Below, piece by piece: positions 1 to 64,000 of a stretch of 64,000 nt of DNA (the first letter of the stretch is position 1; the number at the start of each line of letters is the position of its first letter). Origin of the DNA: Owenia fusiformis (lineage: Eukaryota; Annelida; Polychaeta; Sabellida; Oweniidae); contig CAIIXF020000002.1 in the NCBI GenBank assembly GCA_903813345.2, positions 19,608,455 to 19,672,454 on the forward strand. Direction: 5' to 3'. The notes below the pieces were generated by a model that did not search any database, was not told the DNA's origin, and worked only from the letters and a program-made list of their open reading frames with translations. Made by a program: the position numbers and the translations under genes.

Positions 1-372
1 TATTTGGTTTTTAACTTTATCGCATTTCAATAGCCACCCCCTTTTCAGAAGTTGTTAATATATTGTAGGAGAAACTTTTGAGATATTTAAATTGAGAAAA
101 ACAAGATCCTCTTTTTAGAAAATAAACCTAACATTTATAGAAAAGTGACAAGGTGGGGTCATAATCCATAATTTTTCAGAGTTTTTGATATTTTATTATC
201 ATAAGGACTTCACTTGAAAGAAAACATATTGTTTTAATAAAGACCACTGTATTGGACAGAACATACTCAAGGTTAAATATATGATTGTCCAAAATCACTT
301 GCCTTACTATACACGGTCCTTTGAAATGGAAATATCAGGATGGCATTTACCATACATGTATGATTGTTCCAG

Positions 373-3300
373 GCTGATCAATTAGCTGCAGGCCTGATAG
401 CTCTTGGTGTAACTAAGGGAGATAGAGTTGGTATATGGGCACCCAACTGTTGGGAGTGGATATTGGCTCAATATGGTACAGCTAGGGCAGGGATTATATT
501 GGTAAGCTACCACTAGATTAAGAGATTTATTCACTCTACAGCTAGGGAAGGGATTATATTGGTAAGATACCACTAGATTAAGAGATTTATTCACTTTACA
601 GCTAGGGCAAGGATTATACTGGTAAGCTACCACTAGATTAAGAGATTTATTCACTCTACAGCTAGGGCAAGGATTATACTGGTAAGCTGCCGCCAGATAT
701 AGGGATTCATTCACAAAAATTCAAGGCTCTACTGGAATGAGTAAAATTTGGTTTACTGGTTTAATACTGGTAAGTCAATTTTCAATTTTCCTGAGACCAT
801 ATTTATCATGAGATTCACATATGTGTTCTTCTGAGGGTATACCAGCAGCCGTTTAGATGAAAGGTTTAACATGATGTATTGTTACGCATGTTCCTCTCAT
901 TTGTAAGCTCATATCAGACATCCGTAAAGATGTTGCGACCTTAGATTTGTCAAAATGTTATTGTTATTGTTAAATTGAGAAAAATGCAACAGATACAGAC
1001 AATATGAGTAGTCTTTAGATATTGTTTACCTTAAGTAGATTGTAAACAAATTAACATTAGCATTTCAAATCAGGAAAAGTTGTTTACTTAAATTATTTAA
1101 TTTATAATTTTATAGGTGAATATCAACCCAGCTTACCAGACAATGGAACTTGAGTATGTCTTGAAGAAAGTTGGTTTGAAAGTCCTTATAACAGCAGAGA
1201 AATTTAAGACACAAGACTACTATGAGATGTTGTTTCATATCAACCCAGAACTTGCCTATTCCCCCGCTGGTGATTTGAAAAGTCGCAGGTAGTAACACTG
1301 ACTCATTGAAATATTTATTTTATATAATCTTTGAAACCCATCAGTTCAAAATTGGTTATTATAATTCATTAATAACATTTTTAGAAGTTGTATGTACAAA
1401 TACCTACCAATACCTAACAAGCAACTTTTCAAAGATAATTTCCTGGCATGTAAAATTTTACAATTTAACGAATAGAATGTAAAATATTTTACAGCTTGCC
1501 TGAACTGAAGACAGTTGTCATGATTGGTGAAACAAAACATAGGTAAGTCATCAGGAACCAAAACAGTAGAGCCATAATGAGGCTAGATGTTGTTGTTAGA
1601 CACCAATGCCACCATTTTAGTTGAAAAATCATCTGAATAGATATATTTCTGTAAAATTTTGGCTGACCACATATATAATATAGAGCTATTTGTATTGTAT
1701 GGTATGGTATGGTATTGTATTGTATGGTATGGTATTGTATAGTATGGTATGGTACTATATGGCATGGTATGGTGTTGTATTGTATGCTATGGTATTGTAT
1801 TGTATTATATGGTATGGTATGGTATTATATGGCATGGTATGGTATTGTATTGTGTTGTATTGTATTGTATGCTATGGTATTGTATTGTATGGTACAATAT
1901 GGTATGGTATGGTGTTGTATTGTATGCTATGGTATTGTATTGTATTGTATGGTATGGTATGGTATTATATGGCATGGTATGGTGTTGTATTATATGCTAT
2001 GGTATTGTATTGTGTTGTATTGTATGCTATGGTATTGTATTATATGGTCTTATATGGTATAGTATGGTGTTGTATTGTATGCTATGCTATTGTATTGTAT
2101 TGTATGGTATGGTATTATATGGCATGGTATGGTGTTGTATTGTATGCTATGGTATTTTATTGTATGGTATTGTATTGTATGGTATGGTATGGTATTGTAT
2201 TGTATGCTATGGTATGGTATTATATGGCATGGTATGGTGTTGTATTGTATGCTATGGTATTGTATTGTATGGTATGGTATGGTATTGTATGGTATGGTAT
2301 TGTATTGTGTTGTATTGTATTGTATGCTATGGTATTGTATGGTATGGTATGGTATTATATGGCATGGTATGGTGTTGTTTTGTATGCTATGGTATTATAT
2401 TGTATTGTATGGTATTATATGGCATGGTATGGTGTTGTATTGTATGCTATGGTATTGTATTGTATGGTATGGTATGGTATTATATGGCATGGTATGGTGT
2501 TAAATTGTATGATATGGTATTGTATTGTATTATATTATATGGTATAGTATGGTATTGTATGGCATGGTATAGTGTTGTATTGTATGCTATGGTATTGTAT
2601 TGTATGCTATGGTATGACATGGTATGGTGTTGTATTGTATGATATGGTATTGTATTGTATTATATTATGTGGTATAGTATGGTATTATATGGCATGGTAT
2701 GGTGTTGTATTGTATGCTATGGTATTGTATGGTATGGTATGGCATGGTATGGTGTTGTATTGTATGCTATGGTATTGTATTGTATTATATTATATGGTAT
2801 AGTATGGTATTATATGGCATGGTATGGTGTTGTATTGTATGCTATGGTATTTTATGTTATGGTATGGTAATTGCATTGTGTCATTTCAGGGGAACCATGA
2901 CTTTTGCTGAGTTGATGCAGGCTGGAACTAATAAGCAGTTGGCCTCTGTCAGAGACATGCAAGCTAAACTACAGTTTGATGACCCTATTAACATACAGTT
3001 TACATCTGTAAGTTCTGTTAACATATGTACAGTTAACACAGTACAGTTTACTGTAAGTACAGTTTACTGTAAGTACAGTTTGCATATGTTAGTACAGTTT
3101 TCATATCTAAGCGCAGTAAAGATCAACATCAATTTTATTGAGTCTTGCCCATGTGTTGGGGGGAAAATCATCTCAGTAACTTTTCATAAATCATGAGAAC
3201 TCATTGTTACACAAAGGCTGAATTTTACCTTTACCCTGGAATAATTTTAACTTTTCATATTGCCTCTTGTACCACATATTGTGGTTTTGCAGTCTCATAC

Positions 3301-6300
3301 TTTCAGGGTACTACAAGGACACCAAAGGGTGCAACATTGTCCCATCATAACATCGTAAATAATTCATACTTTCAGGGTACTACAGGGACACCAAAGGGTG
3401 CAACATTGTCCCATCATGACATCGTAAACAATTCATACTTTCAGGGTAATACAGGACACCAAAGGGTGCAACATTGTCCCATCATAACATCGTAAACAAT
3501 TCATACTTTCAGGGTAATACAGGGACACCAAAGGGTGCAACATTGTCCCATCATAACATCGTAAGCAATTCATACTTTCAGGGTAATACAGGGACACCAA
3601 AGGGTGCAACATTGTCCCATCATAACATCGTAAACAATTCATACTTTCAGGGTAATACAGGGACACCAAAGGGTGCAACATTGTCCCTTCATAACACCGT
3701 AAGCAATTCATACTTTCAGGGTAATACAGGGACACCAAAGGGTGCAACATTGTCCCATCATAACATCGTAAACAATTCATACTTTCAGGGTAATACAGGG
3801 ACACCAAAGGGTGCAACATTGTCCCTTCATAACACCGTAAGCAATTCATACTTTCAGGGTACTACAGGGACACCAAAGGGTGCAACATTGTTCCATCATA
3901 ACACTGTAAAAAATTCATACTTTCAGGGTACTACAGGGAAACCAAAGGGTGCAACATTGTCCCATCATAACAACATAAAACATTCATACTTTCAGGGTAC
4001 TACAGGGAAACCAAATAGTGCAACATTGTCCCATCATAACATCGTAAGCAATTCATACTTTCAGGGTAATACAGGGACACCAAAGGGTGCAACATTGTCA
4101 CATCATAACATCGTAAACAATTCATACTTTCAGGGTAATACAGGGACACCAAAGGGTGCAACATTGTCCCTTCATAACACCGTAAGCAATTCATACTTTC
4201 AGGGTACTACAGGGACACCAAAGGGTGCAACATTGTTCCATCATAACACTGTAAAAAATTCATACTTTCAGGGTACTACAGGGAAACCAAAGGGTGCAAC
4301 ATTGTCCCATCATAACAACATAAAACATTCATACTTTCAGGGTACTACAGGGAAACCAAATGGTGCAACATTGTCCCATCATAACATCATAAAACATTCA
4401 TACTTTCAGAGTACTACAGGGAAACCAAAGGGTGCAACATTGTCCCATAATAACAACATAAAACATTCATACTTTCAGGGTACTACAGGGAAACCAAAGG
4501 GTGCAACATTGTCCCATCATAACATCGTAAAAAATTTATACTTTCAGGGTTCTACAGGGACACCAAAGGGTGCAACATTGTCCCATCATAACATCGTAGA
4601 AAATTCATACTTTCAGGGTATTACAGGGACACCAAAGGGTGTAACATTGCCCCATCATAACATCGTAAACAATTTATACTTTCAGGGTAATACAGGACAC
4701 CAAAGGGTGCAACATTGTCCCATCATAACATCGTAAACAATTTATACTTTCAGGGTACTACTAGGAGACTAAAGGCTGCAACATTGTCCCATCAAAGCAT
4801 TGTAAACAATTCATACTTTCAGGGTACTACAGGGACAACAAAGGGTGCAACATTGTCTCATCATAACATCGTAAACAATTCATACTTTCAGGGTACTACA
4901 GGGACACCAAAGGGTGCAACATTGTCCCATCATAACATCGTAAACAATTCATACTTTGTTGGTATGAGACTTGGATACCATCAAAGGTAATAATGTACAT
5001 ACGGTACATAAGCATGCTTTAATGGTGATAATAGTGACCACTGGCCGTTATGAAAATGAATAAAAGTATGGTTATTAGTACATGTTCATAAGAATGATTG
5101 ATGAAACTACACATATATTTTTTTGATGTTCATATGTTAAAAAACAGTTTAGTGACCCATATGTTGGAGAGATTGACTTGATTAAGATTGGCATAGTCTA
5201 ACTTGATTAGGATTGGCATAGTCTAAGCTCCTTAGGATGTAATACATGTATCTTGTAAAACAATTTTGTAAATAAATGAAATATTAAATTAAAGGGTGTG
5301 GTTAGACTAGTAAATGGTTAGTCTTACTTGTATTTTAGTTCACACAGGATATGTGCGCCAGTGCCACTTTACCATTGCTTTGGTATGGTTCTAGCCAGTC
5401 TTCAGTGCATAACGCATGGTGCTACAATTGTCTATCCATCTCCTAGCTTTGAGCCTGAGGCAGCATTACAAGCTGTACATGATGAAAAGTATGTACCGTA
5501 TAGGTTTACAAATAGTGTGTATAGGTTTCATATTTCTTGTGGGTCTATGCTTGTAAAAGGTGAAGACCATTATACGTTATATCACCCCTTTTTCTGTACT
5601 GTAAGGTAAAAAGTAACAAAGGGCAAACTAAATCTAGATAAGAGCAAAAAATATGCATAAACTCTCACATTTGCACGCATTTAAATAATAAGAATATTCC
5701 TTTCGTTTAATAGAATTCAGACAAAAAATAATTCCACTGGAAAGAGCGCTGATTGTTTTTATTTGATCCTTTCAGATGTACATCATTGTATGGGACACCA
5801 ACCATGTTCATAGACATGCTAAATTTACATGATTTTGACATCTTCAACCTGGAAAGTCTAAGCACAGGTAAAAGATCAATTTTGTTTATTTACTATAGAC
5901 TATGTGTGCGTAGGGGCCCACCTCCTACCCCCTAGGATGGGCTCAGAAAAAAATATTGGCCTAAAACTTTTAAGGACCCTGTTAGTGGCCATTACCTGGC
6001 CTTTTTGGGCCTTATTTTTTAATTTTAGGTCAAATCACTTTGTCATTATCGCCGATTACCTTCAATATTTCCACTAGAGACTGCTGGATATCGATCTAAA
6101 GTTATACATTATTTCTAATTTGATGAGAGATCATCATTATTCGTGCAAAAGTCGTGTAAAAGTCGAGAAACATTAAAAAGAAACCAGAAAGTTCACGACC
6201 TTGACATGCGCAGAACATCTGCGCAGTAGCTTTTGAAATTTCTGAATGCCGATAAAGAACAATTCCTTCATTCATTATGGACTATTTGGAGACAATATTA

Positions 6301-9300
6301 GCATGGTATGGTGTGGGAAGCACCCATCGATAGATATGTATCGAGAGGATGCATAGAATTACAAAACGCGTCGTGTTTACAGCAGTTTTAGGGTAAGTAC
6401 TCTATTATCGCCCGCTCCTGGATTTTGAGAAATATTTTTTTCCTGATATATTCTTCAATTCTTGTTGATTCCTCGATGTTTCTTGAACTTTGTGAAGCGG
6501 GGTGGGCGCTTATTAGAGAGTGGGCGGTAATTACAGAGAATACGGTACTAACTTTGGATTTATATATTTTACTGTTTACTGTGTTGAAGTTACTAAGTTA
6601 ACAATTATGCTGCCCTCTATATGTAAACTGGATTAATAGGTATCAGTGATCTCCCCATCATTAGAGCAAGTGGGCACTGCATCCCTTGAGATTTTAAAAA
6701 TAGGCTTGCACCCCCACCTGAGAATTCATTTGCAGCCACTTGAAAATGAGAAAAAGCATGAAAAATAGGCATATTTCAAATGGAATAAATTGAGAAATTA
6801 AGAATTTTGCACCCACCTGAGCGAAATCCTTGGGAGAACACTATGAAGTGCTGCCCTCTTTTTAATCTATTGACTACCCAGAGTGATGAGATTTCTTTTC
6901 ACCTCAGAAATGACCTTGAAATCCAGATCGACCTGATAATCGGTCACAATTTTTTTCACTAAGGTTGCTCCAATTTACTCAAAAAATTTCTTAAAATGTG
7001 TAGAAATTATCTCTGTTGTCTAATTCTATTAATTGAGCATCACTTGTTGAATATGTAAGAACTAAATTGTCAAAAGCTGGTAAAAATGAGAAATTCTCTG
7101 GTTTGATCTGATTTTAGAGCCTGAGATTCAAGGTTTATGTAACAAAATTCAAATACACATAAATAGGGGAACGCTTTTTTTATCAGTTATCATAATTCCA
7201 AAATGGTTTGATAAGGCCTAATATGACTTAATTAATGAGAAAGAATTGCCTTTGACCTTGTAATAATTACTAGACTGATAAAAAAATGGTTCAATAAGGC
7301 CTGAGATGACTTCATTAATGAGAAGGAATTGCCTTTGACCTTGTAATAATTAACAATTGATTACTACAATAGTGCAATGTCTAGACAGATAAACTGAATG
7401 ACTTGGCCTTAATATTGGATTTGCCTTGATTGAGACCAAAATGATAATAAACAACAGCACTTAATAGGTCAACATGGCTTGATTCAAGATAAACCTTTTG
7501 CTTAACACAAACACCAAATGACAGTTATTGTGACCTACTGTGACTTTCTAGCTCTGTCAAGGGCCCTTATGTGTTAGCAAATGACAGTTATTGTGACCTA
7601 CTGTGACTTTCTAGCTCTGTCAAGGGCCCTTATGTGTTAGCAAGTGACAGTTATTGTGACCTAATGTGACTTTCTAGCTCTGTCAAGGGCCCTTATGTGT
7701 TAGCAAATGACAGTTATTGTGACCTACTGTGACTTTCTAGCTCTGTCAAGGGCCCTTATGTGTTAGCAAATGACAGTTATTGTGACCTACTGTGACTTTC
7801 TAGCTCTGTCAAGGGCCCTTATGTGTTAGCAAATGACAGTTATTGTGACCTACTGTGACTTTCTAGCTCTGTCAAGGGCCCTTATGTGTTAGCAAATGAC
7901 AGTTATTGTGACCTACTGTGACTTTCTAGCTCTGTCAAGGGCCCTTATGTGTTAGAAAATGACAGTTATTGTGACCTACTGTGACTTTCTAGCTCTGTCA
8001 AGGGCCCTTGTGTGTTAGCAAATGACAGTTATTGTGACTTACTGTGACTTTCTAGATCTGTCAAGGGCCCATATGTGTTAGCATTATTATAACTTTTGGA
8101 ATTGATAAGACTAATGTGGCGTGTGACAATGTGACAATTGTTTTAATGCAAAATAAAACTAAGCCTAAGCCTGATGTATTATATTCTGAAGGCTGTTTAT
8201 TCTAGGTCTAATGGGTGGTTCTAACTGCCCACCTGAGATCATGAAACAAGTCATAGAACGCCTACATATGCCTGATGCCACAGTATGTAATTGCTTCAAA
8301 TGCAGTGCATCCTGCAATGCAGGATCCTGCAGTTCATTGCTTCACATGCAGTGCATCCTGGCTAAACCCTGTTTACATATAAAAGGAGCACAAATTGTTA
8401 ACTCACATGGGTGTCTGCTACTGTAATCGCCCACTTGTCTGTCCGTCTGTCTGTCTGTATGTTCGTCTGCCAATCTGTCAACACATTGGTGGCAGATTTG
8501 CATAATCCTCCGCAACAAATCTAATAGTTTTACTATAAAATTATTTCATACTTGTCTCTTAAATGAAACTTTAAATGGTGGCCATTTTATTGAAGAAAAT
8601 CAGGTCGTCAGCCTTTTTTGGTGAATACTTTACAAGTTTTCTATCAATTTGCTTGACATTGTGCATTTACATTACTTTATAGGTTAAGAATAATGTCTAA
8701 ACGTTTTTGCTAAACATGTAGCAAAGATTCAAAATGGCCTTCACTTTAATTTTCAAAATATCACTTTTTATGTTATAAATCCAAAAGTGGGGCATTGATT
8801 TGCTTGAAACTATACAGGCAGCTAAATGTATAGGTAAACAATAAATGTTTAGAAGCTTTGATGAAATAGCTTGTAGAATTTAAAAATGGTCGCTTCTTTT
8901 ATTGCTGAAAATCATGTTTTCAGCTAGCTGTTTGGTCTCAAGTTAAAAAGTATTTAATCAATTTGCTTGAACTTGTACAGCTATCATATTGATGTTAATA
9001 TAATGTTTACATGTTACTACAAAACATGTCACAAGGATTCATAATTGCTGCCACTTTTATTGTTATATGTTATGAATCCAAGTTTTACATCGCAAGCTTT
9101 GCTTGAAATTGGGTGGGTGGGGAGCAGGCATCTTGATAAATTCTTGTCTCCAGGATTTTAGCCAAACCATTTGAGGGATCCATCTGAAATTTTCAGGGAT
9201 GTTCCTACATATATGAAATTTTAGACATGCTAAGCTTTTTGGCATTCTGGGTAAATTTTCTTAAAAGGTGGACATTTGGATTTTCCGTCCTGAAATCTTG

Positions 9301-12300
9301 TCTGTGTAAATTAATTGTCTGATCACCCCTCATGTATTTAAAAGCTCTTATTTCTAGGTATAATGGGTGGTTCTCCTTGTCCACCTGAAATCATGAAAGA
9401 AGTTGTTGAGCGTCTTCATATGCCTGATGTCACAGTACGTAAAACAGTGAAACCCATATTAGTGAACACCTCAAGTCTGTATCTAGAAAACACCCCTTCT
9501 CAACACATATTCCACTACCTTCTGTATAAAATTGCCCACCTGAGATAATGAAACAAGTCGCTCAGCGTCTTCATATGCCTGATGTCACAGTACGTAAAAC
9601 AGTGAAACCTTTCTTAGTGAACACCTCAAGTATGTATCTAGTAAACACCCCTTCTCAGCACATATTCCACTACCTTCTGTATAAAATTGCCCACCTGAGA
9701 TAATTAAAACAAGTCATAGAGTGCCTACATATGCCTGATGTCACAGTACGTAATCAGTAGCTTTCTGATTAGGAATTGCTTCACATGCATCCTTAACCTG
9801 GCTAAACATATATAAAAGGAGCACAAATTGTTAGCTCACATGGGTGTTTGCTATTGTAATCACCAACTTGTCTGTCTGTCTGTGTATGTTTGTATGCCCT
9901 TCTGTCAACACATTGGTGGCTGATTTGTATAATCCTCCGTGACAAATCAAATAGTTTTACTATAAAATGTGTCTACATAAAGTCTTCAATTATCTCATAC
10001 TTGTCTCAAAAATGAAACTTGCCTCATTTCAAAATGGTGGCCATTTTTATTGTAGAAAATCAGGTTTTCAGGTCTTTTTGATTAGTACTCCACAAGTTTT
10101 GTATCAATTTGCATGACATTAGTGCAGGTACATTGCTTTATAGGTTAAGAATAATGTCTAAAAGTTTTTGTTAAATATGTAGTAAAGATTCAAAAAGGCC
10201 ACCACTTTAATTTTCAAAATATCACTTTTTATGTTATAATCCAAAAGTATTGCATTGATTTGCTTGAAATTATACAGGCAGCTAAATGTATAGGGAAACA
10301 ATATCTAGAAGCTTTTATGAAATAGCTTGTAAACTTTAAAAATCGGTCACTTCTTTTATTGCTGAAAATCATGTTTTCAGCTAGCTGTTTGGTCTCAAGT
10401 TAAAAAGTATTTAATCAATTTGCTTGAAATTGTACAGCTATCATATTGATGTTTATATAATGTTCACATGTTACTACAAAACACGTCACAAGGATTCATA
10501 ATGGCTGCCACTTTTGTTGTCATATGCTTTGAATCCAAGTTTTACATCGCAAGCTTTGCTCAGTCTGTCGGCCGACGTTATAAACCCATTGTTGTTTACC
10601 GGTTTTTAAAAAAAAGTGCGTAGTAATAATTTCGGCATTTTCGAACTACTTGTTTACGCCCGATTGGGCATGGTTTTTAACGAGTTGTTTAACAATCAAG
10701 ATGTTACTTTAATAAAATAAAAATAGTATGCCTATAATAATTAGTACCTCCTCTTTCTAATGGTGTTTTTTTCAACTGCCCAAAACCACGGGAAATGGGT
10801 ATAAAATGCGTTGGAAAAGGGGCTACTTTTAACATTTTTGAACTTCGACTTTGTCTGATTAATTCATAGAATAATTTATTTTTATGATTCATTTTAGATC
10901 GTACAAAAGTTGGATAATGTATCGAAAATCATGCTCATGAAAAAATTATTTAGATTCACTTTAAATCCAACGATCGTTACAGTTTTTACTAAACCTCAAA
11001 CTTAAAACGGCTCATTTCTTACACAAATAACGCGTTTGACGACACAAATCACTGGTCTAGCTGTAGTTTCTCTCTCTAAAGTTTAGGCATTTCGCACACC
11101 AAATAAATATTGTTATATAAAAAATATGTATCACCCATTATTCGCGGAATGTATTTAATTTCATGTATACGAAATATTTATCTGATCCAATAACGATTAA
11201 GTATTCATTTTTCAATTTAAAAATACGAAAACTGCTAAAACGGGGCTAATATTGGGACAAAAATTACGTGTGACGTAATTATTTCTTAAATCATGCATTT
11301 TCGTCATAGAAATCTGGAATTAAATTTAAGGATGAATATTTAATGCAAAATATATATAAGACGACCACAGCGTGAGCAATATATCGAATTTTAGGCACAC
11401 AAAAAACAAGAATGATTCAATTAAACATGAAAAATTGTTACAGTTTTTACTATAATGAAAACTCTAAAATGGCGTCATTTTAGCCCAAAATCCAAGTTGA
11501 CGACATAAATAGTTCATGAATGTATTTCAGTTGACATCAAGCTTGAACATGAAATTCGCCCATTGAAATTCCAAATAAAACGATCGAAATGACATAAGTC
11601 TCGTAAAGGCGTATTGTATAATGTGTACGCCAAATATCAAGTTATGAAATTGAAAAATCAATCTACAATAAGACACTTTGAAAATAGTATTAGGGTTTAA
11701 AGATACGGACACTTTTGAACAATTAATCTATTCTAAAGACGGATCGTTTTCATTTCTTGAAGACGAATGTTCGAAATTCGAATTCAAGATGCCCATTTTG
11801 TGTAGAAAATATGTTTTCATCCGATTACATTACACATGTTCCAAATAACAGCTAAGAGAAAAAGCGTTGTGATTGGATGAAGTAGATGGATTTGGTACAT
11901 TTGTTTCCACTATGGGCGCATTTAAAACGGCGCCATATTTTACGGCACAATTTCTGCTGGCCTGCGAATCTTTTTTAGCCCGTCATTCCAATCGGAATGA
12001 TGATTATATGTATAAATTCCGTATTTTTAGAATAGACAAGAGTGTAATTTTTTCCTCTTTCAGTTAAAATATTCTCATTTATGATATGGAATAGTTCACA
12101 CCTCATGTACCATGGTACTAAACATGTAATATGGACATTAAACTCACGAACACGTACTGTGCTCCAATTTTGACTGATTTATGTAAATCCAAGAGAATCG
12201 TCTTAGCTTCTTATGCGCGCTGTAAATGAATTTTTATACTAGTCTACATAATATTTTTCTTAATTGTTTCTCATTAAATTCGAAGTCATATAATAGAAAC

Positions 12301-15300
12301 AAAATCGTATTTCAAATATTTTCCAGCTGTACACCAAACACCCACCAAATTAGATCATTATGTAAATGTTTGGGAGGAAAAAGAACAGTACTATATGGCT
12401 CAAATGACATTTAATGTCATGATGTATGTCCATTTTTGTGATATATTTGTCATGATCACTCTGTACTGAACTCAATAAGGAACTAGAAAATGGCAACTCC
12501 ACGGAGTAGCAAATCCCAACGAACATTATATAAATCATCAATCTGTACAGTCACAAAATAATATTTACCATCTACTCTTACCTTCAATAAATATATTAAA
12601 TCATTGTAGCATCATGTAAATCTAAGAAATGGCGAATTTCTGCTCTAGTCAGCCATTTTGAATTTTCAAAGACGCAAATCAGAAAAACAATGCCATAATT
12701 GTGATCTACTCTGAAATACCTTCAATTTGAGTATAATATAGCCATACTTTTAAGAGATCAGAATATAATTGCGAAATCACGCATTAGGCGGCCATTTTGA
12801 TTTTTTAGGCCCCAATCAGAAAAACGCTACGATATTTACAATTTACTCTAAATTGCCTTTCATTTGAGTATAATAAAGCTATACATCTCAAAATTAACGC
12901 AAATTCCTGTTTTCTCAACCCCCATTTACGGCCCCTGGGGGTCAGGGTGAAAAACTCGGGATATATATGTGAAATAGACAGATGTTAATATACTGCCAAA
13001 ATTTCAAATAATAATATTTATTATTTTGGTTTAAAATGAAAAACGTAAGATTTTTGTGAAAAATTCCCGGCATTTTCAAACTGGCGGCCATCTTGAAGAA
13101 AAATTTGCGTAAAACTATTCACCAATATACATCTTTCCATTAAATATGAAGAAAATCTGTTGACTAGTATTCGAGTTATCCTCCGGACAGACGGACGAAT
13201 TCAAGTTCCAACATGAATACCAGGATAAGTTCTCTTGGCCTCCAGTGTGACTGACGGACAGACGGACGGACGGAGGGCTTTACTATATCCCTACAGAACT
13301 TCGTCCGTTGGGATAATTAAGATACAATAAGTATAGTAACATATACGTATTTACATTGCTTTATTTCTTTTGGTGTAGGGCATACTGATATAGGCCTACA
13401 ACATACAACTTAATTGCAATACAATAGGAAATATGTCACAACTACTTGACTCTATGAATATAGCATTTAAAGCATTAATACAATGTGAAATTAAAAATGA
13501 TATCATGTTGTGTTGCATAAATCATTAATTCAGGATCGGCAAGCAAATTTAGTTCTGTCATTTATTCAATTCAATTTATTTCATAATTCTTATTTAATAA
13601 TATTTTATTAATATTACTTGTATAATCTTATTTTATCTAATATCATATCCATGTCTAATACCTAATAACCCAACATAGAGGACCAGGGTAAGTATGGCAA
13701 GTGATTTTAGAAGGTCATTATATCTTTCACCATGAGTACTTTCTCAAAACCTGTAAAGTGGAACACCTCTTTAAATGGAACACCTCCACAAGTGGAATTG
13801 TTGGAACTTCACTTGAAAGAAAGCACATTGTTTTAAATAAAAATTAGTACCGTGGGTACTGGGCTCACATGGTGTTGCTCAAAAGTGAATGATGGCTAAA
13901 ATGACAGAAAATAAAAAAATGGATATGATGTTTTTGCTGATTTTTTGTAACAAAATTATTTCATACAACTACTCTTTACAAAGACATGGCTTTTACAATG
14001 TAGGACATCTGGAATTATTCGTAAAGCTAGGAAATGGGCCAAAAGTGAATTTCACAAGACAAAAATGGTGGCCGTTTTGAAAATAGGCGAGCTTTTGAAG
14101 CAGAAGTCACACACACTACCCTACCACGTGACCACGTTTAAAATGGAAACAGGGTACAGCTAAGTTGCAAATGGAGGACGTGGGTTTAATTCCATATTTC
14201 TGAACGTAAAATACATTTTACATTTATTTCTAGTGTTCTACCAGACATAGAATTGATTCATCAAGCAGTTTGTAGAATATTGTTGGCAAAAAAACCCTAT
14301 AGGCAAAGATAGATAATAGTGGGCGCAGTGAAGCAAAACTCAACACAATACACGATACATTTCAGTAAATCTGTCAACGTACAGGGAGCATGTAAGTTTC
14401 CCTTCGAAAATGTTACATTGATATGTAACAAAAAAAAACAGTGAACTATTATTTCAACTGCGTGTCATCGTGTTATAGGTGGATACGTTTTCTAGTATGT
14501 TATTCAACTGTATTTTTGTGAATTTGAATTTGAACAAAACATTCTAAATGATCGGTTTTTGAGGACGGTAGTGAATTATACCATTCAAGGGGTTATATAG
14601 AACGATTCTTCACATGTAGTTCAGGCAATTTTAATTATTCTGAGTAGCGGATAGCCATTAATACTGATAGCGGATAGTCATTTATATAATTATCATTAAC
14701 GTCTTAACATTTAATTTTGTTATTTTATTTCAATTTGATACCCTAGTAACACGTATAATCTAGCGTTCTTGTTTATTTTATGACTAAAATGCATACGACC
14801 TGAAAGCCTGTGTCTAAATCTACAAAATAATGTTTACTTTATTTGGATTAAATAACAATTGATGACACCCCAAAGCATCAACAGGCGACCTTTTTAGCAT
14901 TACTTTCACTGTTTGCAGCGTAAATGTACATGAGGTCGGAACATAGTATGTCTGTATAATCAGCTTACTTTCTCGCTCCCTGTACTATTGAACAATTTAC
15001 ATTCCTTGTACCCTGTATTGATCAACTTTTGCAATTGTGTATCGTGTACTATGACATATCAAATATTTTAAAATTTAAAACGATATTATTTTCATTCTTT
15101 CTATAACTATCATATAACTTGGAACATCGACTTCACTATTGCACCACTGAAGTGTAGCAAATAGCAATATTGACTCACTCCGAGCACCAAACGTATTAAC
15201 CTTTTGAGTAAGCAGTCGATATACTCAAAAGCGACCTGATTGAAAGCCAAAAAATTCGCGCATGCGTGATCGAGGTAGGGTAGTGTGTCACAGGGGTTTT

Positions 15301-18300
15301 TTCTTTATTGATGCTGAACAAAAATATTCTAAAACAGGAATCCTATCTACAGAGGATTTAAAAAGAGCCAAGTGTTGACAGACATTGGTTTTTAAACTTG
15401 CCACTATCTTGGACTGACTGAAAGACAGATGGACAAATAAATGTTAACTAAAATGGCTGAAAAAAAAATCGGATATGATTTTTTGCCGATTTTTTGTTAC
15501 AAAATTATTTCATACAACTACAAGATTTACTTGGGATAGCTATGGCCTAGTATAAGTTAATAGGCATATATAAACAGGCCGCCCCCCCCCCCCCTACGAT
15601 GAGTGTGTGATGGGCACCGTGTGTGACCAACGGAACGTCAGTTATCATAGAATACAGGTGTATTTTCATAAGGAAAATTTTTATTTTGTCAAATCATGTA
15701 TAGCTCAATGAATTGCATACAATATTTTAACACGTAGCAAGAATGACCACCTGGTCATGCAACATCGACCTTTGGGGAAGATGTATGCGGTTCCAAGTAT
15801 TTCATAGCTTATATTCATATTTGTGTATTATACCTACTCTTATCAATTCTCAGATCTTACTTATAATGTTATTGGTGTTTATTAGAGTTCTATTTTGTCT
15901 ATTGTTTATATTTTGATACGCATCCAATAATACTGTAATATATAATTATTATATTATCTCCAATCAATGGAGGGAAAATAAATCTAATAATAATAATAAT
16001 ACACTGACATGGATTTTACAATGCAGGACACCTGAAATTATTTTGAAAGCTAGGAAATGGGTTGAAAGTGAATTTCGCGAGACAAAAATGGGGGCCATTT
16101 TGAAAATAGGCGAGCTTTTTAACCAGGAGTCATAGGGGAGTTTTCTGTATTTATGTTGAACATAAATAACTTAAAACGGGAATCTTATCGACAGAGGTTT
16201 TCAGGCAAATGGTCCAAAAGTGGATTTCGCCAGACAGATGGACAAATCCATGTTAACTAAAATGGCTGAAAATAAAAAAAACGGATACAATTTTTTGCTG
16301 ATTTTTTGTAACAAAATTATTTCATATAACTACTCTTCACATTGACATGGATATTAACAATGCAGGACACCTGACATTATTTGTAAAGCTAGGAAATGGG
16401 TCAAAAATGAATTTTACGAGACAAAAATGGCAGCCATCTTGAAAATGGGTGAGCTTTAGAACCAGGAGTCGGAGGGGAGTTTTCTGTATTGATGTTGAAC
16501 AAAAATAACTCAAAACGAGAATCCTATCTACAGAGGTTTTAAAAATGTGCCACTATTGTTGATGGACAGACTGACGGATGGACGCACGCACGGGCGCACG
16601 GACAGACAAGTGAGTGATTGCAAAAGCTCACCATGTGAGCTAAAAACCACTGCCCTTTGGCAAGAAAGCACTAATGGATTAAAAATCCAAAATCACTTGC
16701 CATACTGTACCTGGTCCTTTGAAACAGACCCAAACATAATTTTTTATCATACAAAAATCGAGTAAAAAGGACCTGTTTATAGAGTGACAAAACACCATGG
16801 TAGTGTACAAGGTCAAATAATTTTTTTTAAATTTCATGAGGCATGTTTTAGCAAAAAAATGTTCCTTTAACCCACCTAGGAGAAAAGTTGAGCTTGTTAA
16901 AGTTACTGACATGCCCAAATTTTCAGTAGTTTTGACTTGAAACGATAAATCCTTGTGTTCTTATAAAATGAATTTCTTCATTAATAATGGTTCAATATAC
17001 TTAAAAGTAAGCTCAAAATACTGGGAATTGAATAATCTTTCCAATAATACCTTATACACATATGATTGTTTATTTCAGAGATCATAAAGACAACACATTA
17101 CATTTATTTGAGATCTAATGTTATATAATGTGTCCATACGAGGGGTGATTCAAAAGTAATGGACAAAATTTTATAGGCATACTAAATTTCACCCAATCAG
17201 TCTAATTTTTTCACAGTGAATAGATCAATCAATTCTCTACTTTGTGTCGAATTCTCATTTAAATGCATTTGAAATTGTTTCAGCTATGCATAACCATGGT
17301 AACAAGGGTAAGCATGGGTGGAATTGGTTTTTTAATGATAATTGAATGTTTTTGTCATTTTTGCTTGATTTCGTTTTAATGACTCAATTACCACACATGA
17401 TATGTCTAACAAGCATGGTAATGCAATTGTCAAGCAAGACTCACATGCCCATGTGTTTGCTGTTGAGTTCTAAATTCAGCAGCCAATTGTGCTATAACAT
17501 CACAATGATATTTCTAAGAATGATGAGTCACAGTGAGTCAGAAAGTAGATCAGACTCTTAGACTCACACACATCCAAGAAATGTCTAATTTACAACAAAT
17601 CAAAGTTAAGCAAAGGATTGTTATTGAATATTTGGTAGCTACTGGAGAGACAAGGCAGGCAGTTGTCAAGAAAATAAAAGAGACACATGGAGACAAGGCC
17701 TTGTCAAGGCAAGCCATTGAGCGATGGTACAAAGACTTTAGTGAAGGGGATACGAGAGTCTTAGATCTAAAGCGATCTGGAAGGCCCAAGACAATATCAA
17801 TTTATTTCGATTATTTTTTGTATAACGCATGGAAAGTAACTTTAAAAATTGAGCAATGTCATTAGTGTTGTGATAATAACGTCCCTTATACCTATTTATT
17901 ACAGGTCATGTAGACCATGGGCATGTGAGTCTTGCTTGACAATTGCATTACCATGCTTGTTAGACATATCATGTGTGGTAATTGAGTCATTAAAACGAAA
18001 TCAAGCAAAAATGACAAAAACATTCAATTATCATTAAAAAACCAATTCCACCCATGCTTACCCTTGTTACCATGGTTACGCATAGCTGAAACAATTTCAG
18101 TTGCATTTAAATGAGAATTCGACACAAAGTAGAGAATTGATTGATCTATTCACTGTGAAAAAATTAGACTGATTGGGTGAAATTTAGTATGCCTATAAAA
18201 TTTTGTCCATTACTTTTGAATCACCCCTCGTACTTTAGGCAGCCAGTTTGAGGGAAGAATCAGAAAACAATATAATAATTGTGATCTACTCTAAAATTCC

Positions 18301-21300
18301 TTCAATTTGAGTATAAAAATAGTCTACTTTGAAGAGATGGGTGAAATATTGTGAAATTCCCTATTAGGTGGCCATTTTGAATTTTCTGAGGATCAAATCA
18401 GAAAAACAATACCATTATTGTGATCTACTCTGCAATGCCTTCAATTTGAGTGTAATATAGCCATATAGCCTTATTTTTGGAAGTGGTCGGGAAATTGTGA
18501 AATCCCAATTTAGACAGCCCCTTTGAATGTTCTTAAATCTAAATCGGAAAAACAATACTGAACTTGAAATCTGTTTGAACTAATCTTTCATTTTAGCATT
18601 ACAGAGCTATACATGTACTGAAAAAGATCTCAAAACAAACAAAAGTTCCAGTATTTCCGACCCCATACACATACCTAGGGGTCAGGCTGAAAAACACGTA
18701 ATATAGGTGAAATAGATGTATTTTGTGAATTTACTTCCAAAATTTCAAACAGAAATATTCACCACTTTGCTTAAAAATTTTAGATTTTCACAAAAAATCC
18801 TGACATTTTAAAGTAGTAGCCATCTCGAAAATTGTTTGTTTTGCTTAAAACAATTACCAATACACATCTTTCCACCCAATGTGAAAAAAATCCATCCACT
18901 AGTATCTGAGTTGTTCAATGGATGGACTGGGGGCTCACTATATCCCTACCAAACCTTGTTTGTTGGAATTAAGTTAACTGTCCCAACACTACTGTCATAT
19001 GGTCGGTTTAGACTGTTGAAGCTGACACAGGAGGGGAGTAGGAAGACTGTTGTATTCATAGTCAATGTTAAGAAATTTCTAGACAGCAACAGAAGTCCAG
19101 CTGATCCCACAGGATACTGTTTGACCCTCTTGCTCCGAAGTCAAAGTATGCTGTCATCAAAACATCCTTTCAATAGGCCATTCAGTTGTTGCTTTTACAA
19201 AATCTGAAAAATGAGTAGTCAAGTATCAGAAGTCTGCAATTTTACAGTTTGAATCTTTCTGCTTAGATCTATCGAGTGGAAATGATTCAGGAAAAGGCCA
19301 TCACAACAAAACAAACATGCACAGCACCTTCAATATGATTAACAGTTTTGGTGTGATTGCCTTTTTCAATTGTTTTTTGAAAGATTTGGTCCTGTCTACT
19401 TATCAGTGTGCTCAATGGCATTTCCATTGAGCCAAAGCATTCATTCTGGAGGTTGTTGACCATAATGCACCAAGATGAGATATTGCATAGAAAATCAATT
19501 AGTCAGCATTTAGATCTGGGGTATCATTTCCATTACCCCAAAATACCATTTAGGTTGTAAAATAGAATGTGCTAATGAAGGTTAAAACAGAAATTATTTA
19601 CCTGATATTATGAAGGCCTGCATAAAAAGTTATTGTGAAATCCATTGTCTTCTAACAGCCACAGTACCAATTCATTCCTGAAACTGAAAATTATTATACA
19701 AATATTAAATAATACATAATTTTAAAGTTCGGAATGGAATCCAAAAATTCTATTATAAAATATATGATCATTTTAAGCAAGGAAAAGAGAGAACATTTAT
19801 GTTACAGCAGCAGAGAAGATTCAATCTATGTATTAGCTAGAATAAGAAGTTATGAGACAAGAATGATGATTAATAGTCTATTTCTACACAATTTTTAATC
19901 AGAGTTGAAAATGTTTATCTTTTTAACCCAAATGGCAATGGGTTAGGTACAACACAATGAATTTGAATTCGTGTTTTATCTCAGTGAAATTTACCTGCGC
20001 CTTATACCATATACTACATCTGACGCTTGCATATGACCCTAAACTTCCAAAATGCATGGTGAATATAATATAGACTAGAATTTTCTTATTTTCGTCCTAT
20101 GATATCTCTAACATTTACAAATAAAAATATCAAGAAGCTAGACCAAATCTTTCTGAAACAATGAAAATATCAGTTTGCTCAAATTTCATCACTCTCATGT
20201 TCATAGGCCCAGGTTAAAGTATTAGTAAGTCGAATATTATATGCAAAAGTTTGAAAACACTTTGAAGAATGTTTAAGTAAGTTTATTCATTACTTCAGAG
20301 AATATTTATCCCATTGAGACTTTCGACTAGTATCCCCTAGTCTTTTATATAATATATAAACCAGAGAGATGAACTTACATAGAACCACTTTGAAGAAGAT
20401 TTTGGACAGATTTGGGAATACATGTACAATTTGATACCAGTTAGGAGAACTCGTACCTGAGACTGCGAGATTTTTAAATATTTCGACTGAAGTGGGGCAC
20501 CTGTGAATATTATATTGGACTTAGCGGATTTTCTCGCATATACGCCCCCCTAAATTTAGGCCCATGGGCCAAAAATCGAATATAGTACGCTTATACGCCC
20601 ATGGGCCTATAAAAAATGACTATTTATTGATTTTTTCAATAAATTCAAGAGTATTTTGTCACTGGCAGATCGTTCTGTCGTACTTTGTTTCATTGTATTA
20701 ACATTCATTAACAACTTAACATTCCATTGTATTCATCAGCTCTTCTCACCTTTACGCCCACTGGGCCAAAAATCGAAAGTAGTACACTTATACGCCCATG
20801 GGCGAAAAATAAGAGGTAAAATAACAGACGAAATTGCCCCTTCTTTCAGTTATACGCCCAGGGCTTATATGCGAGAAAATCCAGTACTTATACTAAACTT
20901 TGACCTGGGCCTATGTTCATGCTGTACCTTATCAGGCCCGTAGCAAGGCCCCTCTTTCAAAATTATGCAGTTTTCACCAGTTCAAGCACTTTTTGCATGA
21001 AATTTTAACCAAAACTGTCAAAAAGCTCCCCCTTGCACATGCTATCTATTGCAAGACTAACGCCTGGTGTAACCGTCACCATGTTATTCGGTGTTTTTTA
21101 AGTAGCGCAAGGATCCTGTCATGACCGTGGTAATGTTAAAGCCTAATATGACCGTGACAATGCTTATAAGGCCTGTCATGACCGTGGTAATGTTAAAGCC
21201 TGATATGACCGTTACAATGCTTGCAAGGCCTTTCATAACCGTGACAATGCTATATTATATTGCAAGGCCTCTCATGACCGTGGTTGTATTTAAAGTAGCT

Positions 21301-24300
21301 TGAGAACACTGTAATGACAATTTTTCTTCGTGTTTAACTACCTTAAATATGTAAATAAAGACTACTAAAAATGTGTATTAATTTCACAACGAAAACCTAA
21401 TTTTTACTCATAAATAATTTGTGAACAAACTATATCTCTACTCTCATTCAAGGAGCTTCGATTCGAAAGCATATACTTTCTATAATGATCAATTAATAAG
21501 ATTTATCCATAAAAAATACCAACAGCAATGGGCGAAACATGAAGGTCATTAATGTCATATAAAGGTTGCGGTCGCGCCAGGCTTACACTACCACGGTCAT
21601 GGCAGGCATTTTAATATAATACAGCATTGTCGCGGTTATACCAGGCTTTCACGATAACATTACCACGGTCATGGCAGGATCCTTGCGCTACTTAAAAAAC
21701 ACCGAATAACATGGTGACGGTTATGCCAGGCGTTAGTCTTACAACAGATAGGGTCTCCCCCTTGACAAAAGCTCCCCCTTGGTAAAACCACTCCCATTGG
21801 TAAAAAGTGTCTACAGGCCTGCATATCCCAAACAATCAACTGTCAAGCTTACTTTTTATAACATGGGAAATCCTAACTTCAGCAAGTCCAGCTGTGCCAT
21901 TTATTTATGGTGAGCGCTGCATGTGATGATAAGGTAACAGAATTACATGTACAGTGGGGGGCATAAAGAATTACAAACCCTATGGAAATTACATGTTGTC
22001 GCATATGTAATAAATTCTTACCTCAGTGTATTCAGTGCTCTATTTTCTCCGTCATAGTAAGTCCAGATATAGTGGAATTTGTGTCCATAATGACAAATAA
22101 GAACTTAAAAATTTGATGTGGAATTCACATGTTAATGCAGACTCTTCAAATGTTGAGGTGATTTTGGAGCCAGATTACGCCGCAATGTGGGTTGGCTCCC
22201 AGAATGCAACATGACACGTGTCAGCTTTCAAAATGCCATTCCGCCGTTTTGAAATACGTCACGAATAAATAAGGTTACTTGGTGTTGCATTCTGGGAGTC
22301 AATCCTCCTTGGATCACAAACATGGCGATTCATGAAAACATTAGTCCGATTTGGTAGGGATTTATCCATCATTTGCAGGTATGAGGCTTTGGATTCATTT
22401 ATTGTGCTACTTAAAGTGGATGGGAATTATTTTTCTACCACTTGGGAGAGTTTGATACATGAAACTTAGAATTTAGCTCATTGTGACAACTTTTGAGGGT
22501 TGAGATTTATTTTTGTCCCCCACTTTATATCTGACACAATTGGTGATGCTTGCTCTTGATGTTCCAACATGTTGTCATCCCATGTACTTTAGTCTAAAGG
22601 TCCGTTGACTTGTCATCCATTCCTCTCAACTCAGCATAATTCTAAAAACACCTTCCGTCCGATTTGGAACTCTAAATTTTTAAATCTTTCACTTTCAGCC
22701 TCCTAGTAGTCACATTGAAATGAACAAGACACTTCTATATGTCTGTGATATGTAACTTAAGTTTCTACATATTTACTGATGTAGTATATACATCAAATAT
22801 ACGAGGTTTATTGAATCTAGGTCTAATCTAAAACCAATATATTTTCTTTTTTCTTTCGAGAACCGAACAAACAAAAATCCACAAAATTGCACTCACGTTA
22901 GTTGCCCTTCCACTTCCGGGTACGTACAGGGTAAGTCAATGAACCTGTCATTGATTATTTATATTCTAACGGCTCTTATGACAATTAAAACCATTTTTCT
23001 TAAATTAAATAGTTTTAGATTAAGAAAATTATTCAAATTAATACTGTTTAAATTGCAAAATAGACAAGTACTTTGACAGGGCTTTGTTTGTTTTGTATAA
23101 AACGGCACAATATTGGTTTCTCACTCCGTATAGTTTAAGAGGTCAATATGTCATGGTCAATTGTTCTAAAAATACAGCATCAAACATCACAAAAGTAAAT
23201 ACTTTTCCAAATAAGAATATAATCTTCAGCTGTGAATACATTTAAGTCTACATTCTTCTGTTTTATAATGAGAAACATATGTTGAAAGTGATGACACCAA
23301 GTTTTACTTTAAATGACAAATCCGACGTCAAAACGGAATCAATATTTTTCACAAATTTTAAACATCATTTTCGAATAAAGTTTTATTAGTTGTATTAACG
23401 TTTTATTTTAGAAAAAAATCGCTACAATATTTTAAAAAATATTGAAGATACCACACGTGAAATTTGAGATTGATCTATAAAAAATTGACAAATTGTTACA
23501 GTTTTAAGCCAAAGAGGTACGCGACCAAAAATGGCGTAAAAATGAAAGCGAATCACGTCGTAGGGAATGCAGTCAATTTGCTTTCCTGATTTAAATGATA
23601 ATATCTTGGTATATCCTCATTACATTTATTTCTCAAAATTGCATAATTTGAAACCCAAGAATAAATACTACAAATTGTGAAAATTTAAGACTCATTGAGA
23701 ACGCACTTGTAAAAGAAAAGCAAATTATATACCTTGTTTACGTTATCCGAGAACGTCTTTGATGACGCCATAAGCTCAAAAATGGCCATTTTTAAAAAGT
23801 GACTCACCTAACTTTGAGATTTACGGAAACTACATTGAAATGATCATAAATTCCCAATTTTTTCACATAAATTAAACCACATAAGGGAGTCAATATTCAG
23901 AAAGTTTGAGGAAAAAATATCCAAAACTGTATGATCGTTACAGTTTTTGCTAAAATGTTGAAAAAATAAGATTTTTTTTGTCCAAAAAAAGTTTATCGGC
24001 CGGCGCGATTTTTCTACCTCCAATTCTTTTCAATGTGTGATTTAATTTAATTCATTCTATAGATCTAGATATAATCTACCATCACACCAAATATCATAAA
24101 GATATGCAAGAATATGAATGCGCACGAGCCGCTCAACTTTTCATGTATACACTGAATTTTTTCTTGAGAATGCCGTCATAGAATATAGTCCCGCGGAAGA
24201 CCACTAACTTTTTTTTAATAATCACCGCTTTTGTGCCGTCGGCCTCCTAGCTGGCTTGAAATCGGGTGGGTGGGCAGGCATCTTGATAAATACTTGTCTC

Positions 24301-27300
24301 CAGGTTTTTAGCCAAACCATTTGAGGGATCCATCTGAAATTTTTAGGGATGTTCCTCCATATATGAAACTTTAGACATGATTAGCTTTTGACAGTTTGGT
24401 AAATTTTAAGGTGGACATTTTGGATTTTCCATCCAGAAATCTTGTCTGTGTAAATTAATTGTCTGATCACCCCTCTTATATTTAAAAGCTCTTATTTCTA
24501 GGTATAATGGCTGGATCTCCTTGTCCACCTGAAATCATGAAACAAGTCGTTGAGCGTCTTCATATGCCCGATGTCACAGTATGTAAAACTTAGTGAACAC
24601 CTCTCTCAATTCTGTGTCTAGTGAACACCCCTTCTCAGCACATATTCCACTACCTTCTGTATAAAATTGCTTCTCTGTAGTGAACATTTACCTACAGTGA
24701 ACACATTTTTGTGGTTCCATAGGTGTTCAATGTACACAGGTTTTACTGTAGAGGTTGCTTTCTGCGGCACATACCCAATCATGCCCATATCACGCTTTTG
24801 AATTGACATGTAATACAATTTTCTTGCTTTGTGCATATGCACGGTTGCCTTTAACTTACTGTATTCTCTCTAAAGAGTGCACAATTCCAATGAGTGTGTG
24901 TGCAACTTTTATGTTGGATATGGTCTTAAGTAAGCGCAGAATTTAATGCATTAGTTTTGCTTATTTACATAACAAGATTTTGATTGATAATTATATTTAA
25001 TGAAATGAAAGAATGAAATACAGGAGCTGTAGAGCTCTGTATAGTATGTATTGGTGATAAAAACTGAAAAGATAATTGGCAATATTTTTTTCTTAATTTT
25101 TTTGTATGAGCACTTATTGGAGAGAATATGGTACCTTGTTCCATTTAACTTTCATTCTTCAAAAATACTTCAATATAATAACTAATATTTTATAAGAATC
25201 ACACTTTTAGAAGATTATTGGTGTCAACGCGGTAGCCTGGCGTCTTTAAATAAAAAATGATGAAGCTACACATTCATAAAATTTTCCCATGGCATATGGC
25301 ACCTTCTTGGCTTCAAAAGAAACGAGCATCATGGATCCCCCCACAACCTTTATTTATTAACCTAACTTTTGTGATTACATTCTGGTTTGATTCCTTGACA
25401 ACATAACAATATACTAAATGATTTAACTACTATAATACAAATGTATGTACGGGTATAAGCATCACCTGTGGTGCCACCTGTTATTAATAATATGTGTACA
25501 CATAATGATTAAATGTATGAATAAAAAACAAAAAAAACTGGATTGCTTCCTTGTATGAAAATATGGAGCTTACCAGACTTTGAGATACTGGTTATTTTTA
25601 AGGTGAAGATTTTGTGTTCATGAAGGGACAAATCCAGATTTTATCCAACACTGGCTTGATGCCACACACACATGCAAATAGTTTAGATGTAAATTTTGAT
25701 GAATAGATGAATCGTTTATTTTATTTATTTTTTATTTCAAAGAAAAAACATGTTAAAGCAATTGCAAAAACAATACAGTTACATGGTAAACGTACACTTT
25801 ACAATACAGTATTGGTTAAACGTTAGTATTTAAGAAATTTTATACCATTGGCAATTTAAAATAAATAAAAATAAATAAATGAATTATTTGTGTCAATACC
25901 ACAAAAGCACACTTTGCCATTTTGATTTTATATGCAAGCTTAAAATCTCTATTACCTGAAAAGGCTTACCTTTCCATTACAGATACAGTAAAACCTGTCT
26001 AATATGAACACTACTAGGCCCAGCCAAAAGTGTTCAGACTGGCAGGTGTTCACAAATGAGGTCTCTAATATATGAGTCAATGAAAGGTAACAAAATTAGG
26101 ACCAAGAATAAGTGTTCACATTGAGAGGTGTTCCATTATACAGGTTTTACTGTAGGTAAAAGTTCCAATTATTTAACTGAGTGGGTTTGGTTCTTTCCAG
26201 GTGTGCTATGGGACAACAGAAAACAGCCCAGTTACATTCCAGAGTAATATAACTGATCCTGTTGAGAAACGTGTAGGGACCATAGGAACACCTGCGGCGC
26301 ATGTAGAGGTGAGCTTTCTAAATTGTAGGGAAGTTTAGCTACATGTTTTCACAAGGGTTTGTACATGAATATTAGATGTGTCAAGGGTCAGATATTCATT
26401 GGGTCGGGTCAGGCCACAAAAAAGTGTACTGACCCGACCCGAAATTGAAAAGTAGTTGTTCGTGACCCGACCCGAGCCTTCCGACCCGATATTCGGGTCA
26501 ACTTCGGGTCGGTGTGACACCTCTAATGAATATGTAGAGCTTTGATCCTCTTGGGATAAGTTGTGGTTGTGCAAATAGGTAATTGAAAAGAAAATTGAAA
26601 AAAGCTGTAGGTAGAAACTGACAATGTTCTTATCATGTCAATGTTATAATTATGTGTACCGGTAGATGTAATTCATTTATGAAAATTTGTCTTTGATAAC
26701 ATTTAACCTGGCAAAAATTGTAAGTTGAAATTAAAAAAATTGTAGGTGAAGATCATTGATGAAGATGGGAATGTGCTACCATTGGGGACACCTGGTGAGC
26801 TGTGTACACGTGGTTATGCGACCATGTTGCGTTACTGGAATGATCATGAAAAAACAGAGGAGGTCATTATGCCTGATCGCTGGTATAGGACTGGGTAAGA
26901 ACTGGAAAGCTAGAAATCGCTAGCATTGTTACTAGTATTACAAAATAGTGCTTAAAAGTGTCCTATAAAGTATAAAAATGGGCATGCTTCCTGGCGCTGA
27001 TAAAATATAAATATAGAATTATTACGATTGTCCAATGCCACTGTATTTTCTATTAACTAGTTGTTCTATTGTGTGAGCAGTCAAGGATGTTGTATCCAAT
27101 TATTTAACCTCAGTAGTTATAACAAAACAGTACTAAACAAAAAAAAACGCAAATACACCCATTTAAAAAATTAACTAGTCTAATCAGTGAGTGTAAACTC
27201 TGTGCTATACGTAGCCAAAAAGGGCGGACACTTTAAGTTCAGTGATATAGCTATGATGTCAGTGTCTTTGCTATAAGATAGGCGATTAGGCGTAGCATGA

Positions 27301-29061
27301 AGACGTTTTGAAATATATACACAACTCTACAACTCATTCAATATTAGAATTGTATTGCTATAAATCCAGGTACATTGCTATAATTCTATGATATTGCTAT
27401 AACTCCAGTGATATTGCCATCATGGAAGCAGATGGGTTTGCCAGGATATCAGGCCGTATGAGAGATCTCATAATTCGTGGTGGGGAGAACATTTACCCAG
27501 TTGAGGTGGAGAACTTCCTATACAGCCATCCTAAAGTTGAAGATGTACAGGTAAGTGCCTATGTTGTAGTCCTTCTGAGGTAGAATTAGCTTGTATTTGC
27601 GTACAACTAACGCCTGTTGGCTACCATATTAATCTACTATTTTATGGGCAATTGTCATTTAAATATGAATAGTACCTGCCACTATTCCATTCATATTAAA
27701 ATGAATTGGTCATAAAATTGCATGTTAATCCGGTAGCTGACAGGCATTAGTTGCATTCTCGAATACAAGCTAAAAGCCAATAGACTAGATGCGAATAGAA
27801 AAGTCTTGATTTACGCCATTAAATATTCAAAATTCAGTCAAAGCGATGTTATATTTGAAATCTACATCTAAAAGTACATCTAGAAATATGGTTTCGAAAA
27901 TTGTTTATCAAGTTTGAAAATTTAATTATTTTTGAAAGTGTGACTTCTAGTTCGGGTTGATTCTCCATAGAGCCCATGTTACAAAATCGCAAAAAGTGAA
28001 ATATCTTTTCTTATATTGGTCAGATAATATTTTCATTTACTGGACATATTTTGATTTGCATAACTATTAGATACATAAGGATTATATGAAAATTGAGCCA
28101 CTAAAACAGATGTAATTTAAGTTAAAGGGAACTTTCTACTATACCCGCCATGCTATCTGACCCGAACGAGCCACCTGGTGGTGAAACTGGTAACTACCTA
28201 CTCGCATCTGCGTTATTGATTGCAAATTAGTTTAATGCTAATATAAAGATGGCAGCAGTGGTAGAGATTTGTTTATTTTAAACAGATTGATTGCACTGCC
28301 ATCTTTATTTGAAACTTATATCTATCTAGCTTTAACCTCAAGAAACCTCGTGTGTACACTCACCATCCTTATATTGGCCTTAATATTGTAATCATATTTA
28401 CTTCTCTTTTTCAGATTATTGGTGTTCCTGATGAGAGACTTGGGGAGCAGGTGGCAGCTTGGATCAGACTGAAAGAGGGCCAGACAGCAACTGAGGATGA
28501 GATTAAAGAATACTGCAAAGGAAAGGTAATACTTGGCAGAGGATAGTTTATAACTATAGATTCTGCATGCAGGGTAATATATTTCAAAGTTCAACACCAA
28601 CTGCTATCAAATTGGAGGCTTATGGACAACTCATCCACTAGACAACTCATCCCCTAAACAACTCATCCCCTAGACAACTCATCCCCTAGAATACTCATCC
28701 CCTGAACAACTGATCCCCTAGGTCTCTAACTTTTTTGTGGATGGTGTTTGCCATTTGTGTTTGTCATTCGGTGGTTGGTCTTTGGCAGTCAGTGTACGAT
28801 GTCTGTAACAAATGGCAGCTGGTGACATTTTGCATGATAATGCCCTGTGTGATATTTTCTTTCACCAAACAAAGGTATCACAGGTGAAAACTGTTTAGCA
28901 ATTAAGTTAATTTCTTATTCCAGATATCTCATTTCAAGATCCCGAACTTCGTCACATTTGTGGAAGATTACCCATTGACCGTGACTGGCAAAGTACAGAA
29001 GTATATCATGAGAGAAAAGGCTGTGAAATTGTACAACCTTGAGCATGTTACACCTCACTAA
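373..29061 (+). CDS. ACSF2: Acyl-CoA synthetase family member 2 (medium-chain fatty acid-CoA ligase), 5'-partial, 13 exons
   Basis: ATP-dependent activation of fatty acids to acyl-CoA; the vertebrate homologue is mitochondrial. Exons joined by GT-AG rules and phase: 373-501, 1116-1288, 1495-1542, 2890-3007, 4892-4986, 5339-5488, 5776-5867, one of the 77-bp copies (8206-8282, 9358-9434 or 24502-24578), 26201-26308, 26746-26894, 27409-27550, 28415-28525, 28924-29061 (TAA). All phases agree, giving about 509 residues; human ACSF2 is about 615, so roughly the first 105 (including any targeting peptide) lie upstream of the window. Motifs seen: P-loop GTTGTPKG (exon at 4892), YGTTE (exon at 26201), [11 protein letters not shown] with [20 protein letters not shown] (exon at 27409), and C-terminal [11 protein letters not shown], whose first lysine is the usual catalytic lysine. 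Introns are unusually rich in repeats copied from the gene's own splice junctions. Sure of the family; the ACSF2 assignment rests on remembered similarity along the whole protein. Confidence 0.93.
478..690 (+). repeat. 60-bp tandem repeat containing the end of an ACSF2 exon and its splice donor
   Basis: About 3.5 copies of a 60-bp unit, starting inside the exon that ends at 501. Each copy carries GCTAGGGCA-GGATTATA-TTG followed by GTAAG, so candidate donors stand at 502, 562, 622 and 682. Reading past the first donor meets TAG after four codons, so only the donor at 502 keeps the frame. Confidence 0.9.
1696..2868 (+). repeat. Pentanucleotide satellite (TATGG/TATTG/TATGC) in an ACSF2 intron
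   Basis: Nearly 1.2 kb made only of variants of one 5-mer, ending about 20 bp before the acceptor of the exon at 2890. It has higher-order structure: a block containing TTATATGGCATGGTATGGTG recurs many times. Because the period is not a multiple of three, several frames stay open and give long periodic (M)VWYG-like reading frames. These are artefacts of the repeat. Confidence 0.95.
3295..4957 (+). repeat. 24 tandem 69-bp copies of a splice acceptor plus the ACSF2 P-loop exon start
   Basis: Each unit is TCATACTTTCAG followed by 57 bp coding [19 protein letters not shown] or a variant. The intron end and the exon both contain TCATACTTT (3295-3303 and 4949-4957), and the unit runs from one to the other, which points to duplication by microhomology. 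From 3295 to 4949 is 1654 bp = 24 x 69 minus 2; the two missing bases are single-G deletions in copy 3 (from 3445) and copy 21 (from 4686). A five-unit block occurs twice. Only the last copy continues into unique exon sequence ([10 protein letters not shown]), so the normal exon is 4892-4986. Acceptors of copies 22 to 24 would stay in frame; earlier ones would cross a deletion. Confidence 0.95.
6647..6842 (+). repeat. Dispersed repeat, copy 1 (related to 35412-36025)
   Basis: Contains GTGATCTCC, AGCAAGTGGGC, ATTTGCA-CCACTTGAAAATGAG and AATTTTGCACCCAC blocks in the same order as the sequence near 35.4-36.0 kb. This copy lacks the 385-bp insertion seen there. The family is not recognised. The rest of the intron from 5868 to 7190 shows no gene. 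Confidence 0.7.
7195..7355 (+). repeat. Two-copy tandem repeat of about 75-80 bp
   Basis: The block AATGGTTTGATAAGGCCTAA ... GAATTGCCTTTGACCTTG is followed by a second, slightly diverged copy. Intronic and non-coding. Confidence 0.7.
7513..8083 (+). repeat. 63-bp minisatellite, about 9 copies, in an ACSF2 intron
   Basis: The unit runs AAATGACAGTTATTGTGACC ... CAAGGGCCCTTATGTGTTAGC and is almost invariant over nine copies (571 bp), which suggests recent expansion or continuing homogenisation. It ends about 120 bp before the first 77-bp exon copy. Confidence 0.93.
8206..8282 (+). CDS. ACSF2: ACSF2 77-bp exon, copy A
   Basis: Preceded by TTCTAG and followed by GTATGT; enters in phase 1 and leaves in phase 0. 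It encodes (G)[25 protein letters not shown], the segment just before the YGTTE motif. Copies B and C have the same length, borders and phases. Since 77 bases leave a remainder of 2, exactly one copy must be included to keep the frame. This copy has L, G and N where copy C has I, A and P. Confidence 0.85.
9358..9434 (+). CDS. ACSF2: ACSF2 77-bp exon, copy B (alternative)
   Basis: Acceptor TTTCTAG, donor GTACGT. Encodes (G)[25 protein letters not shown]. The reading frame and both splice sites are intact, so it could replace copy A or C. It differs from copy C by GG for AG and by E for Q. Confidence 0.8.
9534..9745 (+). pseudogene. Two truncated copies of the ACSF2 77-bp exon
   Basis: At about 9534-9589 and 9688-9745 the 3' three-quarters of the exon is repeated, each followed by a GTACGT donor, with about 100 bp of shared intron sequence between copies. 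Neither has the 5' GGS/AGS codons or an AG acceptor at its start. The second has one extra base (ATAATTAAAAC for ATAATGAAAC), which breaks the frame. They look like decayed partial duplicates that cannot be spliced as the full exon. Confidence 0.8.
12600..13315 (+). repeat. Dispersed repeat of about 700 bp, copy 1 (related to 18235-18970)
   Basis: Shares TTGTGATCTACTCT, CCTTCAATTTGAGTATAA and GGCGGCCATTTTGA blocks and a final ...TATATCCCTAC with the sequence at 18235-18970, in the same order. The tail carries a GACGGACGGACGGA run. Non-coding; family not recognised. Confidence 0.75.
13780..16660 (+). repeat. Cluster of three to four copies of another dispersed repeat
   Basis: Copies near 13.85-14.1, 15.3-15.55, 16.0-16.25 and 16.25-16.65 kb share ACAAAATTATTTCAT, GGCGAGCTTTT, TGTTGAACA, TATCTACAGAGG and a tail with GACGGACGG followed by a small GCTCACCATGTGAGC palindrome (16628). 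A C13 run lies at about 15581-15594. No gene is seen in 14.1-15.3 kb. Confidence 0.7.
17139..18230. mobile_element. Tc1/mariner-type transposon with 315-bp terminal inverted repeats
   Basis: Left end CGAGGGGTGATTCAAAAG and right end CTTTTGAATCACCCCTCG are exact inverses, flanked on both sides by TA (17137-17138, 18231-18232). The inverted repeats run 17139-17453 and 17916-18230, each 315 bp and close to identical. Total length 1092 bp. The centre holds only the N-terminal part of a mariner-type transposase, so this is a deleted, non-autonomous copy nested inside the 13.7 kb insertion. Confidence 0.95.
17581..17865 (+). pseudogene. Truncated mariner-type transposase (N-terminal HTH only)
   Basis: Starts [12 protein letters not shown] and continues through a helix-turn-helix region ([12 protein letters not shown]) to [13 protein letters not shown] and SGRPKT, the classic end of the Mos1-like DNA-binding domain. 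After that the frame runs into unrelated sequence and stops at 17865. The DDE/D catalytic domain is absent. An upstream in-frame ATG at 17533 is less likely as a start because the family begins near the second methionine. Confidence 0.9.
18235..18970 (+). repeat. Dispersed repeat of about 700 bp, copy 2
   Basis: Begins directly after the mariner element and is collinear with 12600-13315. An open frame at 18836-19207 covers its tail and following unique sequence, but resembles no protein I know. From 18970 to 20520 I see no further structure. Confidence 0.7.
20526..20882. mobile_element. MITE, 357 bp, with terminal inverted repeats
   Basis: Left end GGATTTTCTCGCATAT and right end ATATGCGAGAAAATCC are inverses. 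Inside, TATACGCCCATGGGC palindromes and GGGCCAAAAATCGAA blocks recur. No coding potential. Confidence 0.85.
21042..21751. mobile_element. Inverted-repeat element with internal 30-bp repeats
   Basis: The left arm (from 21042: AGACTAACGCCTGG, then TGTTATTCGGTGTTTTTTAA and GCGCAAGGATCCTG) is repeated inverted at about 21640-21751, giving arms of about 100 bp. Inside the left half, CATGACCGTGGTAATGTTAA and TATGACCGTGACAATGCTT alternate. Flanks both carry AGCTCCCCCTTG, which may be host repeat. No transposase seen. Confidence 0.8.
22192..22302. repeat. Inverted repeat (GTTGCATTCTGGGAG arms)
   Basis: TTGGCTCCCAGAATGCAAC at 22192 is matched by GTTGCATTCTGGGAGTCAA ending at 22302. CTCCTTGGAT beyond the right arm resembles the left end of the element at 58.85 kb, so it may be the core of a larger related MITE. 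Confidence 0.7.
24502..24578 (+). CDS. ACSF2: ACSF2 77-bp exon, copy C (probable ancestral copy)
   Basis: Acceptor TTTCTAG, donor GTATGT, same phases as copies A and B. Encodes (G)[25 protein letters not shown]. The AGSP start resembles the AGSPAPPE of vertebrate ACSF2 more than copies A and B do, so this may be the original exon. It is the copy nearest the downstream exon at 26201. Confidence 0.85.
25984..26154. mobile_element. MITE, 171 bp, ends TACAGTAAAACCTGT / ACAGGTTTTACTGTA
   Basis: Perfect 15-bp inverted ends that include a TA at each border. The inside is GTGTTCA-rich. The same end and body sequences recur at 31324-31824 and as fragments near 13.75, 24.7, 34.4 and 38.83 kb, so this is an abundant local family, probably mobilised by a Tc1/mariner-type transposase because of the TA borders. 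Confidence 0.85.
26368..26530. mobile_element. Short MITE with GACCCGACCC motifs
   Basis: Left ATTAGATGTGTCA and right TGACACCTCTAAT are near inverses. GGGTCGGGTC and its complement recur inside. Lies in the ACSF2 intron 26309-26745. Confidence 0.7.
28624..28720 (+). repeat. 16-bp tandem repeat (AACTCATCCCCTAGAC)
   Basis: About six imperfect copies in the last ACSF2 intron. A similar ACAACTCGTCCCCAAG run occurs at about 55850-55905. Confidence 0.75.
28719..28856 (+). mobile_element. Degenerate copy of the TGTCACCACC-ended element family
   Basis: Contains GTCTCTAACTTTTTTG, CTGTAACAAATGGCAG, GTGACATTTTGCATG and AATGCC in the order seen at 43229-43389. The 5' palindrome is missing. Confidence 0.65.
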
Positions 29062-29326
29062 GCCAAGGAGTCCTCATAGATTATGATGGTGTTTGGAAGG
29101 GGTCTTTATTGGTCACAAGAGCCAAATGTTGAATAAGATACTCATTGTGCAACAATATGATCTGTTGATCACAAACCGCACAAAATAATATTATCCAGAC
29201 CAGCTGATAATTTTAGTATTATAATCAGGAACATGGCTTATAATGCAGTTTTGATTATTGGATCTGCAATTTTTTACCTTACCTTATGTCATGTTTGATG
29301 TTCAAGTATGAAGTGCAAAAAGTAGG

Positions 29327-29332
29327 AATAAA
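29327..29332 (+). promoter_or_regulatory. Candidate poly(A) signal of ACSF2
   Basis: AATAAA 266 bases after the ACSF2 stop codon, the first canonical hexamer in the 3' flank. Probable by position only. Confidence 0.5.
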
Positions 29333-30155
29333 CTAAAAGGCCTGTTGACGACACTCTAGAAATACTGAAGAACCTGACTTCATTAAAAATATAGAAATAA
29401 TGCAGAGTAATTATTTTATGTGAGAATGCATGTAGGTACATGTAAATTGTGATTGTTAATGGACTTAATTCTGTTGAAGTGGTAATTAATCTGAGTGGTT
29501 AATTTGCCAAATTATCAAATTTCATAATTTACCAATTTTCCTAATGACAAGAAACTTCCCATAACACTAAAGAAACTTCCTATTGTATATCATTTTGAAG
29601 ATGATATTACCAATATTTCATTTTCCAAACCTAGTAGAAATTAGGCAATAGGCAAATTAAATGATAAGGCAAAATTACCACTTATACAGTATAGATCATT
29701 CCTGGAAATGATTTGTATACAATCCTTATATGATTGCATGCGCACAAAGCAGATACATTTATGAGATTATATATGCAGAAACATGTATTAAATCTTAAAG
29801 GCAGAATCAGATCTATAGGGTTGACAAAATTGCACGCAACATGTACTCTTGACCTCCCAGTCTATTCCTTACAATGTCAAATACAATATGTTATAAATTG
29901 GTGAAGTTATATATGATTCACAGTGCAAAAATGGATGAAATATGTTTAAAATCTCCCAAATAATAAATATGGTAATACAGACACGACAAGGAATGATATG
30001 AGCTAAAAAATATTCTGAAATAGAAACAGTTTTTGTTTAGCTTGCTTGCTAGATCTGATTCTCCGTTCAAAGAGTAATAACAAGCCATAAATAGTGCAAT
30101 ATAAACCAAGGTCTAACAGGTGATAGGAAATGCTTTGCTAAGGAAACAAAATATA

Positions 30156-30555
30156 CAGGATGGGCCAAAAAATGTGAATTTTTGAGAATTCTGGTGTTTT
30201 ACCTAATCTTTACTTTCATATGCTACACAAAGACATTCACCTGTACACATGTTAGAGGGAAGGCCTATGCAAAAATACAAAAACTGTATAAGACTAAGTA
30301 ATAGGGTGTACTTGATAGATTTGATTCGAAATGCTCTTTTTCTTAATATATTTAGTTTTTAATGAAGTATAAGTAATATGACTCAATAATATACTTGTAA
30401 AACACAATTTGTATGAATTGAAATGGTTTTTAGACAAGTTTTCTCTTTACAATGTTTAACTGACCAAAAATTATTTCAAAATTATGTAGTTTTTGGCCCT
30501 GCTCCGTTGGCTTAGTTAGAATACCAAGTATCTCAACTAATTTTGGTCCACCCTG
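30156..30555. mobile_element. MITE, 400 bp, mariner-like ends with TA target duplication
   Basis: Left CAGGATGGGCCAAAA and right TTTTGGTCCACCCTG are near-perfect inverses, flanked by TA on both sides. The interior is AT-rich and non-coding. These termini are typical of MITEs mobilised by Tc1/mariner transposases. Confidence 0.88.
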
Positions 30556-30831
30556 TATAGACTATATTAACACTGTAATACTATACCAGTATAATTAATG
30601 AAAAGTTGTATTCAAGTATAACCAAGTGATTTTGGGCGAAGGTTGTCTATACCAAGCTTCTCAAGCATTAAAAATTGTATTCAAGTATAACCTTATATTC
30701 AGCAGCTGGAGTTGTAAAATCCAGGGGTCGAAAGTATAATGGAATTTCTTTTTGATAAAGGGAAGTTTTATCACAGCATGCAATTTTTTCAAGGTTTCAT
30801 ATTTACAGAAAATATGGTTTATACCTGAGAG

Positions 30832-31034
30832 CAGCAGATTATATAAAAACTGTAACAAATACCCAGATTTTTGGAATTTTTTTATATCACTTTTTCTGCC
30901 AAGCATAAAAAATAATGTCCCATTTTATGCTGGCATAAAAAGTGATATGCCATTTTATGCTGGCATAAAAGGGATATCAAAAAGAAAAAATAAATATGGG
31001 TATTTGTTATAGTCTATTTTTATATAATCTGCTG
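30832..31034. mobile_element. MITE/foldback element, about 203 bp
   Basis: CAGCAGATTATATAAAAACT (30832) is inverted at the right end (...TTTTATATAATCTGCTG). The arms continue through AACAAATACCCA / TGGGTATTTGTT. The loop contains two TTTTATGCTGGCATAAAA palindromes. Confidence 0.85.
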
Positions 31035-31323
31035 TTACAGTGTATCAAAGTCTGTTGTTGGTGAAATATGTCAGATGGATATGATTCGAAAATATTTTGA
31101 TTTTGATGCTTTTAAGGATCAGATTTGTCCATCAGATATTGCCCATTTGATATGAGCAACAGGGTATATAGGTCGTATTGACCTATTTAATTAGCAGAGT
31201 ATTTTTATGATGTAAATGAGAATATGTTTTACGAATATGCAGGGGCATAGTCAGGTTTTAAATATAGACGAGGCAAACATCAATACTACAAAATAACTAG
31301 GAGAGGCAAATTTAGGCTAAAGG

Positions 31324-31824
31324 TACAGTGAAACCTGTAAAGTGGAACACTTCTCAGAATCCCAAGAGCAACTGACTTAATGTTAAATGAACCTCTATAA
31401 GTGGAACACTTTTTAGAGTTCCAAGAGCAACTTACTTTATGTTAGATAAGCCTCTCTGGAACACCCAAGTGATCACTTTTTAAAGGTACCAAGACCAACT
31501 GACTTAATGTAAGAAGAACCTCTATGAGTGGAACACCTCTCAAGTGGAGCACCTTTCAGAGTCCCAAGACCAACTTTCTTAATCTTAAATGAACCTCTAT
31601 AAGTGGAACACCTCCCAAGTGGAACACCTTTCAGAGTCCCAAGACCAACTTTCTTAATCTTAAATGAACCTCTATAAGTGGAACACCTCCCAAGTGGAAC
31701 ACCTTTCAGAGTCCCAAGACTAACTAACTTAATCTTAAATGAACCTCTATAAGTGGAACACCTCCCAAGTGGAAAACTTTTAGAGATTCCAAAGGTGTTC
31801 CACTTATAGACAGGTTTAACTGTA
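31324..31824. mobile_element. MITE of the TACAGTAAAACCTGT family with an internal 80-bp minisatellite
   Basis: Left TACAGTGAAACCTGT and right ACAGGTTTAACTGTA. Between them CCTCTATAAGTGGAACACCT ... CTTAATCTTAAATGAA is repeated five or six times. It shows that an element of this family has acquired and amplified a tandem array. Confidence 0.82.
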
Positions 31825-32169
31825 TAACTTAACTACACACGTACTACCAAAGTTTTAGGTAAAAGCATCTGAAAATTCATGTTATTTAAATTTTTGATGA
31901 GGCTATTGCCTCTCTTGCCTCATCTGCCTGACTATGTCCATGACTAAAGTTAGAATTGAAGAAATTGGATTATTTTTTAACCTGTATTAAAGAAATTTTA
32001 AAATATTTTTATCTGAAATAAAGTGCTTTAAAAATGAACAAGCAGGTTGTGTTTATGAACTGGAGTGCAATACATTGTTCCATCATTGCTAATATGATTA
32101 TGGATAGTTTTTCAATTTACAATAGATTTTTCCAATTTTAATGCCCTCTCATGAGTAACACAAAAGTTC

Positions 32170-32367
32170 TATGTAAGTTCATCTCTCTGGTCTATATATA
32201 TATATATATATACTAAAACAACTTTATTCATTTCTTCAGAGATTTTTTTATTAGAGCAAGGCTTATTTTGACTTGTATTTTAAATCTTGAAAAAGACATG
32301 AGGATACATGTCGAAAGCCTTGATCTCATAAAAAAAGTCTCTGTTGATATGAATAAAGTTGTTTTAG
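32170..32367. repeat. Inverted-repeat element near a (TA)n run
   Basis: TAAAACAACTTTATTCAT (32213) is inverted at ATGAATAAAGTTGTTTTA (ending about 32367). The left flank AGTTCATCTCTCTGGT is the complement of ACCAGAGAGATGAACT at about 20361, where the same inner block (TTTATTCATTACTTCAGAGA) also occurs, so the two loci are copies of one family. Confidence 0.7.
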
Positions 32368-34170
32368 GAGAAAACACAAAAGTTGTTTACTAATGGCGCG
32401 CACAGATTCAGATTCCAAATATCAATAACTCTCATCTGGAAAAATATGATTACATGTTACATAGCTCAAATTGATGGAGTGACCTAGACAGTTCCTCATT
32501 CTTTTTGATGCTGTGTTGCCCTTGAGAAGTAGAATAAAATCCACAATAAGAGATAGACCCCATCAGCCCATGTGAATGTTAACTTTATAGTTAACCCAGA
32601 TAAAATGACAAACTTCACATGTACAACCAAAGTTTTAGTTTAAAAAACCATGAATAAAGTTAGAATAGAAGAAATTGGAGTATTTTTTACCTGTATTAAA
32701 GAAATTTTAAAATATTTCTTTTATCTGAAATAAAGTGCTTTAAAAATAAACTAGCAGGTTGTGTTTATGAACTGGAGTGTAATACATTGTGGTTTTGGTA
32801 AACTCCATCATTGCTAATATGATGATGGGTAGTTTTTTTCAATTTACAATAGATTTTTCCAATTTTAATGAACTGGAATGCAATACATTGTGGTTTTGGT
32901 AAACTCCATCATTGCTAATATGATGATGGATAGTTTTTTTTAAATTTACAATAGATTTTTCCAATTTTAATGCCCTTTCATGAATAACACAAAAGTTGTT
33001 TACTAATGGCGTGCACAGATTCAGATTTCAAATATCAATAGCTCTCATCTGGTCTCAGAAAAAATATGATTACATGTTACATAGCTCAAATTGATGAAGT
33101 GATCTATACTAGGCAGTTCCTAATTCCTTTTTATGTGGTATTGACCTTGAGAAGTAGTATAAAAGCCACAATAAGAGATATACCCCATGTGAATATTAAC
33201 TTTATAGTTCACCCAGATAAAATGACAAAGTTTACATTACCCATAAACCTTAGATGCCTATTCATGGAGCTCATACTCAATAACATGGCTGCAGGGCTTC
33301 AGGCTTAAATAGAGAAGGCTTTGGACCTAAGTAACTTCAGGCAATAATAGCAAATAGCAATGAGGCAGGGAAAAAGTACCTTCTCTACTATGGACAACAT
33401 CTGCGTAGCATAAACTCAATAAAGATTGATCCATAAAACATATAATTTTGAGCCCTATAATTCAGTTCAAACTGTTCATTGTAAGTGTAACTCAGAACAG
33501 AAAAGCTGTCTTTTTGTATTGGCTAAAGCGAATTGTAGTCTAGCGGTGGTATATTGTTCTCAACTAGAAAATTTATTGGCATAAAAGTTGAACTGGGTGT
33601 CAAAAGTTGTTTTTTCCATTTATATAGGTAAGTGAGTTGATTATTTCACAAAATATGAAGATATCATTATCGAGGTATAGTTTATATAGTTTATTAATGA
33701 TGTCATTGATAGATAAACTTAAAATTGGGCATATTTTATTTGTTTTGAAAATTTATTTTGCACGAACTTTGAGTTTGAAGATTATGATATTGATCAGATG
33801 GATCTGGCCTTAGCACTAGATAAGTTTGAAGACGAAATTTAGAGTAGAAATCCAGGCTGTTAATTAGTCTAATTGTTATACTTACAAGTACATGTACATT
33901 CAGCAGAAATTATAATGGATAGTTCATTGGGTCCCATGTAACTTTTACGAGGTACAAACTAAACAGTCACTCAAAAGCCTGGGAACATGTATAGAAAATC
34001 AAGTTGAATACACCAAGTAAAGAGATCTCTTAAATTGGTGTATTCAACTCGATTTTTTCATACATATGACCTTTTTAATTTCACAACGGCAATCTCGTAA
34101 GTTTGTGAATTCATCAAAATACTTATATTCCATGGCAAATTATAAAAACTTTGATATGAAAACCACCTAC

Positions 34171-35028
34171 TAATTTATTTTTCAAACCTCTTAATTCTTA
34201 TTGGCCAGATTTACACTAAAACCAGTGTACATTGAATGTTTTTTGCAGACAAAAATGTTCAGTGAAGCTAGGTGTTCGCTACAGGGAGGGTAATTTAAGG
34301 ACGATGGCAACTATAAAATTCATCGAGAACACTGAATTATCTCAACATTAAACATAATTCAACAGAGTGTGTGTGGAGGACATGTCTACAAGAGACAGGT
34401 GTTCACTAGAGAGGTGTTCACTACGACAGGTTTTAATGTAGTTCATCCTGCGTGCGTATAACCACATATCTCATGTACTATGATGTCTTATTGTCTTGTA
34501 GATGTAATAAAGCTCGTAGAACTGATCATGCCAAGCCATGGAAAGATACCGAGGGATGACATCATACAGTTCAAGAATTGTCGTCTACTTCGAGATCATT
34601 AATTTATTTTTCAAACCTCTTAATTCTTATTGGCCAGATTTACACTAAAACCAGTGTACATTGAATGTTTTTTGCAGACAAAAATGTTCAGTGAAGCTAG
34701 GTGTTCGCTACAGGGAGGGTAATTTAAGGACGATGGCAACTATAAAATTCATCGAGAACACTGAATTATCTCAACATTAAACATAATTCAACAGAGTGTG
34801 TGTGGAGGACATGTCTACAAGAGACAGGTGTTCACTAGAGAGGTGTTCACTACGACAGGTTTTAATGTAGTTCATCCTGCGTGCGTATAACCACATATCT
34901 CATGTACTATGATGTCTTATTGTCTTGTAGATGTAATAAAGCTCGTAGAACTGATCATGCCAAGCCATGGAAAGATACCGAGGGATGACATCATACAGTT
35001 CAAGAATTGTCGTCTACTTCGAGATCAT
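34171..35028 (+). repeat. 429-bp near-identical tandem duplication covering AMDHD2 exon 1
   Basis: 34171-34599 and 34600-35028 are the same sequence. The unit contains AT-rich DNA, the splice acceptor CTTGTAG and the first part of coding exon 1. The first copy ends inside the exon, so its frame hits TAA immediately; the second copy is followed by the rest of the exon. Near identity means very recent duplication or an assembly artefact. Confidence 0.93.
34528..34602 (+). pseudogene. Truncated duplicate of AMDHD2 exon 1
   Basis: ATG at 34528 starts the same [16 protein letters not shown] sequence as the real exon but stops after 24 codons at the duplication junction (TAA 34600-34602). If transcripts include it, this short frame would lie upstream of the real start codon. 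Confidence 0.88.
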
Positions 35029-38000
35029 AAACTTATAATAGATGATCTTTGGGTGCGCAATGGCAAAATACTCAATCCAGAAAAGGTATTATAATTTTTA
35101 ATCAACGTTTTCAAACCTACATAAGATTTATGACATCTGTCAAGCCTGTTGATTATTTGATGTCATTGAAACTCCTCCATTTAGATATACACCCCTCCCC
35201 CTAGAAGTAGACGTCCCACCAGGCAGAGATATCATATAAGTTGAACTTCACAGGCTTGAGTGCAATGGTCTTAATATGGGTAAAAACTATTGTATCGCCC
35301 CATCTACTAGACTGTGGTACTTTAATATGAAAAAGGGAAATTTAAGGACTCGAGTATAAAATGAAGCATTTATTGTACATGTAAACCTAATGAAAGCAAT
35401 ATTTTATCGAACACAGTGATCTCCCAAGCATTAAAGCAAGTGGGCGCAGCACCCACTTGATATTTCAAAAACAGCGTTGCACCCATCTTAAAATCCATTT
35501 GCACCCACTTCAGAAGAAGTGAGTAGCTCCCATAATTCTTTCATATTCTATCTTATTCGGGGTTTCCCCGTTTTAGATCTCCAATCAAATTGCAGGCTGT
35601 GATCACATGAACAATCATGAGCACGTGCTTTCCCAGTGCCGCGTATGCGCAAAGTAAAAATTGAAATCGTTGAAATGGCGTTTATTTCAGTTTAATATCA
35701 TTTCAACATCATCATTTCAAAACTACGGTAATACTATTGAAGTTACTCAATCCAAACTTTCAGAGAATACTCATAAAACACAAGCGAACATTGAGAGATC
35801 CATTTAAATGGCATGGCAAATGAGGCCTGTTTATAAAATTGGTTATCGAACGTGCCCGAATATGAAAGGTGATCTTTGGGAAATTTCCCCCCTGTACCCA
35901 CTTGAAAATGAGAAAAATCATAAAAAATTGGGATATTTTGACCAATTTTGGTCTAAGCTGTGAAAATGAGAATTTTGCACCCACTTGAGATGGTCCCAGC
36001 ATTTTAACAAATGGGCACTTCGATTACCAACTGAGAAAATAAAAAGATTGCACCTACAAAACTCATAGAGAAAACACTGAATCATCTGAACATTATCTTT
36101 ACAACATATTTTTAAAATATAGCATCAGTAAAAAACACGTTTCATTTCTACAGTTGTTCTTTGATGAAAAAACATACGCTGATGTACAGATTGACTGTCA
36201 AGGATGCATCATTGCACCAGGCTACATTGATGTACAGATTAATGGTAAGATGCTTTATAAATTCAACCTCTGCCTTGCCAACCTTACGTTTTGAAGGACA
36301 ATTGTTAACATTTTCATTAATTCAATCCATACGAAACCAGTCTAATTTGATGCCATTTTTAGAGATTGTTTTAAAATGAATCTTAGAAAATCTGAATGAA
36401 ATCTGCATTTTCTATTACAATATCAAAAATATTAGATTTTCAGAGAACCAACCAAGGCTCTTATTCATTTGTGTAATTTTAAATCAATATGACTATAACA
36501 TTATAACCTAAATTCATTCAGATTTGTGAGTGGTAAGAGGAATATGCTTTTCCTGGAATGGTAAAGTAATGAATCAATTTTTAATGATAACCTGTCTCCA
36601 AATTAATTACTGGAGTGAGGAAGAAGTTAAAAGGAGATGTAAATGCCTATGTTCACTTGAGAGAGATGTCCTCTTATGTTCTCGAGAGAGAGAAAGGTGT
36701 TTACTCTTTTTTCTATTGTTATTTATTTCCAGGTGGCTTTGGTCATGACTTCTCCACTTCAACAGAAAATGTTCTTGATGGCTTAGAAATGGTTGCTAAG
36801 GGATTATTGCCTCATGGTGTCACATCTTTCTGTCCAACAATTGTCACCTCTCCACCTGAAATTTACCGACAGGTAGATGTTTTGTTCAGTTTATAACCAG
36901 TGTAGCATATCTGTGGATAACCAATGACAACCATGAACAACCACAAAGTTAATGTATGTCATTTAAGTCCAGAGCATATGTCAAGTGCACTTCCAAATTC
37001 AGACATAAATCTTCGTAACATGTTGTTTAATGATCAATTCAGTTGAGAATTAAGGTCGAGGTTGAAGACTGTCCATCAAAAATTGACAAGGTGCTGAGGT
37101 GAGTAATATTATCAGAATCCTTTCTATTTTCATTGTTGTTTTCCTTCACTTCCGGTATGGATGATAGTCTATGGATGACTCCTTCAAGTATCGTACTTTT
37201 TGATGTTGTAGATATTACCAAGGATGAAACGTTTTAATGGTGGACCACATGGAGCAGGAAATTTAGGTAACCTTTCTTTAATATCCTGGACTTAAAGTAT
37301 CTGATTAGACTACTTTCTTAAAAGGTTCCTATCCATTTCTTAAGCTGTTTGTTATTATTTTTTATTATTATGCTCATTTTTAAGTGACTTTTGATAAAAC
37401 ATGGAAATTAAAATAAACTGTAACAAACAAAGTTTACTGGGACTCCACATCTACGATCCAATTGGAGACCTTATTTCTCACTACCCAAGGACTACTTTTT
37501 ATACGACTACTTTAAGCCTCAACTGATCAAATATGTGGGCCAATTTTGGATTCTTATAGAGCATATTTGTCTTTTCAGGGGTGCATATAGAAGGCCCATT
37601 TATTAGCAAAGAAAAGAAAGGTGCCCATCCTGAGAATTTCATATTAGACTATGAAAATGGATGGAAGGATGTCATGGCGATGTATCATGACCTCACAAAC
37701 GTTGCCATAGTGACTGTAGCACCAGAGAAGGACTGTACTGATGAGGTCATCAATGAATTTATAAAACGCGACATTGTGGTTTCAGTTGGTATGTTCATCC
37801 TAGTTGTTTTACCCTTAATTGCCAAAACTGTGAAATGGTTTAAAATCTGGTCAAAGGATAGTCGGATCATTAAACCAAACTGATAGGCTGAACTTTTTGT
37901 CATTTTTATGTCACCACTACAAGTTGTGGCATATTGTTAAAGTCTCTAACTTTTTTGAGGACCTGTTTGGTGGGCAGCAGTCAGCTTTTGGCATCTGTAA

Positions 38001-41000
38001 CAAATGGCAGGTGAAATTTTACATGCCATATAAACTGTCATTACACATTTTGTTGAATTAAATTGCATGACTGACACCATTATCTTTATTTCAGGACACT
38101 CCATGGCTAATCTGAAGGCAGGAGAGAAAGCAGTTCAGGAGGGTGCTACCTTTATTACACATCTCTTCAATGCAATGTTACCTGTTAGTATTGACGTGTA
38201 CTCATTTTTCAAGATAAATAATATGGCATCATTTACTGATTGTACCATAGAAATTATTGACTAAAACAGGCCCATTCTCTTGCTAAACCCTGTACTTGTA
38301 TTAATTATGCTTTTTCACATAAAATATTTTAAAATATGAAGCATGCAGGTGGAGTCCAACCCAAAATGTATTTTTTTAGTACAGTATGATATTTAAAAAA
38401 GCATTGTACTATATGATTCAAAAACCAAAAGAATGTCAAATAGCCACATTTACTATTGTCATAATAGGGCATTGGTTCCTGAAAAACATTTAAAGCTACA
38501 GTTTAAAACTACTTGTACTCCTTAAACTTATAATTTAATCCTATACATGTACAATACATGTTATGTACAGTTTCACCACTGTTACCGTTACTTTTTTGTA
38601 TATGTGTTGCTTCTATACATATCTAAATAATTATAATCATATGTATTAAAATTGCAGTTCCATCACCGGGATCCACATTTAGTAGGCCTACTGACAAGCG
38701 ATAAAATACCTGAAGGAAAGACAGTATTTTTCGGCATCATATCAGATGGCATTCACACCCACCCAGCAGCCCTGAGGATTGCCCATCGAGTACATCCCCT
38801 GGGTAATAGATATAAAAGTACTGTACGGTAAATCCTGACTAATGTGAACACTACATGGCTTTTTTGTTTCACAGGGATTATGGGTAAACCCCCCCCCCCC
38901 TTCTCCTTTTCTAAGCAAGCAGCGTATCTTGGTCCCCATTTGCTTTTCCACACCTCTGATTAAGCTAGCAATAAGAAGTCCTTCCACTGATAATGGTTGG
39001 CCCTGATAATGGTTTCAACTTTTTATCGCACCTTTGGATGCTACATTGTTTCAGTTTGGTTTCACCCTTTCATTCAGTTTGTTTTGGTATTTATCGCAAT
39101 TCAAAGATTTTTGAAAAGGTCAGATATAGATAATAAATCTTTTATCATCCTGTTTTTCAAGATAATAGTAAATTGAGATCCGAATTGTCAGTGATGATGC
39201 ATTGCCTGAAAACTTTACTATTCATCATATTTAGTGTACTCATGAAAAGAATTGGCATTAAAACACTTCAGCTTATTAAATGCCATAAATTAAAAACAAT
39301 CTTGGTTGCCATGTAACGATTTTCTTGTGTAGCATCACTAAATTAAGAACATGTCACTTTTAAAGGAAGCCTTTTGTAGTGAAGCAGGCAAATTGATGCG
39401 TTTTTGCCTTAACGCCATACCCATCTTTATATATTATAGGAACCCTTCCGAGAAAAACAAACGGAAACAGTAATTTCAGCTAGATTAGAGATGAGTCCCC
39501 TTAACATTTGTAAAATATGTGTGAATTATGATTTGATAATTATATCACCAGGGCCTCAGAATTGATGTGTATTTTAATTGCCCTCAAACAACTCCCCCCC
39601 TCCCATTCAGTTTAAATGTATTTATTGTTCACATAGTTTAAGGCTTTACTGTGCACTATGTTGTCTAAATGATTTAAAAGCTTACAATCCATTTTGGTTA
39701 AAAATATGGGTCAAAACATTTCCCAAGAATCAACTTTGAATTTAGTGCAGTGATATAAAATTATACTAGTTGAAAAAATCACAATAAAAAAACAATTATG
39801 TAAGACACAAAACAGAATATCAAAATTAAAAGATAAAGGGTTGAATACACCCTCTCTTAATTTAAAGCACCTTGTGTTTGTGGACATCAACCAATACTAC
39901 GAGAATACATATATACATGTATTGAATATCAACCAATGTACTGAACACCACTGAATGAATGTACTTTTTTATGGTTATAGGGTTGGTATTGATCACCGAT
40001 GCTATCCCTGCTCTAGGCCTAGAGAAGGGCACACATAGGATAGGTCAACAGGTCATGGAGATTAAGAACAACAAGGCTGTTATAGCAGGCACAGATATAT
40101 TATGTGGGAGGTATGTACATGTACATGTACTCATCAATCAAAAACACAAATCATTATGCTCCTAATATAAGCAATCGCCTTGTAAGCGAGAGGTCGTGGG
40201 TTAGATCCCCACTGGGGTGAACTGACTTTTTATTGTCGTCAGCTTGACGGGCGGCGGGCGGGCGGGCGGCGGCTCACTTTTCAGCTTGTCTACAGGTTTC
40301 CAGCCAAACCATTTGACAGATTCATCTGAAATTTTCAGGAATGTTTCTAGGTATCAAAGTTAAGAACTGATTAGTTTTTGGGCATTCTGGGTAAATTTTA
40401 AGGTGGCCATTTTGGATTTTCCGTCCTAAAATCTTCACTTTCAAGACTTGTCTACAGGTTTCCAGCCAAACCATTTGACGGATTCATCTGAAATTTTCAG
40501 GAATGTTTCTACGTATCAAAGTTAAGAACTGATTAGTTTTTGGGCATTCTGGGTAAATTTTAAGGTGGCCATTTTGGATTTTCCGTCCTAAAATCGTCAC
40601 TTTCAAGACTTGTCTACAGGTTTCCAGCCAAACCATATGATGGATTCATCTGAAATTTTCAGGGATGTTTCTACGTATCAAAGTTAAGAACTGATTAGTT
40701 TTTTGGCATTCTGGGTAAATTTAAGGTAGCCATTTTGGATTTTCCGTCCTAAAATCTTCACTTTCAAGACTTGTCTACAGGTTTCCAGCCAAACCATTTG
40801 ACGGATTCATTTGAAATTTACAGGGATGTTTCTACATATCAAAGTTAACAACTGATTAGTTTTTTGGCATTCTGAGTAAATTTTAAGGTGGCCATTTTAG
40901 ATTTTCCGTCCTAAAATCTTCACTTTCAAGACTTGTCTACAGGTTTCCAGCTAAACCATTTGACGGATTCATCTGAAATTTTCAGGGATGTTTCTACGTA

Positions 41001-42916
41001 TCAAAGTTAAGAACTGATTAGTTTTTTGGCATACTGGGTAAAATTTAAGGTGGCCATTTTGGATTTCCGTCCTAAAATCTTCACTTTCAAGACTTGTCTA
41101 CAGGTTTCCAGCCAAACCATTTGACGGATTCATTTGAAATTTACAGGGATGTTTCTACATATCAAAGTTAACAACTGATTAGTTTTTGGGCATTCTGGGT
41201 TAATTTTAAGGTGGCCATTTTGGATTTTCCGTCCTAAAATCTTCACTTTCAAGACTTGTCTACAGGTTTCCAGCCAAACCATTTTGATGGATTCATCTGA
41301 AATTTTCAGGGATGTTTCTACGTATCAAAGTTAAGAACTGATTAGTTTTTGGGCATTCTTGGTAAATTTTAAGGTGGCCATTTTGGATTTTCCGTCCTAA
41401 ATTCTTCACTGTCACACTGCTGTGTTTTAGGTACGATATTGTTCACGTCTGTGCCTTGTTCACATTAGCCCTTAGCACAGGATTTCATTCTGTGTTTTCA
41501 TTAACTAATAGCATGGTGTTCTACATTAAATTTTGGGGAATGGTGTATCATAATGGATTTGTCTATTGGAAATATGATCCTTTATCATTTCATTGAGAGA
41601 TCACCTTTGCATTGTAAACACAAATCTTTAAATACTTTCAAAATTATGGATTAGGTCAAAACCAAGACCCCTTAAATCATTCAATAAATGAAGCCTTCAG
41701 TACCATAAGTATACCATCCTCCTAAGCAGGTGTCCAGAATCCGTACCTCCTTCTGTAAAAAGGAAAAATATATTCTGGATTTTGAAGTCCTGCGTACAGA
41801 GGATGCACATATACCTATGTAAAGTGTATTATGTCTTTATTATTTCCTTCCAGCATTGGTTCAATGAATGAATCATCTAGTACGTCACATATACCTATGT
41901 AAAGTGTAGTACCATATACCTATGTAAAGTGTATTATGTCTTTATTTTTTTCCTTCCAGCATTGGTTCAATGAATGAATCATCTAGTACCACACATATAC
42001 CTATGTAAAGTGTATTATATCTTTATTCTTTCCTTCCAGCATTGGTTCAATGAATGAATGTGTTCAGCATTTCTTTGAGTCAACAGGTATGTAAATCAGA
42101 ACATTATTGGCAAGTTTGATCGTATACTTCAATTTCTTTTGATCCTCATTTAAGGTGAGCATATTAAGCTTACTTTTGAACATGTATCCTAGAGCATAGT
42201 CAGGATCTATAAATTAAAAAGTAAGCGAGGCAAAAATATAAGATCTGATAATTTGGACTGGGTATATCTGGGTATGTTACTACTTTTGACTTCATTTCCC
42301 AAAAAATGTCTCTAAGATATATTTCTATATTTAGCTAGGCGATTGCAATGTTCACCTCATGCCAGCCTAACACCCATTTTAGATGTGTTTGTTTGTGTTA
42401 TGAACGCAAGAAATTAAGACAAAAAAGTTCTGAAATTGACACAATGTTTGGATATTTTATTTTTGGTTACTATGGCAACCATTTTTAATTGAATATTACC
42501 ATTTTCCTTAAAAAAATTTGCTGGATTAATTTTCTCTCTATATATAGGCGCTATATACTGCATTCTGTGAAAATTTATTAGAGAACACTGAATATAGAAA
42601 AATAAGGATATAAGAGAGATACATGTATTATGAGAACTTTATGGTCAACCCTCATATAATACAGTATTAAAATAACATTTTATTCATGTGCAACCTTACA
42701 GAGTGTACTCAAATAGAAGCACTGGAATGTGCCACCTTACATCCTGCACAACTGTTGAAGATTACAGACTCTAAAGGAACTCTGGACTATAACACAGATG
42801 CAGACTTCATCTTACTCAATGATAAGCTAGATGTCCTAGCAAACTATATAGATGGCCAGCTGGTCTGGGAAGGAGATAAAGCTCCAAAGCGTCGTGTGAC
42901 ACATATTAAAAAATAA
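34957..42916 (+). CDS. AMDHD2: N-acetylglucosamine-6-phosphate deacetylase, complete, 10 coding exons
   Basis: Removes the acetyl group from GlcNAc-6-phosphate, giving glucosamine-6-phosphate and acetate in cytosolic amino-sugar recycling. Exons 34957-35085, 36154-36244, 36733-36872, 37212-37266, 37579-37788, 38095-38183, 38658-38802, 39981-40110, 42040-42086, 42702-42916 join in phase to 416 residues (human 409). Amidohydrolase landmarks: [33 protein letters not shown] with the metal-binding Glu, GHSMAN and THLFNAM with metal-binding histidines, DGIHTHP, and [11 protein letters not shown] with the catalytic Asp. The ATG at 34957 matches the family's usual MPS start. An acceptor-like CTTGTAG at 34924-34930 suggests an upstream non-coding exon. 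Introns contain a 162-bp array and a triplicated acceptor. Family certain from the motifs. Confidence 0.96.
35412..36025 (+). repeat. Dispersed repeat, copy 2 (related to 6647-6842), split by an insertion
   Basis: GTGATCTCCC, AGCAAGTGGGCGCAG, CCACTTGAAAATGAG and AATTTTGCACCCACTTGAG follow the order of the copy in ACSF2. A 385-bp insertion separates the halves. Lies in AMDHD2 intron 1. Confidence 0.72.
35511..35895. mobile_element. hAT-like MITE, about 385 bp, 8-bp target duplication ACCCACTT
   Basis: ACCCACTT stands on both sides (35503-35510, 35896-35903). The related copy at 6.7 kb is uninterrupted at this point and serves as an empty site. The insert begins CAGAAG and ends CCCCTGT, in keeping with the CAG-type ends of hAT elements. 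No coding sequence. Confidence 0.65.
37909..38035 (+). mobile_element. Copy of the TGTCACCACC-ended element family
   Basis: Starts TGTCACCACTACAAGTTGTGGCA (imperfect palindrome), then GTCTCTAACTTTTTTG and CTGTAACAAATGGCAGGTG. Lies in the AMDHD2 intron 37789-38094, ending about 60 bp before the next exon. Confidence 0.75.
40165..40215 (+). repeat. tRNA-Thr(UGU)-derived SINE remnant
   Basis: ATCGCCTTGTAAGCGAG forms an anticodon arm with loop CTTGTAA (anticodon TGT), and GTGGG-TTAGATC-CCCAC is a perfect T arm with a B-box-like core. The 5' half of a tRNA (acceptor and D arms) is absent, so it is not a functional tRNA gene. A GGGCGGCGGGCGGGCGGGCG run follows at about 40248. Confidence 0.6.
40285..41405 (+). 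repeat. 162-bp tandem array, 7 copies, in an AMDHD2 intron
   Basis: CAGCCAAACC recurs at 40301, 40463, 40625, 40786, 40948 (as CAGCTAAACC), 41109 and 41271, a 161-162 bp period. The unit includes CATCTGAAATTTTCAGG, GGCATTCTGGGTAAATTTTA and GGATTTTCCGTCCTAAAAT. Single diverged copies occur in the ACSF2 intron at about 9145-9300 and 24290-24450, so a dispersed sequence was amplified here. It follows directly on the SINE remnant. Confidence 0.93.
41807..42058 (+). repeat. Triplicated AMDHD2 splice acceptor and exon start
   Basis: ACATATACCTATGTAAAGTG ... CCTTCCAG-CATTGGTTCAATGAATGAAT occurs three times, with candidate acceptors before 41854, 41960 and 42040. Only the third continues into the exon ([10 protein letters not shown]). 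The first two diverge after GAATGAAT into CATCTAGTAC, so they are acceptor decoys. Confidence 0.92.
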
Positions 42917-43228
42917 AATAAATTTGAGGTTTTCCCATGATTATGGGTTACCAGAACCCCTCTTATCTGTCATTTGTAAGGAATACATTGCGATTACTAC
43001 GCTCCATTTGTTTTTCAACTTTCTCTCACAAACGACAGATAGGAGGGGGTCTGCTAAACCAGAATGTTTCTAGATTATCTGGATGTGGTTTTCCTGTTGA
43101 TTCTTTTTATATCTGTTGTGTCTATCAGGTTGGGCTTAAGTGGGAAGTGTGTGGACCTGTACTGTAGTAAAAGAGGAAACCACGATATTGATGAAATGCA
43201 CATATTGTATAATATTATATTATGTTAT

Positions 43229-43389
43229 TATGTCACCACCACAAGAGGTGACATACTGTTGTAGTCTCCAACTTTTTTTGAAAGACAGTTGATGTTTGGC
43301 ATTCGGATTTTGGTGGTCAGCATCTGTAACAAATGACATGGCATCTGTAACAAATGGCAGGTGGTGATATTTTGCATGTTAATGCCTTG
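43229..43389 (+). mobile_element. Compact full copy of the TGTCACCACC-ended element family
   Basis: Begins with the palindrome TGTCACCACCACAAGAGGTGACA, then GTAGTCTCCAACTTTTTTTG, two CATCTGTAACAAATG blocks, GGTGGTGATATTTTGCATG and TTAATGCCTTG. Copies at 28719, 37909, 47440 (reverse) and 50173 (reverse, expanded) allow the ends to be set. Non-coding. An end palindrome plus internal repeats resembles non-autonomous Helentron-type (pearl/HINE) elements of bivalves, but that is an inference. Confidence 0.72.
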
Positions 43390-44845
43390 TATTATATTAT
43401 AGATGCCCAAACAATTTTAAAAGTGTCATAGTGACAATATTATTACAGTAACAATCTTAACTCTCTCTCTACAGAAAATGTCTCAGGGTGATATACAAGT
43501 TTTTACAGTCTCTGTAGATCTGTGCTGATTTAAAACTTGCCAGGAGAAAACCATTGTTTCTCACATAAGTTATGAAAATGAATACACCCCTTTTGCACTC
43601 ATTTATTTACATAGGATAGACTGAGTAGTAACACTGCCAAGTAGCATAATATTGTACAATTAACCTTTGTAAGTTTTCTACACTCCCCCTCCATAAGTTT
43701 GGCAACTACAAGTTCCATTGGATAGCATTCCTATATTAATATTCGGATCTTAATATTGTCCAATTACATTAGTATGAAAATTTATGACTTAAATTATTTA
43801 TTTCAAAACACCAAGCATAAACAGGCTTTGATTAGTTATCCAAACGTGGACTTCCATTTGCCAAATTTATGGAGGGGAGTGTAAATATATTCAGCAGTTT
43901 AGTTTCTTCTATTTTTACTATGTTACACTATACATGTATATTATTCTTTGAGGAGAAATGGATTCATGGGTGTGATTGTGTGTTTTCATGGGTCATTAGA
44001 ACAATCCAGTTCAGACGGACATTCAATGATATATTTACTTAATGGAAAGTTTTGGAATTTTGAACATATGCAAGAGCACATTGTGGTTAAATATAATGTG
44101 TCAGGGCATGGATTTTATGGTGGTATTTAAGAACAAGAATACATACAAACACAATTTTGATACAGAAAATACCCAGTTTGTCAAATTCTGCATTTATTCA
44201 ACCTTGTACAAGTAAAATGTCCAGATTGACCTTTGCACTTTACACTTCAAATGAATGTTTTCTTACTAATGTGCATGATATTGCTGCCACAGTGAAAACA
44301 AATGGCTGTTTTACTGTAAAACTCTTCATGTCAATCTTTTCTGAATATGTGATTAATGACCCATGTTACATTCAAGCACTGTGATGTTGTAATATTTAAT
44401 TTAAGATTGATTTTTTATGAATCGATGTAAATATTAGTATGTTAATGATTATTATAGAACTGTAATTCAATTAAGATTTAATTGTAAATTATGAAATATG
44501 TGCCATGCAAGAGTTGCAATATGCAATTTACAAACATTTCATTTTTATGTGAAATTGAATATACTCGTGGTTATGGTTGCAATATTAAATAGTGAAATAG
44601 TGTTACTTGGGTTAGCTTAGGAAATTTTTTGATTTTAATATTTGATGGCTTTCTAATTTGGCCAACTTTTGCTAACTGAATTTCAATTTGCTTAGAATCA
44701 GACCAAACTTTTGATAAAGTCTACGAATACTATTACAAAAAAAACTACAGGCATGACAGGGTATTTACTTAAATTTTGGTGAAAATTTTCCCAAATAAAG
44801 TGGGCACCAAATAAACCCAAGTTACAGTAATTATCACTGCTTCGA

Positions 44846-45150
44846 CATTTTTGTATGAATCTTTGTGATTGGTTAGACTTGATAATGGATTGAGGTAAAA
44901 GAAAAAACATTTTTGAATGAATATTTGTGATTGGTTAGACTTGATAATGGATTGAGGTAAAAGAAAAAACATTTTGAATGAATCTTTGTGATTGGTTAGA
45001 CTTGAAAATGGATTGAGGTAAAAGAAAAAACATTTTGAATGAATCTTTGTGATTGGTTAGACTTCATAATGACCTGAGGTAAATGAAAACACATTTTTGT
45101 ATGAATCTTTGTGATTGGTTAGACTTGATAAAGGACTGAGGTAAATGAAA
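44846..45150 (+). repeat. About 61-bp tandem repeat, 5 copies
   Basis: GAATCTTTGTGATTGGTTAG recurs about every 61 bp with GACTTGATAATGGATTGAGG following. Contains ATTGG (inverse CCAAT) boxes, probably by chance. Confidence 0.9.
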
Positions 45151-46034
45151 ACACAGAATGAAATCCTGTTCTTAGAGCTTCCATGAAAAAGTCAGTCTAC
45201 CCAAGTGGGGATATATACAATATTACAAGAATTATACAAATAAAAAAGTAAGTAAAATAGCATTCTTTCTTTTATATTTTATTTATGAATTGTGTTAGTT
45301 CAAAGCAAACAATTGTACTTATAAGTCAATGTCCAGTAGACCATTGAACTCGACTGGTAAATTCAAGTTACTATATTCAATTGTAGACCTCTTTTGAGGT
45401 CAACTGGCAAAATTGTAAGGTACATTACTGAGAATGGAGGTCAATGTCAACAGAACCTTGTAGGTTTACAGTTGAGGTATACAATTTTGCCACTTGACCG
45501 AAAAGAGAGATCTACAATTGTATACTGGATATTTGTTAACAGTTGAGGTTCTAATACAAAAGACCTTTACAATAAATCCAGACCCCTTTTGGAGAATCAT
45601 ATAGTAACAATGGTATATAAAAATTTATCTTGTCATACTCTGAAGCCAGTAATGTTTGGCCCAAAAGTAGGTTTACAGTTATTGTAACAATTTGTAAACT
45701 GTAAACCTACTTTAGGGCCATCCAATATATGCTTTGAAAGTGTCAAAAGACATCATAAACAAAGTGGCATGATTTTTTAGAATTGGTCTGTCACCCAAGG
45801 TTATCTCTGTAGGAGTCAACATTTTATTTTGTGTCCATGTACAGTGTATACACTTGCATCAAGACAGTGAACCCCCTCTAGCCCTTATCTACTTTAACAA
45901 CATATGCATTGATTTCCTTGGAGAATACACTGGTTAAAAACACCAATGTATCTTGATTGGCTTTTTCAAATGAATCAAACTATTTCCACTTCCGGGGGTA
46001 GCATCTGTAGCTAGGCGGTGATTACATGACTGCA

Positions 46035-46146
46035 GGCCCGTAGCCAGGGGGGGGTGCGGACCCCACCCCCCCCTCCCCCCGGCCAAACTTTTGCCTAGAA
46101 TTTTTGGAAAAGTGACCCCCCCCTTGGAAAATTCTGGCTACGGGCC
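46035..46146. mobile_element. Short foldback MITE (GGCCCGTAGCCAG ends)
   Basis: GGCCCGTAGCCAG (46035-46047) and CTGGCTACGGGCC (46134-46146) are perfect inverses around G- and C-runs. A half copy, GGCCCGTAGCAAGG, is at about 20934. It lies just downstream of the Reeler stop and so probably inside its 3' UTR. Confidence 0.85.
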
Positions 46147-46221
46147 AGAGACTGTGTGTGTTGGTGAAGTAGATAGGGAGAGGTCTACAGTCTTAAGACT
46201 CCTCCGTGTATTGCTGAATTA

Positions 46222-47896
46222 TTATTGTAGTCCAAGGACAAGTGATTTCATGTGCACCCAGTATATTTTATAACTCTGCACCACAGTGCATCTGAAACAT
46301 TAACATTATGTCATTAAGGTTTTTACATTCTGATACTCATCACATATCTCTGTTTTCAAACTAGCAATACAATTTTACCATCTACAAGGAATCGACAGAA
46401 GGCTTTTATCTCTCATAGATTTCAAATGGATTGAATTTCAAGACATTCAAAATGACTGCTCAAATTTCCAAATTTTTTCTCCCAAGATTACAACCACTTC
46501 ATTTTAAATTACCTGAATTGTATCTCCCCTACTATATCTGTGGGTGCGTTCCAAGTTAGAGTTATTGAAGTCTTCTCTCCACTGTTGACATGAGTCACTG
46601 AATCGTTGGGGTTGTCACATTTGAGCAGCTTACTTGGACCAGAAGCTTGATTGAACCAGGTGCCAATGATTTTGTCTGGAATGAAGTGTTTGTTATCATG
46701 AATGATTTGACAAATTGTTCGTTATCAATCATGAATGATTTTTTAAGTGTTCATTATCATAAATGATTTGACAAAGTGCTCATTATCATAAATGATTTTT
46801 CAAAATGTTCATTATCATAAATGATTTTTAAAGTGTCCATTATCCAAAATGATTTTTTAAAGTGTTCATTATCATAAATGATTTTTTAAGTGTTCATTAT
46901 CATAAATGATTTTTCAAAGTGTTCATTATCATGAATGATTTTTCAAAGTGTTCATTATCATAAATGTTTTGACAAAGTGTTCATTATCATAAATGATTTG
47001 AGCAGAACATGGACATTTTTAAATGGGATTTTTTAGATTTTGAGCAATATTATTTAGTGAGTGCTGCGACAAACTGATGTAAAGAAAATTGATATTGACA
47101 GGAGTCCTGGTAGGCAGATGCAATTTATTTAATCATATTGTTCTTTGAACCTTTTGATTACCTGAAGATACAGTAGTTGCTTGACACAGAAAGCCTTTGA
47201 ACACCACATCTGGCTCACTCACTTTCACTGTCACTGCAATTGCAAACCTAAGAGTCTGAGAGTACATCCAGTGTAGCCACATTTCCAAAAAAGGCAAGGC
47301 AAATTTTAAAAAAAAGATGAGGCAAAACTTAAGCTATTAAATCTTCTTCTGTAATGCGAATTAAAAATCTTAAGTTACCTCACCCACATCAAAGATAGCT
47401 ACACCAAAAAAACATTAAAAACACAAACATTTTAATAACAAGGTATTAATATGCAAAATGTCACCATCTACCATTTGTTACAGGCATTGAATGCCAGACG
47501 CCATTTGAACTGAATGGCTGCCTATTGAAAATTCCTTCTTGAGCAGAGATCCTATGCCTTTAAGGCAACCAACTATAAAAGAACCATATCTGAGAACCAG
47601 TATTTGAGATATCACTAACACAGATAAATGAAGGAACAGATGAACTAATGGACAACTTCTTCCTGTTTCCTTTCACGAGAAATGTGGAGTTTACATATAC
47701 CTTCAACAGTGCCCCCTGGTGAGTATGCAGTCTGTGTAGTTGTGATGGAATAAGGACACAAATCACTCTGTTCATTTGTATTGAAATGGTTGGGCACGCC
47801 ATTATAACATGCCGCATCTCCTGCACCCCTGGAGTAAGCACCTACACATACTAGGTGCACTGTTATAACTATGAGTGATACGCACAAGTATAGCAT
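46222..47896 (-). CDS. Secreted Reeler-domain protein, complete, 4 exons
   Basis: Exons on the minus strand 47896-47701, 47233-47162, 46675-46513 and 46291-46222 join in phase to 166 residues. Residues 1 to about 20 are a signal peptide (MLYLCVSLIVITVHLVC). The rest is one Reeler domain: a Cys near residue 30, SDLCPYSI, AYSPGGTVEVTV, FKGFLCQA, KLLKCDN, SVTHVNSGEKTSITLTWNAP and TVVQSYKIYWV before the stop. Single-domain Reeler proteins include insect defense protein Hdd11/l(2)34Fc and molluscan homologues thought to act in immunity or shell matrix; the specific role here is unknown. No DOMON or cytochrome b561 domain follows, unlike FRRS1. A 30-bp tandem array and an element copy lie in its introns. 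Confidence 0.9.
46682..46995 (-). repeat. About 29-bp tandem repeat abutting a Reeler exon acceptor
   Basis: TGTTCATTATCATAAATGAT with TTTTCAAAG recurs about eleven times (plus strand reading), starting within a few bases of the acceptor of the exon at 46675-46513. The first unit overlaps the polypyrimidine region, so the array seems to have grown from the intron end. Confidence 0.88.
47440..47530 (-). mobile_element. Fragment of the TGTCACCACC-ended family, reverse orientation
   Basis: AAGGTATTAATATGCAAAATGTCACCAT and CCATTTGTTACAGGCAT are the complement of the right half of the 43229 copy. It sits in Reeler intron 1. Confidence 0.7.
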
Positions 47897-49469
47897 TATC
47901 TACATAAAAAAGAAATTTAGATATACACGCGTACATGTAATTTGTTCACTTAAATATCATTGATAATACAGAAATAATTTCAACCATGTTTTCAGGCCCT
48001 GTCTGTAAATTATAGTACAAGTAAAATGAACAAAAACATTTTCAAATAGGAATACACCACCAAACATTGTTTTTAATATATAAAAATGTGCACCATAACT
48101 CACCTTATTTTGCTTTAAACTTTATTTACAGTAGTCTAAGGACATTTAAAGTTCAATATATGTTTAACGTCACCATCCTTTTGTGATATTGGCAATTATT
48201 AAGGACCCAAATACATGTTTTTGTAATCAAAATGACAATGGAAACTTTGGCATTGTGTTCTTAAATCATATCAAAGTAAAAGGACATTTGAGAACGAAAA
48301 CTGCATATATTTCAGCTTCAATACTGCCTTCAGCCTATTGAAACTTGGTGGGAGTGTCACCTCATCAACCGCTCCATTTGTATATGTAAAAAAAATTTCT
48401 GTACAATGATAAAAGATCAGATTAGGGAAATGCAATGAACAAATAATGATTCATCTGGCTCCTAAGATTTAGCCTTTCATCAAGATGTTAAACATATAAT
48501 TTACTTTGAATGGCTTTATGTCATGTATAAGTTGTTGTTGTCTTTTTGTCACCATTAACTAAATATTATGCCAAAGGCAAAAATGTCAGTTAAAAATACT
48601 GCAGATCGTGATTCAGCAAAAAGAAGCCTTTCTTCTCATATCATTCATAATTAACACTTTTTCAGGTGAATTTTAAAATATTTGTCACATTGATAATTTT
48701 TAAAAATAGAGTTACTAATGTGTTTTAGTGGATGGTAATCCTAAATCCATAGATTATCTATAAGACTAAGGCGTCACACAAATTATTCAGAATGCAAGTT
48801 TAGATCTAATAAATACAAACCATGCCCTGACGCCCCATCTATGGTTTAACCCTACCCACAATAAGCCAATATGCGATAACTTTTTATTTTAGTTCAGTTT
48901 AGTTACCTCACATTTGAAGAGCTCTCATGAGAGGTACAACTTCGTCTACTGCTTTGTAATAATCAGTCCCTTTCAAGCATTAGATAAATCAGATTGCTTA
49001 ACACAACTTTTATTGAAAATAATATTTTCATTTATTTCAAATATAAGTGTACATTTTAATGGTGTTGTTTCTCACTTTACTAAAATTTCACATTTAATTT
49101 TTAGCTAATTGTTTACATGATTAGACGATTCTTTAGTTTCCCACACAGCTCTAAAACTTACATTCATGTAAGTTAGAATGTTTACAAAAAAAACACGAGA
49201 ATTTTTTCACATGAATGGTGACATCTCCATTTAATTCTGACGAGTATATGGTCCATAATGAACTTAGTACAGCTGTACTACAAGTTTCTGTCAGTAGTCC
49301 TCTATGGGTATTTAGGTAAGTTAACATTTTCCATGTAAGAGTCACATTTCTTTACACAAAATGCACAAGATGCAGCTTTTGTCCTTTCCACCCACACCAC
49401 ATCATGAAACAACATTATGTCCTCTATTGTTCATTTTAAGCATTTCACAATTAATGAGAACAATGTTTC
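47897..49469. other. Intergenic, RANGAP1 3' end to Reeler 5' end
   Basis: Expected to contain the RANGAP1 3' UTR (minus-strand AATAAA at 49008-49013 and 49031-49036) and the Reeler promoter. No exon, RNA gene or clear repeat is seen. Confidence 0.55.
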
Positions 49470-52400
49470 TCAGAACTGGTAGAGCGCTTGTAAGAGTTTA
49501 TGCTTGGCGTCTGTACAACTGGAGTCTAAAGTTTTATTAGGCCTGGAAAAACAACAGAGATAAAGATTTAACATTGAAAAAATCCCTCAGAACAGGTGAA
49601 AACGAATACATGTACATTAAAAATCTTATTTTAGTTGGTTTTTTAATCAGTATATGAATATATGAAAGTTTACAATTACAATTACAAGAAAATATGACTT
49701 TTTATGCCTGTTTATTATTTAACAATTAAGGAATGAGGACAGAGACTCGATGATTTATGGTGCAACACATGACCAATGATTTTTCTGATCAAGGTCATAC
49801 ATCCATTATGGACCAGTATTTAAGACATATCGTATCACAATGTTTCTTTTGTTCATAATGACATGTAATACTCAATCTAGAAAATATAACACTTACCTTG
49901 ATAAAAACAGTGTAAGGATATCACGTCCTGATTTCGGGAAGTATGCTTGTTTGACAACATGTTCAAGGACTAACAATGGCCCTGTAGGTTTAGACACTGG
50001 TTTCACTTTATTTTCACTCTATAAACCAAAAATTTAAATGTGCAATGATAATGAGGATATGTTTATATATATGTTTTTTGGGTAGAGTTGCCACAACATT
50101 TTCAAATAAAAAGCCAAAGACTTACTTCCTATTCAAGTTTCATTTTTTTACAGACAACAAATTTAAGTAAACAAGGCATTAACATGACAAAATGTCACCA
50201 CCTAAAACAATTTGGTCAATTTAAAGCAAGTTGAAAAAATACCTCTTTGACTTTTTTTGACATTGAGAAGGTCATTGAAGGTCAAATGTCAAATGTAAAG
50301 TCAGATTTGAACTTCTGAGAACATGTAGATGATTTTGAAAAAAAATTAAGTAAATTTGAAGCAAGTTGAAAAAAGACCTTTTTGACCTTGAAAAGGTCAT
50401 TGAAGGTCAAATGTCAAATCTAAAGTCAGATTTGAACTTCTGAGAACATGTAGATGATTTTGAAAAAAAATTAGTCAATTTGAAGCAAGTTGAAAAAAGA
50501 CCTTTTTGACCTTGAGAAGGTCATTGAAGGTCAAAGGTCAAATCTAAAATCAGATTTGAACTTCTGAGAACTTGTAAAGTCAAATTTGAACTTCTGAAAA
50601 GATGTAGATGATTTTGAAAAAAAAATTTGGTCAATTTGAAGCAAGTTGAAAACAGACCTTTTTGACCTTTTTTGACCTTGAGAAGGTCATTAAAGGTCAA
50701 ATGTCAAATCTAAAGTCAGATTTGAATTTCTGAGAACATGTAGATGATTTTGAAAAAAAAATTAGTCAATTTGAAGCAAGTTGAAAAAAGACCTTTTTGA
50801 CCTTGAGAAGGTCATTGAAGGTCAAATGTCAAATCTAAAGTCAAATCTAAAGTCATATTTGAATTTCTGAGAACATGTAGATGATTTTGAAAAAAAGATT
50901 TAGTCAATTTGAAGCAAGATGAAAAAATACCTTTTTGACCTTTTTTGACATTGAGAAGGTCATTGAAGGTCAAATGTCAAATCTAAAGTCAGATTTGAAT
51001 TTCTGAGAACATGTAGATGATTTTGAAAAAAAAATTTAGTCAATTTGAAGCAAGTTGAAAAAAGACCTTTTTGACCTTTTTTGACTTTGAGAAGGTCATT
51101 GAAGGTCAAATGTCAAATCTTATGTCAAATCTAAAGTCAGATTTGAATTTCTGAGAACACGTAGATGATTTTGAAAAAATTTCTTAGTCAATTTGAAGCA
51201 AGTTGAAAACAGACCTTTTTGACCTTTTTTGACCTTGAGAAGGTCATTGAAGGTCAAATGTCAAATCTAAAGTCAGATTTGAAGGTCAAATGTCAAATCT
51301 AAAGTCAGATTTGAATTTCTGAGAACATGTAGATGATTTTGAAAAAAAATTGAGTCAATGTGAAGCAAGTTGAAAAAAGACCTTTTTGACCTTGAGAAGG
51401 TCATTGAAGGTCAAATGTCAAATCTTAAGTCAGATTTGAACTTCTGAGAACATGTAGATGATTTTTAAAAAAAAATTAGTCAATTTGAAGCAAGTTGAAA
51501 AAAGACCTTTTTGACCTTGAGAAGGTCATTGAAGGTCAAAGGTCAAATCTAAAGTCAGATTTGAACTTCTGAGAACTTGTAAAGTCAAATTTGAACTTCT
51601 GAAAAGATGTAGATGATTTTGAAAAAAAAATTTGGTCAATTTGAAGCAAGTTGAAAACAGACCTTTTTGACCTTTTTTGACCTTGAGAAGGTCATTAAAG
51701 GTCAAATGTCAAATCTAAAGTCAGATTTGAATTTCTGAGAACATGTAGATGATTTTGAAAAAAAAATTAGTCAATTTGAAGCAAGTTGAAAAAAGACCTT
51801 TTTGACCTTTTTTGACCTTGAGAAGGTCATTGAAGGTCAAATGTCAAATCTAAAGTCAAATCTAAAGTCATATTTGAATTTCTGAGAACATGTAGATGAT
51901 TTTGAAAAAAAGATTTAGTCAATTTGAAGCAAGATGAAAAAATACCTTTTTGACCTTTTTTGACATTGAGAAGGTCATTGAAGGTCAAATGTCAAATCTA
52001 AAGTCAGATTTGAATTTCTGAGAACATGTAGATGATTTTGAAAAAAAAATTTAGTCAATTTGAAGCAAGTTGAAAAAAGACCTTTTTGACCTTTTTTGAC
52101 TTTGAGAAGGTCATTGAAGGTCAAATGTCAAATCTTAAGTCAAATCTAAAGTCAGATTTGAATTTCTGAGAACATGTAGATGATTTTGAAACAATTTCTT
52201 AGTCAATTTGAAGCAAGTTGAAAACAGACCTTTTTGACCTTTTTTGACCTTGAGAAGGTCATTGAAGGTCAAGTGTCAAATCTAAAGTCAGATTTGAAGG
52301 TCAAATGTCAAATCTAAAGTCAGATTTGAATTTCTGAGAACATGTAGATGATTTTGAAAAAAAATTGAGTCAATGTGAAGCAAGTTGAAAAAAGACCTTT

Positions 52401-55400
52401 TTGACCTTGAGAAGGTCATTGAAGGTCAAATGTCAAATCTTAAGTCAGATTTGAACTTCTGAGAACATGTAGATGATTTAGAAAAAAATTGAAGTCAATC
52501 TAAACAGTATTTGTTAAGTTATAGGAAGTTGTAAGAAATTGTTACAGACGCCGGACGCCAACCGCCGGACGCCAACCGCCGGACGCCAACCACCAACCGC
52601 CGGACGCCGTCACAAAAAAACGGAGACCATAACAATATGTCACCACTTTTGGTGGTGACATAATAAAAAGACATGTTCATTGAGATTGAGTGCATAGATA
52701 TGATTTCTGTTGCATTCATTGAGATTTTGCTCATTTCATGTAGGCTATCTTTCCATTTTCTGTTTTAATTTTTAATTTTTCCCTGACTTTTTTCAAAATT
52801 CAAAAATTATCTATTCTTGCCATTTTTATATAAATTCTAATATTCTCTGACCTTTCCTTGAATATATCAACCTTAGATTGAAATAACTAATAATGAAATT
52901 CAGTTTTGGAAAAAAATAATTCATGTTGTCCAAATAATCATTTAGGTTGAGAGTAAACAAAATCTAGTTCTTCAAGTTTAGATTACCTTCAAGAGCCCTA
53001 TGTGAACCAAGATACTGTTTGTCACTTCTATTCCAACGCTTGAACTGCCATTGTTCATCAATTTACTGAGAATATCATCTGAAATCAAACAAGAGACAAC
53101 ATGCTACAACTGAAACATTTATCAATAGGGGCAAAATAAAATGAATATTTCTCAGAGAGAAGAATACTTATCTTTTGATTGTGCAAGGAAGTTGGATTAA
53201 ATTATACACTAAGATGCACCCCCATTTAACACAAAGGGTCAATTAACCCAAATCCTACATAAAGAAAAGTGGGACAAGATGAATCGACATGCTTATTTTG
53301 TCATATACTTTGTATATTGCCTCAGATTATCTTCTGATAGGGGATCACAATGTGTCTGCCATTGAATTTGCCTCATTTAGGCACCTGAAACCATCACTGC
53401 ATTATTCCCCATCTATTTTTTCCTCATTCTAGTAAGTCTTTGGTTAAACCTATCATCCAAAATAGACCTCTGACAGAACACCCCCACTAGCCATTGATCC
53501 CCCTTGATCATGCAATTAATCCCAGGGCTCATGATAATGACTCAAAACGTCGTATGTAGTCTCACCTGCACATTCATTTGCCACCTGGCGACATTTGTTA
53601 TTGTCTGCATCTACCACAGAGCTGATCCTCATCACTAGCTCTACACACTTGTCAGCATCCTTACACCCCTCCTACAATAATAAACAAAGTAAGTGTACCC
53701 TAACACCCCTTTAAGAATAATAGACAATGTTAGTATCTTTGCATCCCTCCCACAATAATAGACATGGTATCTTTGCACCACTAGTCCTAGAATGATAGAC
53801 AATGTATGTTAGGATAAGAATCCTAGAATAATAGACAACATCTCTGTATCATAGCACCCCTCCTAGAACAATGTTAGTTCACCCTCCTTGATCATTTTAC
53901 AAATATTTTGTTCTATTGAGAATACATGTGCATCTTTCTCAAGTGTTTTATCTTATTTTTAAGACTGGAATTGGAAATTCTTACCCCAAGATATTCTGAG
54001 ATTTCCTGTCGTTTCTCTGGTCCCAATGATGTCAACTTACTGGCAGAAGGAAATTGAAGAAATTCAGAAACACTAATTTCCTGGAAAGTATGTACATGTG
54101 AGTGGTTAGTCCATAACTTCAGAAATGTTACTCTCATTACCATAACATTCATTCTAGACATATAGATCGAGCAAAGATTTACAGCCTTTAAATCACAAGA
54201 AAAACTCAGGTTGAGTCTTGGATAATTTTTTGCTCTGTCTCTGAAATATACCCAAATTTTGGAGCTTTGCATCATCATTAGGCGTTGATACAAAGCTTCT
54301 CTCAAAAATATCAAGACTTGGGACAGGTTAACAGGTGACATCACTGACATGACATGGACAAATCAAAATTAACAGGAGACATCACTGACATGACATAGGC
54401 AAATCAAAATTAACAGGAGACATCACTGACATGACATGGGCAAATCAAAATTGGTATATGCACCTTGTATAATTTTCAAAAGGTTAGTGAGATAACAGCA
54501 ATGCCAATGTGTAGCAAATCCCATCAAACATCTTGTCAAGCCTCAGACACAACTGCCAGCTAACATTTCTCAAAATGATTCCTCATTCCTTACTAAATTC
54601 ACGACCATGCATCACATCTGATGGTGACAAAATATGAAGACTGGGGAAGATTTCTATTACTTATGGAAGTTAAATCAAAAAAAAGTAGAATGGCACATAT
54701 TTTTTAAATACTTTCTAAAGTCAATAAAAATGCACCCGACCCAACCCCAAACTTTAGTTTTCTTGCATAAAAATTCAGCAACGCCATCTTTGGAAGGAAT
54801 ACCATGAAACTTAGTGAATTACCAGTTCAACCACTTAATGTATTAAACCTAATGGTATATACATGAATTATTTAGATTTTAAAAACATGAGAACTTTTCA
54901 GAGATTCTTTGCATTTTATTCAGACATCATAAAAATATATTGAAATATACACAGTAAAGCTCTATACCATTTTATATGTACTTATGGTTGGTTGTATGAT
55001 TGGGAAATATATGAACAACAAATTACAGCACATATATTCCACATTACGTAAGTTGGTACCCTGTCGCACTTTACATTTTATAATCTGACAAACTAAAACA
55101 TTTATACTCTATTAAAGAAATTATATACAATTTCAAAATCAGATGTTCATTAAATTTATTGATTTAGCATTTCTAGAAATATTTCAATATTTGGAGTTTT
55201 CAGATTCACTAAAAGAAAATGCTTATTGAAAGGAATGAGAATATAAAAAGTGATTGAGATCATTTGGTTTCAACATTATTTTCAGTCAAACAAGCAAACC
55301 TGGGTGTAACTCTGTAATCCCACCTCCCAGAGACAAAATTTGCCTTGGCCACAGATTTGTGGAATCTTGAATTTTGATCAATTTCCTGTTTTTTTGTAGA

Positions 55401-58400
55401 ATTTTCTAAACAAATAAAAGCAATATTTTTCTCATAATAATCACATTTTTCATCTGTAACTCCAGGAAAATCCAGCAAAATTCATACACATTTTATTCAG
55501 AATTAATCATTTGCAATTGCTGAAAACTGGGAGGAATGATTGTTAAATATACACTATCAACAGTTTGTGCGTAAAAACATGCAGATTCTTAAAAATATGT
55601 TCATAAAACATTTCAGTCTTTAATACTGTTACGCTTCTTCAGTAAAAATGCAGCCACAAACTGAGAGGTCTGCAATATTGTAAATTCAGACACTCTTTAC
55701 TAAAATATTCTGCTTATTCCATGCCATTTCACTTTAAAACTACAATGCATCCTCTCTTGAATTCCTTTAACATTGCCTCAGTTTCCTCACATAATTAGTT
55801 TCTATAATCCAAAAGTGCATGCTTTGGTAACTGGTTATCTGCTCCCCAAGACAACTTGTCCCAAAGACAACTCGTCCCCAAGACTCGGTCCAAAGTCAAC
55901 TGGTCCCAACTTTTATGTTTTATTTAGAGTAATTTTATCATTGTAATATTGTGCTTCATAGGTAATATCAGTGGAGTATTCAGCAGTCCAAAATTGATTT
56001 CTTATCAACCTGACTGAGCTATCATCCCAGAAGGCCATGCTTTAAGGCATCATAGTTTTAGTTTATCTAATGAGGCAGCTATATCATTGTCTATTGTAAT
56101 TTTATTCTGTTCAGTATTATCACCTCCCTGCAAACAGACAGAAAAATCTTGATTGTACTCATTGTAATCTATTGTACTCATGTATTGTATTTGTCTTAGA
56201 ATCTTAGAAAATGCTTTATATTTATGTGTTTGAAGAAAATTCACACAATTTAGAAAATTAATCACAAAAGTCTACACTTAAATCAAGATTTTTCTGTCTT
56301 TAAAAACACATAGTTAAAAATATCACCTAAGTTTACTGTGTATAGCCCGATATGCATATCCTAAAAATGTCAATTCTTACAGTGAGCCTTTTCAAAACCC
56401 TTAACTGCCTATGCATGCTATTTCAAAGTGCAGACAAATGATATCTTTCAGAGACTATAAAAATATATACACTGATCATATAACCCAATATTGCACACAT
56501 GTTTGACCTACCTGGGCATCGTAAGGATGGCAAAGGGGGTCCAAAAAAGCACATTTAGGCAGTCAAGGGTTAAATGGACTGAACTGATAATACACTAGGG
56601 CTATGCACATGACAGTTTGCAAATAAAGATGGCACAAACCTGTTTTTGTTGACTGGGGCTGATAGCTTTCCCTTGTACTTGTAGGGCTGGGTCTTCCACT
56701 ATTTCACCCTCTTCATCATCCTATATTAAACATCAGACACATCACATGTATAATTCAAAGAATGCAGGCAAAAGTGAAATTATGCAGCAAAAATGCAAAA
56801 TTATGTGGGGGAAAATGCAAATTATGCAACTGAGTTATGGCAAAAAATTCCAAAAAATCCATATTTCGAGTAAATAAAAGCCTTCTTAAATTTTGTAATA
56901 TCACTATGTACCGCCATACTGGAAGTGGACGATAATACAAAACATTTTTAGAGTTTTTATCAAGAGATATCCTCTGAGAAAAGTGTGAACTATGTACTGA
57001 AGAATGAATCAATGAATGGTTTTCATTTTATCAGTTTTTGGATGCATGTTGTACTGACCTGATTGTCCTCATTGTCTGAGTCCTCCTCTGCATCGTCCCC
57101 AGCTTCATCCTCGTCTTCTGAACCCTCATCATCACTGTAATTATGCAACAGTTACTTCATGATAAAAATTGCAACAGTTGTTTCATGACACAAGCTGTGA
57201 AACAGTTCTTTTATATCACAATTTTTTAAAATACATGTACACTGTTTTTGAGTTCAGTAGCAGTTGTTTTAGGCACAAGTTTTGTAACAGTTTTTTCATA
57301 TCACAATTTTTTACACAACATTGTTTTTGACAAGAGTTCGCAGTAACAGTTGTTTTATGACACATGTTTTATGACGGTAAGTTTTTTTCATGATATAAGT
57401 CTAGTTACATTGTTCCATGAAAGGAATTTGCAACAAACTATTTTGTTAAAAGTTTTTCCATGACACAAATTCAGCAACAGTTAATTAATGACGGAAGTGT
57501 GCAGTAATAATTTCATAACACAAGTTGTGCCAAATGTTGGGATTAAATCAAGGACTTTGACCTTTAGACTGTTTATCCATTATTCCTAAGCTAACCATTA
57601 TTTAAGGATTCAAACATAAAAAAATGATGAGAATATTATATCAAAGTTTGTTAGTGGCCATTCCCAGACAGAGCCCTAGATGGAACATCATAATACAATG
57701 TAGATTCCCAGAGTGCATGAAGCACAGTCGTTCATGTATGGAGAATTTAAAGAACGGCTATGCTGCATACTGATTGGTTGAGAAACTCAACTGAAGAACA
57801 GTCATGTTTGAATAGGTTTTAAGTACCTGAGAGAGCCAAGTGCATCTAGCATATCTACTGCCTCCAAGGTTGCACGTAAAAGTTCACATCCTTCTTCCCC
57901 AAATTGATTACCTATAAAAGTTATTAAAAATCACCGATTAATTCTCTCCTGGTTCCTCTCCAACACCAAATATTTCATTGAGTCTTCTTAAACATGTTCT
58001 TCAGGTTGGTTATTATAAAATCACAAAAAAGAAATCAGTTTTCTTCTATACACAACCTTTATATTTTAAATTCCAGAACGTTCTGGGACTTCAAATATAA
58101 AGGTTGTGCATAGAAGCAAACTACTTTTGTGATTTCATTGAGTCATTTATATGATGTATCAAGACTCTGAGTGAAAGTTAAGCAAAATTTGCAAAAAAAG
58201 TTAATTTTTGAATCTCAAAGAACTTTTAAAATCACATGTCCCTTTCTTTTTCATTCCATATACTCTCAGACTATTCCTTATTCTAGATCATGCAATTTGA
58301 TAAAAAAAAATTAAGCACATTTTTAATTACTAGCTGCCAAAAAAAGATCATGTTTATAATGGTATGTACGTATTACCATCAAGATCGAGTGTTTCGATAG

Positions 58401-61400
58401 GTTTGCCTTCCAAAGCCTCTGCTATGGCCGTTGCTCCAGATTTCTTAATTTCATTAAATCCTAGATTCACTTCCTAAAAAGGGAAAATTTGTGTAAGTAA
58501 AACTCATGACAATTATACAACTTTTATTTTACAAATTTTCAAATTCAAATTCATTTATATGACTCATATAATGTTACCATATTAACAATAATCATGTAAT
58601 TCCTAGTTACCTTCAGATTTTTGTGTGTTTGTTTTATAGAGGTTGCTATGGCCGCAGCTCCCTTTGTCCTTACCAAGCAGTCCCCAAAGTTTAACACTTC
58701 TAGTTGCTGCATATGTGGTAATGCCTGAAACAAGAGAATGCATGTAGTATGTGTGGAAATACAAGGTTATTCAAATTCATACATACAGATGCCTATTTTT
58801 AGAATATTTCAGATTTTCAACTTGATTTGTAAGAGTAATAGCCAAGGAGGATTGGCTCACAGGGTTCCAACTCAATATTCTGCCGTATGTGAAATCATCT
58901 TGTGATAACAAAATTCAAAATCGAACAGTTGCAATTTTTTCACTTCAGAATTTGAAGGCCTTTGAATCACAAATTTTGGTCTTATTTCCAAACAAAAAAG
59001 TTCAGAAAACACAAGAAGTGATCAAGATATTAATTCGAATCTTTTGGATCGCTGATTATGAATTTATAGTCAGTTATAATGTCAGAAAATAAGAACTTTT
59101 TCAATGTTGTCATCAATCAAGGAAGGTCACAGGAATATCGGCCATTCTCCGTGCAGTTCATTCAAGCAAACTTTGCCAAAGAAATCTGCACTGAATAAAT
59201 TGCATGGAGATTTGGTTGCATGGAGAGTTGGAATCCTGGGAGCCAATATTTGACTAATAGCAAAACCTAGTAATAGCAAGATTAAGAGATTTCTTAATGG
59301 GGAAAATTAGAATTTTCCATCCAATGTGTCTTTTACTGGTCGAGAGAAATACTTATGCACAAAATATGTTACTAGTATATCTATACAGAGGCTACATTAC
59401 AACTGCTACATCTCTTGCTAGATTTATGAAAGGTCATGCACCACTCTACAAAATACAAATACATATTTCACATCTATTATTCCTAACTCATAATCACCTT
59501 TGCCATTGATAAGGCTCCTTTTTCTGTGAATGTATTGTCATTGAGATTTATGTTCTTGAGGTTCTTATTGGAGGCGAATGCATCAGCTAAGGCTGTAATT
59601 CCTGCATGATTTATACCATTCTGTGGCATAGAAACTTCCTCTAATGTCCCCATAGCCTGAAAACAAAGTTAATTCCTTTAATATAACAGACATATAATAA
59701 AATAAAATCACACATTTAGGGGTTTGTCTCAACAGGTGAAGTAGTCCACAGTCTTGAAGAGAGACTATTTAATGCATTTCTGGCAAATAGGCTAAAATAA
59801 CATTAACATAATTCAAACTCAGGGGTCCATTTTAGGAATCGCCGTAATTTACGATTCTGTCATAAGTCATTGTTCATCAAAAAGAAAACAATGGTTTTCT
59901 AGAAATAGTAAGGTACGATCGAACCAAAAACTAATCCCAGCATATTTTGCAATGTCAGGCCTTGTATGGACAGGCTGGCATAATGGACTAAGCAAACTTG
60001 ACAGATGTACCTTAAAAGCCTCAGCTAGTGCTGTAGATCCCTCATTCTCCAGTCTACCTCTACCAGATACGAACACCTTCAGTCCAAGTGGAGTGCCAGC
60101 AGCCACACTTTTCTCATAACTTTCCATCAAAGTTTTAGCAAGTAACTGGAATTCAAAATTCAACGTTTTTTAGCTTCAATAGTTTCGATGTTTAAGAGAG
60201 AAATTCAAAGAAACCTCTGAATAAATTAAAGCAATGGTTACTGTTTGTTTATGAAGTATGTTAACAATGAGTTTTTAAATTAACAAGGTGTAATATACTG
60301 TATGTAAGCAAGTTACATGTAAAAAAAACTGCAGATGTGAACACTCTAATTTGAAAACCTCAAATGTAATCTTGTGGAGTTGGTCACACTTTTTAAGCAC
60401 CAGAAAATTTATATTGAGACAGTACAATGGCAAAAACCAACCAAATTGAAAAATTCTGTATTTCCTAAAAAGTTAATGAGAAGGCAAAATTCACATTCTA
60501 CAGGTAATATTAGTATTATGTACCTTCTACAGTCAATATTCACATTCTACAGGCAATATCCACATTCTACAGGTAATATTAGTATTATTTACCTTCTACA
60601 GTCAATATTCACATTCTACAGGCAATATTCACATTTTACAGGCAATATTCACAATCTACAGGCAAAATTCACATTTTACAGGCACTCTTCACATTCTACA
60701 GGCAATATTCACATTCTACAGGCAATATTCACATTCTACAGGCAAAATTCCCATTCTAAAAGCAATATTCACATTCTACAGGCAATATTCCCATTCTAAA
60801 GGCAATATTCATATTTTACAGGCAATATTCCCATTCTAAAGGCAATATTCCCATTCTAAAGGAATGTTCACATTCTACAGTCAACATTCATATTCTAAAG
60901 GCAATATTCATATTTTACAGGCAATATTCCCATTCTAAAGGCAATATTCCCATTACAGGCAATATTCATATTCTAATCTACAGGCTTCAAGGTAGGGTGG
61001 CTCAAAATAATTTTTTTTTGGAAATGTTATGCTCCCTACATGAATCGAGTTGCATTTTGAGGTAAATATCACCTGTGATTTTTTTCAAATTTTTTAGTCA
61101 ACTTTTAGGGGTCCCCCACAGCCTTTGAAGTTTGCCCATAGGCTTAACATTAGTGGGCGTCGCCCAAAATCGTACTTTGTAGAAGTTTTCTTCTAGAGTG
61201 ATTTATTTATGTTGTTTAAAGAAAAACAACATTGTATATGATATGATTAGATGTTTAAATCATCATATTACTCTGTTTCATCATGTGAACTTATATAAAA
61301 GGTTATACTTACAATATCCTATTAACAAAATATTAGGTACATTCGACCAGTATAATTATTTGAACAAGTACAGTTTTAGAGAATCATGTCTCATATATGA

Positions 61401-63899
61401 TTTGGTATTGTCATTATAATGGTTTAAACTGTAAAAGGTATTTTCATTTTTGACATTTAATGTTTTAAACATGGTTCAGATCAGATTTTCTTATATGTGA
61501 CACTCTTCCTCTATGATCTGAGCGTACAACACATACATTGTCACGATGCGCCGCGTCATAGGTCATTTGAGAGCATTCCTGTACCAGATTCAGTGCTTGT
61601 TCAGCTGGATCATTCACAGAATGCAGGTCTTGACAGAAATTCTGGGTTTGAATATAAGTTGCTCTGAGCATACAACACATACATTGTCACAATAAGAGCC
61701 AAGATCTCTCAGTTACAAACATTGCTAGTGATGGTTTAACATTGCCTAATCAAGCAGCAACTGGGTTGAATTCAGGCTGTCCTGGTTTGCCAGTTGCAAA
61801 TTGTACAGGCCGTGGGATGTTAAGCAGTGCTGTAGCAAGCTCCTGCTTCTCCTCTCTTGCTCTGTCTTACACTGCCAAGAGCTGCGACCAACCTGGAGCC
61901 TACCACCATGTCAGGTTCATGGGGAAGAGTCTCAACCTCTTGAAGACATTCATGCTCAGCCACTTATTTGTCCAACTTACTCCACAGCAACTGCAGAGGA
62001 TAACACAACTTTTGGGATTTGTGGTCTGTCTCTACGGATGGTTTCCTAAGTGCCCCGTTGACAACCACAGCACCTCTTCACGGTCTCAAGTTCTGGTATC
62101 ATCTGCAGGAATATCTCAAATGACCTGTGACGCGGCGCATCGTGACAATGTATGTGCTGAACGCTCAGATCATAGAGGAAGAAAATCTGATCTGAACCAT
62201 GTTTAAAACATTGAATGTCAAGAATGAATATACCTTTTACAGTTTAAAACATTATAATGACAATACCAAATCATATATGAGACATGATTCTCTAAAACTG
62301 TATTTGTTCAAATAATTATACTGGTCGAATGTACCTAATATTTTGTTAATAGGATATTGTAAGTATAACCTTTTATACAAGTTCACATGATGGAACAGAG
62401 TAATATGATGATTTAAACATCTAATAATATCATATACAATGTTGTTTTTCTTCACACAACATATATAAATCACTCTAGAAGAAAACTTCAACAAAGTACG
62501 ATTTTGGGCGACGCCCACTAATGTTAAGCCTATGGGCAAACTTCAAAGGCTGTGGGGGACCCCTAAAAGTTGACTAAAAAATTTGAAAAAAATCACAGGT
62601 GATATTTACCCCAAAATGCAACTCGATTCACGTAGGGAGCATAACATTTCCAAGAAAAAATTATTTTGAGCCACCCTACTTCAAGGACTTACTTTTCCTC
62701 CCCTAGGGCCGAGGCCATTATTGTTGAGTTTTAGTTCTTTCAGTGAGTAACAACTTGGACTCTTCAGTAGTTCTGCTATACCTTCAACACCTAAGAAAAA
62801 ACAAAATTCCTTGAGTAATTAAACAGACCGGTACATGTACAGTTAGTAAAACCTGTATACCCAGACACTTATCTTAACTGTACCCTTTTTTGCCGAAAAA
62901 AACATGCTGATTCTTCCACTCTATTTTGCTTTTAAAATAATCTTTCAATCATATTATTCTTTCAAATCATGTAAAGTAACCCACTTGAATGGATTGGGTG
63001 TAAATGACAATTATTTTTCTACCAACCTATGGGTCCAAATGCATTGTCACTGAGGTCTAACTCTACTAGTTTGGCCCCTGCTTCCATAATTGCATTCCCT
63101 AGAGACACCTGGAACAAAGTAATCATTTCAAAACAAAATAGAAATATTTAGTCATAAAATACTATGCATTTGTCTCTGATATAACAATGCTTAATTTACA
63201 GTCTACAACAAATAATATGAATGCAAATGAATGCAAATTTAACTAATTATCAGTTCATGAGGATTGTTGAGTTTATTGCTTGGAATTACTGGTAAGTGAA
63301 AAAGTCTAGTTACAACCCCATGTGACCCCTCCCCTGAAAACGTCAATGTGTTGACGATGAATTGAGCAGTAGACTGAATGTCTATATGTTAGATTCTGCC
63401 AATCATGTTTAATACTTTGTGATGAACCCAGTGGATTTTGGATCACAGGTGGACAATTTAACCTGGGACATTCAAATAAAATGGCTGAAGGTTGGAGAGC
63501 ATCCTCCGATCAGAGGGCTTCAAAATCCAGAATATATTCTTTCTTTTTACCCCCTGCGATAAGCAGTTAGCATTTCCCCGATTAAACACTCGCAATCTGA
63601 TTGGCTGTCGCAACACTGCTACAGAAATCATGTATAAGTCATTACGCATAATTAGATCACGTGATTCAGTTAAATCGGGCGCTTCCAAATTGGTTATAGC
63701 AGGGGGAAGAAGGAGGTACAGATTCTGGACACCTGCTTAGGAGGATGGCTATGACCAAGGTCTAGGATATACAGCTAGCTGTATTTTGATTTTGATACCT
63801 GCTTAAGAGGATGATTGGAGAGGGGACAACAGTACTTACTAAAGCAGGTGGTATTTCTGTCTTTAATCTTCCTGTGAACATATCTTTCCATAGTGCCCT
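49470..63899 (-). CDS. RANGAP1: Ran GTPase-activating protein 1, 5'-partial, 15 exons
   Basis: Stimulates GTP hydrolysis by Ran in the cytoplasm and at nuclear pores. Minus-strand exons 63899-63840, 63108-63027, 62790-62693, 60145-60011, 59656-59498, 58724-58611, 58473-58377, 57911-57827, 57134-57059, 56720-56640, 54080-53985, 53671-53566, 53078-52987, 50018-49897 and 49542-49470 join in phase to 491 residues; human is 587, and about 85 N-terminal residues are missing. Seen in order: [17 protein letters not shown], leucine-rich repeats ([95 protein letters not shown]), an acidic stretch ([13 protein letters not shown]), then the C-terminal domain ending [20 protein letters not shown] keeps the LKSE sumoylation consensus, split by the intron between the exons at 53078 and 50018. 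Confidence 0.96.
50173..52662 (-). mobile_element. Expanded palindrome-ended element (Helentron/pearl-like) in a RANGAP1 intron
   Basis: Reads in reverse relative to 43229-43389. The left side here, AAGGCATTAACATG followed by AAAATGTCACCACCT, is the complement of that copy's right end. The right side ends with the palindrome TGTCACCACTTTTGGTGGTGACA (52638-52660). Between them is a 2.3 kb array in place of about 100 bp. GC-rich CCGGACGCCAACCG repeats (about 52548-52605) lie next to the palindrome. No coding capacity. Confidence 0.75.
50217..52485. repeat. Tandem array, 120-160-bp units in a higher-order repeat of about 1 kb
   Basis: Each unit has TTTTTGACCTTGAGAAGGTC, ATTGAAGGTCAAATGTCAAA, TCTAAAGTCAGATTTGA, CTTCTGAGAACATGTAGATG and TCAATTTGAAGCAAGTTGAA. 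Variants with an extra TTGACCTTTT or a doubled AAATCTAAAGTC recur in the same order about 1005 bp apart (CTTGTAAAGT at 50571 and 51576), which shows duplication of a multi-unit block. Units contain short palindromes. Confidence 0.93.
53668..53880 (-). repeat. Degenerate repeats of a RANGAP1 exon-acceptor junction
   Basis: The junction ACACCCCTCCTACAATAATA (complement of acceptor TATTATTGTAG plus GAGGGGTGT) recurs four or five times in diverged form (CATCCCTCCCACAATAATAG, CACCCCTCCTAGAAC), interleaved with AGACAATGTTAGT. Only the copy at 53671 leads into an open exon. Confidence 0.75.
54326..54455 (-). repeat. 42-bp tandem repeat, 3 copies
   Basis: ACAGGTGACATCACTGACAT and ATGGACAAATCAAAATT alternate three times in a RANGAP1 intron. 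TGACATCA resembles a CRE core but may be chance. The intron from 54456 to 56049 shows nothing else. Confidence 0.85.
56050..56127 (-). CDS. RANGAP1: Candidate alternative terminal exon of RANGAP1
   Basis: Minus strand: acceptor GTTTGCAG, then an open 26-codon stretch in phase 0 ([25 protein letters not shown], 25 residues) and TGA. The phase matches the preceding exon (56720-56640), so splicing here would give a RanGAP keeping the leucine-rich repeats and part of the acidic region but lacking the C-terminal SUMO-acceptor domain, as in yeast and plant-like RanGAPs. No similarity is known to me, so it may be a chance frame. Confidence 0.35.
   Translation of the reverse strand, partial: GGDNTEQNKITIDNDIAASLDKLKL
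57138..57540 (-). repeat. Degenerate 40-bp repeats beside a RANGAP1 acceptor
   Basis: GCAACAGTTGTTTCATGACACAAG and variants recur about nine times, starting directly at the acceptor of the exon 57134-57059. The first unit contains the acceptor region (AATTATGCAACAGTT). Confidence 0.75.
58018..58135. repeat. Long hairpin (about 50-bp arms, almost no loop)
   Basis: ACAACCTTTATATTT / AAATATAAAGGTTGT and CCAGAAC/GTTCTGG arms continue out to AAATCACAAAA / TTTTGTGATTT, with the centre at GAACGTTC. Probably a MITE in the RANGAP1 intron 57912-58376. Confidence 0.8.
58851..59247. mobile_element. MITE, about 400 bp, in a RANGAP1 intron
   Basis: Left ATTGGCTCACAGGGTTCCAACTC and right GAGTTGGAATCCTGGGAGCCAAT are near inverses. 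The interior is AT-rich and non-coding. Related ends occur at 22.2-22.3 kb. Confidence 0.8.
60486..60984 (-). repeat. 20-21-bp minisatellite, about 24 copies
   Basis: ATTCACATTCTACAGGCAAT and variants (plus strand), with a higher-order block containing TAATATTAGTATTA and CCTTCTACAGTCAATATT twice. It ends exactly where the foldback element's target duplication begins. Confidence 0.93.
60993..62678. mobile_element. Foldback DNA transposon, hAT-like, 1686 bp, 8-bp target duplication
   Basis: Begins TAGGGTGGCTCAAAATAA and ends with its inverse (TTATTTTGAGCCACCCTA). CTTCAAGG flanks both sides (60985-60992, 62679-62686). The inverted arms run about 60993-61572 and 62114-62678, about 570 bp each. 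The 540-bp centre has open frames but no domain I recognise. An 8-bp duplication and TAGGG ends fit hAT; P or Merlin types are possible. It lies in the RANGAP1 intron 60146-62692, only 14 bp from the splice donor at 62692. Confidence 0.93.
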
Positions 63900-64000
63900 C
63901 TGAAAGAACAAGTTCAACATTATCAATGATCGGTAATTCAAACATCACAAAAACAGATATTCATATCGTACACTAAAGAACAGCGCTACACATAAATGGT

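Follow-up and report, generated by a model that had tools for sequence, protein, structure and literature searches.

A fatty-acid CoA ligase gene of Owenia fusiformis carries three whole copies (e1–e3) of one 77-bp exon, so that one or another form of an active-site segment may be chosen. The reading that we prefer, at a probability of about 0.5, is that this internal exon was duplicated long ago and that both versions stay in use as alternative exons, one per transcript. The window analysed here is a stretch of 64,000 nt (contig CAIIXF020000002.1, positions 19,608,455–19,672,454, forward strand; assembly GCA_903813345.2). The host gene encodes an ANL-type fatty-acid CoA ligase; the exon-joined protein (487 amino acids) scored 277.1 bits against PF00501 (cut-off, 29.9) and 71.3 bits against PF13193 (cut-off, 24.5). 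The top family of 109 was NCBIfam NF009233 (PRK12583, fatty acid CoA ligase family protein; 667.7 bits), although the curated cut-off of 832 was not reached by this joined protein, from which a short exon and the exon(s) of the N terminus are missing. The gene is putatively ACSF2, the name that the earlier note also gave it. Among the 59 best candidates scored, which included 56 matches at E ≤ 10, none outside the host gene exceeded 50% protein identity, so that this search revealed no close second gene; an origin of an extra exon from a second gene copy was rejected on this same search of the best candidates.

The earlier note had described three 77-bp copies, and their coordinates, length, phase and GT/AG boundaries were all confirmed (Table 1). 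Each copy is entered in phase 1 and left in phase 0, matching the leftover G of exon F and the phase 0 start of exon H. The acceptor side reads TTCTAG before e1 and TTTCTAG before e2 and e3, and the donor side reads GTATGT, GTACGT and GTATGT after e1, e2 and e3, respectively. As had been argued, 77 mod 3 is 2, so that exactly one copy keeps the frame; zero, two or three copies shift it. Pairwise identity is 80.5–93.5% over the 77 bp (E ≤ 1.1e-15 in the 64-kb window), and alignment bore out the residue differences reported before (LMGGSN, IMGGSP and IMAGSP; Q/E, I/V and A/V). As expected of tandem exons, e1–e3 are internal and homologous, share the same phase and retain both splice sites, e2 and e3 now lying 15 kb apart. 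With e2 as a DNA query, a genome-wide search gave four matches (e2, e3, e1 and e4), all within the host gene; the weak e5 is absent from these matches. The count of three holds for whole copies and had overlooked e4 and e5, two 5′-truncated copies between e2 and e3.

Table 1. Exons, exon copies and duplicated or inserted segments of the host gene (positions within the window).
Feature	Position	Strand	Details
Host gene, in-window part: AMP-binding fatty-acid CoA ligase	373..29043	+	N-terminal exon(s) and a short exon in 1288–2890 not found
Exon F, constitutive, upstream of copies	5776..5867	+	31 residues, then one leftover G
e1, whole 77-bp copy	8206..8282	+	peptide (G)+25 residues; loop LMGGSN
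U1, left unit of ~1.46-kb tandem duplication	8223..9684	+	most of e1, intron, e2
e2, whole 77-bp copy	9358..9434	+	peptide (G)+25 residues; loop IMGGSP
e4, 5′-truncated copy, 58 bp	9532..9589	+	in 155-bp tandem duplication; without exon acceptor; donor GTACGT
U2 left half: e5 and downstream intron	9685..10560	+	85 mismatches/839 aligned bases versus U1
e5, 5′-truncated copy, 59 bp	9687..9745	+	derived from e1; 1-base insertion
Insertion splitting U2, 13,693 bp	10561..24253	.	apparent 3-bp target duplication GCT
U2 right half: intron and e3	24254..24670	+	29 mismatches/412 aligned bases versus U1
e3, whole 77-bp copy	24502..24578	+	peptide (G)+25 residues; loop IMAGSP
Exon H, constitutive, downstream of copies	26201..26308	+	phase 0 start; donor GAG|GTGAGC

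U1 pairing at the donors of e1–e3 is weak (−1.6 kcal/mol, where nine further internal exons span −4.9 to −11.6), and that of exon E is also weak (−1.8 kcal/mol); in this comparison exons F and J start 2 bases early and exon D ends 1 base late, which leaves the copies unaffected. Weak donors are usual in regulated exons. The introns between the copies (1,075 nt for e1–e2 and ~15 kb for e2–e3) exceed by far the length at which steric exclusion could act. A scan for docking-selector pairing (12 comparisons, each against 60 shuffles) gave none that was convincing and none at e1 or e2; two pairings stood out, both at e3 (0/60 and 1/60 shuffles as good). The pairing of 24380–24400 with 7061–7081 was discarded as a dispersed repeat because it contains a word that occurs 156 times in the genome, versus 9 times for the reversed control. 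The pairing of 24736–24750 with 25984–25998 (1/60 shuffles) spans 15 nt and lies inside the last intron.

Comparison of dN/dS among the copies, which the earlier note had proposed, pointed to constraint between e1 and e2/e3; for e2 versus e3 it gave P = 0.07. The pair e1/e2 differs by 8 synonymous changes and 6 that alter the amino acid (dN/dS, 0.14; Fisher P = 0.002) and e1/e3 by 9 and 6 (dN/dS, 0.12; P = 0.0005), the latter result not being independent of the former, and e2/e3 by 3 and 2 (dN/dS, 0.17). These counts indicate that protein-level selection historically kept the older pair e1/e2. In simulations, the best probability of the exact e1/e2 counts was 0.031 when omega was 0.15 on both branches versus 0.0015 with e1 neutral, a ratio of ~21-fold against a neutral e1 that rises to ~100-fold once the chance of no indel is added, and a relaxed e1 branch (omega 0.5) fitted ~1.8-fold worse than omega 0.15 (0.0175 versus 0.0312). 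The simulation thus disfavours a copy that has been dead since birth and allows relaxed constraint, and a recent loss of e1 may also be compatible with the data. The e2/e3 exon divergence (5/77) equals that of the flanks (0.07), and this pair is too young for a verdict, its differences fitting use and neutrality alike. Compared with bacterial relatives, e3 has the commonest residue at five of the six variable positions and e1 at none of them, and the A of e1 at position 24 occurs in 0 of 23 rows (22 distinct, as L011 and L021 are one locus twice; six loci from the genome of the window itself were excluded, and 4 of the 27 others, L012–L015, gave no match).

The order of events can be read from the duplicated segments. 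On sequence grounds, e1 and e2 form the older pair, and a later ~1.46-kb tandem duplication gave e5 from e1 and e3 from e2. The left unit U1 also contains a later 155-bp repeat carrying e4, probably a chimera with an e5-like 5′ part and an e2/e3-like 3′ part. Both truncated copies begin at about exon base 18–20, with the exon acceptor and the 5′ part missing. After the tandem duplication, the ~13.7-kb insertion came between e2 and e3. The insertion starts with 300 bases of a dispersed repeat and carries a mariner-like piece at 17137–18232; it is, by these signatures, mobile-element DNA at least in part.

Exon pieces have multiplied elsewhere in the gene. At the P-loop exon, 3′ splice sites are offered in a tandem series of 24; use of the last three would leave the frame intact and might insert one or two additional P-loop units. 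Used as a negative control from the same gene, the units of this array show no constraint (28 nonsynonymous and 5 synonymous distinct changes; ratio, 1.8; two of the 23 upstream units (68 bp) excluded). The exon A donor repeat is a further exon piece in tandem, likewise without sign of use. Because exon pieces have multiplied here with no sign of selection, duplication alone is weak evidence. Of 10 tandem arrays in the host gene (period of at least 20, merged by hand), 4 coincide with an exon, versus 2.0 expected (P = 0.10); this enrichment is not significant, so a hot spot is not claimed.

In alignment, the residues that differ among the copies fall on the GGAP loop of luciferase structures, in which Gly316 and Ala317 are given as active-site residues in the accessible text of PMC5495494. 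Because the copy differences fall on this loop and two of its residues belong to the active site, an effect on the pocket is reasonable. To that extent, the suggestion that the segment helps to line the acyl pocket gained support; the e1 peptide by itself had no match in the PDB.

According to the reading that we prefer, the exon for the loop and helix right before the YGTTE motif would have been duplicated early into e1 and the ancestor of e2/e3, both versions being retained as alternative exons. We propose that each transcript would take one alternative because the exon is phase-asymmetric: skipping or double inclusion would shift the frame, and single-inclusion mRNAs alone would encode the full-length enzyme. 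The later tandem duplication would then have made a spare of each version, e5 truncated at birth and e3 whole, before the insertion displaced e3. The resulting isoforms would carry different residues at the G/A and P/N positions that face the pocket. We infer that at least two versions reach mature RNA, that they exclude each other, that frame and decay enforce the choice and that substrate use is affected. Mutually exclusive use of e1–e3 is plausible; of the arrangement proposed in the earlier note, the splice sites, phase, frame and e1/e2 constraint stand, but the copies are not equals, e2/e3 being the younger pair.

It is also possible, at lower odds, that splicing uses a single copy (e3 most likely, or else e2) and that the other whole copies are skipped relics or spares of the recent tandem duplication. 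Such an outcome would be in line with e4, e5, the P-loop array and the exon A donor repeat, all of them tandem exon pieces lacking any sign of use, and with e1 as the most atypical copy, on a branch for which relaxation is compatible with simulation; divergence between e2 and e3 is, moreover, not below that of their introns. Yet length, frame and GT/AG are kept in all three copies, and the dN/dS of e1/e2 speaks against e1 or e2 having been dead since birth. For e2/e3 the absence of indels is weak evidence, as ~1.2 indels per pair (0.0155 per bp) are expected in 77 bp at the U1/U2 distance.

We consider it unlikely that the copies act as poison exons, with inclusion of two shifting the frame and leading to mRNA decay that sets enzyme level, not chemistry. 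Two copies do shift the frame by 77 bases and the introns are long enough for ordinary consecutive splicing, but amino-acid-level selection on e1/e2 is unexpected for a pure poison exon, and no conserved non-coding excess was found near e2/e3, where the flanks differ at 6.8–7.3% of aligned sites. That the copies are alleles or misjoined pieces in the assembly is highly improbable, even in a region rich in tandem arrays and hard to assemble: 14 of 77 bases differ between e1 and e2, whose surrounding introns are unlike, e2 and e3 share only ~430 bp, the insertion that interrupts U2 has a clean apparent 3-bp target duplication, and the genome-wide search gave no extra copy on another contig.

In the accessible text of the published work, tandem exon duplication is common and mutually exclusive splicing is not, and tandem duplicated exon substitutions typically show ancient conservation and expression (Martinez-Gomez et al. 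2022, PMC9741552). That class likewise consists of equal-length homologous exons that vary one stretch of the protein, with mostly conservative changes like those of the Owenia copies (I/L, V/I, V/A and Q/E); it is reported to conserve ligand-binding residues, whereas the G/A and P/N changes hit the substrate loop. The duplicated exons 3/Ab of U2AF1, as far as the available text of PMC5224494 goes, are spliced as alternatives by an experimentally studied mechanism in a different protein. The closest precedent is found in ACSL1/ACSL6, in which the fatty-acid gate-domain exons form a mutually exclusive homologous pair, shown by cDNA, and the gate switch is proposed to alter activity (Soupene and Kuypers 2006, PMC1543647; accessible text). 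There, too, homologous exons of an ANL acyl-CoA synthetase vary a short near-catalytic segment; that segment carries the motif D-x4-(Y,F)-LPLAH-x2-E, which would correspond to exon E (VPLYHCFG) of the Owenia gene, whereas the copies are another exon. The Owenia gene further differs in belonging to another family, in having three whole and two truncated copies and in being known from DNA alone. In the literature searched, with most subscription papers outside its scope, no report of mutually exclusive exons in ACSF2 and no paper on a tandem duplicated exon in an acyl-CoA synthetase was found; PMC10752374, in its accessible text, was the match for mutually exclusive exons together with ACSF2.

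A more far-reaching version seems rather doubtful to us: that mutually exclusive splicing yields two or three isoforms (LMGGSN, IMGGSP and IMAGSP), with the P-to-N and G-to-A changes kept by selection, as an independent counterpart of the ACSL1/ACSL6 gate at a second ANL site in a second acyl-CoA synthetase family. Should two or more of the copies be in use, a single gene would give rise to acyl-CoA ligases that vary in their active-site loop. This would amount to natural mutagenesis of the pocket-lining loop of ANL enzymes and would join ACSL1/ACSL6 as a second example of an acyl-CoA synthetase retuned by splicing. The locus also permits a comparison, within one gene, of exon copies that selection would have kept with exon pieces that it ignored.

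Three intact 77-bp copies of one exon (e1, e2 and e3), as the earlier note had described, were recovered in the CoA ligase gene, each phase 1 in and phase 0 out, with TTCTAG or TTTCTAG acceptors and GTATGT (e1, e3) or GTACGT (e2) donors. Pairwise identities are 81.8% (e1/e2), 80.5% (e1/e3) and 93.5% (e2/e3). Two 5′-truncated copies that the note had overlooked, e4 and e5, lack the acceptor because they begin at around exon base 18–20. In a DNA search of the whole genome (498 Mb, 525 contigs) with e2, the matches listed were e2, e3, e1 and e4 only. The host gene is a colinear exon series on the + strand from 373 to ~29043 (tblastn with four plasmid-encoded AMP-binding proteins, L001–L004). This search did not recover the N-terminal exon(s) or a short exon lying between 1288 and 2890; the exons that it did recover, joined with e3, encode 487 residues scoring 277.1 bits against PF00501, 71.3 bits against PF13193 and 667.7 bits against NCBIfam NF009233, the best of 109 families for this incomplete protein and below the cut-off of 832. 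Solved ANL enzymes were matched in 128 distinct sequences at E ≤ 1e-20. ACSF2, the name given in the earlier note, is a candidate identity and agrees with the human protein.

Exon copies, duplicated stretches and repeats in the window
Feature	Position	Description
e1	8206–8282	intact copy
e2	9358–9434	intact copy
e3	24502–24578	intact copy
e4	9532–9589	truncated copy (blastn)
e5	9687–9745	truncated copy (blastn); 1-base insertion
Paired stretches, first	8223–9103 / 9685–10560	82.9% over 920 columns
Paired stretches, second	9101–9535 / 24254–24670	87.7% over 440 columns
Mariner-like element	17137–18232	317-bp inverted repeat (17137–17453 / 17916–18232) at 99%
Repeat upstream of e2, e3	9101–9330, 24254–24480	dispersed; 102 matches genome-wide among the matches listed
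Tandem units	40274–41414	162 bp; by eye similar to repeat upstream of e2, e3
P-loop exon array	3295–4957	24 units in 3307–4957: upstream, 21 units with a length of 69 bp and 2 with 68 bp; then exon proper
Exon A repeat	477–714	four 60-bp units repeating exon A end and its donor (TTG|GTAAGC and variants); reading past first donor meets in-frame TAG
Exon J repeat	27353–27417	20 bp, 3.3 copies, running into exon J acceptor (~27409)
Intronic array	7515–8083	nine 63-bp units at 97%, ending ~120 bp before e1
Tandem duplication	34171–35036	429 bp at 99%
Complex array	50215–52298	related units of 124–284 bp

Over 25 codons, e1 and e2 differ by 8 synonymous and 6 nonsynonymous changes (dS 0.77, dN 0.11, ratio 0.14; Fisher P = 0.002), e1 and e3 by 9 and 6 (ratio 0.12, P = 0.0005), and e2 and e3 by 3 and 2 (ratio 0.17, P = 0.07). 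The last pair gives no evidence of selection, since its exon divergence (5/77 sites) resembles that of the flanking introns (6.8–7.3%). The multiplied P-loop exon of the same gene served as an internal control: the 21 upstream 69-bp units, compared with the exon proper and leaving out the two 68-bp units, carry 28 nonsynonymous and 5 synonymous distinct changes (per-site ratio 1.8), so unselected exon pieces of this gene look unlike e1/e2. Each array unit comprises the last 3 intron bases (CAG) and the first 66 bases of the P-loop exon, and ends in TTTCAG, giving 24 tandem 3′ splice sites, of which two 1-base deletions leave just the final three (4754, 4823 and 4892) in frame. The genome search matched this array nowhere else.

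Because two sequences alone cannot tell which branch was constrained, we simulated descent from e3 at seven branch lengths, under the assumptions of equal branches, a kappa of 2 and an e2-branch omega of 0.15. Exactly 8 + 6 changes without stops arose with a best probability of 0.031, 0.026 and 0.0175 for e1-branch omegas of 0.15, 0.3 and 0.5, and 0.0015 (6/4000 runs) for a neutral e1 branch, at whose length the chance of no indel was 0.196 (rate from introns of the duplicated units). A copy e1 dead since birth is disfavoured ~20-fold by this simulation, or 100-fold counting indels; relaxed constraint on e1, or its recent death, is not disfavoured.

The paired stretches, found by self-comparison, are the left and right parts of a single tandem duplication (period ~1,462 bp). 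Copy e1 thus gave e5 and e2 gave e3, e5 being truncated because the breakpoint falls inside the exon. Positions 10560 and 24254 are separated by 13,693 bp that the left unit lacks, and a 3-bp overlap (GCT) marks the junctions. The first 300 bases match 30 other places (18 over all 300 bases, at 92–98%), marking the left part of this insertion as dispersed repeat DNA; also within it is a mariner-like element, with an ORF between its inverted repeats encoding a Mos1-type HTH domain (PF17906, E = 1.3e-6). The unequal substitution divergence of the halves (85/839 left, 29/412 right) could reflect either rate differences or conversion. Copy e4, within a 155-bp tandem repeat, is e5-like in its 5′ part and e2/e3-like in its 3′ part, a pattern suggestive of an unequal exchange involving e2 and e5. 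As e1 and e2 are alignable only from ~17–27 bases upstream to ~8 bases downstream of the exon, their pair is older than e2/e3.

U1 pairing of the e1–e3 donors is weak (−1.6 kcal/mol), similar to exon E of the same gene (−1.8); nine other internal exon donors range from −4.9 to −11.6 kcal/mol. The e1–e3 acceptors are ordinary. Steric exclusion between copies is ruled out by spacings of 1,075 nt and 15 kb. Docking–selector pairing beat shuffles in 2 of 12 intron comparisons, both at e3 (0/60 and 1/60); the 0/60 pairing includes a word with 156 occurrences genome-wide, its reversed control having 9.

Among 27 loci of other genomes and plasmids, 23 (22 distinct) matched the exon. In e3, five of the six variable positions carry the residue most frequent among these loci (I 20/23, A 20/23, P 18/23, V 7/23 and V 12/23; the exception is Q, 5/23, versus R, 9/23); in e2, four do. 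Copy e1 is the odd one out, carrying the most frequent residue nowhere among the six (L 1/23, G 2/23, N 1/23, Q 5/23, I 4/23 and A 0/23). Where e1 has this A, e5 has V, suggesting that the A arose after the tandem duplication. Aligned to luciferase structures, the G/A and P/N positions fall on the GGAP loop, to which we take Gly316 and Ala317 to belong. This placement makes an effect of exon choice on the pocket plausible, Gly316 and Ala317 being listed as active-site residues in PMC5495494.

The reading frame, as the arithmetic of the earlier note implied, lets only one-copy transcripts be productive. Two exon versions, e1 and the e2/e3 type, were kept as coding sequence over a time long enough to make use of both the likelier reading. 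We put at about one half the probability of the whole: two kept versions, both used, one per productive transcript. The paired gate-domain exons of ACSL1 and ACSL6 (PMC1543647) are the closest known system.
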